Positions 1 through 64,000 of a stretch of 64,000 nucleotides of DNA are shown here, piece after piece. The DNA lies in assembly GCA_037200975.1 (NCBI GenBank), contig JBBCGI010000001.1, forward strand, positions 2,976,001-3,040,000, given 5' to 3'. The notes beneath the pieces are model-generated. The model ran no database searches and was not told where the DNA came from. It worked only from the letters and a program-made list of their open reading frames with translations. The stretch comes from Pseudomonadota bacterium. Its GTDB lineage: Bacteria > Pseudomonadota > Gammaproteobacteria > Steroidobacterales > Steroidobacteraceae. The stretch's first letter is position 1, and each line of letters starts with the position of its first letter. The translations under genes were made by a program, and so were the position numbers.

Positions 1-1629
1 TCCTACGGCCTGACGCGGGGGCAATACTCGGGCACGCTCAACTTGTACCTATGCAAGGATTCCAGCTGTCGAACGACCGTGGACGGATCGCCGTTCGCGC
101 TGCCGTACAGCATCAAGGTGGACCCCGCACCGCCGCCTCCGCCACCACCACCGCCCCCGCCGGCGCCGGTCGTGACGCCCGATCCGCTGCTGATCTCGGT
201 CGAAGCAAACGACCAGGGCGAAGTTTCGATCCGGGCGCAGGTGTCCGAGACGGCTGCGGTGTATTTCGGCGTGAGCGATCCCCAGGGCCGCTTCCAGAAC
301 GACACCGAATTCCTGTCCCAAGTAGGCAGCGCCTACAACATCAAGTTGCGGACGTTGGCGATTGCGACACCCGGCAACTACACGGGCACGCTCACCTTGT
401 GGGTGTGCGACTGGTCGCCGTGCACTTCGGGCACGCAAGGCAACCATTCGGCAGCGACAGTCGGCTACACCATCACCGTCACTCCCGAAGTGTTGCTGCA
501 ACCGGTACCGACGGTTACGGGCCTGCCAGAATGGGAGACTTTCCAGGGCAATGCGGGCCATACGGGCCACGTCCCGGTGACGCTCGACGCGAGCAGATTC
601 GCTCCGCGCTGGAGTTGGAAGTTGCCTCCCGGCAGCACGACCACGCTGCGTCCGGTGACGGCGGGATCAGGGAAGGTGTTCGTATCTGCAAGCGGATACT
701 TCATCGCCAGCACGCTGTATGCACTCAACGAGTCCGACGGAAGTCTCGCCTGGCAACACGTCTTCGGTGACGTGTTCGCGCTCAATGATCCGGCCGCGTG
801 GGGCGGTCGGGTGTTCGTCGCGACGTCGGGTCACGAGGACACGGCGATGTGGAGTCTCGACATCGCGGACGGCACAGTGAAATTCCGCACTGATTTCGAT
901 GCCCAGTGGGAGCACTACCTCGCTCCTACGGTCAAGAATGGTTACGTGTACACGAACGGCGGCTATTACGGCGGCATGTACGCCTTCAAGGGCACCACCG
1001 GCGCCCAGCGATTCTTTGCCGGCCTCGAACAATACGATCTGTGGACGCCCGCAGTCGACGACACCCAGGCTTACGCGTACACGGGATACAACTTCTTCGC
1101 GGTGAATCGTCTGACCGGAGAGCGCACCGTCACGATCAAGAACAGCACGTTCAACTGGATGGGTTACTCACTCAACATGTCGCCTGTCCTGCCCGGTGAC
1201 GGCTCCGTGCTGGTCGTCGATGGTGTCTTCAGCAACGTGCACTCCAACCACCTCATCCGCTACGACCCCGTCCAGGGCGGGGAGTGGTGGCGGGTCGACG
1301 GCACGTTCACCAGCAATCCCGTGGTCTCCGGGAACACGGTGTACGTGCTCAATTCCACGAGTAACCAGCTCGAGGCTCGAGACCTCGCGACGGGCGCAAT
1401 CCGCTGGACGTGGGTTGTCGGCAATGCGCAGGAAACGTTGCCGGTCGGCAACCTGGTGGTGACGGACAACCTGATATTCGTGGGCACGAACCTTTCGACC
1501 TACGCCATCGACCTCGCCACGCATCAACCAGTGTGGAGCACGGCGAATGTCGGCTCGCTCGCGATCTCGTCAAACAAGGTGCTCTACATCGTGAAGCCGA
1601 GCGCGATCGAGGCGTTCAGCCTCTTCTGA
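1..1629 (+). CDS. Secreted PQQ-like beta-propeller protein, 5' end missing
   Basis: The reading frame is open from the first base, so the true start lies outside the window; 542 residues are present. Near the N-terminus are two related beta-rich segments, each holding a pattern like G-x-Y-x-G-T-L-x-L followed by a Cys pair (about residues 7-25 and 122-140). They are separated by a proline run at about residues 42-53. From about residue 175 the protein becomes a WD/PQQ-type propeller, opened by a W-x-x-F-x-G-N-x-x-H-T-G motif and followed by repeated A-L-D/G-x-x-W blades. Proteins of this build are usually extracytoplasmic, and many bind no PQQ. No catalytic residue is evident, so I infer a structural or binding role. 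The gene is followed at once by a groEL remnant. Confidence 0.85.
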   Translation, partial: SYGLTRGQYSGTLNLYLCKDSSCRTTVDGSPFALPYSIKVDPAPPPPPPPPPPPAPVVTPDPLLISVEANDQGEVSIRAQVSETAAVYFGVSDPQGRFQNDTEFLSQVGSAYNIKLRTLAIATPGNYTGTLTLWVCDWSPCTSGTQGNHSAATVGYTITVTPEVLLQPVPTVTGLPEWETFQGNAGHTGHVPVTLDASRFAPRWSWKLPPGSTTTLRPVTAGSGKVFVSASGYFIASTLYALNESDGSLAWQHVFGDVFALNDPAAWGGRVFVATSGHEDTAMWSLDIADGTVKFRTDFDAQWEHYLAPTVKNGYVYTNGGYYGGMYAFKGTTGAQRFFAGLEQYDLWTPAVDDTQAYAYTGYNFFAVNRLTGERTVTIKNSTFNWMGYSLNMSPVLPGDGSVLVVDGVFSNVHSNHLIRYDPVQGGEWWRVDGTFTSNPVVSGNTVYVLNSTSNQLEARDLATGAIRWTWVVGNAQETLPVGNLVVTDNLIFVGTNLSTYAIDLATHQPVWSTANVGSLAISSNKVLYIVKPSAIEAFSLF

Positions 1630-1670
1630 AGACGCAGTTTTTCGCCGTGACGAGTCGTTCGGTGTCTCCC

Positions 1671-1871
1671 CAAGAGGGTGAACAAGGTATTGACGTTGCG
1701 CTGTTCCGCGCGCTGAAGGCTCTCGAGGAGATCGAAGGTTCGAACGAAGACCATGCGGGACTGCTGCTCACGACGGAAGTCATGATCGTGGAGGCGCCGA
1801 AGAACGACGAACATGCACACGGCGGCGCTGCGCCGGGTGGCATGCGCGGACCGGATATGCAGGGAGCGTAG
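1671..1871 (+). pseudogene. groEL 3' remnant, copy 1 (internal deletion)
   Basis: The translation in frame with base 1671 carries the GroEL signature V-A-L-x-R-A-L-K-A-L-E then E-G-S-N-E-D. It then jumps directly to [11 protein letters not shown] and ends in a Gly/Met-rich GroEL-like tail before a TAG at 1869-1871. In an intact chaperonin these blocks are about 75 residues apart, so this copy has lost the segment between them. No start codon or upstream GroEL domains are present. A terminator follows at 1908-1954, as would be expected after a real groEL. It is most likely a relic. Confidence 0.8.
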
Positions 1872-1907
1872 ACGCTCGTTACTACCGGGCGCCCAGCGTC
1901 TAGCTAG

Positions 1908-1954
1908 AGAAGATAGAAGGCCGTTAGCAGGAAACCGCCGGTATCTTCTTTTTT
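1908..1954 (+). terminator. Rho-independent terminator-like hairpin
   Basis: An 8-bp arm AGAAGATA (1908-1915) pairs perfectly with TATCTTCT (1942-1949), with a further CCG/CGG pairing inside and a run of Ts at 1949-1954. It sits just after groEL remnant copy 1 and may be the copied groEL terminator. The rest of 1872-2035 shows nothing else. Confidence 0.6.
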
Positions 1955-2035
1955 ATGCCAAATTATCTGTCAACGAACGTCGGCGCGATGCGCGTCAAGA
2001 GTTCAAACTCGACGAGATCGTGCGCGCGGCCAACT

Positions 2036-3679
2036 TCATAAGGCCTGCCATGCAAATCGCATCTGCGCCCGATTGGTTAAGGACCAGTCCTTCACCGAAA
2101 AATGAAAGACGCGAAATACCTCTCCCTCGAAAGCTTCCTCACTCGCTCCATCGCACTCGCATTGGCCGTCGTCGCAGGTGACATTGATCTTGCCAAGCGA
2201 CGAGGCAACTCTAAATCGCAATGATGCGTTCACCAGGTGAATCTTGGCTTGCTGACGAAGAGTGAGGGGAAACTCGTCCCTGCCGTCTTTTCGTAACTTT
2301 CGAAGACCGTCCGGAAATTGAATGGTCATCTCCATGCCGCGATCTTGGTCGCCTTCGCGAATAGGTGGATCAAAAAATACACTAATTCCTTTTTGATCAT
2401 CTTTGTTTCGCCATGGAATGGTAATTATCTTGTCCTTATTCGCTCGAGATATGGTCCTGATCACCGGTACGCGATCAAGAAAACTACGGTCATAGTCGAT
2501 ACTTGTTAGCTTCAATCTTCGGCACCGGAATGCGCGATCACCGGTCACCTCGTAGATGTTCTTCATGTTGACGCAAATAGACCAGTCCTTCTGCAGCCGA
2601 TAGTCGAGTTCCAATTTTTCACCGAGTTGATGGGGCCACTCGGAAGGGCTGGTGTACGTGCCCGTTAGTTCTTCGACACCCTCCAATGTTTGCTCAAGAA
2701 GTTCGTCTGCGCGCGCGTCCACGAATGTTGAAATCGGAACTGGACGAGCCAACTCAGCCCACGGGATCGAACGACCCACAGAACTTCCTGCGGCGACCAA
2801 ATCATTGACGTGCTTTTCAGAAAGATCGAAGTTGGTTGAAGATATATCTCCGACGTGAATCTCAAAGCAACTCAAGTAGTGATTGCTCTGCCGACCGCGA
2901 TCGTGCGCCTCGAGAGCTGTGCTTAAGATAGATTGTAAGTATCCGCCAAGCGTATCGAGCGACGGACTGTTTTCGAACGCGCAGAGCTTAAGACCAACTG
3001 AGGGATACGAACACCGCTCGACTAAAAATGATGGGAAATTGCTGAGCAAACCACCATCTACATACGCGCCATCACCAAAACGAAATGGCTTAAAGAATCC
3101 TGGAATGCTGCTTGAGGCCAAAACGGCATCGGCAATACGCATTGATGGGTCTGTCTTCTTCGAGAAAACCTTGTACTGCCCCGTTCCAATATCCGCGGCA
3201 ACAATACGCAACTCATCGCAGACGATATCCTGAAACGTCTTGTCGCCAAATTGGTGGCGCAGCCACATGCCGAGCCGATTCGAGCTGAACATTCCCTTTG
3301 CTTCAATCAAATGACTGAGGTCTCGTGGCACCGACGCTTTCCCTACAAGCGACATCGGCAAACTTCTAAGATTCCAGATTCGATGCCGCCAAGACTTCGA
3401 CCTCACGGCTTGTCCCAGCACGTTCGCGAATCTGGCAAGTCTTTGACTGCGTTCGGTATCTTCGGCATCCAGAAACTCTTTGAACCGCATGGTGCGCATG
3501 ACGTCCACCAGCTTGCACGGTTCTGTCCCTGTTGCCAGCAGCGCCGCAACCACGGAGCCGGCAGATGTTCCTGCGATCGTGTGAAACTTCACGTCTGCCG
3601 AGACATGCTGTAGCGCGCCCGCATAAGCAATTCCCTTTACGCCTCCACCCTGCAAAACGAGATTTATGTAGCGCATCAT
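2036..3679 (-). CDS. Patatin-like phospholipase
   Basis: This is a 547-residue protein whose N-terminal 330 or so residues form a patatin acyl-hydrolase domain. The oxyanion motif GGGVKG is at 11-16, the nucleophile elbow GTSAG at 37-41 (Ser39), the A-S-x-S-x-P block at about 188-193 and the second catalytic residue in DGG at 208-210 (Asp208). A C-terminal region of about 200 residues is not recognised. No signal peptide is visible, so it is probably cytosolic or delivered by another route. Such enzymes cleave acyl chains from phospholipids. Base composition is clearly poorer in G+C than the neighbours, which suggests later acquisition. It lies 158 bp downstream of a five-gene envelope operon on the same strand and may be its last member or an independent unit. 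The ATG at 3679 and the next codon, also ATG, are both possible starts. Confidence 0.9.
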   Translation of the reverse strand: MMRYINLVLQGGGVKGIAYAGALQHVSADVKFHTIAGTSAGSVVAALLATGTEPCKLVDVMRTMRFKEFLDAEDTERSQRLARFANVLGQAVRSKSWRHRIWNLRSLPMSLVGKASVPRDLSHLIEAKGMFSSNRLGMWLRHQFGDKTFQDIVCDELRIVAADIGTGQYKVFSKKTDPSMRIADAVLASSSIPGFFKPFRFGDGAYVDGGLLSNFPSFLVERCSYPSVGLKLCAFENSPSLDTLGGYLQSILSTALEAHDRGRQSNHYLSCFEIHVGDISSTNFDLSEKHVNDLVAAGSSVGRSIPWAELARPVPISTFVDARADELLEQTLEGVEELTGTYTSPSEWPHQLGEKLELDYRLQKDWSICVNMKNIYEVTGDRAFRCRRLKLTSIDYDRSFLDRVPVIRTISRANKDKIITIPWRNKDDQKGISVFFDPPIREGDQDRGMEMTIQFPDGLRKLRKDGRDEFPLTLRQQAKIHLVNASLRFRVASSLGKINVTCDDGQCECDGASEEAFEGEVFRVFHFSVKDWSLTNRAQMRFAWQAL

Positions 3680-3837
3680 TGGCTTCTTATTGTTAGTACC
3701 CGAGATTCTTCAGTTAACACTCCATAACACTGCGGACACGCTCTTTGCGCAGCTAACTAATAACGTCCGCGTCGCCCCCCGGATGATCTCGATTGCAAGG
3801 TACGGCCTACAAGACGGACACCGGGCGCGACAGCTTG

Positions 3838-4920
3838 CTAGCCAGTCGCGGCGGTGATCTGCCGCACGTCCGCGGGCACTCCGCCGTCACCCTCCGAGCG
3901 AAGGACCTTGCTCTTCCTCAAAATCTGGATGCGATCACAATTGCCGGCCGCCATTACGCGTACGTCGGCACGTCGTGACCAGCTTTCCAGCTGATCACGA
4001 CTCTTGCTGTTCGCGCTGCCGAATCGATCGAGTACCGGTCGGAGCGAGACCATCTCCTCATACGAGGCGAAGTCCGGGAATCGACTCACGACAATCTGGT
4101 TTGCAAGCCCCGCTATTCCGACAAAATGCCGCAGTCGCGCTGCGACGTTCTCTGAACGCTCATTCGCGAGGAGTGTGTTGAAATTATTCGAGTAGGCAAT
4201 CGCGTCCGACGTTGCTTCGGCGGCCTGCGCATCCCCGTATTCAAGAGAGCTTGCAAAACCAACCACCTGCAAGCGAACTGAGTTCGGGCCGTCGGCACAT
4301 GAGCTCAAGAGCGTAACGATGTCCTGCAACGGACTATCGTCGGGAGTCACCCCCTCAGTCCACGTGCTCTCGTATCTAATCGGACGTGTGTTTTCTACGG
4401 CCTTGAGAACTCCCGCCCCGTTCTCGCCAAACAACACCGGAAATGTGATGACCGGTTCGGGACCCGGTAACGAGATCTGTGCGACGACGTTCAATGAACC
4501 TCGATCTGGCTCATCGTCCTTGGGGCCGAGAACGCTAGCGACGACGATGAGCGCAAGCACCGAGCAAAACAGCTTCAGCGAGTCTTGGAAGACGGCGAAA
4601 AGCTTGAGCTGGGAAAAATAGCCGGGAACATTCCCGAGCACAGTGAGCACGTCTTGCGCCGTCGTCACGACCACCGCCAGCGCGAGCGCGCCCGATCCAA
4701 GGTCGATGCGAACCTCCAGGAAGGGGATCGTCTTGCCACGCAACCCGATGAGCCACTCAGAAAGCCAGTGACCCAGAAGAACCGCGGCCAGGATTGCTGC
4801 GAAGAAAAATGTAAAGACGGTACCGATGAGAACGACTTTGTCACCCGCGCTCGGCGATCTCTGCGCAGACGCGGAAATTGCTTCACCTGTCATTTGGCTA
4901 TCCTTCTTCTTGTTTGCCAC
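3838..4920 (-). CDS. Inner-membrane protein with OmpA-like C-terminal domain
   Basis: This 360-residue protein has three hydrophobic stretches, at about 28-58, 76-96 and 106-131. They are followed by a roughly 230-residue soluble part, presumably periplasmic. Around 215-325 that part resembles an OmpA/MotB peptidoglycan-binding domain: a V-x-G-F-A-S strand, then an N-x-x-L-x-x-x-R-S-E-x-V helix and a late S-R-R-A-D-V-R-V strand. Family knowledge suggests it anchors an envelope complex to peptidoglycan; the match is by eye and moderate. The start is a GTG at 4920, and an in-frame ATG at 4893 is the alternative. It is the fifth gene of the minus-strand operon, 45 bp after the M15 peptidase gene. 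Confidence 0.75.
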   Translation of the reverse strand: MANKKKDSQMTGEAISASAQRSPSAGDKVVLIGTVFTFFFAAILAAVLLGHWLSEWLIGLRGKTIPFLEVRIDLGSGALALAVVVTTAQDVLTVLGNVPGYFSQLKLFAVFQDSLKLFCSVLALIVVASVLGPKDDEPDRGSLNVVAQISLPGPEPVITFPVLFGENGAGVLKAVENTRPIRYESTWTEGVTPDDSPLQDIVTLLSSCADGPNSVRLQVVGFASSLEYGDAQAAEATSDAIAYSNNFNTLLANERSENVAARLRHFVGIAGLANQIVVSRFPDFASYEEMVSLRPVLDRFGSANSKSRDQLESWSRRADVRVMAAGNCDRIQILRKSKVLRSEGDGGVPADVRQITAATG

Positions 4921-4965
4921 GCCACGTGTGAGGGCGGACGCCGGGCTCGCTGGAAAACATCTGCC

Positions 4966-5727
4966 TCAGAGCTTGTACCGGGTGTCCCATTTCGCGACCC
5001 GCACTGGAGTCGCAGCGCTGATCGCAGGTGGTGCGATTCCCCACAGCGTCAGCAACTTCGTGTAGTACTGCTTCTCATGCCAGACGTTGAGTCCGTTATC
5101 GATGTGCACCGGATCCTTGTTCGTGAACGTGCCGCCCCACCTGAACGATGATTTCTGCGCGACGATCGATTCCAGGAACTTTCGCGCTTCCGTCGGCAGA
5201 TTGCCGAATTCGCCCAGCTCCTTCGAAGTGAGCAACTTGTCACCGACCAGCAGGTTCATGTCGATCGCGTGCCCAACGTGATGGTTCGAATACTCCGCGG
5301 GAACCACGATCGCGTTGGCAACCGGTTTCTTCGGTTCGCGCAGCGAACTCGTCACGAACACTTTCACGCCGCTCTCGAGCGCGACCCGCCCGATTTCGCG
5401 GATGCTCGGGACGAACTCCTCGTCAATTCGCAGCGGCGAACCGCGAAACACGTCGTTCTCCGGATGAAAATCGATGATCTTGACCCGGCCGGAGTATCGC
5501 GATGGCTCCGCGCTGTCCGTTATCGGCGCGGCGATTCCGTGCAGCGGCTCGACGAAGTCAGCGAGCACGAAGCCAATCGTCCCGCCCACGCTCACGCGCA
5601 ACCAGGTCTCGCGGCCTAACAACTCCACTTCGGAGCCGGTCGGCAGGACGGCGATCGTCGCACCGTCGCGCGGTGAATTGCGCAGCCTCAGTCCATTCGT
5701 GGCGGTGACTCGAACGCGGTCATTCAT
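4966..5727 (-). CDS. SH3b-M15 family peptidoglycan peptidase
   Basis: In this 253-residue protein, residues 4-62 form a bacterial SH3 domain of the kind that binds cell wall. Residues 85-232 form a D,D- or L,D-peptidase domain of family M15 (VanY/CwlK-like). Zinc ligands can be placed as His149 and Asp156 in the H-x-x-G-x-A-x-D motif and His208 in D-P-V-H-I-D. No clear N-terminal signal peptide is visible, so export would need the neighbouring membrane proteins or a non-classical route. That is odd for a wall hydrolase. The gene is 5 bp from the preceding membrane-protein gene, so the two are almost certainly cotranscribed. The likely role is to trim or open peptidoglycan for the complex encoded here. 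Confidence 0.88.
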   Translation of the reverse strand: MNDRVRVTATNGLRLRNSPRDGATIAVLPTGSEVELLGRETWLRVSVGGTIGFVLADFVEPLHGIAAPITDSAEPSRYSGRVKIIDFHPENDVFRGSPLRIDEEFVPSIREIGRVALESGVKVFVTSSLREPKKPVANAIVVPAEYSNHHVGHAIDMNLLVGDKLLTSKELGEFGNLPTEARKFLESIVAQKSSFRWGGTFTNKDPVHIDNGLNVWHEKQYYTKLLTLWGIAPPAISAATPVRVAKWDTRYKL

Positions 5728-5732
5728 CGGAA

Positions 5733-7595
5733 TTACCCTGCCGGTCCGGCCGTGCCGCTGCTCATGTCCGTGGCATGGCGAAAGAACTCCGGCGTCTTTG
5801 GTGACAGCATGGCTTCGACGCTCATGCCCGTGTGATCTTCGGTCGTCCGGACCTTGAGCGTATTGCCCGCGCTGATCTCCATGACGACACCCTGCGCCCC
5901 GGGCAACATGTCGTCGATCGGCTTCACCAGCGTGACGCGATCGCCTACCTTGAATCCACCAAGCTGATCCGGAGCAGGAGGCGGAAGATGCCCGGTTGGC
6001 GGAAGTTGTTCCTGCTTCGCCTGCCCCGCAGCCATATCCAGGGCCACGCGCGATCGGAGCAGGCGCGGTCCCATCCCCACGAGGCGGTCGACCGTGGCGC
6101 GCACGCCGATCAGGATCAATTCGGATGAGAAGCCGGCGCCAAAAGCCAGTACCACGGTCGTCGCAACCTGGTCTGGCTGCGCATACGAATAGGCCAGGAT
6201 CGCGATCGCGGGCGCCGACAGCACCTGCAACATCTGGAACACGAGGAGATCGCGCGCGTAGCCCATCGTGATCTTTCCGGGCGGAGCGTCACCGGCTTCC
6301 TCGCGGAGCTTGATGCTCACCTCGTAGTTTGGATCGACACGCTCCTGGAACTCGGGAAGCTTTCGCATCATGCTCACGAGCGCACCGATGAGCGCGAGCA
6401 CGACAAAATAGATAGGCACGACGATTCCGCCCACGATCGGTGCGCCTTCGAGGTTCCAGCTCTGACTGGCGTAGCCCTTCATCGAATCGAGATCGGCCTG
6501 CAGATTCGAAACGAGCTCTTCGAGTCGATCGATTTCGGGCTGCATGCCGCTCGTGAGGGGGCGGTTTCCGGCGTCCCTTGACCTGAAGCGCCGGTCGGCA
6601 CGGATCAGAGCGTTCTCTTCGGCATCGGTCTGCGCGTGCGCTTGAGCGGCTTTAAGTCGGGCGAGTTTGGCGCGTTCGCGCGTGAGCTGTCGGGTGGTCG
6701 CGGCCACGTCGACGACGGGCTGCTTCATCTGAGGGCACGTGCCGTCGAAATGGCATCGCATGATCGTGCCGCCAATACTCAGCACCCATTGAGGCGGCAG
6801 TTCGCCGCAGTAAATCCCTTCCGGCATGCCGGGGTTGTAAGGCAACTCGTTCGGCAGAATGACCGACTCATCGACGGATGTTGCTGGATTGTCCTTGCGC
6901 CTGGTGTCTCGTGACGTCGGGGTGTGAAAGTCGCAGCCGTAGACGACGCGGATGAGCGTCCATTGGCGGCGCTGTTTGTCGGCGAGATCACGCTCGATCT
7001 CGAGCTTCCGCCGATTCATCTGCGCGCTGAACTCTGCCGGACTCAACTCCTGTTCGGGCTTCGGCGTATCTGAGAGCTGCGCCTTCTCGTCCGATTCCTC
7101 TGGCGCAGCTTGAGTTTCTGGAGCGCTGACCCCGGAGGGTTTAGTTGCCAGTCCCAATTCCTGCCGCTTTTCTTGCGCCTTCTTCTCCATCAGCTCCTTC
7201 TGGAGCTGCTGGTTCAGGACTTCCTCCGATGTGAGGGGCGGGCGCAGCGTCGTGTACAGCAGGATGCCGCTTGCGAATAGCAGCGAAAGGAGAAACGCCC
7301 AGCCGAAGCGGAATGCGGCATTGATGTCCGACGGCTCCACCAGAGGGCGCGTAAACAGAACGATCGTGCACAGGAGAAAAGGCGGCATCGCGGCCACGAA
7401 CCACCACGCCTGGGGACTTCCGGCACCCATCGCGATCGAGATGACGATCGCCACGGGGATCGTCGAGAAGAGAACGAGCCATCCGGCCTGCTTCTCGATC
7501 CACAGGTAAGCATGGTCGAGCGGCGCGACCCGCTTCGGTGTCTTCGTGACGCCTTCGGTGACGAATTGCTCTGGAATATCAATCTGAGTCGCCAC
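5733..7595 (-). CDS. Multi-pass membrane protein with coiled coils and C-terminal KOW/SH3-like domain
   Basis: This 620-residue protein has three hydrophobic helices near residues 37-57, 64-82 and 97-116. They are followed by a charged coiled coil at about 122-150, a soluble domain with four Cys residues (Y-G-C-D, Y-C-G-E, M-R-C-H, G-T-C-P; possible disulfides) and a second coiled coil at about 305-395. Further hydrophobic helices lie near 398-420, 455-478 and 484-505. The C-terminus (about 545-595) holds a G-x-x-V-G-D-R-V-x-L-V beta domain like KOW/SH3 modules. I do not recognise the family. It is probably the membrane scaffold of the operon. The start is a GTG at 7595, only 3 bp after the preceding gene. 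Confidence 0.8.
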   Translation of the reverse strand: MATQIDIPEQFVTEGVTKTPKRVAPLDHAYLWIEKQAGWLVLFSTIPVAIVISIAMGAGSPQAWWFVAAMPPFLLCTIVLFTRPLVEPSDINAAFRFGWAFLLSLLFASGILLYTTLRPPLTSEEVLNQQLQKELMEKKAQEKRQELGLATKPSGVSAPETQAAPEESDEKAQLSDTPKPEQELSPAEFSAQMNRRKLEIERDLADKQRRQWTLIRVVYGCDFHTPTSRDTRRKDNPATSVDESVILPNELPYNPGMPEGIYCGELPPQWVLSIGGTIMRCHFDGTCPQMKQPVVDVAATTRQLTRERAKLARLKAAQAHAQTDAEENALIRADRRFRSRDAGNRPLTSGMQPEIDRLEELVSNLQADLDSMKGYASQSWNLEGAPIVGGIVVPIYFVVLALIGALVSMMRKLPEFQERVDPNYEVSIKLREEAGDAPPGKITMGYARDLLVFQMLQVLSAPAIAILAYSYAQPDQVATTVVLAFGAGFSSELILIGVRATVDRLVGMGPRLLRSRVALDMAAGQAKQEQLPPTGHLPPPAPDQLGGFKVGDRVTLVKPIDDMLPGAQGVVMEISAGNTLKVRTTEDHTGMSVEAMLSPKTPEFFRHATDMSSGTAGPAG

Positions 7596-7598
7596 GGT

Positions 7599-9215
7599 CT
7601 ACTTCCCGGAAACTTCGAGCAACGATTTGTAAGCTTTGAGTACCGAAGCCAGTTGCGCGCGTTGCGCCTTGAGCGCTGCGTCGGACGAATTGCTCGCAAG
7701 ATTGCGCAGGATGTTGGTCAGCTCCACGCTCAAGCCGCGCAACGCGTTCTGCCGGGCGCGCTCTTCTTCCTCCGCCTTCGCCTTGCGCTGCGCGAAGGCT
7801 TCCGCAGCCTGCTGATTTGCCGTGGCCGCGGCCGCGTTGTCGGTTGCCGGGTCTCCCGGCTTTGTGCCTTCGCTCGGGACCTTGAACCCCGACGTGGCGC
7901 CGACCACATTGATGGCCGCATTGGCGATGGCACGCGTGACCTCAAGTTGTCCCTTGATGAGCGCGGCGGGATTGTTGGTGCCCTCGTGAATGTCGTAGCG
8001 CATCGCGTCCTGGCGCACGATCACGACATTCGACTTGCCCTCGGCGTAGAAACGCGTCAGGGCGACCTTGTTGTTCCAGTGCTTTTTGTTCTGCTCGCTA
8101 GTGACGGTGCGCCAGACCGCGTCGCCTGCGTCCTGCAGCCGATCGATCATTTCGACGAAGCGCGACGAACGGCGGACCAAGCCGGACAGCGCGGTCAATG
8201 ATGCCGCGTCGTCGGGCAGATCGGTGCGCAGGCTCTCGAGCTCGACAGCGATCTCTATCGTCGCATCGAACAATCCGGTCGCGCCTGCGCGCGCATCTTT
8301 TTCAACGGCCCGATCGATCTTGCTCTGCGGGATAAGATTCGTCGACTTTGCAATCAGCTCGAGTCGCGCATTCATGCTTTGCGCCGCCCGTATGGCCCTG
8401 TTCTCGCGGGCCTTGCTGGACTTCGAATTTTCGCGAACCGTGTAGATTTGGGCGCGCAGGCCGACCCAGTCGAGCACGAAGGAATCCTTGAGCGGGGCAG
8501 CAAAGCCGCGATAGCCGGCAACTGCTTTTGCGATCAAGCCGCGTGCGTCGGCTTCTCGTTCACGCAGCACGATGGGGAGTCGCCTGAGGACCCACTCATC
8601 ATCGAGTCTCTGCAGCCTCTTCTTCCCCTTTTCGCTGAATTGACAGTTCGCGTTGGTGGAATCCCGATAGGTGTCCGCGTTCCGAAACCAGTTGGATCGC
8701 TGGAGGCGTTCGCGCTCGCAGGCTTCGAATTGGTCGAGGGCCGTCTTGTATTCCGCGCGATATTGCTTCACATACTTCTGCAATTCATCGATCGCGGCGT
8801 CGATCAGCGCGCCTTGTACTTTGAAGGCTTCGTCTGCCGCGTCTTTGTACCGATCGCGCTTGCATATGATCTCTAACGGATAGTCATCGATCGCGCACTC
8901 CGGATGCTCAGTCCTGTCTACCACTCTTCGATCGTCATTCTCTAGCTCAGTAGACGGACTGATGTTGATCTGGTCGTAGGTTGCGAGATACATATCGACG
9001 CTCGCATCCGCGAGATATTTGCGTTGGCCGGTCTTGTCCTTTGCGGCCGCGCGCAACCGCTCCAGATTGGCGATGAGCTCGGCCACTTCTTCGGGCGACA
9101 TCGGCGCGATGAATCGGGGATCCTCGTCGTACAGATCGACGTAGACGCGAATCTCCGAGGTCGCGCAACCAGCGGCGAGAATGGAGAAGCACAGGGCGAC
9201 GAAGCAGGCCCTCAC
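7599..9215 (-). CDS. Large predicted lipoprotein, family not recognised
   Basis: This 538-residue protein begins with a lipoprotein signal, lipobox L-A-A-G-C, with Cys at about residue 17. The mature part is mostly charged helix with several predicted coiled coils and ends in an Ala/Gln/Glu-rich segment. No enzymatic motif is visible. The start is a GTG at 9215 that overlaps the stop of the upstream gene (GTGA), showing translational coupling. It probably sits on the outer membrane or periplasmic face and works with the other operon products, but its role is unknown. Confidence 0.8.
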   Translation of the reverse strand: MRACFVALCFSILAAGCATSEIRVYVDLYDEDPRFIAPMSPEEVAELIANLERLRAAAKDKTGQRKYLADASVDMYLATYDQINISPSTELENDDRRVVDRTEHPECAIDDYPLEIICKRDRYKDAADEAFKVQGALIDAAIDELQKYVKQYRAEYKTALDQFEACERERLQRSNWFRNADTYRDSTNANCQFSEKGKKRLQRLDDEWVLRRLPIVLREREADARGLIAKAVAGYRGFAAPLKDSFVLDWVGLRAQIYTVRENSKSSKARENRAIRAAQSMNARLELIAKSTNLIPQSKIDRAVEKDARAGATGLFDATIEIAVELESLRTDLPDDAASLTALSGLVRRSSRFVEMIDRLQDAGDAVWRTVTSEQNKKHWNNKVALTRFYAEGKSNVVIVRQDAMRYDIHEGTNNPAALIKGQLEVTRAIANAAINVVGATSGFKVPSEGTKPGDPATDNAAAATANQQAAEAFAQRKAKAEEEERARQNALRGLSVELTNILRNLASNSSDAALKAQRAQLASVLKAYKSLLEVSGK

Positions 9216-10069
9216 CGCAAGTTCTCCAGCATGATTCTCAGAGACTCGACTTCACGCACGAGATCGTCGCGGGCTGCAGTGTCTGTCACCGCCGCCACAG
9301 CGTTGAGCCGCTCGACGACAGCGTCGACGCTCTTCGAGCGTGCATCGTTGCGCGCCTCGGTGGTGGCCACCTCGTCGACTGATCGCTGCCGCAATACGTC
9401 GGCCAGCCGCAAGACGGTCGCTCCTGTCTGCGTATTCTCCGAGAAGTTGCTGATCGTTCCGATGACCGTGTCCGGGTCCGACGACAGCACGAAGATCAAC
9501 TTTTCGCCGGCGTGCCGAAGCACGAGATTCGCACCGGGGTCATATTCAATTTCGAACGCGCCGTCTGGCAACGCCACTTCGTCTCCGGCCGTGGCGCGTA
9601 CGCGCCGCTCGGCGGCCAGCCAACCTTGGATTACCGCGGGATCCGCCTTCGGATCTGCTGCGGCTTCGAGATAACCTTGCTTCGTCGCGAGAATTTTCTC
9701 GTTGATCTTGGTCTTGATGTCTTCCTCGACCTTGCGTGCGGCGGATGCGCCGGTGCTGCTCGCGTCGCCCCAGAGGCTGTCGATGGCGGTCGCAGGAAAC
9801 CAGCCCGAGCGGAACCCGGCATCTCCGAGGTCTGTCTTTCCGACCACCCGGATGCGGAAGTAATTGACGTTTTCGTCGCTGGGAACCGCGAGGAAATGAG
9901 TCTCCTCCAGGCGCGTCGACCCCAACGAGCAACCACCGAGCGTTGCACCAACGAGCAAGCACGCGAGAGGCGCCCCTCGTATACACAGGCGGCGGAACTG
10001 GCTCTGGTTCCGCGAGCTCGTGTGCACGTGGCTGTCTTTAATCCGCAAACTTTTGATAGCGGCGATCAC
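9212..10069 (-). CDS. Predicted lipoprotein, first gene of the envelope operon
   Basis: This protein of up to 285 residues has a basic then hydrophobic N-terminus that ends in the lipobox L-G-G-C (Cys at about residue 47 from the GTG at 10069). A later GTG about 15 codons in would give a more usual signal-peptide length. The mature part shows beta-rich sequence followed by a helical tail of about 60 residues with heptad character. I do not recognise the family. It is the promoter-proximal gene of the minus-strand run and overlaps the next gene by 4 bp. Confidence 0.78.
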   Translation of the reverse strand: MIAAIKSLRIKDSHVHTSSRNQSQFRRLCIRGAPLACLLVGATLGGCSLGSTRLEETHFLAVPSDENVNYFRIRVVGKTDLGDAGFRSGWFPATAIDSLWGDASSTGASAARKVEEDIKTKINEKILATKQGYLEAAADPKADPAVIQGWLAAERRVRATAGDEVALPDGAFEIEYDPGANLVLRHAGEKLIFVLSSDPDTVIGTISNFSENTQTGATVLRLADVLRQRSVDEVATTEARNDARSKSVDAVVERLNAVAAVTDTAARDDLVREVESLRIMLENLR

Positions 10070-10465
10070 AAAACGCTCCCTTCACGTCTGACTAGAGCCA
10101 TTTCTTGTTAGCGTCGACTGAATGGCTGTCTTTTATTGCCAGGCTCACTGCGAAGCACGTCGGCGCGGGCAGCGACTTCAAAATCCTTGAATGCCAAGGG
10201 CTTGGTGATTTGCACCACTGGCCTGGATAGCACCATCGACATGTTTGCCTGCCTTGATTCTTATTTTTATGCGCCTAGGTCGGCGCAGGCTCTTCGGGTC
10301 CTACCTATACACGTGTCACGTAGGGTCGATTTCTCTCACCTCCGGCAAAAAAACTTTGTTGCCGCGTCCGTGCGGAGAGTTAGGCCCTAACTTGTTGCAG
10401 TGCGCAGGGTTCTATTTGCACCGAGTTGGCGCAAAGCAACCGATGCTGAACTTTGGGAAGCCGTA
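10070..10465. other. Intergenic region upstream of the envelope operon
   Basis: These 396 bp hold no convincing gene. G+C is lower than in the flanks. A 7-bp inverted repeat AGTTAGG/CCTAACT with a 1-bp spacer lies at 10378-10392. The promoter for the minus-strand operon starting at 10069 should be here, but I could not assign -10 and -35 boxes with confidence. Groel remnant copy 2 begins at the far edge. Confidence 0.5.
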
Positions 10466-10850
10466 GTGAAGGTCCTCGAGAAGCTCGAAGGTGCGAACGA
10501 AGACCAGACGGTCGGAATTCGTATTCTGGCGTAGCTGATTTACCGCTGCGTCAGATCGTCGAGAACGCGGGTGAAGATGCCGCGGTGGTCCTGAACGCTG
10601 TCAACGCGGACAAGGGCGCCCATGGCTACAACGCGGGCACTGACGAGTACGGCGACATGCTGGAGAAGAGGCATCCTCGACGCGGCGAATGTCATGCGTC
10701 TGGCGCTGCAGAAGGCCGCGTCGGTTGCGGATCTGTTGCTCACGACGGAAGTCATGATCGCGGAAGCGCAGAAGGATGTTGAGCACGCGCATGGTGGCGG
10801 AGCCCTGGGTGGAATGGACGGGATGCGCGGGATAGATGTGCAAGGAGCGG
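10466..10850 (+). pseudogene. groEL 3' remnant, copy 2 (stop codon and frameshift)
   Basis: The decayed reading frame begins like Gro[19 protein letters not shown]. It meets an in-frame TAG where the usual R-A-L-E-E-P block should be, then resumes as [17 protein letters not shown] and Y-G-D-M-L-E-K. After a frame change it continues as G-I-L-D-A-A-N-V then [17 protein letters not shown] and a Gly/Met-rich tail. The order and spacing follow the C-terminal 130 or so residues of the chaperonin. It cannot make a working protein. A strong terminator follows at 10896-10929. Confidence 0.88.
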
Positions 10851-10895
10851 GAAGGCTCTTTACTGTCCGACGTTCAGACGTCGACTGGTAGATAG

Positions 10896-10929
10896 AAAAA
10901 CCCCCGCCGGGTAAACGGCGGGGGTTTTT
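10896..10929. terminator. Strong bidirectional rho-independent terminator
   Basis: A perfect 14-bp stem (10896-10909 with 10916-10929) has a 6-base loop. It carries As on the 5' side and Ts on the 3' side, so it can stop transcription from both directions. It follows groEL remnant copy 2 on the plus strand and lies beyond the 3' end of the minus-strand PEP-CTERM gene. A TAGATAG heptamer sits immediately before it at 10889-10895. Confidence 0.9.
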
Positions 10930-11001
10930 CGTTTAAAAAGAGTAGCGTTTCGGATCACGCCGTCGCCGCCACAACCTGGGCAGCGACGCTGATCTAGCGC
11001 T

Positions 11002-11811
11002 CTATCGCAGGCGCCGATTTGCGCCGCGCAGTCTGCGGGAGAACATCAGCATGAACATCCCGCCGAACATCAATGCGAGCGTGGAGGGTTCGGGAACCGA
11101 AACTGATCCGCCGCCGCCACCAGTACCACCACCATTGCCGCCGCTGCCACCGCAGCCCGCGCACGTACCGCCACTGAAGCTGAATCCATAGTCAGTCGTG
11201 GAAGAAAACGGACCGGCAAGGCTGTTGGAATTGCTGCCAAGCTGGACGACTTGAGTCCCGCCGCCCGGCGTGCCATCTACGCCAAACGCGTCGCTACCGT
11301 AGCCAAACAGCAAATCGAAATTTCCGGCGCCGCGGTCGAGGAGCAGCAGCTCGGCGAGTACCGCGCTGCTCGTGGAATCAGAGGCTTCCCAGATGAACCG
11401 ATACGCGGCGGCGGCATCACCGGCGGCATAGGGAGCTGAGCTGTCGACCAGGCCGGAGCCTCGCAACGTATTGCCACCGACTGCCAACGGGGCAAAAAAC
11501 GCCGCTACGTAATCACCCGAAGGCGTGTCGCTGGCGCCGCAGCCACTCCCGGACGCGACGAAGGCCACGAAGCCGTTGGCATTCATGCAATAGTCGTAAA
11601 GCTGCGCGCCGGAGCCGAAATTCAACTGAAAGCTGATGGTTCCGCCGCCGACTCCAAAGCTCGTGTCGGCAAAAGCAAAATTCTCGCCGGTGGTGTCAAA
11701 GCTCAAACCGTCAAAGTCGACCTTCACTTGCCGCGCCTGCGCGGTTTGAAACAGTCCCGCCGCCAATATCGCGAGCAGCGCGAAGCAAGAGGTCCGATTC
11801 GGCAGTCCCAT
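11002..11811 (-). CDS. PEP-CTERM sorting domain protein
   Basis: This 269-residue secreted protein has a signal peptide (about 1-26), a beta-rich body, a Gly-rich linker and a classical PEP-CTERM tail of V-P-E-P-S-T, one hydrophobic helix and an Arg-rich end. Proteins with this tail are processed by an exosortase and attached to the cell surface or exopolysaccharide. No exosortase gene lies in this window. The ATG at 11811 is chosen because GGAG lies about 7 bases upstream; ATG at 11817 and an upstream in-frame start at 11868 are alternatives. The function of the body domain is not recognised. Confidence 0.88.
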   Translation of the reverse strand: MGLPNRTSCFALLAILAAGLFQTAQARQVKVDFDGLSFDTTGENFAFADTSFGVGGGTISFQLNFGSGAQLYDYCMNANGFVAFVASGSGCGASDTPSGDYVAAFFAPLAVGGNTLRGSGLVDSSAPYAAGDAAAAYRFIWEASDSTSSAVLAELLLLDRGAGNFDLLFGYGSDAFGVDGTPGGGTQVVQLGSNSNSLAGPFSSTTDYGFSFSGGTCAGCGGSGGNGGGTGGGGGSVSVPEPSTLALMFGGMFMLMFSRRLRGANRRLR

Positions 11812-12037
11812 GGTCATTCTCCGACAGCGATGAAATATGTCGTCAACGTCAGCCTGCGGGGGCGTCACGCCTTGGATAAAGCAAGAAACGTGCCCTAGTC
11901 GTTTCCCGGTACTCAGAACAATGTGTTATCGGCGCGATCTGACTCGCTCACGCTGCCGTGGCGCGCGGGATGTAAGAAATCCCGCCACTGCCTTTCGAGA
12001 AGACCCAAGCCTGATCAGGCTCTGTTAGGCGCAAGCC
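11812..12037. other. Intergenic region, promoter side of the PEP-CTERM gene
   Basis: No gene is seen between the PEP-CTERM start and the STAND gene stop. The stretch presumably holds the PEP-CTERM promoter; no clear operator or hairpin was found. Confidence 0.3.
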
Positions 12038-15000
12038 TCAGGGCTGTTTAACCGGCGCTGCGGACTCGGCATACCGACGTGCCTGCGTTTCCCGACCCCA
12101 CTTGGAATACAAGCGGTGCAGGCGGTAAGCGCTTTGTCTGGCGTACAGACTACGTTCTCCGAATCGATGAAGAATGGCCGGTCGGCCGGAAAGCAGCAGT
12201 TTTTCGGCCGCGGGGAAGTTGCCGCGCTCGTACTCGAGGCTGGCCAGAATGCTGTTGAATACTGCTCTGCGCCAGGAATCCGTCGTCTGCAATGCGTCGC
12301 CGTACTGCGCTTCGAGTGCACTCTTCGATTGCGCCAACAGATCATCCGCATCCTGCAATCGACCGGTTCGCACGTACAAATCGCCGGTGTTTGCCAGCAC
12401 CTGGTCCAGCATGAAATGGTGGTGCTGGCGCGCAATCTCGAGCGCTTCGCGGAGATTGTCTTCCGCCGGGCCATATTCGCCGCGCTCGAGATGGATCATC
12501 GCCAGGCTGTTGAGGTCACTGACGAAATCATCGTGACCCGCCGGGCGCCATTTTCGATCGAGGGCGAGTGCCGCATTCATATGAGCGTCCGCGCTTACGA
12601 GGTCATCGCGCAGCAATGCAACCCGGCCGAGATTGTTCAGCACGGGTGAAACCACAGGATGGTTTTCGCCAAAGACGATTTTCTCGATCTTCAAAGTGCT
12701 CATCCACGCTTCATAGGCGAGGTCGAATTTTCCTTCCTGGTAGAACAGCGAGCCCAGGTTGTTGAGGCTTTCCGCCGTCTTGGCATGACGCTCACCGAAC
12801 ACGTTTCGACGCACGGCCAGTGCGCGCTGCCATACCGGTTCGGCCTCCGCGTAACGTCCCTCGAAATACAGGAACCATCCCATTGCGTTGAGCGACCGTG
12901 CGGTGTCGGCGTGGTTCTCGCCGTGCAGCTTGATGTCGACGGCCAACGCCTGCCGGTAAAGCGGCTCAGCTTCGAGCGGTCGTTCCAGTGCGTATAAATT
13001 GTCGGCCAGGCCCGTCATCGCCTCGGTCACGGCCGGGTCGAGATCGCCGTGGAGTTGCCGCGCTTCGGTCAGCGCCTTGCGATACAGAAGTTCGGCTTCC
13101 TTGTAATCACCATCGACGCCGCGGTTGGCGCCAAGCGCAAGATCGGCGGCCAGGATGTCGCGCGGCACGCCGCTTTTTTTCGCGGCACCCGCGGCTTCGC
13201 GCAGCAGCTCCTGCGCCTTGGGATACAGCCCGAGTCCGTTATAAGCCTGCCCCATGGCGCGCAGTAGATTGGCCCGCACCGCGTCTTCGCCGGAGAGACC
13301 GTGCTCCATCTCCGTCACGCCGCGATCCAGAATCTCGCGCACCGTCACGCTTTCGCCGCGATTTTCTTCGGGATCGGCGATGGCGAACAGATTCACCATG
13401 AAGTCGGTGGTGCGTTGCGCCGTGGTCGCCTGCGTGCGGGCGAGTCCGGATTGACGATTGGCTAGATAGGCAGCGGCGCTGGCAATGATCGTGAGAACCG
13501 CCAACGACGCGATCGCGCCTGCACGCAGGCGGGCGAAACGCTGTGCGCGACGGATCGAGGCGTTCACCAGATCGGATTCAGGTCCCGACAGCCGCACGCC
13601 GTCGGCGATCAGACCACGCGCCTCGGCGATGGGCTTGCCGCGGGCGAGCAGAAAGTCCGGTGAGCGGCCTTCCTTCTCCCAGGTGCTGACCGCGGCGCTG
13701 ACGCGCGCGTGGATCTGCAGGTTCTCGCGATTACGTTCGCGCCAATCAGAAAGCCGCGGCCAGAATTCCAGCAGTGCCTCGTGCGCCAACGACACCACCG
13801 CAGCGCCCTGCGCATCCGAGCCGCTGATCAGCAGCCTTGCACCCAGCAGCGCATCCACCATCTCGTTGGCGCCCGCCGTGACGAACGCGCTGCGCGGCGC
13901 GGTCCGGCGCAGCACCTTGTTTTCATCGTCGATTCCGAGCGTCACCAGCTCGCCGAACACGGTGGGCAATGCGGACTGCGCGTCGCTGCTGACCTCCGCC
14001 ACCACCTGCTCGGCGCGTTGCGCCAATGCGCCCTCGACTCTTCCCAGATCTTCGAAGGCGCGAAACGTGAGCACATCTTCCGAGCTGCGGTGCTTGTACA
14101 GCTCCTCGAGCAGGAACTCGAGCAACGGCAGCGCCGCGGCGTTCTTCGCCGCGGCATCGCGGATCACGTCGTCCAGTCGTTCACCCGTGTGCTCACGTAC
14201 CTCGAACCGAAGACCGGCGGCGGTCGCCGGGAAACGGATGATCTGGCCGATTTCGCGCGTCGCCGGCGGCAGCAGGTCGAAGTGGCCATCGCCCTGCTTC
14301 AAATCCATGAGCGCAGGTAGTTCGGCCAGCCGCGGATAGGCATCGCTGCGCAGCGTTGCCAGCACGCAGACGCGGCCGCTGCCGGCCAGAGCCGCCAGCA
14401 ACGCGACGAACCGGCGGCGGTCGGCATCGCTGATGCGCTCATCGGAGAAAATTTCCTCGAACTGATCGACGACCAGAGCCAGGTGGCAGCCACCGTCGGA
14501 TCCGTCAGGCCGCACTGGTGCGATCCTGTCGAGCGCGGCAATCACGTCCGCCGTCAGCTTGGCGCCGTCGACGACCGACGCGCCCGGCAGCGCTAAGGGC
14601 TGCTGCAGGGCACGGCTGAGCGCGCGGAGCAGGTCGCCCTGTCCATCGGAAGGACGCAGGATGGCATGGCGCCATTGACTGGCATTTCCCACGACGCCGG
14701 GTTGCAACAGCAGCGGCAGCACGCCGGCGCGCACCAGCGAGGACTTGCCGCAACCGCTGCTGCTAACAATGAGTACGAAGGCCCGGCCGTGCTCCATCTG
14801 CCGGCGGATCCGTTCCAGCACGGCCGCCACCGCCGCAGTTCGTCCGAAGAACACAGGCGCATGTTCGACCTCGAAGGGCTCCAGGCCGCGAAACGGCGAG
14901 CCGCTGCGCCAGGTGGGTGCGCTGACCCGCGAGCGGAACCCCGGCAGTAGATAGGGCTCGATGAGCTGCAGCAGATGCGCCTCGACCATCTCCTCGAAGT

Positions 15001-15514
15001 CCGCCGGCGATTCGAAGGTGTGAAACGCAGCCTTGAGGCTGCCGTCCGCATCATTGGTGAACCACTTGGCGATGAACCGGTTCAACGATTGCGATTGAGC
15101 CATCTGCTCGGCGGCTGCAGCGGGATCGGCGGACCAGGACGGCGCGGCAGATTTTCTATAGACCAACACATCGGGCTTGCCGGAGCTCCGATGCGCGTTC
15201 ATCGCGTCTTCGAATTCGAATTCGGTCCCGGAGGCGTACACCGTGCCGTCGGCGCGGCGGATGTGTTCGGGCAGCACCGTTCCGAGTCGTGACCACAGAA
15301 TCGTGATCACGATGTCGGTCTCGGAGGGCTTGGGGAGCTGCTCCTGAAAGGAGGCAGTCGCCAGCAGGGGCTGATGCTCCCAAAACACGGGTTTCAGAAG
15401 CAGCATCTCGCCGACCTGCGAGTTGATGCGGCCCATGACACGGCGCGTGATCAGGCGCTCCTCGGCAACATCGCCGGGAGACGAGATGAAAACTTGCAGG
15501 GTTCTCAGCGCCAC
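12038..15514 (-). CDS. DUF4062 - STAND NTPase - TPR protein
   Basis: In this 1158-residue protein, residues 6-95 form a DUF4062 domain (starting V-F-I-S-S-P-G-D-V-A-E-E-R). Residues 205-600 form a novel-STAND (nSTAND1) ATPase. Its P-loop at 251-258 reads S-S-S-G-C-G-K-S, so the first Gly of the Walker A is Ser; Walker B is V-V-D-Q-F-E-E at 348-354, and the L-A-H-E-A-L-L block is near 576-582. A hydrophobic helix at about 665-685 could anchor it in the inner membrane. From about 730 to the end it consists of tetratricopeptide repeats of kinesin-light-chain type. STAND ATPases act as ligand-triggered switches in signalling, cell death or phage defence, and TPRs are typical sensors. Which role applies here is unknown. 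The start is a GTG at 15514 with no obvious ribosome-binding site. Confidence 0.9.
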   Translation of the reverse strand: MALRTLQVFISSPGDVAEERLITRRVMGRINSQVGEMLLLKPVFWEHQPLLATASFQEQLPKPSETDIVITILWSRLGTVLPEHIRRADGTVYASGTEFEFEDAMNAHRSSGKPDVLVYRKSAAPSWSADPAAAAEQMAQSQSLNRFIAKWFTNDADGSLKAAFHTFESPADFEEMVEAHLLQLIEPYLLPGFRSRVSAPTWRSGSPFRGLEPFEVEHAPVFFGRTAAVAAVLERIRRQMEHGRAFVLIVSSSGCGKSSLVRAGVLPLLLQPGVVGNASQWRHAILRPSDGQGDLLRALSRALQQPLALPGASVVDGAKLTADVIAALDRIAPVRPDGSDGGCHLALVVDQFEEIFSDERISDADRRRFVALLAALAGSGRVCVLATLRSDAYPRLAELPALMDLKQGDGHFDLLPPATREIGQIIRFPATAAGLRFEVREHTGERLDDVIRDAAAKNAAALPLLEFLLEELYKHRSSEDVLTFRAFEDLGRVEGALAQRAEQVVAEVSSDAQSALPTVFGELVTLGIDDENKVLRRTAPRSAFVTAGANEMVDALLGARLLISGSDAQGAAVVSLAHEALLEFWPRLSDWRERNRENLQIHARVSAAVSTWEKEGRSPDFLLARGKPIAEARGLIADGVRLSGPESDLVNASIRRAQRFARLRAGAIASLAVLTIIASAAAYLANRQSGLARTQATTAQRTTDFMVNLFAIADPEENRGESVTVREILDRGVTEMEHGLSGEDAVRANLLRAMGQAYNGLGLYPKAQELLREAAGAAKKSGVPRDILAADLALGANRGVDGDYKEAELLYRKALTEARQLHGDLDPAVTEAMTGLADNLYALERPLEAEPLYRQALAVDIKLHGENHADTARSLNAMGWFLYFEGRYAEAEPVWQRALAVRRNVFGERHAKTAESLNNLGSLFYQEGKFDLAYEAWMSTLKIEKIVFGENHPVVSPVLNNLGRVALLRDDLVSADAHMNAALALDRKWRPAGHDDFVSDLNSLAMIHLERGEYGPAEDNLREALEIARQHHHFMLDQVLANTGDLYVRTGRLQDADDLLAQSKSALEAQYGDALQTTDSWRRAVFNSILASLEYERGNFPAAEKLLLSGRPAILHRFGERSLYARQSAYRLHRLYSKWGRETQARRYAESAAPVKQP

Positions 15515-15549
15515 AGGGGGTGGATCCTCTGCGAATCGACGCGCCCCGT

Positions 15550-15765
15550 CTAGTGAGCGGAACCGATCTCCGCGCTGAGCTTCGTGGCGAGTTTCGCGTC
15601 ATAACGATGCAGCGTGCGCGCGGTACGGCCGGCTTCCGCTGCGCGGCCCGTGAGTTGGTACGCGCGACCGAGGGCGTAGAGCTCGCTCGTGGAGTCCGCA
15701 ATGGACAGACGGGTAGGCGCGATGAGCGTCAGGGTTGGGGCGCTGCCCCCTTGCGATGATGGTGC
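15550..15765 (-). pseudogene. Possible remnant of a TPR-like protein C-terminus
   Basis: A short minus-strand frame ends at TAG 15550-15552. It reads L-Y-A-L-G-R-A-Y-Q-L-T-G-R-A-A-E-A-G followed by R-T-L-H-R-Y-D-A-K-L-A, which looks like one TPR-type helix pair and a tail. There is no start codon back to an in-frame stop in 15841-15860. It lies 35 bp ahead of the STAND gene on the same strand. It may be what is left of a gene cut off by a rearrangement; the call rests on composition only. Confidence 0.3.
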
Positions 15766-15972
15766 GCCGCACCGAGCTTTTGGTATGACACCTGTCTTGC
15801 AACCAGGCTGCCCCCTGTAGCGCCACGACTGGCTTTGGCAACAGATAGTTAGTTAGGTACGATCTACCCACCAGGCGCGCGCGGATTCACTGAAGAGGAG
15901 CGGTGGATCCTCCCGGCGCCGGGCGGCGCACCAGCGCCGGGTTGCACAGGTCAAATCGAAGGGGAGAAATAA
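15766..15972. promoter_or_regulatory. Upstream region of the haem/ricin protein gene
   Basis: This region contains a GC-rich inverted repeat around 15913-15942 and a GGGGAG ribosome-binding site about 10 bases before the ATG at 15973. No promoter boxes could be assigned with confidence. Confidence 0.35.
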
Positions 15973-17775
15973 ATGAGGATTTCAATTCGCCGCCGCGGCG
16001 TGGTCCGCGCGTGGCTGTCTTTCGCATGTTTGTCAGCTCTCGTGCCCGGTGTGTTGCTGGCGCAGAGTCCGCCGGAAACGATCACCCAGTACGTCAATGC
16101 GTGCCGCGACAACCTCGGATTCCAGGGCGTTTCCATTCCCGATCTGAATTGCTTCGCGGAGCAATTCGCGCCGCCGAGCGCCGCGGAGCCCAGAACCGAC
16201 GACTGGTTCGGGTACCTCAAGGTGAACGACAAGGTGGACCTGGCGTTCGCGTGCCGCTGGCTCCAAAGCGGCGGGAAGCAGCCATCGGCCCAGAGCGCCG
16301 AGATGATCATCCACAACCGCGAGTCCGGCAGCACCTGCTTCCTCAGCGCCAAGGAGAATGGCGGGAATTCCGTCGGCTCCCTGTTGAAATCGCCCACGGG
16401 TCCCGAGGCCACCACCTTCTGGCGCACGCCGGCCGAGGTGGACGCGAATGTGCGCTGCGTGAACTGTCATGTGAGCGGGCCGTATATCGCGACGCCGCGA
16501 ATCGCGCCGTTTCTCGCCAAGTACGGCCTGCTCAACAACGGCCATCCGACCTTCGACAACGTGAACGATCTCAACTGGAATCGGTATCACGCGATCGGCG
16601 CCACCTTCGGCCCCAGCTTCCGCAACTGGGACAATCTCATGCGCGTCAATCAAACGCGGCCGGGCTGCGCGATGAATTGCCATGTGCGCGCGGTCAATCC
16701 GCCGTCGATCAAGATCGAAGGAACGCCGGGCAACATCTTGCTGCCGGGCATCAACGAGATCCTGACGATGATTTCCACGGCAGGCGCCATGCCGCCTTTC
16801 CTGGAGACCAGCGACTACCGCTGGATCAATCGTGACAGCGCGGACCTCACCGGTGACATCGAGAAATGGTCCGAGGCGCAGAAGTCGTATCCCGACCTGC
16901 TCAGCAACTGCCCCGCGCCGGGCATTCTCGAAGCGCGCGAGATCGGCCGGACAGAAACCATCTCCACCGGCGTATTCCCGGACATCCTCACCACGTTCAA
17001 CATCAATGACGGCCTGGTCTGCGAGAACAGCAAGCAGAACGACAATCTCTGCAACAACTACCAGGTGACCTACGAGTGCACCGACGGCACGGTGACCGAA
17101 TTCAACGCCGATACGGTGGGCGGAGACGCGGGTGACGACGAGCGCCGGTCACGGCACGGCAACGTTTGCCCGAACGGTGGCATCGTGGCGAGAGTGAGTG
17201 CGCAGACAACGGTCAATGGCATCACGGTTTCAGGATACCTGCCGAAGGATCGACTGGCGCAATTCACGCCGCAGGGGCTCACCTGCAACCACGCCGATCA
17301 GGCCAACGGGCAGTGCTCTAACTACGTGGTTCGATACAAAGGATGCGTGGACGCGTACACGGCGAAGCTGCGCAGCGCCTGGTCGCCCAATCGAGTGATC
17401 ACCGCCACGGGTACGCCCAACAATTCCGAGACGCGCGCCCAACCCATCACTTCCGGCTGGAACACGCAGGACTGGATCGTCGAAGGCGTGTACAGCACGG
17501 GAGGCCTCGTGCGCATCCGCAACAAGGGCACGGACCACTACCTGCAGGTGCAGGCCAATACCGAAGGCTCCAAGGTGGTGATGTACGACATGGTGCCGGA
17601 GTGGGGCGCGCAACTGTGGTTCCCCGAGCCGGTCGCGGGCAGCAGCGATGTGCGCTTGCGAAACATCTGGACGGGTCGATATCTCACGGTGCAGGACAAC
17701 GGCAGCTATGCGGCCGTGTTGTCGCAGACGCTGAATAACAGCTGGGTCAGCCAGCGGTGGCAGATAGTTAGATAA
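15973..17775 (+). CDS. Secreted c-type haem protein with C-terminal ricin-type lectin domain
   Basis: This 600-residue protein has a signal peptide (about 1-31). A haem-attachment motif CVNCH lies at 162-166, and a second Cys-rich site CAMNCH at 232-237 has one extra residue between the cysteines (CxxxCH). That could be a non-standard haem site or a degenerate one. The first 300 residues resemble periplasmic cytochrome-like proteins. The middle (about 340-470) carries Cys-rich blocks with similar C-N-N-Y and C-S-N-Y patterns. The last 100 residues form a beta-trefoil of ricin type (Y-L-x-V-Q at two places, Q-R-W-Q-I near the end), likely to bind carbohydrate. It may be an electron-transfer or oxidase protein directed to a polysaccharide. 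The start is well supported by the GGGGAG site. Confidence 0.85.
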   Translation: MRISIRRRGVVRAWLSFACLSALVPGVLLAQSPPETITQYVNACRDNLGFQGVSIPDLNCFAEQFAPPSAAEPRTDDWFGYLKVNDKVDLAFACRWLQSGGKQPSAQSAEMIIHNRESGSTCFLSAKENGGNSVGSLLKSPTGPEATTFWRTPAEVDANVRCVNCHVSGPYIATPRIAPFLAKYGLLNNGHPTFDNVNDLNWNRYHAIGATFGPSFRNWDNLMRVNQTRPGCAMNCHVRAVNPPSIKIEGTPGNILLPGINEILTMISTAGAMPPFLETSDYRWINRDSADLTGDIEKWSEAQKSYPDLLSNCPAPGILEAREIGRTETISTGVFPDILTTFNINDGLVCENSKQNDNLCNNYQVTYECTDGTVTEFNADTVGGDAGDDERRSRHGNVCPNGGIVARVSAQTTVNGITVSGYLPKDRLAQFTPQGLTCNHADQANGQCSNYVVRYKGCVDAYTAKLRSAWSPNRVITATGTPNNSETRAQPITSGWNTQDWIVEGVYSTGGLVRIRNKGTDHYLQVQANTEGSKVVMYDMVPEWGAQLWFPEPVAGSSDVRLRNIWTGRYLTVQDNGSYAAVLSQTLNNSWVSQRWQIVR

Positions 17776-17783
17776 GCCGGGGT

Positions 17784-17817
17784 GAGGGCGTCCGCACCGG
17801 GAGGTGCGGGCGCCCTC
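17784..17817 (+). terminator. Terminator hairpin after the haem/ricin gene
   Basis: A 15-bp stem (17784-17798 with 17803-17817, one G-T wobble) and a 4-base loop lie 9 bp past the stop codon. The T-rich tail is short. Confidence 0.8.
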
Positions 17818-17907
17818 CATGAATTTTCTCGTGACCGACAGCGCCGTTGCGGCATCTTGCGCCGCGGCGTATTGCGAGGGCCCGCAGCGCTGTGCTACGT
17901 TTGTGCC

Positions 17908-18189
17908 ATGTCAGAAACCACCACCATCCGCCTTCCACCCAAGCTTCGCGCCCGTCTGCGTAGTATCGCGAAGGAGACCGACCGCTCCGTCCACAGCCTC
18001 ATCGTCGAAGCTGTTGAAAAGCACGCGGCATATGAAGAACAGATGCGCAGTCTCGTGAAAGAAGCTCTGGCGGCGGATGCGCAGATCGACCGCACGGGCG
18101 AGGTGTATCGCGCGGAAGACGTGCACGCCTGGGCCGAGCGCCTTGCGCAAGGAGTCGCGAGCCCGCGGCCGAAGCCGTGGCGCAAGTAG
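17908..18189 (+). CDS. Ribbon-helix-helix antitoxin (ParD/CopG-like)
   Basis: This 93-residue protein opens with T-T-I-R-L-P-P-x-L, the beta-strand plus helix pattern of ribbon-helix-helix DNA-binding proteins, followed by D-R-S-V-H-S-L-I-V-E-A-V. The charged C-terminal half would wrap the partner toxin. The frame is open further upstream, but the ATG at 17908 gives the standard domain start. The next gene overlaps by 13 bp and encodes a ParE-like toxin, so this is a type II antitoxin that probably also represses its own promoter. Confidence 0.88.
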   Translation: MSETTTIRLPPKLRARLRSIAKETDRSVHSLIVEAVEKHAAYEEQMRSLVKEALAADAQIDRTGEVYRAEDVHAWAERLAQGVASPRPKPWRK

Positions 18190-18470
18190 TTTATTCAGCG
18201 CACGCAGTCGAAAACATCGAGCGCGCGCTGCAACTTCTGCGGGAGAAGAATCCCGAGGTCGCCATCGCAAGCGCGGCAGTTATCCGCTCGGCGGTTGACA
18301 ACCTCGCGACCCATCCCTTGATCGGTCGACGAGTCGAAGGCGACCTTCGCGAGCTCGTCATTTCATACGGCGCGACCGGCTACATTGCGCTCTATCGCTT
18401 CGACATTCAGCGCGACCAGGTGCGTGTGCTGGCGCTGCGCCACCAGCGCGAGATCGGCTATCTACCTTGA
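18177..18470 (+). CDS. ParE/RelE-family toxin
   Basis: This 97-residue protein has the compact RelE/ParE layout: N-terminal strand V-V-Y-S-x-H-A, two helices including N-L-A-T-H-P-L-I-G-R, then strands R-E-L-V-I-S and Y-I-A-L-Y-R, and the closing V-L-A-L-R-H-Q-R-E. The N-L-x-x-x-P-x-x-G-R and late R-H-Q-R-E features are typical of ParE-type gyrase inhibitors, though the target cannot be read from sequence. The start overlaps the antitoxin gene, implying translational coupling. Confidence 0.88.
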   Translation: MAQVVYSAHAVENIERALQLLREKNPEVAIASAAVIRSAVDNLATHPLIGRRVEGDLRELVISYGATGYIALYRFDIQRDQVRVLALRHQREIGYLP

Positions 18471-18622
18471 TCGTATGACGGGCCGTCGCGTTATCACGTG
18501 CGGGAGAGCGTGAATCGATGGAAGCCCGGGGGAGCAGCCGAAGCTTGCGCGCGACAACCGGCATCAATTGAGAGTACATTCCTCGTCGCGCATCTCTAAT
18601 AACAACACGGGAGGATGGCGTC

Positions 18623-19111
18623 ATGGTTCTCGGACTTTCACTCGCGGCATTCACGCAGCTGCATACGATCATCAGCCTCATCGCCATCGTCACCGGTCTC
18701 ATCGCACTGGTCGCTTTTGCCCGCCGCACCTGGGCCGGCAGCATCATGCAAATCTTCGTGTGGACGACGGTCGCCACGACGCTCACCGGGTTCCTCTTTC
18801 CGTTCAACGGATTCACGCCGGCGATCGGTACGGGCATCGTCTCGTCGGTGGTGCTGGTCGTGTTGCTGTTCGCGCTCTACCAGTCAAAGCTGCGGGGCGG
18901 CGCGCGCACCGTGTTCGCGGTCACCGCGACCATCAGCCTGTACCTCAATTTGTTCGTGCTCGTCGTGCAGAGCTTCCTGAAGATCCCCGCGCTGCATGCG
19001 CTCGCGCCGCTGGGGAAGGAACCGCCGTTCGCGGCTGCGCAGGGCATCGTGCTGCTTGCTTCGATCGCGCTCGGCTATTTCTGTGTGAAGGCGGCGCGCC
19101 GCCACACTTGA
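18623..19111 (+). CDS. Small multi-pass membrane protein, unknown function
   Basis: This 162-residue protein has five hydrophobic helices near 11-33, 41-60, 66-87, 95-118 and 137-156 and short loops. GGGAGG eight bases before the ATG supports the start. No motif that would suggest a substrate is visible. It stands alone, convergent with the SDR gene. Confidence 0.8.
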   Translation: MVLGLSLAAFTQLHTIISLIAIVTGLIALVAFARRTWAGSIMQIFVWTTVATTLTGFLFPFNGFTPAIGTGIVSSVVLVVLLFALYQSKLRGGARTVFAVTATISLYLNLFVLVVQSFLKIPALHALAPLGKEPPFAAAQGIVLLASIALGYFCVKAARRHT

Positions 19112-19122
19112 GTTTTAGCTGC

Positions 19123-19950
19123 TCACCACGGCACTTCCTTCCCCGCCAGCGAATAGAACTTGCCGTTCTGCTCCGGCGTCAGCTGCTCGATGGCCAGCAC
19201 CATGGCATGCGCGACCTCCGCGGGCGTGCGAGTCGGCAACGTGATCGGCTTGCCCGCCTGCGCCATGTCCGAACGGATCGTGCGCTGCATGTCAGTATCC
19301 ACCGCGCCGGGTGAGAGAAGAACCGTGGTGACGCCGCGTTTTGCCCCGGGGTCCAGCGCGAACTCCCGCAGGCCCATGTTCAGCGCGGCCTTGCTCATGG
19401 CGTAGAAGTACGAGTTGGGATACCCGGCACTCGCCAGTGATTCCACCGAAGCGATCGAGCCATAGCCGCTGCTGATGCCGATGATCTTCCGCTGCTTGCT
19501 GGCCGCCACGTGGTCGAGGAACGCGGCCGAAATCCGCAGCGGTCCGTAAGTGTTCACACGCAGCACGCGGACGAATTCATCCTGATCGAGCTTGTCGAGG
19601 CGCTGGCCATCGGCCGTGCCGGCAATGCCCGCGTTGTTGACCAACGCATCGATGGGACGATCTTTCAGCTTCACCGCCAGCGCATCGATTTGCACCGTGT
19701 CGGTGACATCGAGCTTCTCCACGATGACTCGCGGATGCGCTTTCGCAAAGGCGTTGAGCTCAGTGGCCTTTGCCGGATCCCGGGCCGTGGCGATGACCTG
19801 CCAGCCGCGGCTCTCGAACTCCTGCACCAGCGCGAAACCGATCCCTCGGTCGGAACCGGTGATGAACGCGGTGCCGGGGTTGGGCGGCGATTCCGCGGCG
19901 AGCAATGCCGCGGGGGACAGCGCGATCAGCAGCAGAGTCCAGATCTTCAT
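19123..19950 (-). CDS. SDR-family oxidoreductase with N-terminal signal peptide
   Basis: This 275-residue protein has a hydrophobic signal-like N-terminus (about 1-19), unusual for a short-chain dehydrogenase and suggesting export or membrane association. The Rossmann motif is T-G-S-D-R-G-I-G, the N-N-A-G motif is present, and the catalytic set is Ser (I-G-I-S-S-G), Tyr and Lys in Y-A-M-S-K. It would oxidise or reduce a hydroxyl/carbonyl using NAD(P). The ATG at 19950 is preferred over a TTG at 19968. Confidence 0.88.
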   Translation of the reverse strand: MKIWTLLLIALSPAALLAAESPPNPGTAFITGSDRGIGFALVQEFESRGWQVIATARDPAKATELNAFAKAHPRVIVEKLDVTDTVQIDALAVKLKDRPIDALVNNAGIAGTADGQRLDKLDQDEFVRVLRVNTYGPLRISAAFLDHVAASKQRKIIGISSGYGSIASVESLASAGYPNSYFYAMSKAALNMGLREFALDPGAKRGVTTVLLSPGAVDTDMQRTIRSDMAQAGKPITLPTRTPAEVAHAMVLAIEQLTPEQNGKFYSLAGKEVPW

Positions 19951-20034
19951 TGGAGATTCCGGAAGCAAAGGGGTGTGAATTCAGTATGCCTGATGCCATT
20001 TGTGCGCGAGGCCAGAGCTGGTAAGTTGGCCGCC

Positions 20035-20490
20035 ATGAAAAACAAAGTGTTTTCAACCTGGTTGCTCGCCATCGCCTTCTGCCTGATGGGCTCAGCACAG
20101 GCTTCCCCGGCACCCGCAGATGAAGAGGCCGTGGCGCAGACGCTTCGCCTGATGTACGTCGCATTGACCAAAGAGGACACCGCCCAGCTACGAGCCGTCA
20201 CAACTTCGGACTTCTATGCGTTCGACGGGGGCGAGAAGATGACCGGCGATGAGCTCATGGCACTCATCAAGAGCTTGCATGCGGCTGGCAAGACTTTCGT
20301 CTGGACGGTCACGGAGGCCAAGGTGCGCATCGAAGGCGCGGTGGCGTGGATCACCTACCTCAATCGCGGCTCCGTGCAGGATCCCGCGGGGAAGAAGGAC
20401 GTGAGCTGGCTGGAGTCGGCCGTGCTGCTGAAGGAAGCCGGCACCTGGCGCATCCAGTTTTTTCACAGCACCCGGGTGCCCGCGCAGTGA
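20035..20490 (+). CDS. Secreted NTF2/SnoaL-like protein
   Basis: This 151-residue protein has a signal peptide (about 1-23). The remaining 125 residues follow the cone-shaped NTF2-like pattern of DUF4440/SnoaL proteins: an N-terminal helix pair, a strand with D-F-Y-A-F-D, and strands ending W-R-I-Q-F-F-H-S. These folds bind small ligands or act as enzymes, and the specific role is unknown. The start is the ATG at 20035; the open frame upstream is antisense to the SDR gene. Confidence 0.82.
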   Translation: MKNKVFSTWLLAIAFCLMGSAQASPAPADEEAVAQTLRLMYVALTKEDTAQLRAVTTSDFYAFDGGEKMTGDELMALIKSLHAAGKTFVWTVTEAKVRIEGAVAWITYLNRGSVQDPAGKKDVSWLESAVLLKEAGTWRIQFFHSTRVPAQ

Positions 20491-20529
20491 GTTCGGCGCC
20501 CCCCGACTGGCAAGAGCAGAGGCAAACAG

Positions 20530-21198
20530 ATGAAGAGCATCACCGCATTTCTCGTGGCCCTGGTAGTGGCCGCGCCCGTCGCTGCCCAGAGCATCATCCC
20601 GCGCGAAGGGCCTGCCACCGCCGACCGCGAGGGAAAGTTCTCGGGCGATCTTGCCCGCAAGACCATGGACCAATTCGCGGCGTGCGTGCTCGACCGTCGA
20701 CGCAAGCCGGTGCTCGAGGCGCTGGCGATGCCGGCCGACTCGCCGGAGCAGTACAAGCTATTCGGCTACCTCGCGAAAACCGAATGCATCGCGTCCGCCG
20801 AGCTGCACTTCAACGGGCCGGCATTCCGCGGCAGCCTGTACAAAGCGTTGGTGCGTAAACAGTTCGGCAGGAAAGATGTTTTCCCGGCTACGGCGCCCGG
20901 CGCCAGCCCCCAAACTACTCCGGAGGAAAATAGCGCGAGGTTCCCCGGCGAAACCGGGCTTCTGAAGTTCGCGAGCTGCGTCATCCACAAAGATCCGACG
21001 AACGCGCGCGTCGCGATCCTCTCCACCGCGGGGTCCCCGAATGAGGACGACGCGATGGCTGCGCTCGCGAACGTGTATGGACAATGCCTGTATGAAGACA
21101 ACACGCTCCGCTTCTCCAAGGGCAGGCTGCTCGGGTTGCTTGCCGAGGCTTACTACCGCGACGCGAGCGCGTCGGTGGAGCCTTCGGCCGCCAAGTGA
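20530..21198 (+). CDS. Secreted protein with two tandem Cys-containing repeats
   Basis: This 222-residue protein has a signal peptide (about 1-19). The mature protein has two related helical units. The first begins F-A-A-C-V-L and later has a T-E-C-I; the second begins F-A-S-C-V-I and later has G-Q-C-L-Y. Each unit has two Cys residues and ends in a G-x-L-x-x-L-x-x-x-x-Y/F pattern, so an internal duplication is likely. The function is not recognised. It lies 39 bp after the NTF2-like gene and may share its transcript. Confidence 0.8.
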   Translation: MKSITAFLVALVVAAPVAAQSIIPREGPATADREGKFSGDLARKTMDQFAACVLDRRRKPVLEALAMPADSPEQYKLFGYLAKTECIASAELHFNGPAFRGSLYKALVRKQFGRKDVFPATAPGASPQTTPEENSARFPGETGLLKFASCVIHKDPTNARVAILSTAGSPNEDDAMAALANVYGQCLYEDNTLRFSKGRLLGLLAEAYYRDASASVEPSAAK

Positions 21199-21319
21199 CA
21201 TTCCGGAAGTTTGTCACTCGGGCCCGAAGTTGCCGGTGGACTGCATTCAGCCAGGTGGATTCTAGCGGGCGCGCGGGCCGGCGCTGAGATTGCGCTGAGC
21301 GAGATACACTGCCGCCCTC

Positions 21320-22789
21320 ATGCGGCTCGGTCTCCAAAACACTTATTCCGTACTACCTTCGCGGTTCTACGCGCGGGTCGCGCCTGCGCCTGTGAAGGAT
21401 CCACGACTAGTCGTATTCAACTCCCGTCTGGCTGAAGAGCTCGACTTCGATCCAGCCGTCCTCGAGCGCGAAGGCGCAACATTGTTTTCAGGCAATCAAA
21501 CGCCCGATGATGCCGATCCAATCGCTTTGGCCTACGCGGGTCATCAGTTCGGCGGCTTCGTGCCGCAACTCGGTGATGGTCGCGCCATTCTGCTCGGAGA
21601 GCGGGTGGGGCGCGACGGCGTGCGGCGCGACATCCAGCTCAAGGGCTCGGGACGGACGCCGTTCTCGCGCAATGGCGATGGACGCGCAGCGCTCGGGCCC
21701 ATGCTGCGGGAATACCTCGTCAGCGAAGCGATGCATGCGCTCGGCGTTCCAACCACGCGCTCTCTGGCGGTAGTCACGACCGGCGAGCAAGTTGTCCGCG
21801 AAGGTCTTCTGCCAGGCGCCGTGCTGACGCGTGTGGCTGCCAGTCACATTCGTGTCGGCACCTTTGAGTACTTCGCGGCTCGCAACGATCACGATGCGGT
21901 CAGTCAGCTGCTCGACTACGTCATCACACGGCACTACAGCCAAGCGCGCGGCACCGACGTTCCCGCGCTGGCGGTGCTCGAAGCCGTCGCGCAGCGCCAA
22001 GCCGCGCTCATTACGGATTGGATGAGTGTGGGCTTCATCCATGGCGTCATGAACACGGACAACGTGGCCATCTCGGGTGAGACGATCGACTACGGACCGT
22101 GCGCATTCATGGATAACTACGACACGAACACAGTCTTCAGCTCCATCGACCGTGCCGGCCGGTATGTGTATGGCAATCAGCCCGCCATTGCGCAATGGAA
22201 TCTCGCGCGGTTCGCCGAAACGCTGCTACCACTGATCGATTCGGACACCGGGAAAGCAGTCGAGATCGCGACAGCGGTCATCAAGGACTTCATGCCGGTG
22301 TTCGATGCCCGGCTCCTGACACGCATGCGGCGCAAGATCGGCTTGGCTGGCGAACAGGAAGGCGATGTCGATCTCATCAGAACTCTGCTTGCAGCGATGC
22401 AATCGGCCGATGCCGATTTCACCCTGACGTTTCGCCGCCTCGCGCGGTGTGCGGACGAGCCGGCCAACGACGCCTCACTACTCGAGCTGTTCGCATCCTC
22501 CTCTGACATCGCGGACTGGCTGCGGCGCTGGCGAGAGCGCCTCGCAAGCGAGCCGCAGAAAGCCGCGGAGCGCGCCGCGAACATGCGCCGCGTGAATCCC
22601 GCATTCATTCCGCGCAACCACCGGGTGGAGGCGGTGCTCGAAGCAGCCTCCACGCACGGGGATTTCGGGCCGTTTCTTAAGCTTCTGAACATCCTCGAAC
22701 ATCCTTACGACGATCAGCCTGGCTGCGCTGAGTTCGAGCAGCCGCCAGCGCCGGCCGAACGCGTGCTTCGGACGTACTGCGGCACTTGA
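21320..22789 (+). CDS. selO: SelO/YdiU protein adenylyltransferase
   Basis: This 489-residue pseudokinase-fold enzyme transfers AMP from ATP to Ser, Thr or Tyr of target proteins, linked in E. coli to oxidative stress. Diagnostic blocks are A-Y-A-G-H-Q-F-G-G-F, the Q-L-G-D-G-R-A glycine loop, Q-L-K-G-S-G-R-T-P-F-S-R, the V-M-N-T-D-N active-site loop and the D-Y-G-P-C-A-F-M-D metal motif. The C-terminus keeps a Cys three residues from the end, as in the family. Length is normal. No operon partner is apparent. Confidence 0.96.
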   Translation: MRLGLQNTYSVLPSRFYARVAPAPVKDPRLVVFNSRLAEELDFDPAVLEREGATLFSGNQTPDDADPIALAYAGHQFGGFVPQLGDGRAILLGERVGRDGVRRDIQLKGSGRTPFSRNGDGRAALGPMLREYLVSEAMHALGVPTTRSLAVVTTGEQVVREGLLPGAVLTRVAASHIRVGTFEYFAARNDHDAVSQLLDYVITRHYSQARGTDVPALAVLEAVAQRQAALITDWMSVGFIHGVMNTDNVAISGETIDYGPCAFMDNYDTNTVFSSIDRAGRYVYGNQPAIAQWNLARFAETLLPLIDSDTGKAVEIATAVIKDFMPVFDARLLTRMRRKIGLAGEQEGDVDLIRTLLAAMQSADADFTLTFRRLARCADEPANDASLLELFASSSDIADWLRRWRERLASEPQKAAERAANMRRVNPAFIPRNHRVEAVLEAASTHGDFGPFLKLLNILEHPYDDQPGCAEFEQPPAPAERVLRTYCGT

Positions 22790-22803
22790 GTGCGGATTGG
22801 CGC

Positions 22804-22953
22804 TCAGGTCAGGCCCACGAGAGTGCTCGTGAGCTCATCTGGCTTGTCGATCATGATGTCGTGCCCGCAATCGACGACCCAGGTTTTCGACGACGGGTCA
22901 CTTCGAATCTTTTCGAGGGTCAGCCGTTCTGCATTGCCTGCGCTCACCGATCG
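22804..22953 (-). pseudogene. Alpha/beta hydrolase C-terminal remnant
   Basis: A minus-strand frame of about 49 codons ends at 22804-22806. It reads like the tail of an alpha/beta hydrolase: W-V-V-D-C-G-H-D-I-M-I-D-K-P-D-E-L. This is the strand, catalytic His and last helix of that fold. The frame lacks the rest of the enzyme and abuts the stop codon of the dienelactone hydrolase gene at 22954. The upstream part was probably lost in a deletion. Confidence 0.7.
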
Positions 22954-23787
22954 CTACGCCAGCGCCTTCTTGAACAGCTCCAGCTTGCGTGCCCACCCTC
23001 GCTCGGCCGCTTCCGCATTGTAATTCTGCGAATCCGGCGGCATCCAGCCGTGATTCGCGCCCTTGTACACCTCGATCTCCGCCGACACCTTCGCATCGTC
23101 GAACGCCTTGCGCAGGATGTCCTTCGACGTCGGGTCTTTCTGATCGTCGTTGTCCGCGATGGCGATCAGCATGCTGGCTTTCATCTTCGGGATCAGGAGG
23201 TGAGGGCTGTCCTCGTTAGTCGTGGTCAATCCACCGCCGTGGAAGGAACAGCCGGCGCCGATGCGTTTCGGCAGCGTGGCCGCAGTTCTCATCACGATGG
23301 GTCCGCCCATGCAGTATCCCGTGGTGCCGATCTTGCGGTGTCTATCTACTGCCTTCTGCGCATCCAGCCAGGTCACGAAGGCCTGCGCATCGGACACATG
23401 TGTGGTGGCACTGAGCGTGCGCGCGTAGCTGAACGCGTCCTCACGACTGGCAGGTGTTCCTTTGATGGAACGATAGAAGGGGTTGACCGTGAGTACGGCA
23501 TAGCCAGATTCCGCCAGGCGTTTGCCCATGGCGCGGAATGCGGGGCGCAAACCGAAGATGTCCGGCCACACCAGCACGGCGGCAGTGGCCTTGGCGGGAT
23601 GCACGAAGTGCGCATCGCAGGTGCCGTCGGGAGTCTTGATCTCCACTTCGGACTCGGAGACTTCTGCGGCCGATGCGATCGGGGGCAGCATCGTGGCCAG
23701 CGCCGCGCCTAACCCTAAGGCGCCGAACTGGCGGCGCGAAAGTTCGTTGCCGCGAAGGATATCGTCATTCGAATCGCGCTCACACAT
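22954..23787 (-). CDS. Tat-exported dienelactone hydrolase family protein
   Basis: This 277-residue protein has a twin-arginine signal (S-R-R-Q-F-G followed by a hydrophobic stretch to about residue 41). The hydrolase domain has the Cys nucleophile of the family in G-Y-C-M-G-G, an Asp in A-D-N-D-D and a His in G-A-N-H-G-W. It would cleave esters or lactones in the periplasm. The ATG at 23787 is chosen because it places the Tat motif at a normal distance; the frame is open further upstream over the neighbouring gene. Confidence 0.88.
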   Translation of the reverse strand: MCERDSNDDILRGNELSRRQFGALGLGAALATMLPPIASAAEVSESEVEIKTPDGTCDAHFVHPAKATAAVLVWPDIFGLRPAFRAMGKRLAESGYAVLTVNPFYRSIKGTPASREDAFSYARTLSATTHVSDAQAFVTWLDAQKAVDRHRKIGTTGYCMGGPIVMRTAATLPKRIGAGCSFHGGGLTTTNEDSPHLLIPKMKASMLIAIADNDDQKDPTSKDILRKAFDDAKVSAEIEVYKGANHGWMPPDSQNYNAEAAERGWARKLELFKKALA

Positions 23788-23863
23788 GACAGACCCCGGG
23801 GAAAGAGAAGTGGTGAGGATGAATTCTAGCGGGCCCGCAGTTGGTGATGGGTACACTTGTGGC

Positions 23864-25045
23864 ATGCGTATCACCGAACTGGGACCCAAGCGGTTGGCTG
23901 TCACCTTGCTCGTGGCGATCTGCCTCATGTCACCTGCCGGCTGCGGCGGTGGCGGTGGGGATAGCGCCGCCGCGCCGTCCAATCCGGCGCCCGCGCCTGC
24001 AGCCGCGGATCCGTTGTACCTGGAGTGCATGTCCACCGTGCCCATTGATGCCCACAACGTGGACCAGCCGGTCATCACGTTGTTAGGCGACAAGGTCGTC
24101 AGTCACCCCTTGGGAACCCAGTACATGGACGCAGGTGCCTACGCACTCGATCCGCGCGCGGGCGATATCAGCAACCAGATTCAGGTCAGCGGATTGACCG
24201 GTGTCAACACGAACGTCGTGGGTGACTACCTCGTCCGCTACAACGTGAAGAACGGTGCACAACTGCCGGCCGCCGAAGTCGTGCGGATGGTTCGGGTCAC
24301 TGACGGAGCGTTCAGAAAAACAACCGCCAGGGACATCGGCACCACCAGCGGGCACATGGGCTACTACGAACACCTGCCCGTGAACTACAGCGCCGATCCG
24401 AATCAGAAGTTCCCGCTGATCATCTATCAACATGGCTGGTTCAACGCCCGATTTCTGAATTCTTCGACCGTGCAGGCGCCACTGTCGATTCTCACGGGCG
24501 GCAATCTGGTGAAGATCATCAATGACGGCCGTTGGAATGATTCCCAGCCTTTCATCGTTCTTTCGCCGCAGCGCTGCTTGGACCCGCTGAGATTCACCGA
24601 GACGGCCGCGCAAACCAAGCGATTCATCGACTACGCGATCAACACCTACAAGGTCGACACCTCGCGCATTTACATGGGCGGACACAGTCAGGGGTCTGGA
24701 AACACCTGGGACTATGTCGTCAACTATCCGCAGCAGCTCGCGGCCATATTCCCGATCTCAGGAGGTTATGGGTCTTCCGTGGGCTGCACACTCGGACAGA
24801 CACCATCATGGGCCTTCATCGGCAAGCTCGATGCCACCGTTCCCTACATGGATCAGGTCAACACCGTGGCCTCGATCAACGCCTGCAGTCCGCCGGTACG
24901 GGCCAAGGTCACGGTGCTGGATGGCATCGGCCACAACGATGTCGAACTACCGATTCTCGGTCTGACAGGTAGCGCTCAGGGGTTGCCTCAATACGATCGC
25001 TATGACCAGAGCATCTACAGCTGGCTACTGCAGTACAGCCGCTAG
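23864..25045 (+). CDS. Esterase lipoprotein with DUF5011-like domain
   Basis: In this 393-residue protein a lipobox S-P-A-G-C sits near residue 27 and is followed by Gly/Ala/Pro linkers. Residues about 70-145 resemble the DUF5011 bacterial immunoglobulin-like fold (a G-x-x-Y-x-D-x-G-A strand and a V-G-D-Y-L-V-R-Y strand). The C-terminal half is an alpha/beta hydrolase of the PHB-depolymerase/acetylxylan-esterase type: oxyanion region I-Y-Q-H-G-W, nucleophile G-G-H-S-Q-G-S, Asp in K-L-D-A-T-V-P and His in G-I-G-H-N-D. It is surface-anchored and likely to attack a polymer or ester. The open frame before 23864 runs antisense to the previous gene and is not used. Confidence 0.87.
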   Translation: MRITELGPKRLAVTLLVAICLMSPAGCGGGGGDSAAAPSNPAPAPAAADPLYLECMSTVPIDAHNVDQPVITLLGDKVVSHPLGTQYMDAGAYALDPRAGDISNQIQVSGLTGVNTNVVGDYLVRYNVKNGAQLPAAEVVRMVRVTDGAFRKTTARDIGTTSGHMGYYEHLPVNYSADPNQKFPLIIYQHGWFNARFLNSSTVQAPLSILTGGNLVKIINDGRWNDSQPFIVLSPQRCLDPLRFTETAAQTKRFIDYAINTYKVDTSRIYMGGHSQGSGNTWDYVVNYPQQLAAIFPISGGYGSSVGCTLGQTPSWAFIGKLDATVPYMDQVNTVASINACSPPVRAKVTVLDGIGHNDVELPILGLTGSAQGLPQYDRYDQSIYSWLLQYSR

Positions 25046-25091
25046 AGCGAGGGTGGCCCTGTAGTCGCTGCGGATGAGAACATCCGTGAAG

Positions 25092-25988
25092 ATGAGTAAA
25101 CCAACTATTGCATTGGTCACCGCGGTAGCCGCGCGTGATCTTGACGAAGACCTGCCCCCGCTGGAATCCGCGCTGCGCAACGCCGGCGCGGACGTGACGA
25201 TTGCGGAGTGGGACCGGCCGCACGACTGGAGCCGGTTCGACATCGCGTTGCTGCGTTCGACATGGGACTACCCGGATCGGCTGACGGATTTCCTCGGGTG
25301 GACGGAAGAAGTTAGCCGGAAGACGGTGCTGCTCAACCCGCTGCCGCTCGTGAAGTGGAGCTCGGACAAGCACTACCTGAACGACCTCGCGAAAAAGGAG
25401 GTGCCAACGGTGCCGACGAAGTTCATCGAGCCGGGTGAGCGAGCGGACCTGCGAATCGCGGAGCTGTTGAGCCAGTTCGAAACCCAGGAGTTCGTCATCA
25501 AGCCGGCGATCGGCGCGGGCTCTCGCGATGCACAGCGGTTTGGGCGCGAAGAGAAGGCCGATGCAGCCCGGCACGCCCTGCGAATGTTGAACGAGAACCG
25601 AAGTGTGCTGCTGCAGCCGTACTTGAGCAGGGTGGATGAGCATGGCGAAACGGCGCTCATCTACTTCGAGGGCGAATTCAGCCACGCGATCCGGAAGGGC
25701 CCGCTCCTGAAGCGAAAGGAAGGCCCGACGACCGAACTGTTCGCGAAGGAGACGATCACGGCACGAACGCCGGACGCGGCAGAGCGAAGCGTGGGCGCCC
25801 GGGCGCTACGAGCAGTGCCCCTCGATGTTCCTCTCTATGCGCGGGTTGACCTGATACGAGATCAGGCCGGCGAGCCGGTCGTGCTCGAGCTGGAGTTGAT
25901 CGAGCCGAGCTTGTTTTTTCCGTTCGCCGCCGGGAGCGTGGAGCGGTTCGCGGCGGCGGTGGGAAGGAGAATGAAAGCTGGAAGTTGA
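25092..25988 (+). CDS. ATP-grasp domain protein (RimK/glutathione-synthetase-like)
   Basis: This protein of about 298 residues has an N-terminal pre-ATP-grasp domain (A-L-V-T-A, then L-R-S-T-W-D-Y), an ATP-binding lysine strand E-F-V-I-K-P-A-I-G-A-G-S and a C-terminal metal-binding strand V-V-L-E-L-E-L-I-E-P-S. Family members join a carboxylate to an amine through an acyl phosphate. The substrate cannot be read from the sequence. The start is uncertain between ATG 25074 and ATG 25092; the second fits the domain start. Confidence 0.85.
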   Translation: MSKPTIALVTAVAARDLDEDLPPLESALRNAGADVTIAEWDRPHDWSRFDIALLRSTWDYPDRLTDFLGWTEEVSRKTVLLNPLPLVKWSSDKHYLNDLAKKEVPTVPTKFIEPGERADLRIAELLSQFETQEFVIKPAIGAGSRDAQRFGREEKADAARHALRMLNENRSVLLQPYLSRVDEHGETALIYFEGEFSHAIRKGPLLKRKEGPTTELFAKETITARTPDAAERSVGARALRAVPLDVPLYARVDLIRDQAGEPVVLELELIEPSLFFPFAAGSVERFAAAVGRRMKAGS

Positions 25989-26102
25989 CGCCACTGCGAC
26001 AGCTGTACCTTTGCCTTGCGGGCGGGGGGATACGTGGCTTTCAAGGCGCGATCCGCGATCGTGGTACACCTGTTGAGGTCCCGACCTCCTGGAGCACAAC
26101 TT

Positions 26103-26990
26103 TTGAAAAGCATCGCGGCGCTCTTGCTCACCTCGTTGGCCGCGGCCGCACATGCGGCACCTCCCGCTCCCACGAAGATCCACGTCAACGGCGTCGACCT
26201 GCATTACATCAGTGCCGGTACCGGCGAACCCGTGATCCTGCTGCACGGTGGCCAGGGGGATTACCGCTCCTGGGAGCCGCAGATGGCCGAGCTCTCGCGC
26301 TACTACCACGTCATCTCGTACAGCCGCCGCTTCAACTTTCCGAACCAGAATCCACAAACCGCGACTGATCATTCCGCGAAGACCGAAGCGGCAGACCTGT
26401 ACGCGTTCATCAAGGCCTTGCGACTCAAACGCGTCAATCTCATTGGCACCTCCATGGGCGCGGCGACGGCCTTGACGTTCGCCATCGACAATCCGCGCAT
26501 GGTGCGCAGGTTGATCATTGCCGAACCGCCCATTCTTGCGATGGCGAAGCGATTTCCCGAAGGCGACGCGCTGTATCAGGATTTCATGACACGAATCCAG
26601 AACCCGGCGAGCGCGGCGTTCGCTGCAGGTGATGAGGAGGGCGCGATGCGATTCTTCGTCGACGGTTTCGCGACGCCGGGGCGCTTCGACGCGCTGCCGC
26701 CCGAAGCGCGGCTCGGCGTCATGCAGAATGCCGGCTTCTTCAAGATGATGGCGCGCAGCCAGGATCCCTATCCGGACATCCCGCGCGCGAGTCTCCGCCG
26801 GCTCAGCATGCCGGTGCTCGTGATCACGGGCGAGAAGACCATCGCCATCCACCGGCGCATCGACGAAGAGTTGTCGCGACGCATCCCTCGAGCCCGATCG
26901 GCCACGATTCCGGCGGCCGGGCATGGGTCGCCGCGCGAGAATCCACAAGCATTCACCGAGGTGGTGGATAACTTTCTGACGTCGAGCTGA
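26103..26990 (+). CDS. Secreted alpha/beta hydrolase
   Basis: This 295-residue protein has a signal peptide to about residue 20 (from the TTG). The hydrolase fold has oxyanion motif L-L-H-G-G, nucleophile elbow G-T-S-M-G-A, an Asp/Glu region at I-T-G-E-K-T and a His in A-A-G-H-G-S. The TTG at 26103 is preferred because GGAG lies 8 bases upstream and gives a clean signal peptide. An ATG at 26016 in the same frame would add 29 unlikely residues. Confidence 0.85.
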   Translation: MKSIAALLLTSLAAAAHAAPPAPTKIHVNGVDLHYISAGTGEPVILLHGGQGDYRSWEPQMAELSRYYHVISYSRRFNFPNQNPQTATDHSAKTEAADLYAFIKALRLKRVNLIGTSMGAATALTFAIDNPRMVRRLIIAEPPILAMAKRFPEGDALYQDFMTRIQNPASAAFAAGDEEGAMRFFVDGFATPGRFDALPPEARLGVMQNAGFFKMMARSQDPYPDIPRASLRRLSMPVLVITGEKTIAIHRRIDEELSRRIPRARSATIPAAGHGSPRENPQAFTEVVDNFLTSS

Positions 26991-27098
26991 CAAAAAGATC
27001 CGGGCGTTCAGAGTTTTGTAGATAGAGGCCGGCGGCGGGCATCACGCGAGCTCGAGCTGGATGTCATCCCGCGCCGGTTCCCGCTAGACTGCCGCGGC

Positions 27099-28235
27099 AT
27101 GAAATTCATGCCTCTCGTGTGGGCTGGATTGTGGCGAAGACCAGTTCGCTCGATTCTCACGGCCAGCAGCATCGTCATCGCGTTCGTGTTGCTAGGCCTG
27201 CTGCAGGGCGTGAACGCGGGCTTCGACCGGGCGATTGCCGCCGCCAATCGCAATTTCCTCGTCACGGGCACACGGGTTCGCGGTGGCGCGAACATGCCGA
27301 TCTCGGCCATGACGAAGATACGGAATGTGCCCGGCGTGAAGGCCGTGGCGCCGCGCGCGTACTTCATGCAGGACGACAGCCGCAGCGCGGAATACTCCCT
27401 TGCCGCGATCGCTACCGAGCCGGACTTGTTCTTCCGCATGCTGCGCGGCGCGAAAGTCGATCGCAAAAATCTCGACGCCATGCGCCGGACCCGCGCCGGG
27501 TTGCTGGCGACCCCCGAGCTGCTGCAAGTCTTGAAATGGAAAGTGGGCGATACGGTCACCGTTCGATCGCGCACGTTGCAGACGAATGGCAACCCGGACT
27601 GGACCTTCAACATCCTCGGCACATTCACCATGCCGGAGACTACCTACTTCGGCGTGATCAACTACGACTACCTGGATTCCAGTCGAGCGACGGAACGCAA
27701 TACCGCTGAAATATTTTATGTCGAGATCCAGGATCCCACCCGGGCCATCGCGACGGCGGCAGCCATCGACCGCATCTTCGCCAATTCGGCGCACGAGTCC
27801 CGTACGCGGTCGCAGCAGGAACGCGCCGAAGCTGGCGCCAAGCAGATGGGTGACGTGAGGCTGTTCACCAACGCCATCCTGGGGGCGGTGCTGTTCACGC
27901 TGGCCTTCCTGACCGGGAACACATTGCGACAGTCGTTGCAGGATCGCTCCCGCGAGTTCGCGGTGCTCAAGGCATTGGGATACTCCGGCAATCACGTGCT
28001 GGGCCTGGCGTTTGCCGAAGCACTGTTGCTCTACCTGCCGCCGGCACTGGTTGGCCTGGGGCTGGCGCGGTTGCTCGCGCCTCAATGGCAGGAAGACTTC
28101 GGCTCCATCGTCGTGTCCGCGAAGGTGGCGGTGATGGGGCTGTCATGCGCGGCCATCCTGGCATTTGTCGGCGCGGCATTGCCGGCGTGGACCTTGTCGC
28201 GCATGCCGATGGCCGCCGCACTACGCCGGCAGTGA
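27099..28235 (+). CDS. ABC transporter permease, FtsX/MacB type (first of pair)
   Basis: This 378-residue protein has one N-terminal membrane helix (about 15-38), a long periplasmic domain (about 40-260) and three C-terminal helices (about 265-290, 315-345, 348-370), the standard MacB/FtsX permease layout. The next gene starts 4 bp later and encodes a second permease of the same type. No ATPase or membrane-fusion gene is adjacent on either side. Such permeases usually handle lipoproteins, peptides or lipids by mechanotransmission. Confidence 0.9.
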   Translation: MKFMPLVWAGLWRRPVRSILTASSIVIAFVLLGLLQGVNAGFDRAIAAANRNFLVTGTRVRGGANMPISAMTKIRNVPGVKAVAPRAYFMQDDSRSAEYSLAAIATEPDLFFRMLRGAKVDRKNLDAMRRTRAGLLATPELLQVLKWKVGDTVTVRSRTLQTNGNPDWTFNILGTFTMPETTYFGVINYDYLDSSRATERNTAEIFYVEIQDPTRAIATAAAIDRIFANSAHESRTRSQQERAEAGAKQMGDVRLFTNAILGAVLFTLAFLTGNTLRQSLQDRSREFAVLKALGYSGNHVLGLAFAEALLLYLPPALVGLGLARLLAPQWQEDFGSIVVSAKVAVMGLSCAAILAFVGAALPAWTLSRMPMAAALRRQ

Positions 28236-28239
28236 GCGC

Positions 28240-29430
28240 ATGAACTTCTTCAGCCAGACATTTGCGATCACTGCCATGAACCTGCGGAACATCCCGCGCA
28301 GGCTCGGCAACTCGCTGGTGATCGTCATCGGCATCGCGGGTGCGGTGGGCGTGTTCATTCCGATCCTGGCCATGTCGACGAGCTTCAGGGCGACGATCGA
28401 AGGCGACGCTAACGACGCGCGTGCCATTGTGCTCACGCACCGCGCAACCGCGGAATCCGAGAGCTCCCTGTCTCGCCAGGAAATCGCGACGATCATGGAT
28501 TACCCGCAGGTCACGAGAGACTCGCGTGGCAGACCCGTGGCGTCGGGTGAAGTCATTCTGGTCGCGCCCGTCTCGCGCAAGCGCGACCACAGCGATGTCA
28601 ATGTCACGTTGCGCGGCGTAGGTGAACAATACTTCGCGATGCGACCGGAGCTGCAACTGCGCTCCGGCAGAATGTTCGAGTCCGGCAAGCAGGAGCTCGT
28701 GGTGGGTGCCGGCGCGGTCTCACAATTCGATGGGCTCGGCATCGGCGAGAACATTCGGCTTCAGGACGGTGACTGGAAGGTGGTAGGCACATTTGCCGGA
28801 GGCAACGGTGCGCGCGAGTCGGAAGTGGTTGCCGATGCGCTGACCGTGATGTCTGCGTACAAGCTCAACTACTTCAATTCCCTTACCGTCACGCTGCGCT
28901 CACCGCGCGAGCTCGCGGCATTCAACGACGCCGTGGAGCACAGCTCGAAATCGATACTGGTGGCGCGTGGCGAGCCCGAATATCTCGCGACCGCGTCGGA
29001 ATCGGTCAACCGGGTCCTGCGGTTGGTGGCTTATTCCATCGGCTCGATCATGGCGCTTGGCGGGCTGTTCAGTGCGCTCAACTCGATGTACTCGGCCGTT
29101 GCGGCGAGGAGCGTCGAGATGGCAACACTGCGTGCGCTGGGGTTCTCTGCCCTCGCAGTTGCCTTCGGAGTGCTGTTCGAGGCGCTGCTGCTGGCTTTTA
29201 TCGGAGCGGCCGCTGGAGCCGCGTTCGCCTATCTCTTGTTTGATGGCGCAACCATCAGCACGTTGGGCGGCGCGGTGTGGGACTCGCAACTGGTCTACTC
29301 ACTATCTATTCCCCCGGCGCTGACGATCGGCGCCGTTCTGCTCGCCTGCGCAGTCGGCTTGGCCGGCGGGCTGTTGCCGGCGATTCGTGCCGCGCGGGCG
29401 AACATCGCCGGGGCATTGCACGAGACTTGA
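28240..29430 (+). CDS. ABC transporter permease, FtsX/MacB type (second of pair)
   Basis: This 396-residue protein has the same layout as its upstream neighbour: an N-terminal helix (about 24-45), a periplasmic domain, and three helices near 265-290, 315-345 and 360-385, with the E-M-A-T-L-R-A-L-G signature that contacts the ATPase. The ATG at 28240 follows the first permease stop by 4 bp, so the two are cotranslated and probably form a heterodimer. The matching ATP-binding subunit is not next to it. Confidence 0.9.
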   Translation: MNFFSQTFAITAMNLRNIPRRLGNSLVIVIGIAGAVGVFIPILAMSTSFRATIEGDANDARAIVLTHRATAESESSLSRQEIATIMDYPQVTRDSRGRPVASGEVILVAPVSRKRDHSDVNVTLRGVGEQYFAMRPELQLRSGRMFESGKQELVVGAGAVSQFDGLGIGENIRLQDGDWKVVGTFAGGNGARESEVVADALTVMSAYKLNYFNSLTVTLRSPRELAAFNDAVEHSSKSILVARGEPEYLATASESVNRVLRLVAYSIGSIMALGGLFSALNSMYSAVAARSVEMATLRALGFSALAVAFGVLFEALLLAFIGAAAGAAFAYLLFDGATISTLGGAVWDSQLVYSLSIPPALTIGAVLLACAVGLAGGLLPAIRAARANIAGALHET

Positions 29431-29553
29431 GAGCGAGTTGGCTAGCGCTGCCTCTGCCTGGCCCGGCGCCACCCGTACCTCCGGCTCCTCCTGCCGGTGA
29501 CAATGGTGGCCGTGGTGGAAGCGGATCGCTCGATCCAACCTTGCTGCTGTGCA

Positions 29554-30177
29554 TCAGGGGCGCGATGCGGAGTTGTCAGGTGGACGGTCTAACTGCGTGC
29601 GCATCCACGTCGGGAACTCGCGTCCCAGGAATATCTCCTGAAATCGCGATTTGTCTTCGGCGCTGACCCCGTTCTTGAGCGCGAATCGATAGGTCCACGT
29701 GACGAGGGTCTTGTCAGGCGCTGGTTGCGTGCGCGCGAACTCGCCGACGGCATAGGCAACGTCGCGAAACTTCGGGCCGGTGTAGTTCCAGACCAAGTAC
29801 CTGAATCGTGAGCCCGCATCGTTCGATTCGGTGAAGACCACTTCTTCGACGGCGAAGTTACCGTCGGTCTTGCAGACGAGCCTGCGCGCGCCAACGGTGC
29901 CATACGGTCCTTCCGAAAGTCTGAACGTGCCGCTGACGCCGGCCAGATCCTTGGTCGCGTCGATGCGCAACGGCCGGTTCGCGGCCTGCAAGACCGCCGC
30001 GAGCGGCTGGTCGATGATCTTCTCTTCGGTAACGCTCACCAGCTCGTCGAGTGGCGCGATGTCGGGACGCACTGGATTAATGAAGCCTGCAGGCGGCTCA
30101 CAGCCCAATCCGGGAACGCCAAACGCCAGGCAGGCGAGCAGGAGTGCGACGCTTTCGCCATGGTCGAGTTTGCGCAT
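29554..30177 (-). CDS. Predicted SRPBCC-like lipoprotein
   Basis: This 207-residue protein has a hydrophobic N-terminus ending in G-L-G-C, a marginal lipobox. The rest resembles START/SRPBCC polyketide-cyclase-like proteins: an N-terminal helix after D-Q-P-L-A-A-V, antiparallel strands and a C-terminal long helix, enclosing a hydrophobic pocket. It probably binds a small hydrophobic ligand. The ATG at 30177 is chosen over 30201 because it leaves a short basic n-region. It is transcribed divergently from a TetR gene 43 bp away, which probably controls it. Confidence 0.78.
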   Translation of the reverse strand: MRKLDHGESVALLLACLAFGVPGLGCEPPAGFINPVRPDIAPLDELVSVTEEKIIDQPLAAVLQAANRPLRIDATKDLAGVSGTFRLSEGPYGTVGARRLVCKTDGNFAVEEVVFTESNDAGSRFRYLVWNYTGPKFRDVAYAVGEFARTQPAPDKTLVTWTYRFALKNGVSAEDKSRFQEIFLGREFPTWMRTQLDRPPDNSASRP

Positions 30178-30220
30178 GCGCGTTATCTTGCGCACATTCA
30201 TCGTCGGCGACTATTCGCAT
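30178..30220. promoter_or_regulatory. Divergent promoter region between SRPBCC and tetR-like genes
   Basis: Only 43 bp separate the two start codons, so the promoters must overlap each other or the 5' ends of the genes. A TetR operator is expected here. I could not define a convincing long palindrome by eye; a short GC palindrome TGCGCATGCGCG lies at about 30171-30182, at the SRPBCC start. Confidence 0.4.
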
Positions 30221-30856
30221 ATGAAGCGGAATCGGACTGACTCGCTAGATCCCAGAAAAAAGCCGCGGCAGCGTCGCTCGCACGTGACCGTCGACTCGAT
30301 TTTCGAGGCGACCATTCAGGTTTTGCTGGCCAACGGACTCGATGCGATCACCACGACCCAGATCGCCGCGCGGGCTGGAGTGGGCGTCGGCTCGCTCTAT
30401 CAATACTTCCCTAACAAGAGCGCGCTGCTTGCTGCCGTGGTCCAGCGGCACGTGGGTGAGGTTGTCGATTCCACGATTGCGGCGTGCCGGTCATGCCACG
30501 GCGATGGAATCCGCGAGATGTGCGCGACGATGATGGCTGCGTTCGTCGACGCCAAGACGCGCAGGCCCGAAGTATCGCGCGCGCTTTACCTGCCGTCGGC
30601 GGCCGTCAATGCCGACGCCATCGTGAGAGGAGAGTCGATCCGATGCGCCCAGGCCGTCGAGCAAATGTTGGTCACAGCGCGCGACGCGGAGTTTGCGCAG
30701 GTACAGATGGTCAGCCGGATGCTGGTTGGCTCAATCGTCACGCCCACTCGGGCGGTCATTGAAAGCGGCGGTGGTCTTGCCGATTTCCAGAGACTCAAGC
30801 TGCATCTCACCGCGCTTGCCGTGGGATACCTGAGGGAGATGTCCACGGCGAAGTGA
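30221..30856 (+). CDS. TetR/AcrR-family transcriptional regulator
   Basis: This 211-residue protein has an N-terminal TetR helix-turn-helix (about 18-65) with the usual I-F-E-A-T, T-T-x-Q-I-A-A-R-A-G-V-G-V-G-S-L-Y-Q-Y-F-x-N-K pattern. A helical ligand-binding domain follows. Regulators of this family leave DNA when a small molecule binds. The divergent SRPBCC lipoprotein gene is the obvious target. The ATG at 30221 is used; the frame continues upstream but only as antisense to the neighbour. Confidence 0.93.
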   Translation: MKRNRTDSLDPRKKPRQRRSHVTVDSIFEATIQVLLANGLDAITTTQIAARAGVGVGSLYQYFPNKSALLAAVVQRHVGEVVDSTIAACRSCHGDGIREMCATMMAAFVDAKTRRPEVSRALYLPSAAVNADAIVRGESIRCAQAVEQMLVTARDAEFAQVQMVSRMLVGSIVTPTRAVIESGGGLADFQRLKLHLTALAVGYLREMSTAK

Positions 30857-30906
30857 AGCGGCCGCGCCGCTTCTCATTTTCCGGCCTCGGGGTTCGCGGA
30901 TTTCGG

Positions 30907-31221
30907 TCAGCCGACTGGTGGCAATTGGGCTTGCGACGACGCTGGCATCAAGCGGCGCCGCTGTTCGGCATGCACCTGCTCGAGAGTCAGGCGAGTCGCT
31001 GCCGCCACCGAGTTCAGAACGGGATGCGCGGCGTCGCGTGGCAGAGTGAGTCCATGCGTTCGCTCCCAGGCGCGAATCCGCGCGTCGGGTGCATTGGCAG
31101 TTGCCGAAAGCTCCAGCAGTTCAGTTCGACGAACCTCGTCCGAGTGCGCCTGCTCGAGGGCAATTCGAGCGCGAAAGTCAGAAGACAGTTCACCGGGAAT
31201 CATGGGCATGTGGTTGTGCAA
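30907..31221 (-). CDS. Small conserved-looking helical protein, unknown
   Basis: This protein of up to 104 residues is rich in Arg, Ala and Glu and has clean helical segments (F-R-A-R-I-A-L-E-Q; D-A-R-I-R-A-W-E-R; L-T-L-E-Q-V-H-A-E-Q-R-R). The codon pattern looks coding, but there is no strong ribosome-binding site and no motif I recognise. An internal ATG at 31209 is an alternative start. No signal peptide is seen. It is probably a real gene of unknown function. Confidence 0.55.
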   Translation of the reverse strand: MHNHMPMIPGELSSDFRARIALEQAHSDEVRRTELLELSATANAPDARIRAWERTHGLTLPRDAAHPVLNSVAAATRLTLEQVHAEQRRRLMPASSQAQLPPVG

Positions 31222-31351
31222 AGCGGAGCTCCAGAGGGTATGGCGCGACAGTCTGCGCGCTCAGGCGGCGGATTGACACCTGCGCGGTCATGCCCGCAGG
31301 CGAGGGGGCGCAGCCAAGGCCGCGGTCAATGATTATCGAAAACCGGGGTGC

Positions 31352-31777
31352 TCAAGGAGCACTCATCGCCAACGCGAATGTGCGCGCGATTTCAGCATTG
31401 AGTGAGGCAACCCATTTGTTGTAGTTGCCATGGATCTTGCGCTTCTTTTCATTCGCGTCGAGTTCCCGGCTCGTGACGTAGAGAATCGAATATTTCGTGC
31501 CGCTATACGGGATCGAAACCTCGGCGTAATGCACGCCGCGAACCAGGATGCTCACCGAAAGTTTTCCGGGTTCGGCCAGGCGCGGTATCCATTTGCGGTT
31601 CGTGCAAGCTTTGATGATGAGCGCCTGGGCTTCGGCGGGCGTGAAGCTCTCGCCGCTCGCCTTGGTGGTAATGGGCTGATCGACGAAGTCCTGGATCGGG
31701 TCCGCAATTGCGTACCGAGGCAATGCGCTGATCAGCAGGAGACCAAACAAGGCAAGGATATTGGAGCCTTTCTTCAC
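31352..31777 (-). CDS. Small secreted protein, unknown
   Basis: This 141-residue protein starts with K-K then a hydrophobic signal peptide to about residue 25. The mature part alternates strand and helix (a T-P-A-E-A-Q-A-L-I-I-K-A-C segment, paired strands Y-A-E-V-S-I-P-Y and Y-S-I-L-Y-V). The GTG at 31777 has AAGGGAG 8 bases upstream, which supports the start. No family is recognised. Confidence 0.8.
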   Translation of the reverse strand: MKKGSNILALFGLLLISALPRYAIADPIQDFVDQPITTKASGESFTPAEAQALIIKACTNRKWIPRLAEPGKLSVSILVRGVHYAEVSIPYSGTKYSILYVTSRELDANEKKRKIHGNYNKWVASLNAEIARTFALAMSAP

Positions 31778-31894
31778 GGACGATCTCCCTTGTTAGATGC
31801 AGGGTCACGATACAGGCCGAGTGCGACAGCTTGCAATCGACAGTTCACAGCATCGTGATTCGAGGCGCGAATAGATAGCTGCTGGTGTTTTGCC

Positions 31895-32132
31895 GCCGTT
31901 GAAGAAGGTGTGTTCCCGGGTGGTGGCGTTGCGCTGATCCGCGCGCTGAAGGCCCTCGAGAAGCTCGAAGGTGCGAACGAAGACCGGACGGTTGCATTCG
32001 CATCCCGGCGTAGCTGATTTTCCGCTGCGTCAGATCGTCGAGAATGCTGGCGAAGACGCGGCCATGGTCCTGAAGACCCTCAAGCCGGGCAAGGGTGCCT
32101 GCGGTTACAACGCGCGCAGCGTTGAATACGGC
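31895..32132 (+). pseudogene. groEL 3' remnant, copy 3
   Basis: The fragment begins [22 protein letters not shown], an unmistakable chaperonin block, then [10 protein letters not shown] frame change and stop follow at the site where copy 2 also breaks. It then resumes as [16 protein letters not shown] and G-Y-N-A-R-S-V-E-Y-G before similarity ends. It overlaps the N-terminal part of copy 2 and lacks the Gly/Met tail. A TAGATAG heptamer lies just before it (31872-31878). Confidence 0.88.
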
Positions 32133-32278
32133 GCGTGATCTTCACGCTGGAGAAGCAACCGGGAACGGGTTCGCGGTAGAGTCGCAACGCCAACATGGAT
32201 CGCGCCCCAGAGCGCCGACCACAGCTCCAGGAGTACGCATGCCAGACATCTCCCCCACCGCCGCGACACGATAAATCG

Positions 32279-34945
<2,667 letters not shown>

Positions 34946-34970
34946 TCAGGCGGTAGTTAGTCGGCGCCCG

Positions 34971-35951
34971 TTAGAAAGGCGCTCCCTTCTGGCTGAGATA
35001 CACCTGTCCATCTGCGCCGTAATACAGGCGCTGCTGATCCCAGGAGAGCGAAGGCCTGGTTTCGGCCGATCCGGCCGTAGAGAAGTGGAACACCGCGCTG
35101 AGGTTGCGCGGCGTGGACCACGTGCCCGTGGTCGTCGCGCGCGTGGACATGAAGATGTCCATGTTGCCGTCGCGGTTGGAGGCGAACACGATGATCAGGC
35201 CGTCGCGGCTGACATTCGGCTGCTGGTCCTCGAAGGTCGTGTTCAGCTCGGTGACCGGCACGCCGGGACCGTAGGTGCCGTCGGGCCGCAGCTCGCTGAC
35301 GAAGATATCCTGGCTGCCGGTGGCAGCCACACCATCGTGATTGTTCGAAAAGTAGAGGAGGCTGCCTTCAGGGGTGCCGAGCAGCGACGGGCTGAATTTC
35401 GTGCCCACGGTGTTCGGACCGTCGGGATAACAGGCCAGGCGAAGCGGATCGCCGTGGCCCTGCATCTGCAGTGCACTGCCGTCGCCAGCGACCTGCACGG
35501 TGTAACGCGTCACGAAGATGTCCGATCCGGTGAGGCCAGGCATCGCTCCGGGTGCGCCGCACTTGTCCGCCCCGTCCCGCGTGGACACGAACATCAGCCA
35601 GTCGTCCTTGCCAGGCATCGGGCAGAAGTCGTTGGCTCCATCAACGCTGACCGGCGCTCCGAGCTTGGTCCTGAGGTCGTAGGTGTTGGTCAATGCGTTG
35701 CGCCGCAAGGCCCAGATGTCCAGACCATTCGTGTCGGCGGGGCCCGCTGCGGTGTACAGCAGCTTGCCGTCGCGCGTTTCGATGGGGCAACCGCCCGGAG
35801 CCACGGCGACGGGCGAACTCCATTCCGGCGGCGGGGGCGGGGGCGGCGGTACCACCACCGGGGGCGCTGCAGAATCATTGTCGTGCCCACAGCCGGCCAG
35901 CAGACCAGTCGTTACCATCGCCACCAGGCCAATCCGGAAAATCCTGTTCAT
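34971..35951 (-). CDS. PD40/TolB-like propeller lipoprotein
   Basis: This 326-residue protein has a lipobox L-L-A-G-C near residue 21, then a proline run (about residues 35-42) as a spacer. The rest is a beta-propeller with PD40 blades (L-L-Y-T-A, L-M-F-V-S-T-R-D-G, I-I-V-F-A-S-N-R-D-G-N-M-D-I-F). It is likely attached to a membrane and binds a ligand or partner. It is convergent with the kinase gene and divergent from the winged-helix/FHA gene, and the kinase's external part has the same fold. The ATG at 35951 fits the lipoprotein signal; the frame continues upstream without need. Confidence 0.85.
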   Translation of the reverse strand: MNRIFRIGLVAMVTTGLLAGCGHDNDSAAPPVVVPPPPPPPPEWSSPVAVAPGGCPIETRDGKLLYTAAGPADTNGLDIWALRRNALTNTYDLRTKLGAPVSVDGANDFCPMPGKDDWLMFVSTRDGADKCGAPGAMPGLTGSDIFVTRYTVQVAGDGSALQMQGHGDPLRLACYPDGPNTVGTKFSPSLLGTPEGSLLYFSNNHDGVAATGSQDIFVSELRPDGTYGPGVPVTELNTTFEDQQPNVSRDGLIIVFASNRDGNMDIFMSTRATTTGTWSTPRNLSAVFHFSTAGSAETRPSLSWDQQRLYYGADGQVYLSQKGAPF

Positions 35952-36065
35952 GCTTGCCTCACCGTGGAAATGTTTGAGCGGGGGTGTTGCGGCCGATACT
36001 TGCACCCGGCGTAAGATCAGTCGGGGCGAAACCCGGGCCGAAACAGGACTGAATCGGGGCGAGGC

Positions 36066-36719
36066 ATGATGCGTTTCGGCAAGTTCGAGTTTGATCCGGT
36101 GACACGGCGGGTCAGGCGCGAAGGCATGGACATCCACCTGACGCCCAAGGCCTTCGAGCTGCTGGCCGCGCTGCTCGATGGGGCGCCGCGAGTGGTATCA
36201 AAACGCGAACTGCACGCGCGGCTGTGGCCAAGTGGTGTGGTGGCGGACGCGACGCTGGTTGCGCTGATCAAGCAGCTGCGCGCGGCGCTCGACGACCGTG
36301 ACCGTACTGCGCCGCTGATCCGCACCGTACACCGCGTGGGCTATGCGCTGGAGATGCCGCTGGCGCAGCGCGAGCCGGCGCTGCCGTCCGTGGCCGCCCG
36401 CTGGCTCACTCTTGGACAGCGACGGCTGTCACTAGCTACCGGCGAGAACATCGTCGGCCGCGACGAGGCCGCGAGCGTACGTCTCGACGACCCGATGGTG
36501 TCGCGCCGGCACGCACGCATCCTGGTGAGCGGTTCGGGCGCACTCGTCGAGGACCTCGGCAGCAAGAACGGCACGTTCGTCGATGGCCAGCAGATCTCCG
36601 CCGGTCCGAGGCCGCTGCGTAACGGCGTCCAGCTGGCCTTTGGCACCGTGCGCGTCGTTTACGGTGAATCGGGCAACGGCATGCCCACGCTCACCCAGGC
36701 CGGACCGGCTGATCCGTAG
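36066..36719 (+). CDS. OmpR-type winged-helix regulator fused to an FHA domain
   Basis: In this 217-residue protein, residues 1-95 form an OmpR/PhoB-like DNA-binding winged helix: L-T-P-K-A-F-E-L-L, then S-K-R-E-L-x-x-R-L-W-P, then I-R-T-V-H-R-V-G-Y. Residues about 120-200 form a forkhead-associated domain with G-R at 131-132, S-R-R-H-A at 146-150 and S-K-N-G-T-F-V at 166-172. FHA domains bind phosphothreonine peptides. There is no receiver domain, so control is expected through Ser/Thr phosphorylation rather than Asp phosphorylation. The kinase 1.1 kb upstream is a likely source. Two ATG codons (36066, 36069) are possible starts. Confidence 0.92.
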   Translation: MMRFGKFEFDPVTRRVRREGMDIHLTPKAFELLAALLDGAPRVVSKRELHARLWPSGVVADATLVALIKQLRAALDDRDRTAPLIRTVHRVGYALEMPLAQREPALPSVAARWLTLGQRRLSLATGENIVGRDEAASVRLDDPMVSRRHARILVSGSGALVEDLGSKNGTFVDGQQISAGPRPLRNGVQLAFGTVRVVYGESGNGMPTLTQAGPADP

Positions 36720-36790
36720 AAGTAGATAGTCTTCCCGACGGTTCAGTCTTCGTTGCGAATCTGGTTATCGCCCAGCGCTGTGGGGGTTTG

Positions 36791-37547
36791 ATGTTGGCGT
36801 CTTTCCTGATCATGGCCGTGGCTCAGTCCGCGGCATTCCAGCAGGCAGAAGCGTTCGCACCTGCGGAAGAGCCGGCGTTGCCCGAGATCGTGGTCGTCGG
36901 CAGGATCCCGCGCTGCCGGCCCGCGCCAGGCGATCCGCTCGACAGCGTCGATCTGGTAGCGGCCGCGGCTCAGTCGCGGCAGCAGGTCATCAAGCGCGAC
37001 CCGGCGACGGGTGCCATGGGCGTTTTTTCCCGATGACGATCCGGTGACGGGACCGGGCGTCTGGCAGCGGGCGGGCGTGCGTATGGACCAATACGTGTTT
37101 CGCGTTCCGCTGGACGGCAAGCCGCTCTGCATCGGCGCGCGAAGCAAGAAGTCACCCGGATGGGGCCAGTTACGGCAGGTGGTCGATGCGACGCCGTATC
37201 ACGGGAAAACCGTGCGTGTGACGATGTGGGCCGCATCTCGCGAAGCGGGCCGCGTCTGGTTCTGGGTTGCCAGCGGTCGCGAAGCAAAGGAAGGCAAGCT
37301 GCCCAAGGTATCGCGCCAGGCCGACATGGCGGCAGAGAGCGGCAGCTTCGAGTTTCGCGGTTCACGCCGCTGGACGCCCGTCAGCCTGACGATGGGCCCC
37401 GTGCGATGCGACCAGGAGAAATTGAGCTTCGGATTTCTCCTCGACGGCCCCGGTGACCTGTGGATCTATCAGCCCGAGTTGCAGGTGATTGGCGAGCTCA
37501 CCGAGCGCGAGGCGGAACGCGAATGCCGCTCGCTCGGGAATCGCTGA
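36791..37547 (+). pseudogene. Secreted protein gene with a frameshift at a T6 run
   Basis: The first frame runs from ATG 36791 to a stop at 37034-37036. It encodes a hydrophobic start and the segment P-E-I-V-V-V-G-R-I-P-R-C-R-P. The second frame (stop at 37545-37547) continues the same protein style with V-W-Q-R-A-G, then W-A-A-S-R-E-A-G-R-V-W-F-W. The frames meet at six Ts (37023-37028). Removing one T joins them as G-V-F-P-D-D-D-P, giving a product of about 250 residues with a beta-sandwich-like tail (W-T-P-V-S-L-T-M). It may be a recent pseudogene, a slippage-controlled gene or a sequencing error. The function is not recognised. Confidence 0.7.
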
Positions 37548-38007
37548 TCTTCCTCATGAATCCCGGCAACCCGGGTGACTCCAAACGGTCGGCATTCGCA
37601 TCCCTACGCGCTAGATAGAAGAGCCGCTGCCGCACGCTGTCGGTAAGGGCTCCGCGTCTGCCAGTGCAGAACTATCGCGTTGCATCAATCGCTTCTCGGC
37701 GGGTTTTCGCTCTGGAAGTGAGAGAACTACGCGGGTCGCGACACATAGATAGATAGACGAGGGGTCTCGAAGAACAACTAACGACCCTGTGGCTGCCCCT
37801 TATTCGGGCGTGACTCGACTTGGTGCGGAGAAACGCCACCGAATCTCGAGGGCCGCCGAGAAACGGCCAAGTCGGCGGCGATTCAATTGAGGTCATGCAG
37901 GTGGAACTTCTCTATCTACCGCGCCAGCCAGGTCGCCACGCAAACAGAAGAACCGACACCGCCGTTGGTCAGCAGCACCTTCCGTCACAATCTCAAGGAG
38001 TTACACA
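37548..38007. other. Intergenic region without a recognisable gene
   Basis: These 460 bp show no convincing reading frame. TAGATAG occurs at 37612, in an overlapping pair at 37746-37756, and as its complement at 37912. Codon-like structure is absent. The ribosome-binding site AAGGAG of the next gene lies at 37995-38000. Confidence 0.5.
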
Positions 38008-39060
38008 ATGAAACAGTTAGATAGAGAGATCGTAGAGGAAAAAGTCCGATCGAAACCGAGCCGCCGCTTCTCGCGTTATCCCGTTCTGCCGCCGGATCTC
38101 GACCTCGGACCGTTGAATCCCTTGCCGGGCAAGTGGGTGAGCGGCGAGACGGGGTGGAACATGATCGCGCTGCCATTCGCGAACCCGGCGGGGCCGCCGT
38201 TTCGGCTGCTGCTCAACCAGTACAAGGAGACGCTGCGGTTCACCTTCGTGGACGAAAAGGTGCCGAACCGCGGCATCACCAGCCCTCCGAGGCAGGTAAA
38301 GGACCAGTTCGTCGTGACGCTCGACTATGAGCAGAGCATCGAGCAGGTGCAGGCGGTGGATGAGCCGGTCAGCGGGCTGGCGGGTGCACCAAAAATAGCC
38401 ATTCATCACGAGCCGGGGCTGTTTCTCTACCTCACCAACCAGGTGGATGACGACATCGACGTGGGACGCCTCGCGAGCATCCCGCATGGCAACTCCGTGC
38501 TCGCGCTCGGGACTTCCGACATCATCGAAAACCCGGACACCGCCACACTCATCAAACACGTCAGCGGGCTGCCGATCGGAGTCGGGCCGGATGCGGATCT
38601 CAATGCTAGTCCCTGGCTGGCTCCGTATAAAAAATTCAGCAGGGCGCTCGGTACGCCGTTCAAGGGGAATGTGACGTTTCCCGGTTTCCCGGGTTTCGAT
38701 CCCGTGAGGCCAAGCGAATTGCTTCAGCTCGCCTTGCAGGGGCTGAAGGTCAAGCGGACGACCGTGCTTGCCCTCGACAGCAGCGTGCAGAGTGGCGGCG
38801 TCAGGAACATCCCGTTCGTGGAACGTCAGGCCGATGCGGAGAAGGTGACCTCGACATTCTGGATACACGAGCTCGAGGAGCCCGAGCCCGACGGCAACCG
38901 GTTTGTCCTGCAATACCTCCAGGATGTGAGTCTCGACTTCCTGCCTCGACTCGACCAACCGCCGGGTCTCATCCGTTGGCCGCACATCAGCATCAATACT
39001 CTCAGGAAGGAACCGCCGCGAGATTGGGCAAAACCGGATATTGGAGGTCGAAAGGATTAG
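38008..39060 (+). CDS. Probable haem-binding protein family member
   Basis: This 350-residue protein has no signal peptide and an intact frame. The block L-N-P-L-P-G-K-W near residue 36, followed by G-W-N-M-I-A-L-P-F, and the beta-rich body with H-H-E-P-G-L-F and P-H-G-N-S-V-L-A-L-G resemble a group of large lipocalin-like proteins often named haem-binding proteins. I recall this family only loosely, so the name is tentative. The start is very well supported by AAGGAG 8 bases before the ATG. A terminator hairpin follows at 39084-39109. Confidence 0.8.
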   Translation: MKQLDREIVEEKVRSKPSRRFSRYPVLPPDLDLGPLNPLPGKWVSGETGWNMIALPFANPAGPPFRLLLNQYKETLRFTFVDEKVPNRGITSPPRQVKDQFVVTLDYEQSIEQVQAVDEPVSGLAGAPKIAIHHEPGLFLYLTNQVDDDIDVGRLASIPHGNSVLALGTSDIIENPDTATLIKHVSGLPIGVGPDADLNASPWLAPYKKFSRALGTPFKGNVTFPGFPGFDPVRPSELLQLALQGLKVKRTTVLALDSSVQSGGVRNIPFVERQADAEKVTSTFWIHELEEPEPDGNRFVLQYLQDVSLDFLPRLDQPPGLIRWPHISINTLRKEPPRDWAKPDIGGRKD

Positions 39061-39083
39061 CCGAGTCTGGTAGTAGATAGAAG

Positions 39084-39109
39084 ACCCCCGGTGGAATGCC
39101 GCCGGGGGT
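39084..39109. terminator. Terminator-like hairpin between convergent genes
   Basis: An 11-bp stem (39084-39094 with 39099-39109, one wobble pair) has a 4-base loop and lies between the convergent haem-binding and dehydrogenase-like genes. TAGATAG precedes it at 39074. The T tract is weak. Confidence 0.75.
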
Positions 39110-39138
39110 TCGCCTCAACCTCGAGCCAAGGAACGCGC

Positions 39139-41817
39139 CTACTTTTCCTCGCCGTAGAGGTTGAGTTCCTTGATCACCCACGCCTGCCAACTTTCCTTTT
39201 CCGTGATGGCGATGCGCAGGTGCCGGGTTTCAATCGGCGCGGCGAAGTTGAGGCGCGCGTGGGGCTCACCCACCACTTTCCGGTCGACCATCGTCCACGA
39301 TTTGCCGTCGTCGGACACTTCGACGCTGTAGAACGGCGCCCAGCCGAGGTCTTTGCCCTTTTCGGACAACTCCCCGCGGGAATCGATGTCGATGCCGACG
39401 ATCTTGCTGCGGGCTGGCAGCTCGACCGTGAGCCATTCCAGGGGAAATGGTTTGACATCCTGGGTGAAGTATCCGGTTTTCGGATCGCCATCGAGCATGG
39501 CTTCGGGCGGGGAGTTGTCGCGCGCCGCCATGTTGGCGGTGAGTTTCCACTCGGAACGCCGCTTGAAGCGTTCGCGCGGCACACCGAGCGCGGGGAATTG
39601 GCCGGTGAGCTCTTCGAGCGTCCAGTAGTTAGTATGTCCGGCATCGGCGGCGCGCCGGGCGGCGATGGCTTCAGCCTCCACCGCGGGCGCCCGGTTGCCG
39701 AAGCTGTTGCGGATGTAGGTGAGCACGCCGGCCAGCTCCGCGTCGGAGTAGGAATTCATCGGCACCATGGGCGCACCGTAGTCGACGCCATCCACAGCGC
39801 CCTGCAGGCCGTGGAGAAGTATGGCAATGGTGGCGCGTTCGTCGCCCAGCACGCGCCGCGAGTCGGCCAGCGACGGCGCGATGGTGCGGCCTCCGTCGGG
39901 CATGGGCGCGCCGTGGCCATCAGTTCCGTGACAGGCGAAACAGACCGAGTTGAAAAGCGTACGGCCCGCGCGATAGGACTTGAGTCCGTTCACCCCTAGC
40001 AGGCGGATGAGCTGCGGGTCTTCATTGTTGGCTTCGTCCCAGAGCTGCTCGTTGATGGCGTAAACTCCGACGGATGCGGACGTTGCGGCGGTTGCCCTAA
40101 TAACCTTCTGGGCGTCCGGCAACCCAGCGCGACGCACCGAAAGCATGTCCTGGATGACGACGCGCGGATCGGCGTCCCGCAGCGCGCCACGCATGGCGAC
40201 TACGAGTGGCGCCTTGGCTGCGGATTTGGCATTGACGCGTAGCTCCGCCAGTCGAAGACCCGCGATCCGCACCTGCGGATCCGTGGCCTTCAACGCGCGC
40301 AGGATGAGTTTGTCATTGAGCGCGCCAAGACCGTCGAGTGTCCACAACGCGTGCAGGCGTGGGCGGGAATCAGCGGAATCGCTGCTGGCGAGCTTCTCGA
40401 GAGCAGGCACAACCGAGAGATCGCGGCGCAGGACGAGGAGTTTCTGCGCGGTGTCGCGCCACCAGCCGTTGGGATGGGACAGGTGCTGCACCCACTGGGC
40501 AGGCGTTTCATCGAGCATGCGCGGCTGCGGACCGGGCTCGAAACTCTCGTGACGCAGGCGATAGACGCGGCCGCGGCCGATCTCCTTCTGCAGTTCGTGC
40601 GCCTCGATCTGTTCGCGCAGATACGTGCCTTTGCGCGTCCAGTTGGCCTGCTGGATGATGCCGCGATACATGTCGACTAGATAGAGCGTGCCGTCGGGCG
40701 CGGTGACCATGTTGACGGGACGGAACAGCGGATCCGTCGCGCGGATGAATTCGCTGTGTTCGTCTTCGTAGGCGTTCGTAAGGCGGGTGACGCCATCCTC
40801 GACTTTGATCAGCGTGCGGCGGACCAGACGGCCGACGGGCTCGGCGAACAACAGATTTCCGCGCAAGTCGGCCGGCAGACGATCGCCGCGGAAGATGTCC
40901 TGGCCGCAGGTGGCGGTGAAATGGTTGAGGGTGTCGTCGGGCCGCAGCTGGCCGGGGCCGCCCTGCGTGTCGGGCATGCGGGCGATCGGCCAGACGACTT
41001 TGTACTGGCCGATGTGCTCATCCGGCGCTGTGAACTGGCCGTAGATGATGTGCTGCTGGAAATGCACCGGGCCGGTTTCGTTGCCGGCGTTGACGAACCA
41101 GACCTTGCCCCAGTCGTCCTGCGTGAGCCCCCACTGGCCGCCGTTGACCGGGATTTCTTCCTTGATCGCCTTGCCGTCGGCGCCGAAGCGCAGGCGGTAG
41201 TCGTAGTAGGTGGAGTAGAGACCGTTGTCCATGGCCCACACGAGACCGTTGGGCTGGTGTTCCATGTTGCCGCCGCGCGGACCGCCCTTGAACCACAGGG
41301 TCTTCTCGTCCGCTACGCCGTCACCATCGCTGTCCCGGTATATGTAGAGGTCATCGGTGTTCGTCTCGCCGATGATGATGCGGTCATCGAGGGGAAGCAT
41401 GATGCGGGGGAGGAGTAGTTTGTCGGCAAACACAGTGTGCCGGTCATAGACGCCGTCGCCGTCGGTATCCTCGTGGCGCGAAACGCGGCTGAACGGCTCC
41501 TGCTCGCCGGTGCCGTCGGCGTCCATCATGTAGGTGCGCATCTCGGCGACGTACATCCGGCCGTTGCCATCGAAGGCGACCATCACCGGCTCGGCGATCT
41601 GCGGCTCGGTCAGCACCGGCTCGAGCCGGTAGCCTTTCGGCATCTGCATCGTGGCGATGGAGGCTTCGGGCGACAAGGCCTTGGGAGGTGGGGGCGACGG
41701 AGCCTCAGCAGTTTCGGCCGAGGCCTGGGCCAATTCAGTGGGCGTCGAACATGACCCCAACAGGAAACCCAGCGCAATGGCCGGAAGGAGACGGAAGGAT
41801 CTCTCGGAGTGGTTCAT
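39139..41817 (-). CDS. Membrane-bound dehydrogenase-like lipoprotein with cytochrome c and discoidin domains
   Basis: This 892-residue protein has a lipobox L-L-G-S-C near residue 22. The first 430 residues form a propeller like the PVC-type/soluble-glucose-dehydrogenase-like proteins, with E-D-T-D-G-D-G-V-Y-D and D-S-D-G-D-G-V-A-D calcium-like loops. A HEAT-like helical region follows (about 470-620), then a cytochrome c domain with haem motif C-F-A-C-H and a later Met-rich P-M-N-S-Y ligand candidate. The C-terminal 140 residues resemble an F5/8-type (discoidin) carbohydrate-binding domain. It probably oxidises a sugar or polymer outside the inner membrane and passes electrons to the haem. 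The ATG at 41817 gives a proper lipoprotein signal. Confidence 0.88.
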   Translation of the reverse strand: MNHSERSFRLLPAIALGFLLGSCSTPTELAQASAETAEAPSPPPPKALSPEASIATMQMPKGYRLEPVLTEPQIAEPVMVAFDGNGRMYVAEMRTYMMDADGTGEQEPFSRVSRHEDTDGDGVYDRHTVFADKLLLPRIMLPLDDRIIIGETNTDDLYIYRDSDGDGVADEKTLWFKGGPRGGNMEHQPNGLVWAMDNGLYSTYYDYRLRFGADGKAIKEEIPVNGGQWGLTQDDWGKVWFVNAGNETGPVHFQQHIIYGQFTAPDEHIGQYKVVWPIARMPDTQGGPGQLRPDDTLNHFTATCGQDIFRGDRLPADLRGNLLFAEPVGRLVRRTLIKVEDGVTRLTNAYEDEHSEFIRATDPLFRPVNMVTAPDGTLYLVDMYRGIIQQANWTRKGTYLREQIEAHELQKEIGRGRVYRLRHESFEPGPQPRMLDETPAQWVQHLSHPNGWWRDTAQKLLVLRRDLSVVPALEKLASSDSADSRPRLHALWTLDGLGALNDKLILRALKATDPQVRIAGLRLAELRVNAKSAAKAPLVVAMRGALRDADPRVVIQDMLSVRRAGLPDAQKVIRATAATSASVGVYAINEQLWDEANNEDPQLIRLLGVNGLKSYRAGRTLFNSVCFACHGTDGHGAPMPDGGRTIAPSLADSRRVLGDERATIAILLHGLQGAVDGVDYGAPMVPMNSYSDAELAGVLTYIRNSFGNRAPAVEAEAIAARRAADAGHTNYWTLEELTGQFPALGVPRERFKRRSEWKLTANMAARDNSPPEAMLDGDPKTGYFTQDVKPFPLEWLTVELPARSKIVGIDIDSRGELSEKGKDLGWAPFYSVEVSDDGKSWTMVDRKVVGEPHARLNFAAPIETRHLRIAITEKESWQAWVIKELNLYGEEK

Positions 41818-42034
41818 CACGGGTAACCATGTTGAGTTTTCGGCGACGGGGATCATCCCACGGAGTGGGTCCGCGCGCTCAGAACGCGGGCACGGGCGGG
41901 TACGGGGACTACGGGACGGTGTCGCATTCTGGCCCGCGTCGGATCAGTGAACTAAGCTGCGCCGACCGCCCGGCTGTCAGAGATCCTCGCCGTGCGGCAG
42001 AACAAGAACTTCCAGACGAAGCAAGGGAGAAACC

Positions 42035-42541
42035 ATGTCTAACAATCCATATTTGCCACCGCGAGCCGCCGTCAACGACGTGGAAGGCGTGCAGGAATAT
42101 CAAGAGATTCGCATGTGGTCGGCCAGTGGCCGCATCGGCAGGTTGCGCTATCTCGCGTACGCCACCGGCGCATCGCTGCTGGCCGGCGTCGTCGCAGGAG
42201 TCATGAGCGGAGTTCTGGGCCAGTCCGTGGGTATGGGCGTGACCTTGCTGGTTTATCTCGTGGCGGTCGTGTTCAGCGTGCTCATCGCCATACAGCGCAG
42301 TCACGACATGGAATGGAACGGCTGGACGGTCCTGCTCACGCTTATTCCGTTCGTCGCCCTGATATGGGTGTTCAAGCGCGGATCCGGGGGAACGAATCGC
42401 TACGGAGCACCGCCGCCGCCCAATACCCTCATTGTGAAAATCCTGGGGCTCTTGCTGCCGGTTGTTTTTTTCATCGGCATCGTGGCGGCGATTGCCATCC
42501 CGGCGTACGCGGACTACACGAGACGCGCTGCGGGTGGTTAG
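42035..42541 (+). CDS. DUF805 membrane protein with pilin-like C-terminal segment
   Basis: This 168-residue protein has a DUF805 start W-S-A-S-G-R-I-G-R-L-R-Y and three hydrophobic helices (about 45-62, 68-85, 97-112). The Q-R-S-H-D-M-x-W-N-G-W motif typical of the family lies between the second and third. After a proline-rich linker a fourth helix reads I-V-A-A-I-A-I-P-A-Y-A-D-Y, very like the start of mature type IV pilins. AGGGAG lies upstream of the ATG. The function of DUF805 is unknown. Confidence 0.85.
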   Translation: MSNNPYLPPRAAVNDVEGVQEYQEIRMWSASGRIGRLRYLAYATGASLLAGVVAGVMSGVLGQSVGMGVTLLVYLVAVVFSVLIAIQRSHDMEWNGWTVLLTLIPFVALIWVFKRGSGGTNRYGAPPPPNTLIVKILGLLLPVVFFIGIVAAIAIPAYADYTRRAAGG

Positions 42542-42585
42542 GGATCCGTCCAGTCCAGGTCCTGACACCGGCTGGTAGATAGGAG

Positions 42586-42613
42586 ACTCCCGGCGGGAAC
42601 TGCCGGGGGTTTT
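42586..42613 (+). terminator. Rho-independent terminator after the DUF805 gene
   Basis: A stem of about 9 bp (42586-42594 with 42602-42610, one wobble) is followed by four Ts. TAGATAG lies just before it (42576-42582). Confidence 0.8.
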
Positions 42614-42645
42614 CGTCCGGGGCATCCTCGAGCAGCGCAGTCACT

Positions 42646-43476
42646 TCAGGCTGCGGGCAGCCCCAGCAGCGCACGAGCTTCCGCGGGTGACGCGACGGTG
42701 CGCCCGTATTCCTTCGTCAATGCCGCAACGCGTGCTACGAGTTCGGCGTTGCTGGCCGCGAGCCGGTGCTCATCGAAGCGCAGGTTGTCCTCCAGCCCCG
42801 TCCGCGCGTGGCCGCCGAGCTCGAGCGCCCAGCGGTTCAGGACCAGTTGATTCTTGCCCATGCCCGCGGCCGTCCACGTTGCTCCGGGCAGCACCGCCTC
42901 GAGCTCCTTGACGAGGAACTCGAGCAACTCCCGCCGCGCCGGCAGCGCGTTCTTCAATCCGAGCACGAACTGGACGTGTGCCGGGGCTTTCAACAAGCCA
43001 CGCTTCACGAGCTCCGCCGCGTTGTAGAGCATCGCTACGTCGAACACCTCGACCTCGGCCTTGATGCCGCGGCCGATCATGTCGCGCGCGAGGTCCTCGA
43101 CGAAATCCGGCGGATTCTCATAGATGGACGTCGGAAAATTCACCGAGCCGGTCGCGAGCGACGCCATGTCGGGCTTGAGGTAAAGCATCGACCCGCGCTC
43201 CGCAAGCCCGCGGCCACGTCCACCCGTGGAGAACTGCACGATCATGCCGGGGCAATGCTTCTTGACGCCCTCCTGAACGCGGGCGAAGCGCTCGGGATCG
43301 GACGACGGCCGTCCTTCGTCGTCCCGCACGTGGATGTGCACGAGTGCCGCGCCGGCCTCGAAGGCTTCGTGCGTCGAGGCAATTTGCTCCTCGGGCGTGA
43401 TCGGGACGGCCGGGTTGTTAGCCTTCTGTGGCAGGGAACCGGTTATCGCGACGCTGATGACGGCTGGGCGTGTCAC
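42646..43476 (-). CDS. BKACE family 3-keto-5-aminohexanoate cleavage-like enzyme
   Basis: This 276-residue protein is a zinc-dependent TIM-barrel enzyme that condenses a beta-keto acid with acetyl-CoA and splits it. The family includes lysine-fermentation Kce and many enzymes of unknown substrate. The N-terminal V-A-I-T-G-S, the H-I-H-V-R-D metal site, F-S-T-G-G and E-V-E-V-F-D are all present. The GTG at 43476 has GGGGAT upstream; a TTG at 43494 is an alternative. It is divergent, with only 42 bp between starts, from an aminotransferase gene, which suggests both serve one pathway. Confidence 0.9.
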   Translation of the reverse strand: MTRPAVISVAITGSLPQKANNPAVPITPEEQIASTHEAFEAGAALVHIHVRDDEGRPSSDPERFARVQEGVKKHCPGMIVQFSTGGRGRGLAERGSMLYLKPDMASLATGSVNFPTSIYENPPDFVEDLARDMIGRGIKAEVEVFDVAMLYNAAELVKRGLLKAPAHVQFVLGLKNALPARRELLEFLVKELEAVLPGATWTAAGMGKNQLVLNRWALELGGHARTGLEDNLRFDEHRLAASNAELVARVAALTKEYGRTVASPAEARALLGLPAA

Positions 43477-43518
43477 GTGTCGATCATCCCCCAATTTCCG
43501 GGCGGGCTACAATCCTGC

Positions 43519-44823
43519 ATGGTTTCCGAACGCGACACCGTCCTGCACAGCTGGTGCAAACAGGCCGACTGGGCCGCTCCGACTATTGTGGGCGGCGCGG
43601 GCGCGCGGATTCACACCGCCGACGGCCGTTCCATCCTCGACATGAGCAGCCTCGCCGAGTGCTGCAATCTCGGCCATCAGCATCCGAAGGTCGTCGCCGC
43701 GATCCGCGAGCAGGCGCAGAAGCTGTGCTTCGTCACGAGCGCCTGGGGTGCGGAGCCGCGCGCGCAGCTCGCGGAGATGCTGCTCGAGAAATCGGGCTTC
43801 ACCGGCGGCCGTGTGTTCTTCACGCTCGGCGGCGCCGACGCGAACGAAAACGCGGTGAAGTTCGCGCGGCAGGCGTCGGGCAAGCCGCGCGGCCGCATCA
43901 TTGCGCGCGACCGGTCCTATCACGGCGCGAGCTACGCAACGATGGCCATGTCCGGTGACAGCCGCACGCGGCACCAGGTCGACCCGCAAGCGTTCGGCGT
44001 CCTGCATGCGCCCCCTCCCTACGCCTACCGCTGCCCGTTCGGCAGCTCGACCGACGACGAATGCGGCAGCCGCAGCGCCGCGCGCATTGGCGAGCTGATC
44101 GATGAACGACAGGACGTGACCGCCGTCATCATGGAGCCGAACGCCGGAACGAACGGCATCGTCGCGCCAGCTAACTACTGGCCGGCGCTGCGAGCCGTGA
44201 CGCGCAGCCGCAACGTCTACCTGATAGCCGACGAGGTCATGAGCGGGTTCGGCCGCTGCGGCGAGTGGTTCGCGTGGCAGCGCTACGGCGAGGAGGGGCG
44301 GCCGGATCTGATGACGCTCGCGAAGGGGCTGACGGGTGCGCACCTGCCGCTCGGCGCGGTGGTGCTTTCGTCGGAGCTGTCCCAGCGGCTCGAGCACGAG
44401 ATGCTGTACACCGGACTGACTTATTGCGGGCACCCACTTTCGTGCGCGGCCGGTGTCGCGGCCGTCGAAGCTTACGGCGACGAGCGCCTGATCGAGCGAT
44501 CGCGTTCGCTCGGCGCGTCGATGATCGGCCGGTTAAGAGCCTTGCAGGCGAAGCATTCCGTCATCGGCGATGTGCGCGGCGGCGACGGCCTGTTCGCAGT
44601 GATCGAACTCGTGCGTAACCGTCAGACGCGCGAATCCCCGGCGGCGTGGCCGGAATCACCGCCCGCCCTGAAACACCTGGTGCGCGACGCGTTGCACCGC
44701 GACGTGTCGTTCGCCATCCGCGGCAATCTGATCCTGCTCGCGCCCCCGCTGGTCATCGGCGAAACCGAACTCGGCGATGCGCTGACCCTGCTCGACGAAT
44801 TGCTGGCCGCGGTGCACTTCTGA
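43519..44823 (+). CDS. Class III PLP-dependent aminotransferase
   Basis: This 434-residue protein is an omega-amino acid:pyruvate-type transaminase. Visible are the Y-H-G-A-S motif, the D-E-V-M-S-G-F-G-R cofactor site and the Schiff-base lysine at about residue 269 in T-L-A-K-G-L-T-G. Substrates are likely beta- or omega-amino acids or amines. The ATG at 43519 is used; an open frame extends far upstream but is antisense to the BKACE gene. A degenerate second copy of its C-terminal tail lies at 50310-50434. Confidence 0.92.
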   Translation: MVSERDTVLHSWCKQADWAAPTIVGGAGARIHTADGRSILDMSSLAECCNLGHQHPKVVAAIREQAQKLCFVTSAWGAEPRAQLAEMLLEKSGFTGGRVFFTLGGADANENAVKFARQASGKPRGRIIARDRSYHGASYATMAMSGDSRTRHQVDPQAFGVLHAPPPYAYRCPFGSSTDDECGSRSAARIGELIDERQDVTAVIMEPNAGTNGIVAPANYWPALRAVTRSRNVYLIADEVMSGFGRCGEWFAWQRYGEEGRPDLMTLAKGLTGAHLPLGAVVLSSELSQRLEHEMLYTGLTYCGHPLSCAAGVAAVEAYGDERLIERSRSLGASMIGRLRALQAKHSVIGDVRGGDGLFAVIELVRNRQTRESPAAWPESPPALKHLVRDALHRDVSFAIRGNLILLAPPLVIGETELGDALTLLDELLAAVHF

Positions 44824-44963
44824 ACTGTTTGGTGGGTAAACGTCGACGAGCGGCCTGTTCTTGAGCGAGAATCCGTCGCGCAATCAACCGCAACCGGCGT
44901 CCAGCGATACATAAAAAACGCGGATACCGGCGTCCGCCTTCCGCACGGGATCCAGCAGCAATC

Positions 44964-46586
44964 GTGCCCGACAAGAATTACGACGCCATCGTCGTTGGCG
45001 CCGGCCACAACGGCCTGACCAACGCCACCTACCTCGCCCGCTCCGGGCTCAAGGTGCTGCTGCTCGAGAAAAATCCGTGGATCGGCGGCGCGGCGGTGAG
45101 CCGGGAAATCGAGAAAGGCTGGACCTACTCGAACTGCTCCTACGTCTGCAGCCTGCTGCGCCCCGAGATCTTCCGCGACCTGGAACTGGCGCGGCACGGC
45201 CTGCAAGTGGTGCCGTACGGCGGCGGCGTCACCATCACCTCCAAGGGCGACATCCTCGGCAGCTACGCCGACCATGAGCTGAAGCGCCGCGAATTCGCGC
45301 GCCACAATGCGCATGACGGCGACGCGTACGACCGCTACTCGACCGAGGTGATGCGCCAGTGCAAGTTCATCCGGCCGCTGCTGCTGCGCACGCCGCCGGA
45401 CCCGACTTCACTGCGGCCGCGCGACATCCGCGAAATGATCTTCCTCTCGAAGGAGTTCAAGAAGCTCGGCGAGCAGGTGATCTACGACACCATCCGCTTC
45501 TATTCGATGAGCATCGCGGACTACCTGGCGGAGTTCTTCGATTCCGATCTCATCAAGGCTTCCCTGTCGGGCAGCGGCATCATCGGCACGGCGCTGGGAC
45601 CCTATTCGCCGGGCACCGCCTACGTGCTGCTGCATCACTACATGGGCGACGTGGACGGATCGATCGGCTCGTGGGGCTTTGCGCGCGGCGGCATGGGCGC
45701 GGTGTCGAAGGCGCTGGGCAATGCGTTCAAGTCCTTCGGCGGCGAGATCGTCACCGATGCGGACGTCAAACAAGTGTTGGTCAGCGGCAATCGCGTCACC
45801 GGCGTGGTCTGCGCGAACGGCAACGAGTACTACGCGAAAACCGTGGTGTCGAATCTCGATCCCAAACGCACCTTCACGAAACTCTTCGATCCAAAGGATC
45901 TGAAGCCCGAATTCGTCAAGCGCGCGCAGAACTTCAAGATCCGCGGTTCGTCGGGCAAGTTGAATATCGCGCTCGACGGTCTGCCGGAATTCCCGGCGCT
46001 GGGTAGGGACAATCCGCTGCGCTTCGGCGACATGCACTTCCTCGAATCGCTGTCGCAGGTCGAACGCGCCTACGACGACTGGAAGAACGGCACCTGGTCG
46101 AAGGAGCCCTATCTAGATCTGCTGATTCCGTCGATGACCGACCCGACGATGGCGCCCGCTGGCAAACACTGGATGAGCGTGTTCGTGCAGTACGTGCCGG
46201 CGAAGATCCACGGCCGCGACTGGACCGACGAGGATCGCAATGCGTGGAAGAACACGGTGCTCGACATGATCGGGCGCTACAGCCCCAACTTCAAATCGCT
46301 GATCCGTCACGTCGAAGTGCGCACTCCGGACATCATCGAGAACGAGGTGGGATTGACCGAGGGCAACATCTTCCAGGGCGATCTCTCACTCGATCAGATG
46401 TTGTTCAACCGGCCGTTTCCCGGCTTCGCGCAGTATCGCGGTCCGACCAAGGGCTTCTACATGTGCGGCTCGGGTACACATCCCGGTGGCGGCGTGATGG
46501 CGGCGCCGGGCGCGAACGCGGCACGCGAAATCCTGCACGACCTGCGGCGCCCGAACCTGGTTCCCGAGGGCTGGCGCGATGACTGA
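44964..46586 (+). CDS. FAD-dependent amine oxidoreductase / phytoene-dehydrogenase-like (first of pair)
   Basis: This 540-residue protein has an N-terminal dinucleotide-binding motif V-G-A-G-H-N-G-L and E-K-N-P-W-I-G-G-A-A-V-S-R-E, and a C-terminal FAD motif C-G-S-G-T-H-P-G-G-G-V. That places it in the CrtI/COG1233 group, which oxidises amines, carotenoids or related compounds. No carotenoid gene is nearby, and aminotransferases and a GcvT-like protein surround it, so amine oxidation is more likely. The start is a GTG at 44964. It overlaps the next gene by 8 bp. Confidence 0.9.
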   Translation: MPDKNYDAIVVGAGHNGLTNATYLARSGLKVLLLEKNPWIGGAAVSREIEKGWTYSNCSYVCSLLRPEIFRDLELARHGLQVVPYGGGVTITSKGDILGSYADHELKRREFARHNAHDGDAYDRYSTEVMRQCKFIRPLLLRTPPDPTSLRPRDIREMIFLSKEFKKLGEQVIYDTIRFYSMSIADYLAEFFDSDLIKASLSGSGIIGTALGPYSPGTAYVLLHHYMGDVDGSIGSWGFARGGMGAVSKALGNAFKSFGGEIVTDADVKQVLVSGNRVTGVVCANGNEYYAKTVVSNLDPKRTFTKLFDPKDLKPEFVKRAQNFKIRGSSGKLNIALDGLPEFPALGRDNPLRFGDMHFLESLSQVERAYDDWKNGTWSKEPYLDLLIPSMTDPTMAPAGKHWMSVFVQYVPAKIHGRDWTDEDRNAWKNTVLDMIGRYSPNFKSLIRHVEVRTPDIIENEVGLTEGNIFQGDLSLDQMLFNRPFPGFAQYRGPTKGFYMCGSGTHPGGGVMAAPGANAAREILHDLRRPNLVPEGWRDD

Positions 46587-48144
46587 GGCCGGCAACGTCA
46601 TCATCATCGGCGCCGGCCACAATGGCCTGGCCTGCGCGGCCTATCTGGCCAAGGCGGGCAAACGCGTCACGGTGCTCGAAGCCGCGGCACAGGTCGGCGG
46701 CGCGGCGGTGACGCGCGAGTTCGCACCGGGCTTCAAGGTTTCCGCCTGCGCGCATCTGTCCTATCTACTTGACGCACGCATTGCGAACGAGCTCGACCTC
46801 GCGCGCCACGGCCTCGCGTCTGCGCGCGAGAATCTCAAGACCGTTGCGTTGCAGCGTGCGGACGAGCATCTGATATTGAACGGCGGCAGCGTCGAGGCCG
46901 GCCGCGTGAGCGAAGCGGATCGCGCCGCGCTGGCCACGCATCACGCCACGATGCTCAAGTTCGCGCGCGTGCTCGGCAAACAGCACAACCGCATTCCGCC
47001 CCGGCTGCTGGGTGGCGGACGTTCCGATTTCATCGGTGCGGCGCTGCTCGGCCTCGACATCCGCCGTCTCGGCCGGGACGACATGCGCGAGTTCATGCGC
47101 ATCGCGGGCATCAACATCTTCGACGTCGTCGAAGAGTCCTTCGAGTCGCCGGCGCTGAAGGCCGCGCTGGCTTTCGATGCGGTGCTCGGTACCAACCTTT
47201 CGCCGCGCGCCAACAACTCCGTGCTCGCGCTGCTGCACCGGCTCTCGGGGCTCGCCAGCGGAACCACGGGTGGCGTGTCCTTGCCGGCCGGCGGCATGGG
47301 CGCGGTGAGCGAGGCGTTCGCCAAGGCGGCCACGGCCGCGGGCGCGACCATTCGTCTATCTACACCGGTCAAGAACATCACGCTCAATGGCGACCGCGTC
47401 TCGGGCGTCCTGCTCGCCAGCGGTGAAACGCTGTCGGCCGATGTGGTCGTGAGCAACGCGGATCCGAAGCGTACGCTGTTCGAACTACTCGGCGCGCGAC
47501 ATCTGGAAACCGGCTTCGTGCATCGCGTGCGGCATTTCCGCAGCAAGGGCATGGCGGCCAAGCTCCATCTCGCGCTCGATGCCGTGCCCGAATTCTCGCG
47601 GCTGCCGGCCGCATTGGCGGGCGAGCGTCTGATCGTCGCGCCCGATCTCGTTTATCTCGAGCATGCGTTCGACGCCGCGAAGTACGGCGACAACTCGCCG
47701 CACCCGGCGCTCGAGATCAGCATTCCCACCGTGCACGACCGCTCGCTCGCGCCCGCGGGCAAACACGTTCTTTCGGCGGTGGTTCAATACGCGCCGTACG
47801 ACGCGGCCGCGAGCACGGATGCAGCGCGCGCGCAGTTGCTGGAGAACACCCTCAGCGTGCTCGAGTCCTATGCCCCGGGAATCCGCGGCAAGGTGGTCGC
47901 ATCGCAGCTGCTGCTGCCGGCCGACCTCGAACGCGAATTCCGTCTGACCGGCGGGCACTGGCACCACGGCGAGCTCGCGCTCGATCAATTCCTCATGCTG
48001 CGGCCGGTGCCCGGCGCTGCGCAGTACGCGATGCCGGTGACGGGCCTGTACCTGTGCGGCGCGGGAGCGCATCCGGGTGGCGGAGTCATGGGCTGCGCGG
48101 GCAAGAACGCGGCGCAGGCCGTGATCAAGGCGGGCCGCAAATGA
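46579..48144 (+). CDS. FAD-dependent amine oxidoreductase / phytoene-dehydrogenase-like (second of pair)
   Basis: This 521-residue protein is a clear paralogue of its upstream neighbour, with I-G-A-G-H-N-G-L and E-A-A-A-Q-V-G-G-A-A-V-T-R-E at the start and C-G-A-G-A-H-P-G-G-G-V at the end. The two start/stop pairs overlap by 8 bp, and this gene overlaps the next by 4 bp (ATGA), so all three are one translational unit. Two such enzymes side by side suggest either a heterodimer or successive oxidation steps. Confidence 0.9.
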   Translation: MTEAGNVIIIGAGHNGLACAAYLAKAGKRVTVLEAAAQVGGAAVTREFAPGFKVSACAHLSYLLDARIANELDLARHGLASARENLKTVALQRADEHLILNGGSVEAGRVSEADRAALATHHATMLKFARVLGKQHNRIPPRLLGGGRSDFIGAALLGLDIRRLGRDDMREFMRIAGINIFDVVEESFESPALKAALAFDAVLGTNLSPRANNSVLALLHRLSGLASGTTGGVSLPAGGMGAVSEAFAKAATAAGATIRLSTPVKNITLNGDRVSGVLLASGETLSADVVVSNADPKRTLFELLGARHLETGFVHRVRHFRSKGMAAKLHLALDAVPEFSRLPAALAGERLIVAPDLVYLEHAFDAAKYGDNSPHPALEISIPTVHDRSLAPAGKHVLSAVVQYAPYDAAASTDAARAQLLENTLSVLESYAPGIRGKVVASQLLLPADLEREFRLTGGHWHHGELALDQFLMLRPVPGAAQYAMPVTGLYLCGAGAHPGGGVMGCAGKNAAQAVIKAGRK

Positions 48145-49349
48145 ATGACCGCATGAATCAGAAGGAACACTTCCGGGCTGCGGTGTACCCGACGCCGTTC
48201 CACGAGCGCACTTCCGCGCTGAACACGCTCAACGTGTGGCACCGCTGGAAGGACTACACGGTTTCGGATGCCTACTACAACGTGGCGCTCGAATACGCCG
48301 CGATCCGCAATGCCTGCGCGGTGTTCGACATCACGCCGATGACCAAGCACCGCATCACCGGCCCCGATGCGCTGGCCTTCCTCGATCGTCTCATGACGCG
48401 CGACGTGTCGAAGATCAAGCCGGGCAGGGTCGGCTACACCGTCTGGTGCGACGACAACGGCCGCGTGATCGATGACGGCACCATCTTCCATCTGAAGCCC
48501 GGCGATTACCGGCTCTGCTCGCAGGAGCGCCAGCTCGAGTGGTTAGACCGATCGGCGTTCGGGTTCGACGTGAAGCTCGTCGAGGAAACGCATGACGTTG
48601 CCTGCCTCGCCTTCCAGGGGCCGACCAGTTGCGCCGTGCTGAAGGCCATTGGCTGCGCAGGCGTGGAGAATCTCAAACCCTTCGACATCGGCTATTGGCC
48701 GTTCCATGGCGGCGAGTTGATGGTGTCGCGCACCGGTTTCACCGGCGACCTGGGCTATGAACTGTGGATCGACAATTCGCGTGCGGTGCCGCTGTGGGAC
48801 GCGCTGTTCGACAAGGGCGCCATTCACGGGATCCGCCCCATGGGCACGCATGCACTGGAGATCGCGCGCATCGAGGCCGGATTCATCCAGGCGCACGTGG
48901 ATTTCCTGCCCGCCGACCAGGCCATCCACCTGGATCGCTCACGCTCGCCGTTCGAGCTCGACCTCGGGCGCCTGGTGGATTTCAAGAAGCCCAACTTCAA
49001 CGGCCGCCGGGCCTTGCTCGAGGAACAGCAGCGCGGTTCGCGCTACAGATTCGTCCGCCTCGAGATCGCCGGCAACAAGGTGGCGCGCGCCGCCTACATC
49101 TACAACAAAGAGCGCAAGGGCGAGGTCATCGGCACGGTGACAACCGCTGCGTGGTCGCCCTCCGCAAAAACCAATATCGCGCTGGCTTCACTGCACATGC
49201 CCTGGGGCCGACCGGGAGATGAACTGTGGGCCGACATCTACTACCAGCGCGAGCTGCAGTGGTTTCGTGTCAACGTTCCCTGCAAGGTGATCGAAGGCGC
49301 GTTCTTCGATCCCCCGCGTCGTCGCGCCACGCCGGCCGCGGATTTCTGA
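48141..49349 (+). CDS. GcvT/aminomethyltransferase-like folate enzyme
   Basis: This 402-residue protein has the GcvT fold: a V-F-D-I-T-P-M-T-K-H start, F-L-D-R-L-M-T-R-D-V, the substrate segment F-Q-G-P-T-S, the G-F-T-G-D-L-G-Y-E-L-W motif and a folate-binding E-I-A-R-I-E-A-G-F. Members move a one-carbon unit from an amine to tetrahydrofolate, as in glycine cleavage or N-demethylation (dimethylglycine/sarcosine-type). Being coupled to two FAD enzymes suggests an N-methyl or aminomethyl group is oxidised and captured. The ATG at 48141 overlaps the previous stop by 4 bp. Confidence 0.9.
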   Translation: MNDRMNQKEHFRAAVYPTPFHERTSALNTLNVWHRWKDYTVSDAYYNVALEYAAIRNACAVFDITPMTKHRITGPDALAFLDRLMTRDVSKIKPGRVGYTVWCDDNGRVIDDGTIFHLKPGDYRLCSQERQLEWLDRSAFGFDVKLVEETHDVACLAFQGPTSCAVLKAIGCAGVENLKPFDIGYWPFHGGELMVSRTGFTGDLGYELWIDNSRAVPLWDALFDKGAIHGIRPMGTHALEIARIEAGFIQAHVDFLPADQAIHLDRSRSPFELDLGRLVDFKKPNFNGRRALLEEQQRGSRYRFVRLEIAGNKVARAAYIYNKERKGEVIGTVTTAAWSPSAKTNIALASLHMPWGRPGDELWADIYYQRELQWFRVNVPCKVIEGAFFDPPRRRATPAADF

Positions 49350-49457
49350 TCACGCTACGCGGGCCTGCCCGAACAAGGGCCGCGCAGGACAGGGCCTCCT
49401 GACAAAAACGAATGTCGTCCGTCTCTCCTGGCGAAGACCAAAAAAGGGAGAGCGGGA

Positions 49458-50288
49458 ATGACCAACAGCCAGAAATTTGCGGCGTCGCTGCGGGCGCTGG
49501 CAGCCACCATCGGACTACTCGGCGCCTGCCTACCGGCCTTTGCGGCCGAGGCCCCCGACGTGATTGGCGTCCGGGCGGGGATGTCGCTGGACGAGGCGAT
49601 CGGCGTCGTCAAGCGCCATGACCCCAAGCTCGATGTCTACCCGCGCGTGGGATCTTCTGCCTTGTTGCCGGGCGTCGTGTTCTCAGACGGCGTGAACATG
49701 CGCAATTTCAATCAAAGCGAAAACATCGATCTGATGGCCGCGATGGAGCCCAATGCCAAGATCGTCTGGGGCATCCGACGCGGTGTGGTTTATGCGGAGG
49801 AAGGCCGGCCGACCGTGACGAACATCATCGCGGCGCTGCGTCAGAAGTACGGCAAGGAAGACGGCTCGTTGCAGCAGCCCGCGAGCGTCCAGGCGGCGGG
49901 CGTCGAACTACTCGACGCTTACTGGCTGTTCGATGATGCAGGCAAGCGGGTATCTCCCACCGCGGCACGCGAATACGCGCAACTCTGCCGCCAGGCTCAC
50001 CTGCCCGGACAGGATCCGCTGGCGCTGGTGTCCGCGGGCCGCGCTTCTTTACTGGTTCCGGGCGGGTTCCACTGCGATCGCTGGACCTTCATTCAAGCCC
50101 AGTGGCAACCGACGCCTGCAGGTGCCGGCATGACGCCGGGCCTTGCCTTCAACATGTCGATCACGCTCGCAAACGGCGCGCTGCACGGCAAGACTTATGC
50201 GGCCAGCGTCGCCATGGTCGAGAACGCCGCGCGCGATCGGCAGAACAAGGAAAAACGCGCCGCGGAAGCGGTGAGGCCGGTGCTCTGA
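49458..50288 (+). CDS. Secreted protein, unknown
   Basis: This 276-residue protein has a signal peptide (about 1-29). The mature part begins with I-G-V-R-A-G-M-S-L-D-E-A, a beta-alpha start like SmpA/BamE-type small domains. The later W-T-F-I-Q-A-Q-W strand is of unknown meaning. The ATG has AAGGGAG upstream. It lies between the GcvT-like gene and the aldehyde dehydrogenase and may be an insertion into the catabolic run rather than part of it. Confidence 0.8.
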   Translation: MTNSQKFAASLRALAATIGLLGACLPAFAAEAPDVIGVRAGMSLDEAIGVVKRHDPKLDVYPRVGSSALLPGVVFSDGVNMRNFNQSENIDLMAAMEPNAKIVWGIRRGVVYAEEGRPTVTNIIAALRQKYGKEDGSLQQPASVQAAGVELLDAYWLFDDAGKRVSPTAAREYAQLCRQAHLPGQDPLALVSAGRASLLVPGGFHCDRWTFIQAQWQPTPAGAGMTPGLAFNMSITLANGALHGKTYAASVAMVENAARDRQNKEKRAAEAVRPVL

Positions 50289-50309
50289 AGGCTCGGCTGC
50301 CGGGTCACG

Positions 50310-50434
50310 CGGCCGGCAGCCGGCCTCTTTGCCGTGATCGAGCTCGTACGTGATCGCGGCACGCGCGAACGAGAGCTCGGCGATGCGTTGAGCCTGCTCG
50401 ACGAGCTGCTGGCCGAAGTACAATTCCGACCCGA
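50310..50434 (+). pseudogene. Duplicated C-terminal tail of a class III aminotransferase, with internal deletion
   Basis: The translation L-F-A-V-I-E-L-V-R-D-R then E-L-G-D-A-L-S-L-L-D-E-L-L-A-E-V is almost the same as the end of the aminotransferase at 43519-44823 (I-E-L-V-R-N-R, then E-L-G-D-A-L-T-L-L-D-E-L-L-A-A-V). Here the roughly 45 residues between the two blocks are missing. It runs in frame into the aldehyde dehydrogenase gene but is most likely a relic left by duplication and deletion. Confidence 0.75.
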
Positions 50435-50456
50435 CCTGCGCGGGGCCCGGAGTTTC

Positions 50457-52028
50457 ATGGCGTACAAGCTCACGTATTCGACGATGTTCGATCCGCCGCC
50501 GGAAATGCACACGCGTTTCGATGCGGCCTCGAGCGAAGTGCGCGGCGGCCTTGGTGGCAAGCACTCGTTGCACATCGCTGGCAAGGACGTCGAGACGGGC
50601 GCCTTCAAAGAGAAGCGCAGTCCGATCGATCGCGACTGGTTGTTAGGCTCGTTCGCCCAAGCGAGCAGTGAACACGTCGATCGCGCGATGCAAGCCGCAA
50701 GCGATGCGTTCCCGCGGTGGCGTGCAACACCACCGCAGGAAAGAATCCGCCTGTTGCGCCGGGTCGCGCAGCTCATCGAGGAGCGCGTCTATCACATCGC
50801 CGCCGCCGTGACGCTCGAGGTCGGCAAGAACCGCATGGAGGCGCTCGGCGAAGTGCAGGAGACGGCGGACTTCTTCAACGTCTACTGCGACAGCTTCGAG
50901 CAGCAGAATGGGTTCGATCACGTGCTGCCGGACGATCCGCTGCCGAACGTCGTGTCGCGCAATCGCAGCGTGATGAAACCGTACGGCGTGTGGGTCGTCA
51001 TCAATCCGTTCAATTTTCCATTTGCGCTCGCTGGCGGGCCCGTGGCCGCGGCGCTCGTCACCGGCAACACGGTCGTGCTCAAGGGCGCGAGCGAAACGCC
51101 GTGGTCCGGCCGGCTGCTGGCGGATTGCCTGCGCGATGCCGGTCTGCCGGATGGAGTCTTCAACTACCTGATGGGACCGGGCGCTGCGATCGGCGATGCG
51201 CTCGTGGCGCATCCGCAAACCGCCGGCATCACGTTCACCGGCTCGTACGACACGGGCATGGGCATCGTGCGCAAGCTCGCCGCCGGCCGCTATCCGAAAC
51301 CTTGTATCGCCGAGATGGGCGGCAAGAACGCCTGCGTCGTCACCGCAAAGGCGGACCTCGATTCGGCTGCCGCAGGCATCGTGCGCAGCGCGTTCGGCCT
51401 CTCCGGGCAGAAATGCTCGGCGCTGTCACGTCTGTATATAGAAGAGTCGGTCGCGGACGCGCTGGTCCAGAAACTCGTGCAGCGAATGCAGGCGATCGGT
51501 GTGGGCGATCCGACGCGCAAGGAGAACTGGCTGGGTCCGGTAGTCAGCGAGAACGCGCACCGCAAATTCAGCGGCTACGTCGATCGATTGCGCACGGGCG
51601 GCGCCAAGATGCTGTTCGGCGGCGAGGTGCTCTCGAGCGGCGATCTGGCGCGCGGGTTCTACGCGGCCCCGACGCTCGCCGAAGCGGCGCTCGATCATCC
51701 GCTGTGGCGCGAAGAAATGTTCCTGCCGATCCTGATGCTGCATCGAGTGAAGGATCTCGACGCCGGCATCCGACTCGCGAACGATTCGGATCTCGGCCTG
51801 ACGGCCGGCGTCTACGGCTCGACGGATGACGTCGCAGAGTTCCTCGATCGCATCGAAGCCGGCGTCACCTATTCGAATCGCGCCTTGGGCGCGACCACCG
51901 GCGCGTGGCCGGGTTATCAGCCGTTCGGCGGCTGGAAAGGCTCGGGCAACACGGGCAAGGCGATCGCATCCTTTTATTACCTGGCGCAGTATCTGCGCGA
52001 GCAATCCCAGACGGTGGTCGAATCATGA
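50457..52028 (+). CDS. Aldehyde dehydrogenase (delta-1-pyrroline-5-carboxylate dehydrogenase-like)
   Basis: This 523-residue protein has a catalytic Cys at about residue 320 in G-Q-K-C-S-A, a Glu in E-M-G-G-K-N and the NAD site F-T-G-S. The insert N-P-F-N-F-P and the C-terminal G-Y-Q-P-F-G-G-W-K-G-S-G are those of P5C dehydrogenase-type enzymes, which oxidise a semialdehyde to an acid. The aminotransferase that follows overlaps by 4 bp (ATGA), so this enzyme probably oxidises the aldehyde that enzyme makes. The ATG at 50457 is used rather than the upstream extension. Confidence 0.93.
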   Translation: MAYKLTYSTMFDPPPEMHTRFDAASSEVRGGLGGKHSLHIAGKDVETGAFKEKRSPIDRDWLLGSFAQASSEHVDRAMQAASDAFPRWRATPPQERIRLLRRVAQLIEERVYHIAAAVTLEVGKNRMEALGEVQETADFFNVYCDSFEQQNGFDHVLPDDPLPNVVSRNRSVMKPYGVWVVINPFNFPFALAGGPVAAALVTGNTVVLKGASETPWSGRLLADCLRDAGLPDGVFNYLMGPGAAIGDALVAHPQTAGITFTGSYDTGMGIVRKLAAGRYPKPCIAEMGGKNACVVTAKADLDSAAAGIVRSAFGLSGQKCSALSRLYIEESVADALVQKLVQRMQAIGVGDPTRKENWLGPVVSENAHRKFSGYVDRLRTGGAKMLFGGEVLSSGDLARGFYAAPTLAEAALDHPLWREEMFLPILMLHRVKDLDAGIRLANDSDLGLTAGVYGSTDDVAEFLDRIEAGVTYSNRALGATTGAWPGYQPFGGWKGSGNTGKAIASFYYLAQYLREQSQTVVES

Positions 52029-53395
52029 AATCCCCTCACATCCGCACGGCGCTGCCCGGCCCCAAGGCCGAAGCCATGCTCAAACGCTCCGTTGGCGTCG
52101 AGTCGCCGTCCTATCCGCGGGACTATCCATTCGTCATGTCGCATGGCAAGGGCACCGAGGTATGGGACGTCGATGGCAATCGCTTCCTCGACTTCATGGG
52201 CGGCATTGCCGTGTGTTCGACCGGACACTCGCATCCGCAGGTCGTCCAGGCAATCAAGGATGCGGCGGACAAATTCCTGCATATCTCGAGCGACTACTGG
52301 CACGAAGGCCAGATCGCATTGGCCGAGAAGATGAACGCGCTTTCGCCGATGCGCGAACCGACGCTGAGCTTCTTCTGCCAGAGCGGCACCGAATCGGTGG
52401 AGGGCGCGCTCAAGCTCGCGCGATACGTCACGGGTCGCGGCCGTTTCATCGGGTTCCTCGGCGGCTTCCACGGCCGCACGATGGGTTCACTCTCGTTCAC
52501 GTCGAGCAAGTACACCCAGCAGAAAGGTTTCTTTCCGACGATGCCGGGCGTGACGCATGTTCCTTACCCTAACAACTATCGCCCGCTGCTCGCGGGCGAC
52601 GACCAGGGCGCGGCGGTCCTCAACTACATCGAGAACGTGCTGTTCAAGTCGAACGTGCCGGCGAGTGAAGTCGCGGCGATCCTGATCGAGCCGATTCAAG
52701 GCGAAGGCGGCTATCTGGTGCCGCCGGACGGTTTCCTGCAGGGTTTGCGCGCGCTGTGCGATCGCCACGGCATCCTGCTGATCTTCGACGAAGTGCAGTC
52801 GGGCATCGGCCGCAGCGGCAAGATGTTCGCGGCGGAGCACTTCGGCGTCGCGCCGGACATCATGACGCTCGCGAAAGGATTGGGCTCCGGTCTCCCGATC
52901 GGCATGGTGGTCGCGAAGAAAACCATCATGGAAAAATGGCAGCGCGGCGCGCACGGCAACACCTACGGCGGCAATCCGATTTGCTGCGCGGCTGCGCGGG
53001 CGACGGTCGACCTGGTCGAGCGCGAGTACGCCGCCAATGCGGCGCGCGTCGGCGAGTATTTCATCGGCAAACTGCGCGAGCTGAAGCTGCGCTACGAATG
53101 CATCGGCGACGTGCGCGGCAAAGGTCTCATGCTCGGCGTGGAGCTGGTGGAGAATCGCTCCACCAAAACACCGGCCGCCGATCTGTGCGACCGGCTGGTC
53201 ACTCGCGCCTATCACAACGGCATGTTGCTGCTGATGTGCGGGCAGAGCACGATCCGCTTCATGCCGCCGCTGATGATCACGAACGCGGATGTCGACGAGG
53301 CATTGACGATTCTCACCGCGAGCCTCGACGAGGTGCTGGCCGATGACAAGAAAGATTCCGGCGCTGCTGAGCCTGTTGACGCTCTGCGTCGCTGA
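52025..53395 (+). CDS. Class III aminotransferase, 4-aminobutyrate/ornithine type
   Basis: In this 456-residue protein the Schiff-base Lys is at about residue 284 in T-L-A-K-G-L-G-S-G, with D-E-V-Q-S-G-I-G-R and F-H-G-R-T-M-G-S-L motifs. It should convert an omega-amino group to a semialdehyde with 2-oxoglutarate or pyruvate. It is coupled by 4 bp to the preceding aldehyde dehydrogenase. Its last 53 bp overlap the next gene's start, which is longer than usual. Confidence 0.93.
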   Translation: MKSPHIRTALPGPKAEAMLKRSVGVESPSYPRDYPFVMSHGKGTEVWDVDGNRFLDFMGGIAVCSTGHSHPQVVQAIKDAADKFLHISSDYWHEGQIALAEKMNALSPMREPTLSFFCQSGTESVEGALKLARYVTGRGRFIGFLGGFHGRTMGSLSFTSSKYTQQKGFFPTMPGVTHVPYPNNYRPLLAGDDQGAAVLNYIENVLFKSNVPASEVAAILIEPIQGEGGYLVPPDGFLQGLRALCDRHGILLIFDEVQSGIGRSGKMFAAEHFGVAPDIMTLAKGLGSGLPIGMVVAKKTIMEKWQRGAHGNTYGGNPICCAAARATVDLVEREYAANAARVGEYFIGKLRELKLRYECIGDVRGKGLMLGVELVENRSTKTPAADLCDRLVTRAYHNGMLLLMCGQSTIRFMPPLMITNADVDEALTILTASLDEVLADDKKDSGAAEPVDALRR

Positions 53396-55859
53396 CCCTG
53401 CACTCGCCGCACGCGGCCCGGTTCTCGCGCAGATCGCGCTGCCGCATGCTTATTACTACCGGGAGATGTTCCTGCCGCAGCTCACGAGCGGCCCGTCGAG
53501 TGTGGCATTTTCTCCGGACGGGCAGCGCGTCGTGTACAGCATGGGCGGATCGCTGTGGCTGCAGGCGATCGATACCGATTCCGCCGACGAGCTGACCTAC
53601 GGCCCGGGTTACGACTATCAACCTGACTGGTCGCCCGACGGACGCTTCATCGTATTTGCGCGTCATCACGCCGATGCCATCGAGTTGTGGCGCGTGGACG
53701 TGAGCAGCCGCAAGACGCAGCAACTCACGCAGACCAAGGCTGTGCAGGTCCAGCCAAGGTATTCACCGGACGGCGGCGGCATCGCGTTCGTTTCCACGGC
53801 GGGCACCGGCCACTTCAATCTCTACGTCGCGGAGCTCAACGAGGCCGGACTCGGGGCGCCGCGCGCCGTCGTCGCGCCCCGCGAGAGCTCGATCGCGCGC
53901 TACTACTACTCGACGCACGATCACGCGATCGATCCGTCGTGGGCGCCGGACGGCAAGAGCCTGGTGTTCGTGTCCAATCGCGAGGTTGCCTACGGCTCGG
54001 GAAAGATCTGCAGTGTCGCGCTCGAGGCGGGCAGCGCGTCGGCGTGTTTCATCGACGAGGAGACCAGCTGGCGCGCGAATCCGCAAGTGGCGCCCGATGG
54101 CCGGCGGGTGTTGTACAGCAGCTATCAAGGCCGGCAATGGCATCAACTGTGGTTGACGACGCTCAAGGGTGAAGCCACGTTGCCGCTGACGTTCGGCGAG
54201 TTCGACGTCACGCAGGCCCGCTGGTCGCCGGACGGCCGGCGCGTCGCGTACATCAGCAACGAATCGGGCAATGTTGCGCTGTGGATACGCGAGGTTTCGG
54301 GTGGAGCGCGACGGCAGATCTCGCCCAAGACCCGGCACTATGCTCGCACCACCGCGCAGCTTTCGATCAAGCTGACCGACGAATCAGGCAAGCCAGCGTC
54401 CGGGCGAGTCAGCGTTTGGGGTGGCGATGCACGTGCGTATGCGCCCAACGATGCGTGGGTCAGCGCAGACGATAGCTTCGATCCGTCAACGCAAATCGAA
54501 GAGACGCGCTACTTCCACTGCCACGGCGAATGCGTCGTGAATGTGCCGGTCGGGGAAGCGAAGATCACCGCGTGGCGCGGGCTGCGCTACGCGGCGGCGA
54601 CGCACACGGAAAAAATTCAGGACCTCCTGGGCGCCACGGCGAATATTTCGTTCAAGCGACTCACGATGCCGCCATGGACACCGGCGAGCGTCTCGGCCGA
54701 CCTGCACGTGCACATGAACTATGGCGGCCACTATCGAAGCACGTTGCAGACGTTGTCCGCGCAGGCGCGCGCCGAGGATCTGGACGTCATCTACAACACC
54801 ATCGTAAACAAAGAGCAGCGCATTCCGGACATTGTCCACGCCGGTGGCAGCGTGACGCGCGACGGGGGCGTGACGATCTTCCAGGCGCAGGAGTACCACA
54901 CGAGCTACTGGGGACATCTCGGCCTTCTCGATCTGAGCGATCATTTCCTGACGCCGGACTTCAGCGCCTATCAACAGAGTGCGCTCACATCTCCCTATCC
55001 GCACAACGGCGCTGTGGCCGACCTTGCGCACGCGCAAGGCGCACTCGTCGGTTACGTGCATCCGTTCGATTGGGAGATCGTGCCGGAAAAGGAGAAGTCA
55101 CTGACGAACGCGTTGCCGGTGGACGTCGCACTCGGCAAGGCGGACTACATCGAAGTGGTCGGCTTCTCGGATCACAAGGCGACGGCTGCGGTCTGGCACC
55201 GCCTGTTGAACCTGGGTTTCCGCCTTTCGGCCGGCGCCGGCACCGACGCGATGGCTAACTATGCGAGCCTGCGCGGACCGGTAGGGATGAACCGCGTGTT
55301 CCTGCAGACCGGCGGCGACACGAACGCGGCGGTTTTGCACAAAGCTTTGCGAGAGGGAAATACCTTCGCGACCAACGGGCCGCTGCTGGCGCTGCAGGTC
55401 GAAGGACGAAATCCCGGCGATACGATCGAACTCGCGCAGGGGCGCAAGCTGAACTTCCGCGCGGCGATGCGTTCGCTTGCGCCGCTCGATCACGTCGAGG
55501 TGCTGTACAACGGCCGCGTCGTCGCGCGCCATGGAAAGAAGGACGCGACCACTGCCGATCTGAGCGGCACGATCCCCGTGACCGAGAGCGGCTGGATCCT
55601 GCTGCGCGCGTGGAACGACGCGCCCGATGCGCTGATCTTCGACATCTATCCGTACGCGAGCACGAGCCCTGTCTACGTGTCGATCGCCGGTCGACCCGCG
55701 AAGTCGCCCAAGGATGCCGAGTACTTCCTGCGCTGGATCGACCGGACCATCGCCTCGGCCGACGCGCGGCAGGACTACAACGATGCGCAGGAAAAGAAGG
55801 ACACGATGGACTATCTACGCGCCGGTCGCGAGGTGTTCGAAGAGAAGGCGAGGCGCTGA
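53343..55859 (+). CDS. CehA/McbA-like PHP-fold metallohydrolase with TolB propeller
   Basis: This 838-residue protein has a signal peptide (about 1-22). The N-terminal 330 residues or so are TolB/PD40 blades (F-S-P-D-G, W-S-P-D-G-R repeated). From about residue 455 a PHP metal-binding domain shows D-L-H-V-H-M-N, H-P-F-D-W-E and a late G-A-G-T-D-A. Related CehA proteins hydrolyse carbamate esters, and others have unknown substrates. It is periplasmic. The start overlaps the previous gene by 53 bp, so an internal start is possible, but this one gives a good signal peptide. Confidence 0.87.
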   Translation: MTRKIPALLSLLTLCVADPALAARGPVLAQIALPHAYYYREMFLPQLTSGPSSVAFSPDGQRVVYSMGGSLWLQAIDTDSADELTYGPGYDYQPDWSPDGRFIVFARHHADAIELWRVDVSSRKTQQLTQTKAVQVQPRYSPDGGGIAFVSTAGTGHFNLYVAELNEAGLGAPRAVVAPRESSIARYYYSTHDHAIDPSWAPDGKSLVFVSNREVAYGSGKICSVALEAGSASACFIDEETSWRANPQVAPDGRRVLYSSYQGRQWHQLWLTTLKGEATLPLTFGEFDVTQARWSPDGRRVAYISNESGNVALWIREVSGGARRQISPKTRHYARTTAQLSIKLTDESGKPASGRVSVWGGDARAYAPNDAWVSADDSFDPSTQIEETRYFHCHGECVVNVPVGEAKITAWRGLRYAAATHTEKIQDLLGATANISFKRLTMPPWTPASVSADLHVHMNYGGHYRSTLQTLSAQARAEDLDVIYNTIVNKEQRIPDIVHAGGSVTRDGGVTIFQAQEYHTSYWGHLGLLDLSDHFLTPDFSAYQQSALTSPYPHNGAVADLAHAQGALVGYVHPFDWEIVPEKEKSLTNALPVDVALGKADYIEVVGFSDHKATAAVWHRLLNLGFRLSAGAGTDAMANYASLRGPVGMNRVFLQTGGDTNAAVLHKALREGNTFATNGPLLALQVEGRNPGDTIELAQGRKLNFRAAMRSLAPLDHVEVLYNGRVVARHGKKDATTADLSGTIPVTESGWILLRAWNDAPDALIFDIYPYASTSPVYVSIAGRPAKSPKDAEYFLRWIDRTIASADARQDYNDAQEKKDTMDYLRAGREVFEEKARR

Positions 55860-55865
55860 TCAGCG

Positions 55866-57035
55866 TCAGCGACCCGTCTTCTTTTCCAGCATGGCCTTGT
55901 GTTCCTTCAGCAGCTTGATCAGCGCTTGGGTGTCGATCGCCGCTGCCTTGTGGCCGGCGTAACCCGTCATCGGTTCGGCTGCGACCATCGCGTTGACGAT
56001 ACTTTCCTCGACGGCCTGCGCCGTCGCGAGGAACAGCGGATCGAGCTGCTCGTTGCCGAGCGCCGTCAAAGATTTCATCGCCAACTGGTTTGCAGCCTCG
56101 TTCGCGGTCGAGAACGCGATGAAAATGTCGCCGGAGCCGTTGCCCGAATAGCTGCCGTTGCGTGCCAGGCCGAGCGCCGCGCGTCTCGCGAGGCGCTTCA
56201 GCTGGTGCGGCAGCAGCGGCGCGTCGGTGGCCACGACGATGATGATCGAGCCGTCATCCTTCGGTTCCGACCACAGCAGGCCGTTCTTCAGCACCTTGCC
56301 GACCGGAACCCCGGCGATGCGCAACTCGCCGCGTATGCCGTAGTTAGCCTGCACCAGCACGCCGAGGCGGTATTCGTGCCCGTCTATCTTCACGGCACGG
56401 GAACTGGTGCCCGTGCCGCATTTGAACTCGTGGCAGATCATGCCGGTGCCGCCGCCCACATTGCCCTCGGCGATAGCGCCGCCGTGCGCGCTGTCGAGCG
56501 CGGCGAACACGTGTTCGGGCTTCACATGGAATCCGTTGATGTCGTTCAAGTAGCCGTCCCACGTTTCGGCGACGACCGGCAACGACCACCAGTAGCCGGA
56601 AGCGTCCGCGTCTCCCTGACGAATGCGCCATTGGATCGCGGCGTCGCGCACCACCCCGACGCTGTGTGTGTTCGTGATCAGCACCGGACCTTCGAGAAAG
56701 CCGGATTCTTCGATCCAGTGCGCGCCGGTCATCTCGCCATTGCCGTTCAGGCTGAACACGCCGGCGAACACGGGCTTGTTAGTAGTGGCTTGCCCGCGGG
56801 GCAGAATGGCCGTCACGCCGGTGCGGACGGCGCTCTTGCCTTCGCTTTCGATGAGCGTGCTGTAGCCGACCGTCACTCCCTCGACGTCGGTGATCGCGTT
56901 GAAGCTGCCCGGCGTGCCATCGAATGGGATGCCGAGCGCGCGGGCGCGGGCGCCGTCCGCGAACGACGTTGCGCACAATGCGCAGCCGATCGAGGCGACC
57001 ACGACAGACCAGCAGGCTCGCTCAAATGTTTTCAC
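55866..57035 (-). CDS. P1-family (S58) aminopeptidase, DmpA-like
   Basis: This 389-residue protein has a signal peptide (about 1-27). Family members (DmpA, BapA) are N-terminal-nucleophile hydrolases that cleave themselves before a Ser/Thr and release N-terminal residues, including D- and beta-amino acids. The diagnostic block G-N-V-G-G-G-T-G-M followed by C-G-T-G-T-S-S-R, which contains the predicted self-cleavage site, is present. The GTG at 57035 has AAGGGAG 8 bases upstream and is preferred over the upstream ATGs. It is convergent with the CehA gene and divergent from an amino acid permease, a logical pairing. Confidence 0.92.
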   Translation of the reverse strand: MKTFERACWSVVVASIGCALCATSFADGARARALGIPFDGTPGSFNAITDVEGVTVGYSTLIESEGKSAVRTGVTAILPRGQATTNKPVFAGVFSLNGNGEMTGAHWIEESGFLEGPVLITNTHSVGVVRDAAIQWRIRQGDADASGYWWSLPVVAETWDGYLNDINGFHVKPEHVFAALDSAHGGAIAEGNVGGGTGMICHEFKCGTGTSSRAVKIDGHEYRLGVLVQANYGIRGELRIAGVPVGKVLKNGLLWSEPKDDGSIIIVVATDAPLLPHQLKRLARRAALGLARNGSYSGNGSGDIFIAFSTANEAANQLAMKSLTALGNEQLDPLFLATAQAVEESIVNAMVAAEPMTGYAGHKAAAIDTQALIKLLKEHKAMLEKKTGR

Positions 57036-57100
57036 GGGCGTTCTCCCTTGTTGCCTCGCCATCATGAATGCAGCGCGGCCTCACGCGCTACACTCCCGGC

Positions 57101-58453
57101 ATGAGCAAATCGTCAGCCGTGCGCGGCCTCGGTTTCTGGATGTGCCTGGCGCTGGTCATCGGCAACATGATCGGCTCGGGCGTGTTCCTGCTGCCGGCAT
57201 CGCTTGCGCCCTATGGCGTGAACAGCATCCTCGGCTGGCTGGTCACCGCGGCGGGCAGCGTCCTGCTCGCGTTTGTTTTTGCCCGACTGGCCCGCTCGTA
57301 TCCGGACGCCGCGGGACCCTACGTCTATCCGCGCAAGGCGTTCGGCGAGGCCGCAGGGTTCCTGACGGCCTGGGGTTATTGGATGGCGGTCTGGATCGGC
57401 AACGCCGCGATCGTGACCGGCACGGTCGCCTACCTGGCCGAGCTCGTTCCGGCGATCAAGCAGACCGTCGCGGGACCCGCGATCGTGTCGTGCGCAATCA
57501 TCTGGATCCTGACGTTCCTCAACTGGCGCGGCGTGCGGCAGATGGGTGTCGTGCAGATCGTCACCACCGTGCTCAAGGTGATGCCGTTGCTGGCGATCGT
57601 CGTGCTCGCGATCGTGCTGCTCGGCAAAGGCGATGCGTCGGTCATTCGCGTCGATCCGCAACCCTTCAGCCTGGCCGCGGTGACGGCGTCCGCGACGCTG
57701 ACGTTATGGGCATTCCTGGGGCTCGAGTCGGCGACGGTTCCGGCAGGCAGCGTGATCGATCCGGAGAAAACGATTCCGCGCGCGACGCTCTGGGGCACCG
57801 CCATCACCACCGCGCTCTACATCCTCGCCTGCTCGACCGTCGTGCTGCTGCTGCCTACCGCCGAGCTCGCGCAGTCGACCGCGCCGTTCGCGGATGTGGT
57901 GCGCATGTTCTGGGGCGGCAATGCCGCGAAGCTGCTCGCGCTGTTCGCGTTCATCAGCGGCTTCGGCGCGCTGAACGGCTGGATCCTGATCCACGGCGAA
58001 ATGCCGGCCGCTCTGGCGCGTGCGGGAGTATTCCCGAAGATCTTTGCGCGGCAATCGAAGTACGGGACACCGGGCACGTCGCTGTTCATCACCGGCGTGC
58101 TGCTCACGATCGTGGTGCTGTTCAACTACACATCGTCGATGGTGGTGGTGTTCACCAAGATGCTGCTCATCGCCACGCTCTCGACCCTGGTGACCTACCT
58201 GTGCTGCTCAGTGGCCACCCTGAAGCTTGCCTGGCAGGGCGATCTCGGCGTCAAGGGAAAGAGCCTCGGCGTGTTGTCCACGATCGCCATTCTCGGGGCG
58301 ATCTACTCGATCTGGACGATTGTCGGCGCAGGCGCGGAAGCGTTTTATTGGGGCGTCGGCTTGTTAGTCGCCGGTGTGCCCGTGTATGTCGCCATGAAAA
58401 CGCTGCGCCGCGACGGCGCAGGGGAAGAACCGTCGACTTCGTTCGGCGAATGA
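57101..58453 (+). CDS. APC-superfamily amino acid permease
   Basis: This protein of about 450 residues has twelve hydrophobic helices and the N-terminal V-I-G-N-M-I-G-S-G-V-F substrate-binding motif of the amino acid-polyamine-organocation family. Its overall look is closest to arginine/agmatine or basic amino acid exchangers. It probably imports the compound degraded by the neighbouring enzymes. The 3' end overlaps the convergent GT87-like gene by 109 bp. Confidence 0.93.
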   Translation: MSKSSAVRGLGFWMCLALVIGNMIGSGVFLLPASLAPYGVNSILGWLVTAAGSVLLAFVFARLARSYPDAAGPYVYPRKAFGEAAGFLTAWGYWMAVWIGNAAIVTGTVAYLAELVPAIKQTVAGPAIVSCAIIWILTFLNWRGVRQMGVVQIVTTVLKVMPLLAIVVLAIVLLGKGDASVIRVDPQPFSLAAVTASATLTLWAFLGLESATVPAGSVIDPEKTIPRATLWGTAITTALYILACSTVVLLLPTAELAQSTAPFADVVRMFWGGNAAKLLALFAFISGFGALNGWILIHGEMPAALARAGVFPKIFARQSKYGTPGTSLFITGVLLTIVVLFNYTSSMVVVFTKMLLIATLSTLVTYLCCSVATLKLAWQGDLGVKGKSLGVLSTIAILGAIYSIWTIVGAGAEAFYWGVGLLVAGVPVYVAMKTLRRDGAGEEPSTSFGE

Positions 58454-59739
58454 AATTCCACTGATCCTGCGGGTCGGCGTCGAAGCATGATCAGCCAGCC
58501 GGAAAGCAACAGCAGGAACCAGTTCTGATGCATCAGCAACAAAACAAACCAGCGGTTCTCGTACAGAGCCTGCGGCATGATCGCGTACTGAACCTGCAGA
58601 ATATTTACATACGACGCAATGGGGAAAAAGAAGGGCAGCAATAGCGCAAGCGTTATCCACCACCGGCGATCGCCCGCGGCCCTTTGTACAAATACCAAGG
58701 CGAGCGGCAACAACAGCACGACGGCGTCGTAGATTCGGTGATAGGTCAGGATCAACGAAAGTACCGCCGTGATACTCAGGTCGCACAGGATTACCTGTTT
58801 GTCAGTTGCCGAAGTTCGCGCACGCCGCGAAGCCAGAACGTAGAGGAACGCAATGACCAGGCAAATGAGAAGTCCAAACACACTTGCAAAGAGCTGCGCG
58901 TCGGGTCCGATAAAACGATGCAATAACGCGCCAACGTTGATCAGCTGATAGGGAGGAGTTTCTGCTGCAAAGGGATTTGCAGCCACTTTTGCAAGGTCGG
59001 CAATGTTGAGCAGCCAATCCGGTATCGGATTGATTCCGCGAATCATCATTGCACCGAGACCAATCGCCATCAGGGTTCCGAAGCTCAGGATGGCCATGAT
59101 CACCATCCACGTGCGGCGGCTCAAAAGGTCGTAGACGAAAAATGCCGCCGCGGATTGTGGCTTCAAGATGAGCGCGATGCCGGAAGCCAGCCCTGCACTC
59201 CGTGCGTTGCCGCGCAACCATTGCCACTGTGCCAGTACGATGGCGAAACAAACCAACACGCCCGTTTGGCCAAGCGCGATGTTGGTGTGCGATGGAGCCA
59301 TGAGAAGCGCGCTGCCCACGAACGCAACGCCCGCCCGGGACCGCGGCGCAATGTCCGATACCGACATCACCAACCAAATGGTCACAAGAAAGAGGATCAC
59401 ATTTAATGTGTTCCAGACTGGACGCCAGAAGTTTACTGGCAGCGCCCCGATGCCGGAGGTGAGGGCATAAGTGCCTAGCGGATAAACCATTGCCGCGCGA
59501 CCGCGAGCGCCTGGGTTTCGTTGCGCGGGCTCCCCCAGATCGGCCCATGTCTTTGCCACTGCTTGCGGGTCATAAGGATTCTCCCCGCGCAGCCAGACGT
59601 GAGCGCCCATCGCAACCAGCCGCGCATCCATGTTGATAGCGGGATCAAACGTACGCAACACGCCCCGCTGCAAGAACAGAGCGATGCCGGCCAGCAACAA
59701 CACTGCCACCAGAAAATTTACGCCAAAGGATTTGCTCAT
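58345..59739 (-). CDS. GT87-like (DUF2029) membrane glycosyltransferase
   Basis: This 464-residue protein has about ten hydrophobic helices and the D-A-R-L-V-A, G-x-N-P-Y-D and L-G-Q-T-G motifs of GT87/DUF2029 proteins. These transfer sugars from polyprenyl-phosphate donors outside the inner membrane. The last 36 codons overlap the convergent permease gene, so the end of one of the two may be poorly conserved. It is the first of several surface-polysaccharide genes. Confidence 0.85.
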   Translation of the reverse strand: MSKSFGVNFLVAVLLLAGIALFLQRGVLRTFDPAINMDARLVAMGAHVWLRGENPYDPQAVAKTWADLGEPAQRNPGARGRAAMVYPLGTYALTSGIGALPVNFWRPVWNTLNVILFLVTIWLVMSVSDIAPRSRAGVAFVGSALLMAPSHTNIALGQTGVLVCFAIVLAQWQWLRGNARSAGLASGIALILKPQSAAAFFVYDLLSRRTWMVIMAILSFGTLMAIGLGAMMIRGINPIPDWLLNIADLAKVAANPFAAETPPYQLINVGALLHRFIGPDAQLFASVFGLLICLVIAFLYVLASRRARTSATDKQVILCDLSITAVLSLILTYHRIYDAVVLLLPLALVFVQRAAGDRRWWITLALLLPFFFPIASYVNILQVQYAIMPQALYENRWFVLLLMHQNWFLLLLSGWLIMLRRRPAGSVEFHSPNEVDGSSPAPSRRSVFMATYTGTPATNKPTPQ

Positions 59740-59796
59740 ACTGGCTTGACCTGAGTCGCTCGGACGCTATCTACATCGATCCTACTCATTCGAACC

Positions 59797-61749
59797 TCAA
59801 CGGCTTTCATAGCCGGGTGCCCGAAGCGCCACCGCGCCAACAGGCCTAACAAGCCCAGGCAGAGCGATCGACCGCACCTTCTCCGCGAAAACGACCGATC
59901 CCCACTTCGTGAAGTGAGCTCGATCGAAGGCTAACGGGCGGCCATTGGCATCGGCATATTGGCAGGCGTCGTTCTCGCACAGCAGATCGAAGTAGGACAC
60001 ATAGATCACGCCTTTCGCCCGCGCCAGTCCTGCGATGGCATTGTCCAGGTCTCGAAACGAGCCCACTCGATGCCTGTCGGGCAGTCGTACATCGCGCTGC
60101 CCAAGCGCAGCAACCAGCAAGCGCGGCAGCGGCGCGTCATATTGAATCTTGGGTCCCAGCAGCACGACTGGAATCCCGGCTGCGTTCGCCCAATCCAGTG
60201 TTCTTGCGAGCTTGGGAATATCACTCGAAGTCCAGCTTCCGCCGACCAACACGGCATCGACCGGATTCTTCACGAGGTACTCGGCAAAAATCAGCTGCCT
60301 CAATCTTGCGCAGCGTTCGGATGAGTGCAGATCAAGCGCTGCGGCATCGAACAGCGGCTTGCAACCGGCTCCGGTCGCCTGCAGCCAATTGATATCTCGC
60401 ATGGCGTGCGACAAACCGAACCACAGATCCGCCGCATAGCTGTCGCCGAACAGGAGAAAATTCCTCCGGCCTTCGACGCGCCGCAAACAAGGATCGTTCT
60501 TCAGTTCAGCAAACGAAGGGTCATCGCCCGCGTCACTGGTCGCGAAGCAGTCGCCTTTGCGAAAGGCGGGCGACGGGTCATATTTTAGATAGGACGCCGC
60601 CTGCAGCTCATCGGTCGAAAACCGCCAGCCCATCCCCTGCGACGACAGCACCCCGACGGCAATGCCGCATATCGCCGCAGTAGCCGCTCCGGACATGACG
60701 AACAGCAGACGTTTCGATGGCCGCAGCGGCCCGGCCCTGAACGGGCGCTCGATGAACCACCATGACATCGCGGCAATCAAAATCGACGCCAGCACCAGAA
60801 GCGCTTTGCCCAAAGGTCCGGGAAGGCCGGCAAACAAGATAGAAAAATTGTTCTGAAAATAGATCAGCGGCCAATGCCACAGGTAGAGGGAATAGGAAAT
60901 CAATCCGATGAAAACCAGCGGCTTCCAGGACAGCAGTCGGCTCGTCACCGTTTCGGTATCACGCCCTGCATGGATGATCATCGCGGCGCCGAGACACGGA
61001 ATGAGCGCATAGGCGCCAGGAAACGGCGTGCCCGGTTCAAACGTCAATACGGCGAAAGCGATCAATCCCAGACCGCCCGCGGATATCAAATTGTTGGCCC
61101 AGCGGGCATTGATGGTGGGAATGACGTTCATCGCGAGAACCGTGCCGAGCAGCAGTTCCCATGCGCGGGCATGCGGGAAGTAGAAAGCTCGAGCAGGGGC
61201 GGTGCGCACGTCGATTTCACTCAGGACAAATGAAGCTACGGCGATGGCGATGATTGTTGACCTGAGGCGGCCCGGAAAGACTCGCCGGATCGACATCAGC
61301 AGCAACGGGAACAGTAGATAGAACTGCTCTTCGACCGCCAACGACCACGTATGCAGCAGCGGCTGCTGTTCCGCGGCGACGTCGAAGTATCCGGAACCGC
61401 TCCAAAAATAGAAATTCGAGGCCGAGAACATCGCCGCGGCCAGCGATTTCGCAAAGGCTTCGAGTTCCGTGGGCAGGAGATAGATGCAGGCCAGGGCGCT
61501 GGAAACCAGCAGCATCGCGATCAACGCCGGAAATATGCGGCGGATCCGCCTTTCGTAGAACGAAGCGAGGGAAAACCGGCCGGATTCGACTTCGGACAAG
61601 ATGATCGAACTGATCAGATAGCCGGAAATGACGAAGAACACGTCGACGCCGATGAATCCGCCGGGTACCTGCGGTATCTGGGCGTGGAATGCGACGACGG
61701 GCAACACCGCAACTGCGCGGAGTCCGTCGATGTCGGTGCGATAGCGCAA
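59797..61749 (-). CDS. Acyltransferase (AT3) with C-terminal SGNH domain, OafB-type
   Basis: This 650-residue protein is an inner-membrane acyltransferase-3 domain (about 1-350) with the starting D-I-D-G-L-R-A-V-A-V-L and F-H-A motif and about ten helices. It is fused to a periplasmic SGNH hydrolase-like domain with F-G-D-S-Y-A and D-R-A-H-F motifs. Such proteins add acetyl or other acyl groups to O-antigen or exopolysaccharide. The gene is intact and full length. Confidence 0.94.
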   Translation of the reverse strand: MRYRTDIDGLRAVAVLPVVAFHAQIPQVPGGFIGVDVFFVISGYLISSIILSEVESGRFSLASFYERRIRRIFPALIAMLLVSSALACIYLLPTELEAFAKSLAAAMFSASNFYFWSGSGYFDVAAEQQPLLHTWSLAVEEQFYLLFPLLLMSIRRVFPGRLRSTIIAIAVASFVLSEIDVRTAPARAFYFPHARAWELLLGTVLAMNVIPTINARWANNLISAGGLGLIAFAVLTFEPGTPFPGAYALIPCLGAAMIIHAGRDTETVTSRLLSWKPLVFIGLISYSLYLWHWPLIYFQNNFSILFAGLPGPLGKALLVLASILIAAMSWWFIERPFRAGPLRPSKRLLFVMSGAATAAICGIAVGVLSSQGMGWRFSTDELQAASYLKYDPSPAFRKGDCFATSDAGDDPSFAELKNDPCLRRVEGRRNFLLFGDSYAADLWFGLSHAMRDINWLQATGAGCKPLFDAAALDLHSSERCARLRQLIFAEYLVKNPVDAVLVGGSWTSSDIPKLARTLDWANAAGIPVVLLGPKIQYDAPLPRLLVAALGQRDVRLPDRHRVGSFRDLDNAIAGLARAKGVIYVSYFDLLCENDACQYADANGRPLAFDRAHFTKWGSVVFAEKVRSIALPGLVRPVGAVALRAPGYESR

Positions 61750-61768
61750 GGTCGTCCAGCCTTCGCGC

Positions 61769-62596
61769 TTACTGATTCGAAACTGCGGCCTCAGCCTCTA
61801 TGTACAGCGTCATCGCATTGCGCCACGCATCGACACGATCTTTGCCTTTGAAATGCTCCACTGTCGAATCGAAGGGCGCACACCGGCGAATCGCGACGAA
61901 GCCCGCTGCCGTGAGCAAGTTCGACATCGTTTCAAAGTCGTACGCAAAATAATGTCCGAATCCGTGGGCGATCTCGTTGAGCATCGTCATGCGTGTCTTG
62001 CCGTGGCGCTGCCGCTCGAAGATCTCCTCGCTGTTTCCAGTCCGCGCGGCAACGTATTGGTCGACGAAGTATTCGCCGTTCGGAACCCCGATGCGCACTT
62101 TGCCGCCGGGCTGCAGCACGCGCCTGATCTCCGGGAACACCTTGGTGCTGACGGTTTCGAATGGCAGATGCTCGAGGAAATGTTCGGAAAACAATGCGGC
62201 AACGGATGCCGCCTTCAGCGGGAGACCGTGCCGCAGATCCAGGGTCAGGATCTCGACATCCCTGGCAGGTGGCGGCGGATAACAATCCAGATTTACCCAG
62301 CCTGGTAGCAGCGCGTTGCCGCATCCGAGATGCACCAGCAGATCCCGCCTGTCCGCCAACTCCCGGATATGTGCACGGTAGCTGCTGCTCAGCGTGCATC
62401 GAAGGCGCAGCAACACCATGTCGATTTCATAGCGGAGCTTGGATGCGAGATCGTCATTGAATCCAAGGCCTGACCAGAGACGGCGCAACTTCGCACGCGT
62501 GGCCACGGATACATTCGAGTACGGGGACCAAGTCTTTTGGACTTGATGAAGCGCCGCGGCCCCTGGAGCGTTGCTGACCGATTCGGATGCTTTCAC
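61769..62596 (-). CDS. SAM-dependent methyltransferase
   Basis: This protein of about 275 residues has a Rossmann-fold methyltransferase with SAM motif V-H-L-G-C-G-N and an acidic strand V-N-L-D that binds the ribose. The E-H-F-L-E-H-L-P block is typical of methyltransferases in polysaccharide or lipid clusters. The GTG at 62596 is a reasonable start; the frame is open back to 62725, so the N-terminus is uncertain. It lies 19 bp upstream of the acyltransferase, so the two are probably cotranscribed. Confidence 0.83.
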   Translation of the reverse strand: MKASESVSNAPGAAALHQVQKTWSPYSNVSVATRAKLRRLWSGLGFNDDLASKLRYEIDMVLLRLRCTLSSSYRAHIRELADRRDLLVHLGCGNALLPGWVNLDCYPPPPARDVEILTLDLRHGLPLKAASVAALFSEHFLEHLPFETVSTKVFPEIRRVLQPGGKVRIGVPNGEYFVDQYVAARTGNSEEIFERQRHGKTRMTMLNEIAHGFGHYFAYDFETMSNLLTAAGFVAIRRCAPFDSTVEHFKGKDRVDAWRNAMTLYIEAEAAVSNQ

Positions 62597-62768
62597 GTGG
62601 GGAAACCGTCGCCAGAAGGTCGATGTGGCAGCGTATGGACGGCAAGTTACGAGGATGTGATGTTGCGGTGTTGATCGCAGGCCCGCAGGGCACGTGTCAT
62701 GTCCGTGTAACGTGCCGCCGTTCAACTACGGCGCCGATTTTGCGCGTTGCCGACGGATACCTACCAGA

Positions 62769-64000
62769 TTGAAGTCATTCCTTGAAAAATCAGGCTGGCT
62801 CGTCTACGCGGCGCTCAACCTGCTGCTTCTCGTCATTCTCATAGGTGGCGCGGTTGCCGCCGGTGGCAGTTTCAAGCACCTGCCGTACGTCGCTTTGATG
62901 TTCGCCGTTTGCGCCAGTCCGATTCCGTACATCCGTCGCTTCAACGACAGCTACGCGATGCTCGCGGTGATGTGCGGCGTCTATTTCCTGTCCTTCGCCA
63001 TGTCTGACGCGGTATCGATGTTATCGCCGTCGCCGCGCGAACCGGCCGGCGTCCCACTGCTCACCGGCGGAGAAGCCCTGATTCTGCTCGGCTCGCTCGT
63101 GCAGATTGCAGGCTTTCATGCCGGTGTGCGCATTTTCGGCGCGGGTCGTACCCCCGCGGAGGCGCGCGACTGGCCACGTTCGCTGCTGCTGCCCGTGGGC
63201 CTGGTGATCTGGGCCATCGGGTGCGCGGGAAGCCTCTATCTATCCTTGGTGGTCCAGCCCGAAAACAGCAACGCCGCGGTCGCGGCGGGGTTCTCCCGCT
63301 TGGGGGTCTGGAATACGACAGCCCTCATCTTCATCCAGAACTACGCCGGGCCGCTGGGCATCGTCATTCTTGCGTATTGGTGGTCTCGCTGGGCGCCGCG
63401 CGGGGGCAGTGCGCTCATGATCATCATCATCTGCCTGCAATTTGCGGTGGGTTGGGTGATCGATACGAAGGAAATGGCATTGAGCGCTCCGCTGGTCATA
63501 TTGCTGACCCGCTTCGTGACAACAGGCCGCGTACCGATGCGCTGGCTGGTGTGCGCAGCGTTGGGCATGGCGCTGGCATTCCCGGTGATGACCGCAAAGC
63601 GGATCATCATGACCGAGGGCCTTGGATTGAACCGGGCGCAGGCGCTTTCGCGCACCGGTGAAATCCTGTGGCGCGCCATTGCAGAACGGAATGTGGCCCA
63701 GACGGGTAAGAAGTACGAGCAAAAGACCCAGACATTTCTGCAACGCGCCACCGACAAGGGGGCAGTGGAGGTTTTCGTAGCCCACGTCGGTGTCGACCAT
63801 CCTTACCGGATGGGCAGCACTCTGGAGCCAATGCTGTACGCGTTCATTCCAAGGCTGGTGTGGTCCGACAAACCCGGGGAGAGTTCCGCGCAGCTGTTCA
63901 ACCGTGAATTCCGCCTTTCCGCGGATCGCGATACTTATATTTCTCCGACACACATCGGCGAGCTGTATTGGAATTTTGGCATGGTCGGCGTCATCACCGG
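62769..64000 (+). CDS. Multi-pass membrane protein, candidate polysaccharide polymerase, 3' end missing
   Basis: The frame is open from a TTG at 62769 to the window edge (410 codons). About nine hydrophobic helices are seen. The block F-I-P-R-L-V-W-S-D-K-P-G-E near residue 360 is the hallmark of O-antigen/oligosaccharide repeat-unit polymerase-like proteins. It is divergent from the methyltransferase gene. The TTG is the first plausible start; the gene runs off the right edge. Confidence 0.78.
   Translation, partial: MKSFLEKSGWLVYAALNLLLLVILIGGAVAAGGSFKHLPYVALMFAVCASPIPYIRRFNDSYAMLAVMCGVYFLSFAMSDAVSMLSPSPREPAGVPLLTGGEALILLGSLVQIAGFHAGVRIFGAGRTPAEARDWPRSLLLPVGLVIWAIGCAGSLYLSLVVQPENSNAAVAAGFSRLGVWNTTALIFIQNYAGPLGIVILAYWWSRWAPRGGSALMIIIICLQFAVGWVIDTKEMALSAPLVILLTRFVTTGRVPMRWLVCAALGMALAFPVMTAKRIIMTEGLGLNRAQALSRTGEILWRAIAERNVAQTGKKYEQKTQTFLQRATDKGAVEVFVAHVGVDHPYRMGSTLEPMLYAFIPRLVWSDKPGESSAQLFNREFRLSADRDTYISPTHIGELYWNFGMVGVIT

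What the first reader, a model, noticed from the sequence alone, without database searches (positions are those of the whole stretch)
2036..10069. Candidate undescribed envelope system: two lipoproteins, membrane scaffold, M15 peptidase, OmpA-like protein and patatin
Five minus-strand genes (10069 to 3838) are joined by 3 to 45 bp gaps or a GTGA overlap, and a patatin phospholipase follows after 158 bp. Domains seen directly are two lipoboxes, an SH3b plus M15 zinc peptidase, a six-helix coiled-coil protein with KOW-like end, an OmpA-like module and a GTSAG/DGG patatin. A wall hydrolase, wall anchor, scaffold and lipid hydrolase together suggest a machine acting across the envelope: secretion, lysis, predation or defence. 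I know of no named system with this set. The function is inference.
Basis: partly seen in the sequence, partly recalled or inferred. Interest (0 to 1): 0.75.

Follow-up and report, generated by a model that had tools for sequence, protein, structure and literature searches.

The report
Rare four-gene envelope and wall-hydrolase cassette
A bacterium carries a very rare block of genes for two lipoproteins, a membrane protein and a predicted cell-wall-cutting enzyme that has no export signal of its own, in a stretch of DNA that also holds a known type of virus-defence gene pair, so it may be a device that opens the cell envelope on cue, which remains to be tested.

Summary
The gene arrangement is real. 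The first four genes (two lipoproteins, a multi-TM protein, an SH3b-M15 peptidase; 10069 to 4966, minus strand) form a conserved unit: they recur in the same order in one other genome, G105 (a Woeseiaceae MAG), at 36-46% aligned identity. In 196 genomes of the order the peptidase profile matches only these two. The OmpA-like gene and the patatin were not found in the 38 kb fetched around the G105 copy, and the patatin differs in base composition, so I read a four-gene core plus neighbours. The peptidase keeps the zinc and catalytic spacing of ChiX-type endopeptidases and shows no signal peptide in either genome. Best reading: an envelope-opening module that works like, but is not shown to be, a holin/endolysin (T10SS-like) device; its purpose is unproven. 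New context: the block lies between two broken copies of the groEL 3' part. Five such fragments follow the intact groEL, and the first interval holds a SIR2-HerA (Nezha-type) pair, which favours but does not prove a defence role. Three core proteins have no confident family. Structure models were unusable. Only two genomes carry the core.

The parts
9212..10069 (-). lipoprotein 1, 285 aa (core gene A)
   Evidence: lipobox LGGC at 44-47; G105 homologue 47% by tblastn, 44% aligned
7599..9215 (-). lipoprotein 2, 538 aa, helical by eye (core gene B)
   Evidence: lipobox AAGC at 14-17; G105 homologue split over two contig ends, 31-37%
5733..7595 (-). membrane protein, 620 aa: three TM, middle part with conserved Cys, three TM, C-terminal tail (core gene C)
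   Evidence: hydropathy; model usable for rough topology only, pLDDT 45; G105 homologue 36% aligned; lone distant relative in G728, profile E 9.8e-7
4966..5727 (-). SH3b + M15 (LAS-type) zinc peptidase, 253 aa, no signal peptide seen (core gene D)
   Evidence: Pfam; motif spacing; G105 homologue 46% aligned
3838..4920 (-). membrane protein, C-terminal part OmpA-like by eye only, 360 aa (accessory; likely start 4893)
   Evidence: no significant family match; distant relative in G050, E 2e-5; not found near the G105 core
2036..3679 (-). patatin-like phospholipase, 547 aa (accessory)
   Evidence: PF01734 1.3e-35; PADLOC 'Effector/Phospholipase' 1.5e-21; nearest solved chain PlpD 1.9e-12; GC3 0.55
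1694..1953 (+). broken copy of the groEL 3' part, left of the block (internal deletion)
10467..10929 (+). broken copy of the groEL 3' part, right of the block, with an inverted repeat at 10895-10930
   Evidence: 84% to the intact groEL end at window -20138..-19672; Cpn60 in Pfam at E 0.002, under the cut-off
31891..32133 (+). further broken groEL fragment (matches groEL bases 1212-1459, not its end)

Best explanation
The conserved unit is a four-gene envelope-opening module. The M15/LAS wall peptidase is made without an export signal and waits in the cytoplasm. The multi-TM protein, with the two lipoproteins (probably in the outer membrane), forms a bridge across the envelope that lets the peptidase reach the wall on some trigger. 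Cutting the wall then opens the envelope, either to kill the cell during infection (defence) or to release cargo. In this genome a membrane protein with an OmpA-like look and a patatin lipase lie next to the core as optional partners. SHOWN: gene order, its conservation in one other genome, co-occurrence, catalytic motif spacing, no room for a signal peptide in G105, lipobox motifs, hydrophobic segments, a groEL locus with a SIR2-HerA pair. INFERRED: horizontal spread, complex formation, outer-membrane placement (Lol +2 rule, recalled), trigger, passage of the enzyme, purpose.
For: The same four genes in the same order in G105, with a 57-bp gap, a 4-bp overlap and a 9-bp gap. Peptidase profile in 2 of 196 order genomes, the same two that hold the clear 620-aa and 538-aa hits (marginal hits told under Tried and rejected). 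H149/D156 and D205/H208 have the spacing of ChiX His68/Asp75 and Asp120/His123; ChiX is an L-Ala-D-Glu endopeptidase without an obvious signal peptide that the three-TM protein ChiW appears to target to the periplasm (passages of PMC5778951). In G105 only three codons lie between a stop and the ATG of the peptidase, and neither peptidase shows a hydrophobic segment. Weak PHROG matches of the peptidase are endolysins (E 0.005, 0.011, 0.04). The locus also holds SIR2 (2.3e-108) and HerA (1.8e-145) genes.
Against: No holin or spanin match for the 620-aa protein or the lipoproteins in Pfam, NCBIfam or PHROGs. No relative of the peptidase in 50,697 phage records at E 0.1. Only two genomes, one a MAG in which the core is broken over two contig ends, so conservation rests on one comparison. 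A distant relative of the 620-aa protein in G728 stands without the partners among the ORFs listed. Nothing here shows that the peptidase crosses the membrane; no signal-peptide predictor was run. It could act on wall fragments in the cytoplasm.
Confidence: 0.33

Rival explanations
1. Anti-phage abortive system of all six genes: the envelope proteins sense infection, the cytosolic patatin destroys the membrane and the peptidase the wall.
For: Patatin matches PADLOC 'Effector/Phospholipase' models (1.5e-21) and, best in NCBIfam, CBASS_lipase (67 bits); the locus holds a SIR2-HerA pair, and a STAND NTPase with TPRs lies beyond the next groEL fragment; compact same-strand run without a terminator-like site in the gaps.
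Confidence: 0.18
2. A protein-release system (T10SS-like), lytic or not, that lets out neighbouring cargo.
For: Signal-less LAS endopeptidase plus multi-TM protein plus lipoproteins parallels holin, ChiX and spanins; an RHS/SpvB/TcdB-type protein lies in another interval of the same locus.
Against: No holin or spanin match; the RHS-type gene is about 5 kb off on the other strand and starts with what looks by eye like a signal peptide; no such neighbour recognised by eye around the G105 core, where only two neighbours were family-scanned.
Confidence: 0.15
3. An envelope maintenance or wall-recycling cluster with no role in defence or release.
For: The G105 copy lies beside genes that look metabolic by eye (phosphoketolase-, acetate-kinase-like) on one side, with a RES-domain gene on the other, not in a recognised defence setting.
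Against: Rarity: peptidase in 2 of 196 order genomes, lipoprotein 1 in 1 of 107 of the family of G105 and 1 of 369 of the class, 620-aa gene in 1 of 4 of the genus (two of the three misses are 67% and 87% complete).
Confidence: 0.2

Closest known systems
Type 10 secretion / phage lysis cassettes (Serratia ChiWXYZ)
   Same: LAS-type zinc peptidase without a signal peptide, encoded with a multi-TM membrane protein and lipoproteins; same ligand and catalytic spacing as ChiX
   Different: No holin or spanin match, much larger membrane protein, two large lipoproteins, SH3b on the peptidase, no phage relative found
Patatin effectors (CBASS lipases; PlpD, ExoU, VipD)
   Same: Patatin domain with GTSAG and DGG
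   Different: 67 bits against the NCBIfam CBASS_lipase cut-off of 200; PlpD is the nearest solved chain; no cyclase among the nine proteins scanned
Zorya (ZorAB, wall-binding ZorB)
   Same: Idea of an envelope-spanning defence complex; ZorB carries a presumed peptidoglycan-binding domain (passages of PMC11890865)
   Different: No ZorA or ZorB match in PADLOC for any of the six genes
SIR2-HerA (Nezha) defence
   Same: Neighbour in the same groEL locus (passages of PMC11559045)
   Different: Unrelated proteins, not part of the block

Membership tests
M15 / LAS peptidase (PF13539) | Domain score over the curated cut-off | tested here: met
   32.2 (window) and 37.7 bits (G105) against 25
M15 / LAS peptidase (PF13539) | Zn ligands H, D seven on, later H, with an acidic residue three before the last H | tested here: met
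   H149/D156, D205/H208; conserved in G105; spacing as in ChiX
M15 / LAS peptidase (PF13539) | Hydrolyses peptidoglycan | not testable with these tools
   needs an enzyme assay
Type 10 secretion system | Peptidoglycan hydrolase (in ChiX without signal peptide) | tested here: inconclusive
   no room for a signal in G105; hydrolase by domain and motif only
Type 10 secretion system | Holin | tested here: not met
   no holin family match for the 620-aa protein
Type 10 secretion system | Spanin pair | tested here: not met
   no spanin match for the lipoproteins
CBASS | Cyclase beside the effector | tested here: not met
   none among the eight neighbouring proteins scanned with the patatin
PDC-M02 (PADLOC candidate) | Full-length PDC-M02B relative | tested here: not met
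   74 of 396 profile positions at 18 bits; no match in the G105 homologue at E 1; own genome not matched; hhalign probability 0.4% with a shallow profile
Zorya | ZorA and ZorB | tested here: not met
   no PADLOC match for the six genes at E 1
OmpA C-terminal domain | Profile match | tested here: not met
   no Pfam match at E 10 for the 360-aa protein

The most novel reading that the evidence does not exclude
An undescribed defence system in which an envelope-spanning complex of an inner-membrane protein and two lipoproteins gates a cytosolic wall endopeptidase, so that infection triggers self-lysis before phage maturation, with a patatin as an add-on effector in some hosts.
Probability: 0.17. 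Interest if true: 0.8.

Novelty: new variant of a known kind. Interest (0 to 1): 0.5.

Why it matters
If the core gates a stored wall hydrolase across the envelope, it would be a way to open a Gram-negative cell on command that does not use the known holin and spanin families. It would give a role to three proteins for which the libraries searched here hold no confident family. The groEL-delimited locus is a concrete place to look for further defence cargo.

Tried and rejected
PDC-M02B link of lipoprotein 1 (E 2.5e-4): set aside. The G105 homologue does not match (1 of 2 members); the family search of 118 relatives found it in G221 only and not in the window's own genome (1 of 118; 0 of 14 controls); hhalign of the two-row profile with that G221 protein gives 0.4%, a weak test because the profile is shallow. 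Lipoprotein 1 also has a weak PHROG match to a chain-length determinant (residues 224-284, E 0.0022), taken as a coil match. The profile of the 538-aa protein gives a coiled-coil chimera in the PDB at E 0.012.

Marginal hits dropped before I spoke of two genomes: G221 for the 538-aa gene (5.6e-4, 86 residues in a 696-aa frame) and G030 for the 620-aa gene (7.2e-4, two stops inside); they are counted in the tallies (3 of 246; 3 of 196). tblastn of the G221 contig showed no other core gene beside it, only chance-level matches.

Structure: models of the 620-aa and 285-aa proteins have mean pLDDT 45 and 37 with two-row alignments; I ran no fold search on them.

Searches without a core relative: plasmids (for the core; 34, 60 for the OmpA-like proteins), viral contigs, phages (peptidase only). 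The patatin has 17 plasmid records at 26-41% identity, none covering 80% of it. The one genome-contig scan used two short patterns from lipoprotein 1; 114 stretches matched a pattern and 1 was a relative, the G105 locus; its sensitivity is low.

Promoter scan of 1600-11000: 0 sites, 2.9 expected in shuffles; terminator-like sites 14, 9.5 expected; of no use for or against, save that none lies in the two larger gaps. Rfam and tRNA scans of the window: none.

A single fixed integration site inside groEL: not upheld, since the left ends of the fragments differ. A crude motif scan of chosen ORFs flagged no tyrosine recombinase; that is not a proper search.

Papers: listings only for (0 papers; 0 papers); passages only of PMC10847048, PMC13284979, PMC11559045, PMC5778951, PMC11890865.

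Full report
The window is G000:C1:2976001-3040000 of a 4.65-Mb single-contig genome. Its order also holds G105. I take G105 to be the MAG 'Woeseiaceae bacterium PL25b_bin.32', because the lipoprotein-1 locus found in genome contigs lies on a record of the same length (33,102 bp, JANQMR010000013.1). By that relative the window is gammaproteobacterial (NCBI lineage).

Families. Two of the six genes have confident family matches: the patatin (PF01734, 1.3e-35) and the peptidase (Peptidase_M15_4, 32.2 bits, cut-off 25; SH3_3 just under its cut-off). The two lipoproteins, the 620-aa and the 360-aa protein reach no curated cut-off in Pfam or NCBIfam and no PDB chain at E below 0.01. Lipoprotein 1 has two weak matches, PADLOC PDC-M02B (2.5e-4) and a PHROG (0.0022), discussed under Tried and rejected. 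'OmpA-like' and 'KOW-like' remain readings by eye.

The conserved unit is four genes. In even samples of the order, clear relatives turned up in one other genome, G105: the 538-aa protein matched in 3 of 246 genomes (own, G105, one marginal), the 620-aa protein in 3 of 196 (own, G105, one marginal), the peptidase profile in 2 of 196 (own, G105). Lipoprotein 1 matched in 1 of 107 genomes of the family of G105 (G105 itself) and 1 of 369 of the class (own). In the genus, 1 of 4 genomes (own) has the 620-aa gene; the three others are 93, 87 and 67% complete. In 299 genomes of the phylum the 620-aa profile matched 2, own and G728. In G105, lipoprotein 1 and the start of lipoprotein 2 lie at the end of contig C36, the rest of lipoprotein 2, the membrane gene and the peptidase gene at the end of C21. 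The two ends share an exact 99-bp overlap, as expected of neighbouring contigs of a k=99 assembly (the record title reads k99; inference). Order and strand are those of the window. Aligned identities are 44% (lipoprotein 1), 37% (lipoprotein 2, C-terminal part), 36% (membrane protein) and 46% (peptidase). Beyond the peptidase come genes that look metabolic (by eye). tblastn at E 0.01 finds neither the OmpA-like protein nor the patatin in the 37.9 kb fetched. I did not search all of G105 for them on its own; (196 order genomes each, presumably the draw that holds G105) list no G105 match, the patatin search with a strict 1e-20 limit.

Accessory genes. GC3 is 0.55 for the patatin, 0.67 for the 360-aa gene and 0.75-0.78 for the core. 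Against a split, no terminator-like site lies in the 45-bp or 158-bp gap. The 360-aa protein has one distant relative in 196 order genomes, G050 (two identical copies on inverted repeats, 30% identity, E 2e-5). A Tle1-like lipase gene (PF09994, 6.1e-42) lies about 2 kb from each copy, and each copy follows the end of a giant repeat protein, so this is only a weak hint of an OmpA-like/lipase pairing.

Mechanism. The peptidase keeps H149, D156, D205 and H208, conserved in G105. In ChiX of Serratia the zinc ligands are His68, Asp75 and His123, and Asp120 is needed for activity; the spacing is the same. ChiX has no obvious signal peptide and the three-TM protein ChiW appears to target it to the periplasm (passages of PMC5778951). 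The peptidase here has no hydrophobic segment; in G105 only three codons separate a stop from its ATG, and in the window no ATG, GTG or TTG lies upstream in the open frame. No signal-peptide predictor was run. The 620-aa protein has three plus three hydrophobic clusters (five in the G105 homologue at the same threshold), and its conserved cysteines C221, C263, C281 and C287 fall in the middle part, which I place in the periplasm. Neither lipoprotein has Asp after the cysteine, which by the recalled Lol rule points to the outer membrane. This anatomy works like a gated wall hydrolase. It is not a member of T10SS: holin and spanins were tested by family scans and not met. I give 0.33 to the envelope-opening reading without fixing its purpose.

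Context found here. DNA searches show five broken copies of the groEL 3' part, all on the plus strand, downstream of the intact groEL (548 aa, window -21405 to -19759, i.e. genome 2954595-2956241). Their main pieces start at window -12929, -1819, 1694, 10467 and 31891, at 79-90% identity to the intact gene; the first has a further 60-bp piece 0.2 kb upstream, the last does not reach the groEL end, and a 50-bp match at 37581 (80%) may be a sixth. The six-gene block lies between the third and fourth. By eye, four of the five are frameshifted, deleted or cut; the one at -1.8 kb reads on to the groEL stop. In the interval next to the intact groEL lie SIR2 (424 aa, PADLOC 2.3e-108) and HerA (625 aa, 1.8e-145) genes whose listed ORFs overlap, as in SIR2-HerA/Nezha (passages of PMC11559045), then a DUF2779 gene with weak Cas4 matches. 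Other intervals hold an RHS/SpvB/TcdB-type gene, a PQQ-repeat protein and, beyond the block, a STAND NTPase with TPRs whose DUF4062 match is under its cut-off, among genes that are not of that kind (SelO, a PEP-CTERM protein and others). The one same-genus genome looked at, G653, has groEL at 91% identity and no fragment in the 4.4 kb that its contig holds downstream. The locus looks like a place where defence and competition genes gathered, but how the DNA came in is not shown and a single att site is not supported. The location raises the odds of a defence role for the block; it does not establish it.

Verdict. It resembles holin/endolysin devices in logic but not in family. Interest 0.5: three proteins without confident families and a testable mechanism, but only two genomes and no experimental or structural support.

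Noticed in passing
window 1694-1953, 10467-10929, 31891-32133; also window -12929..-12623 and -1819..-1407 (L044:7071-7377 and 18181-18593): Five broken copies of the groEL 3' part, all plus strand, downstream of the intact groEL, dividing about 52 kb into intervals, some with defence or competition genes; the copies at 10.5 and 31.9 kb share a small derived deletion, so broken copies may have been duplicated.
   Followed up: partly
L044:590-1864 (+) and L044:1765-3642 (+): SIR2-HerA (Nezha-type) pair directly downstream of groEL, followed by a DUF2779 gene with weak Cas4 matches in PADLOC.
   Followed up: partly
L044:10748-16894 (+): 2048-aa RHS/SpvB/TcdB-type protein with a small gene starting at its 3' end (L044:16891-17253), in another groEL-delimited interval.
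   Followed up: no
window 12038-15514 (-): 1158-aa STAND NTPase (nSTAND1 1.4e-92) with TPRs; DUF4062 at its N-terminus is under the cut-off.
   Followed up: no
window 10149-10408: 260-bp stretch upstream of the block, 74% identical to genome 3050081-3050336, about 64 kb away; nature unknown.
   Followed up: no
L025:5458-13774: G050: 1.6-kb inverted repeats (99%), each with a copy of the 391-aa relative of the OmpA-like protein and the end of a giant repeat protein, with a Tle1-like lipase gene between; the segment could invert.
   Followed up: no
L018:9067-10596 (-): Lone 509-aa distant relative of the 620-aa membrane protein in another class of the phylum (profile E 9.8e-7), with no lipoprotein or peptidase homologue found by tblastn in the 14.5 kb fetched.
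   Followed up: partly
window 4893: Probable true ATG start of the OmpA-like gene, 27 bases inside the listed GTG start, with a better ribosome site (by eye).
   Followed up: partly
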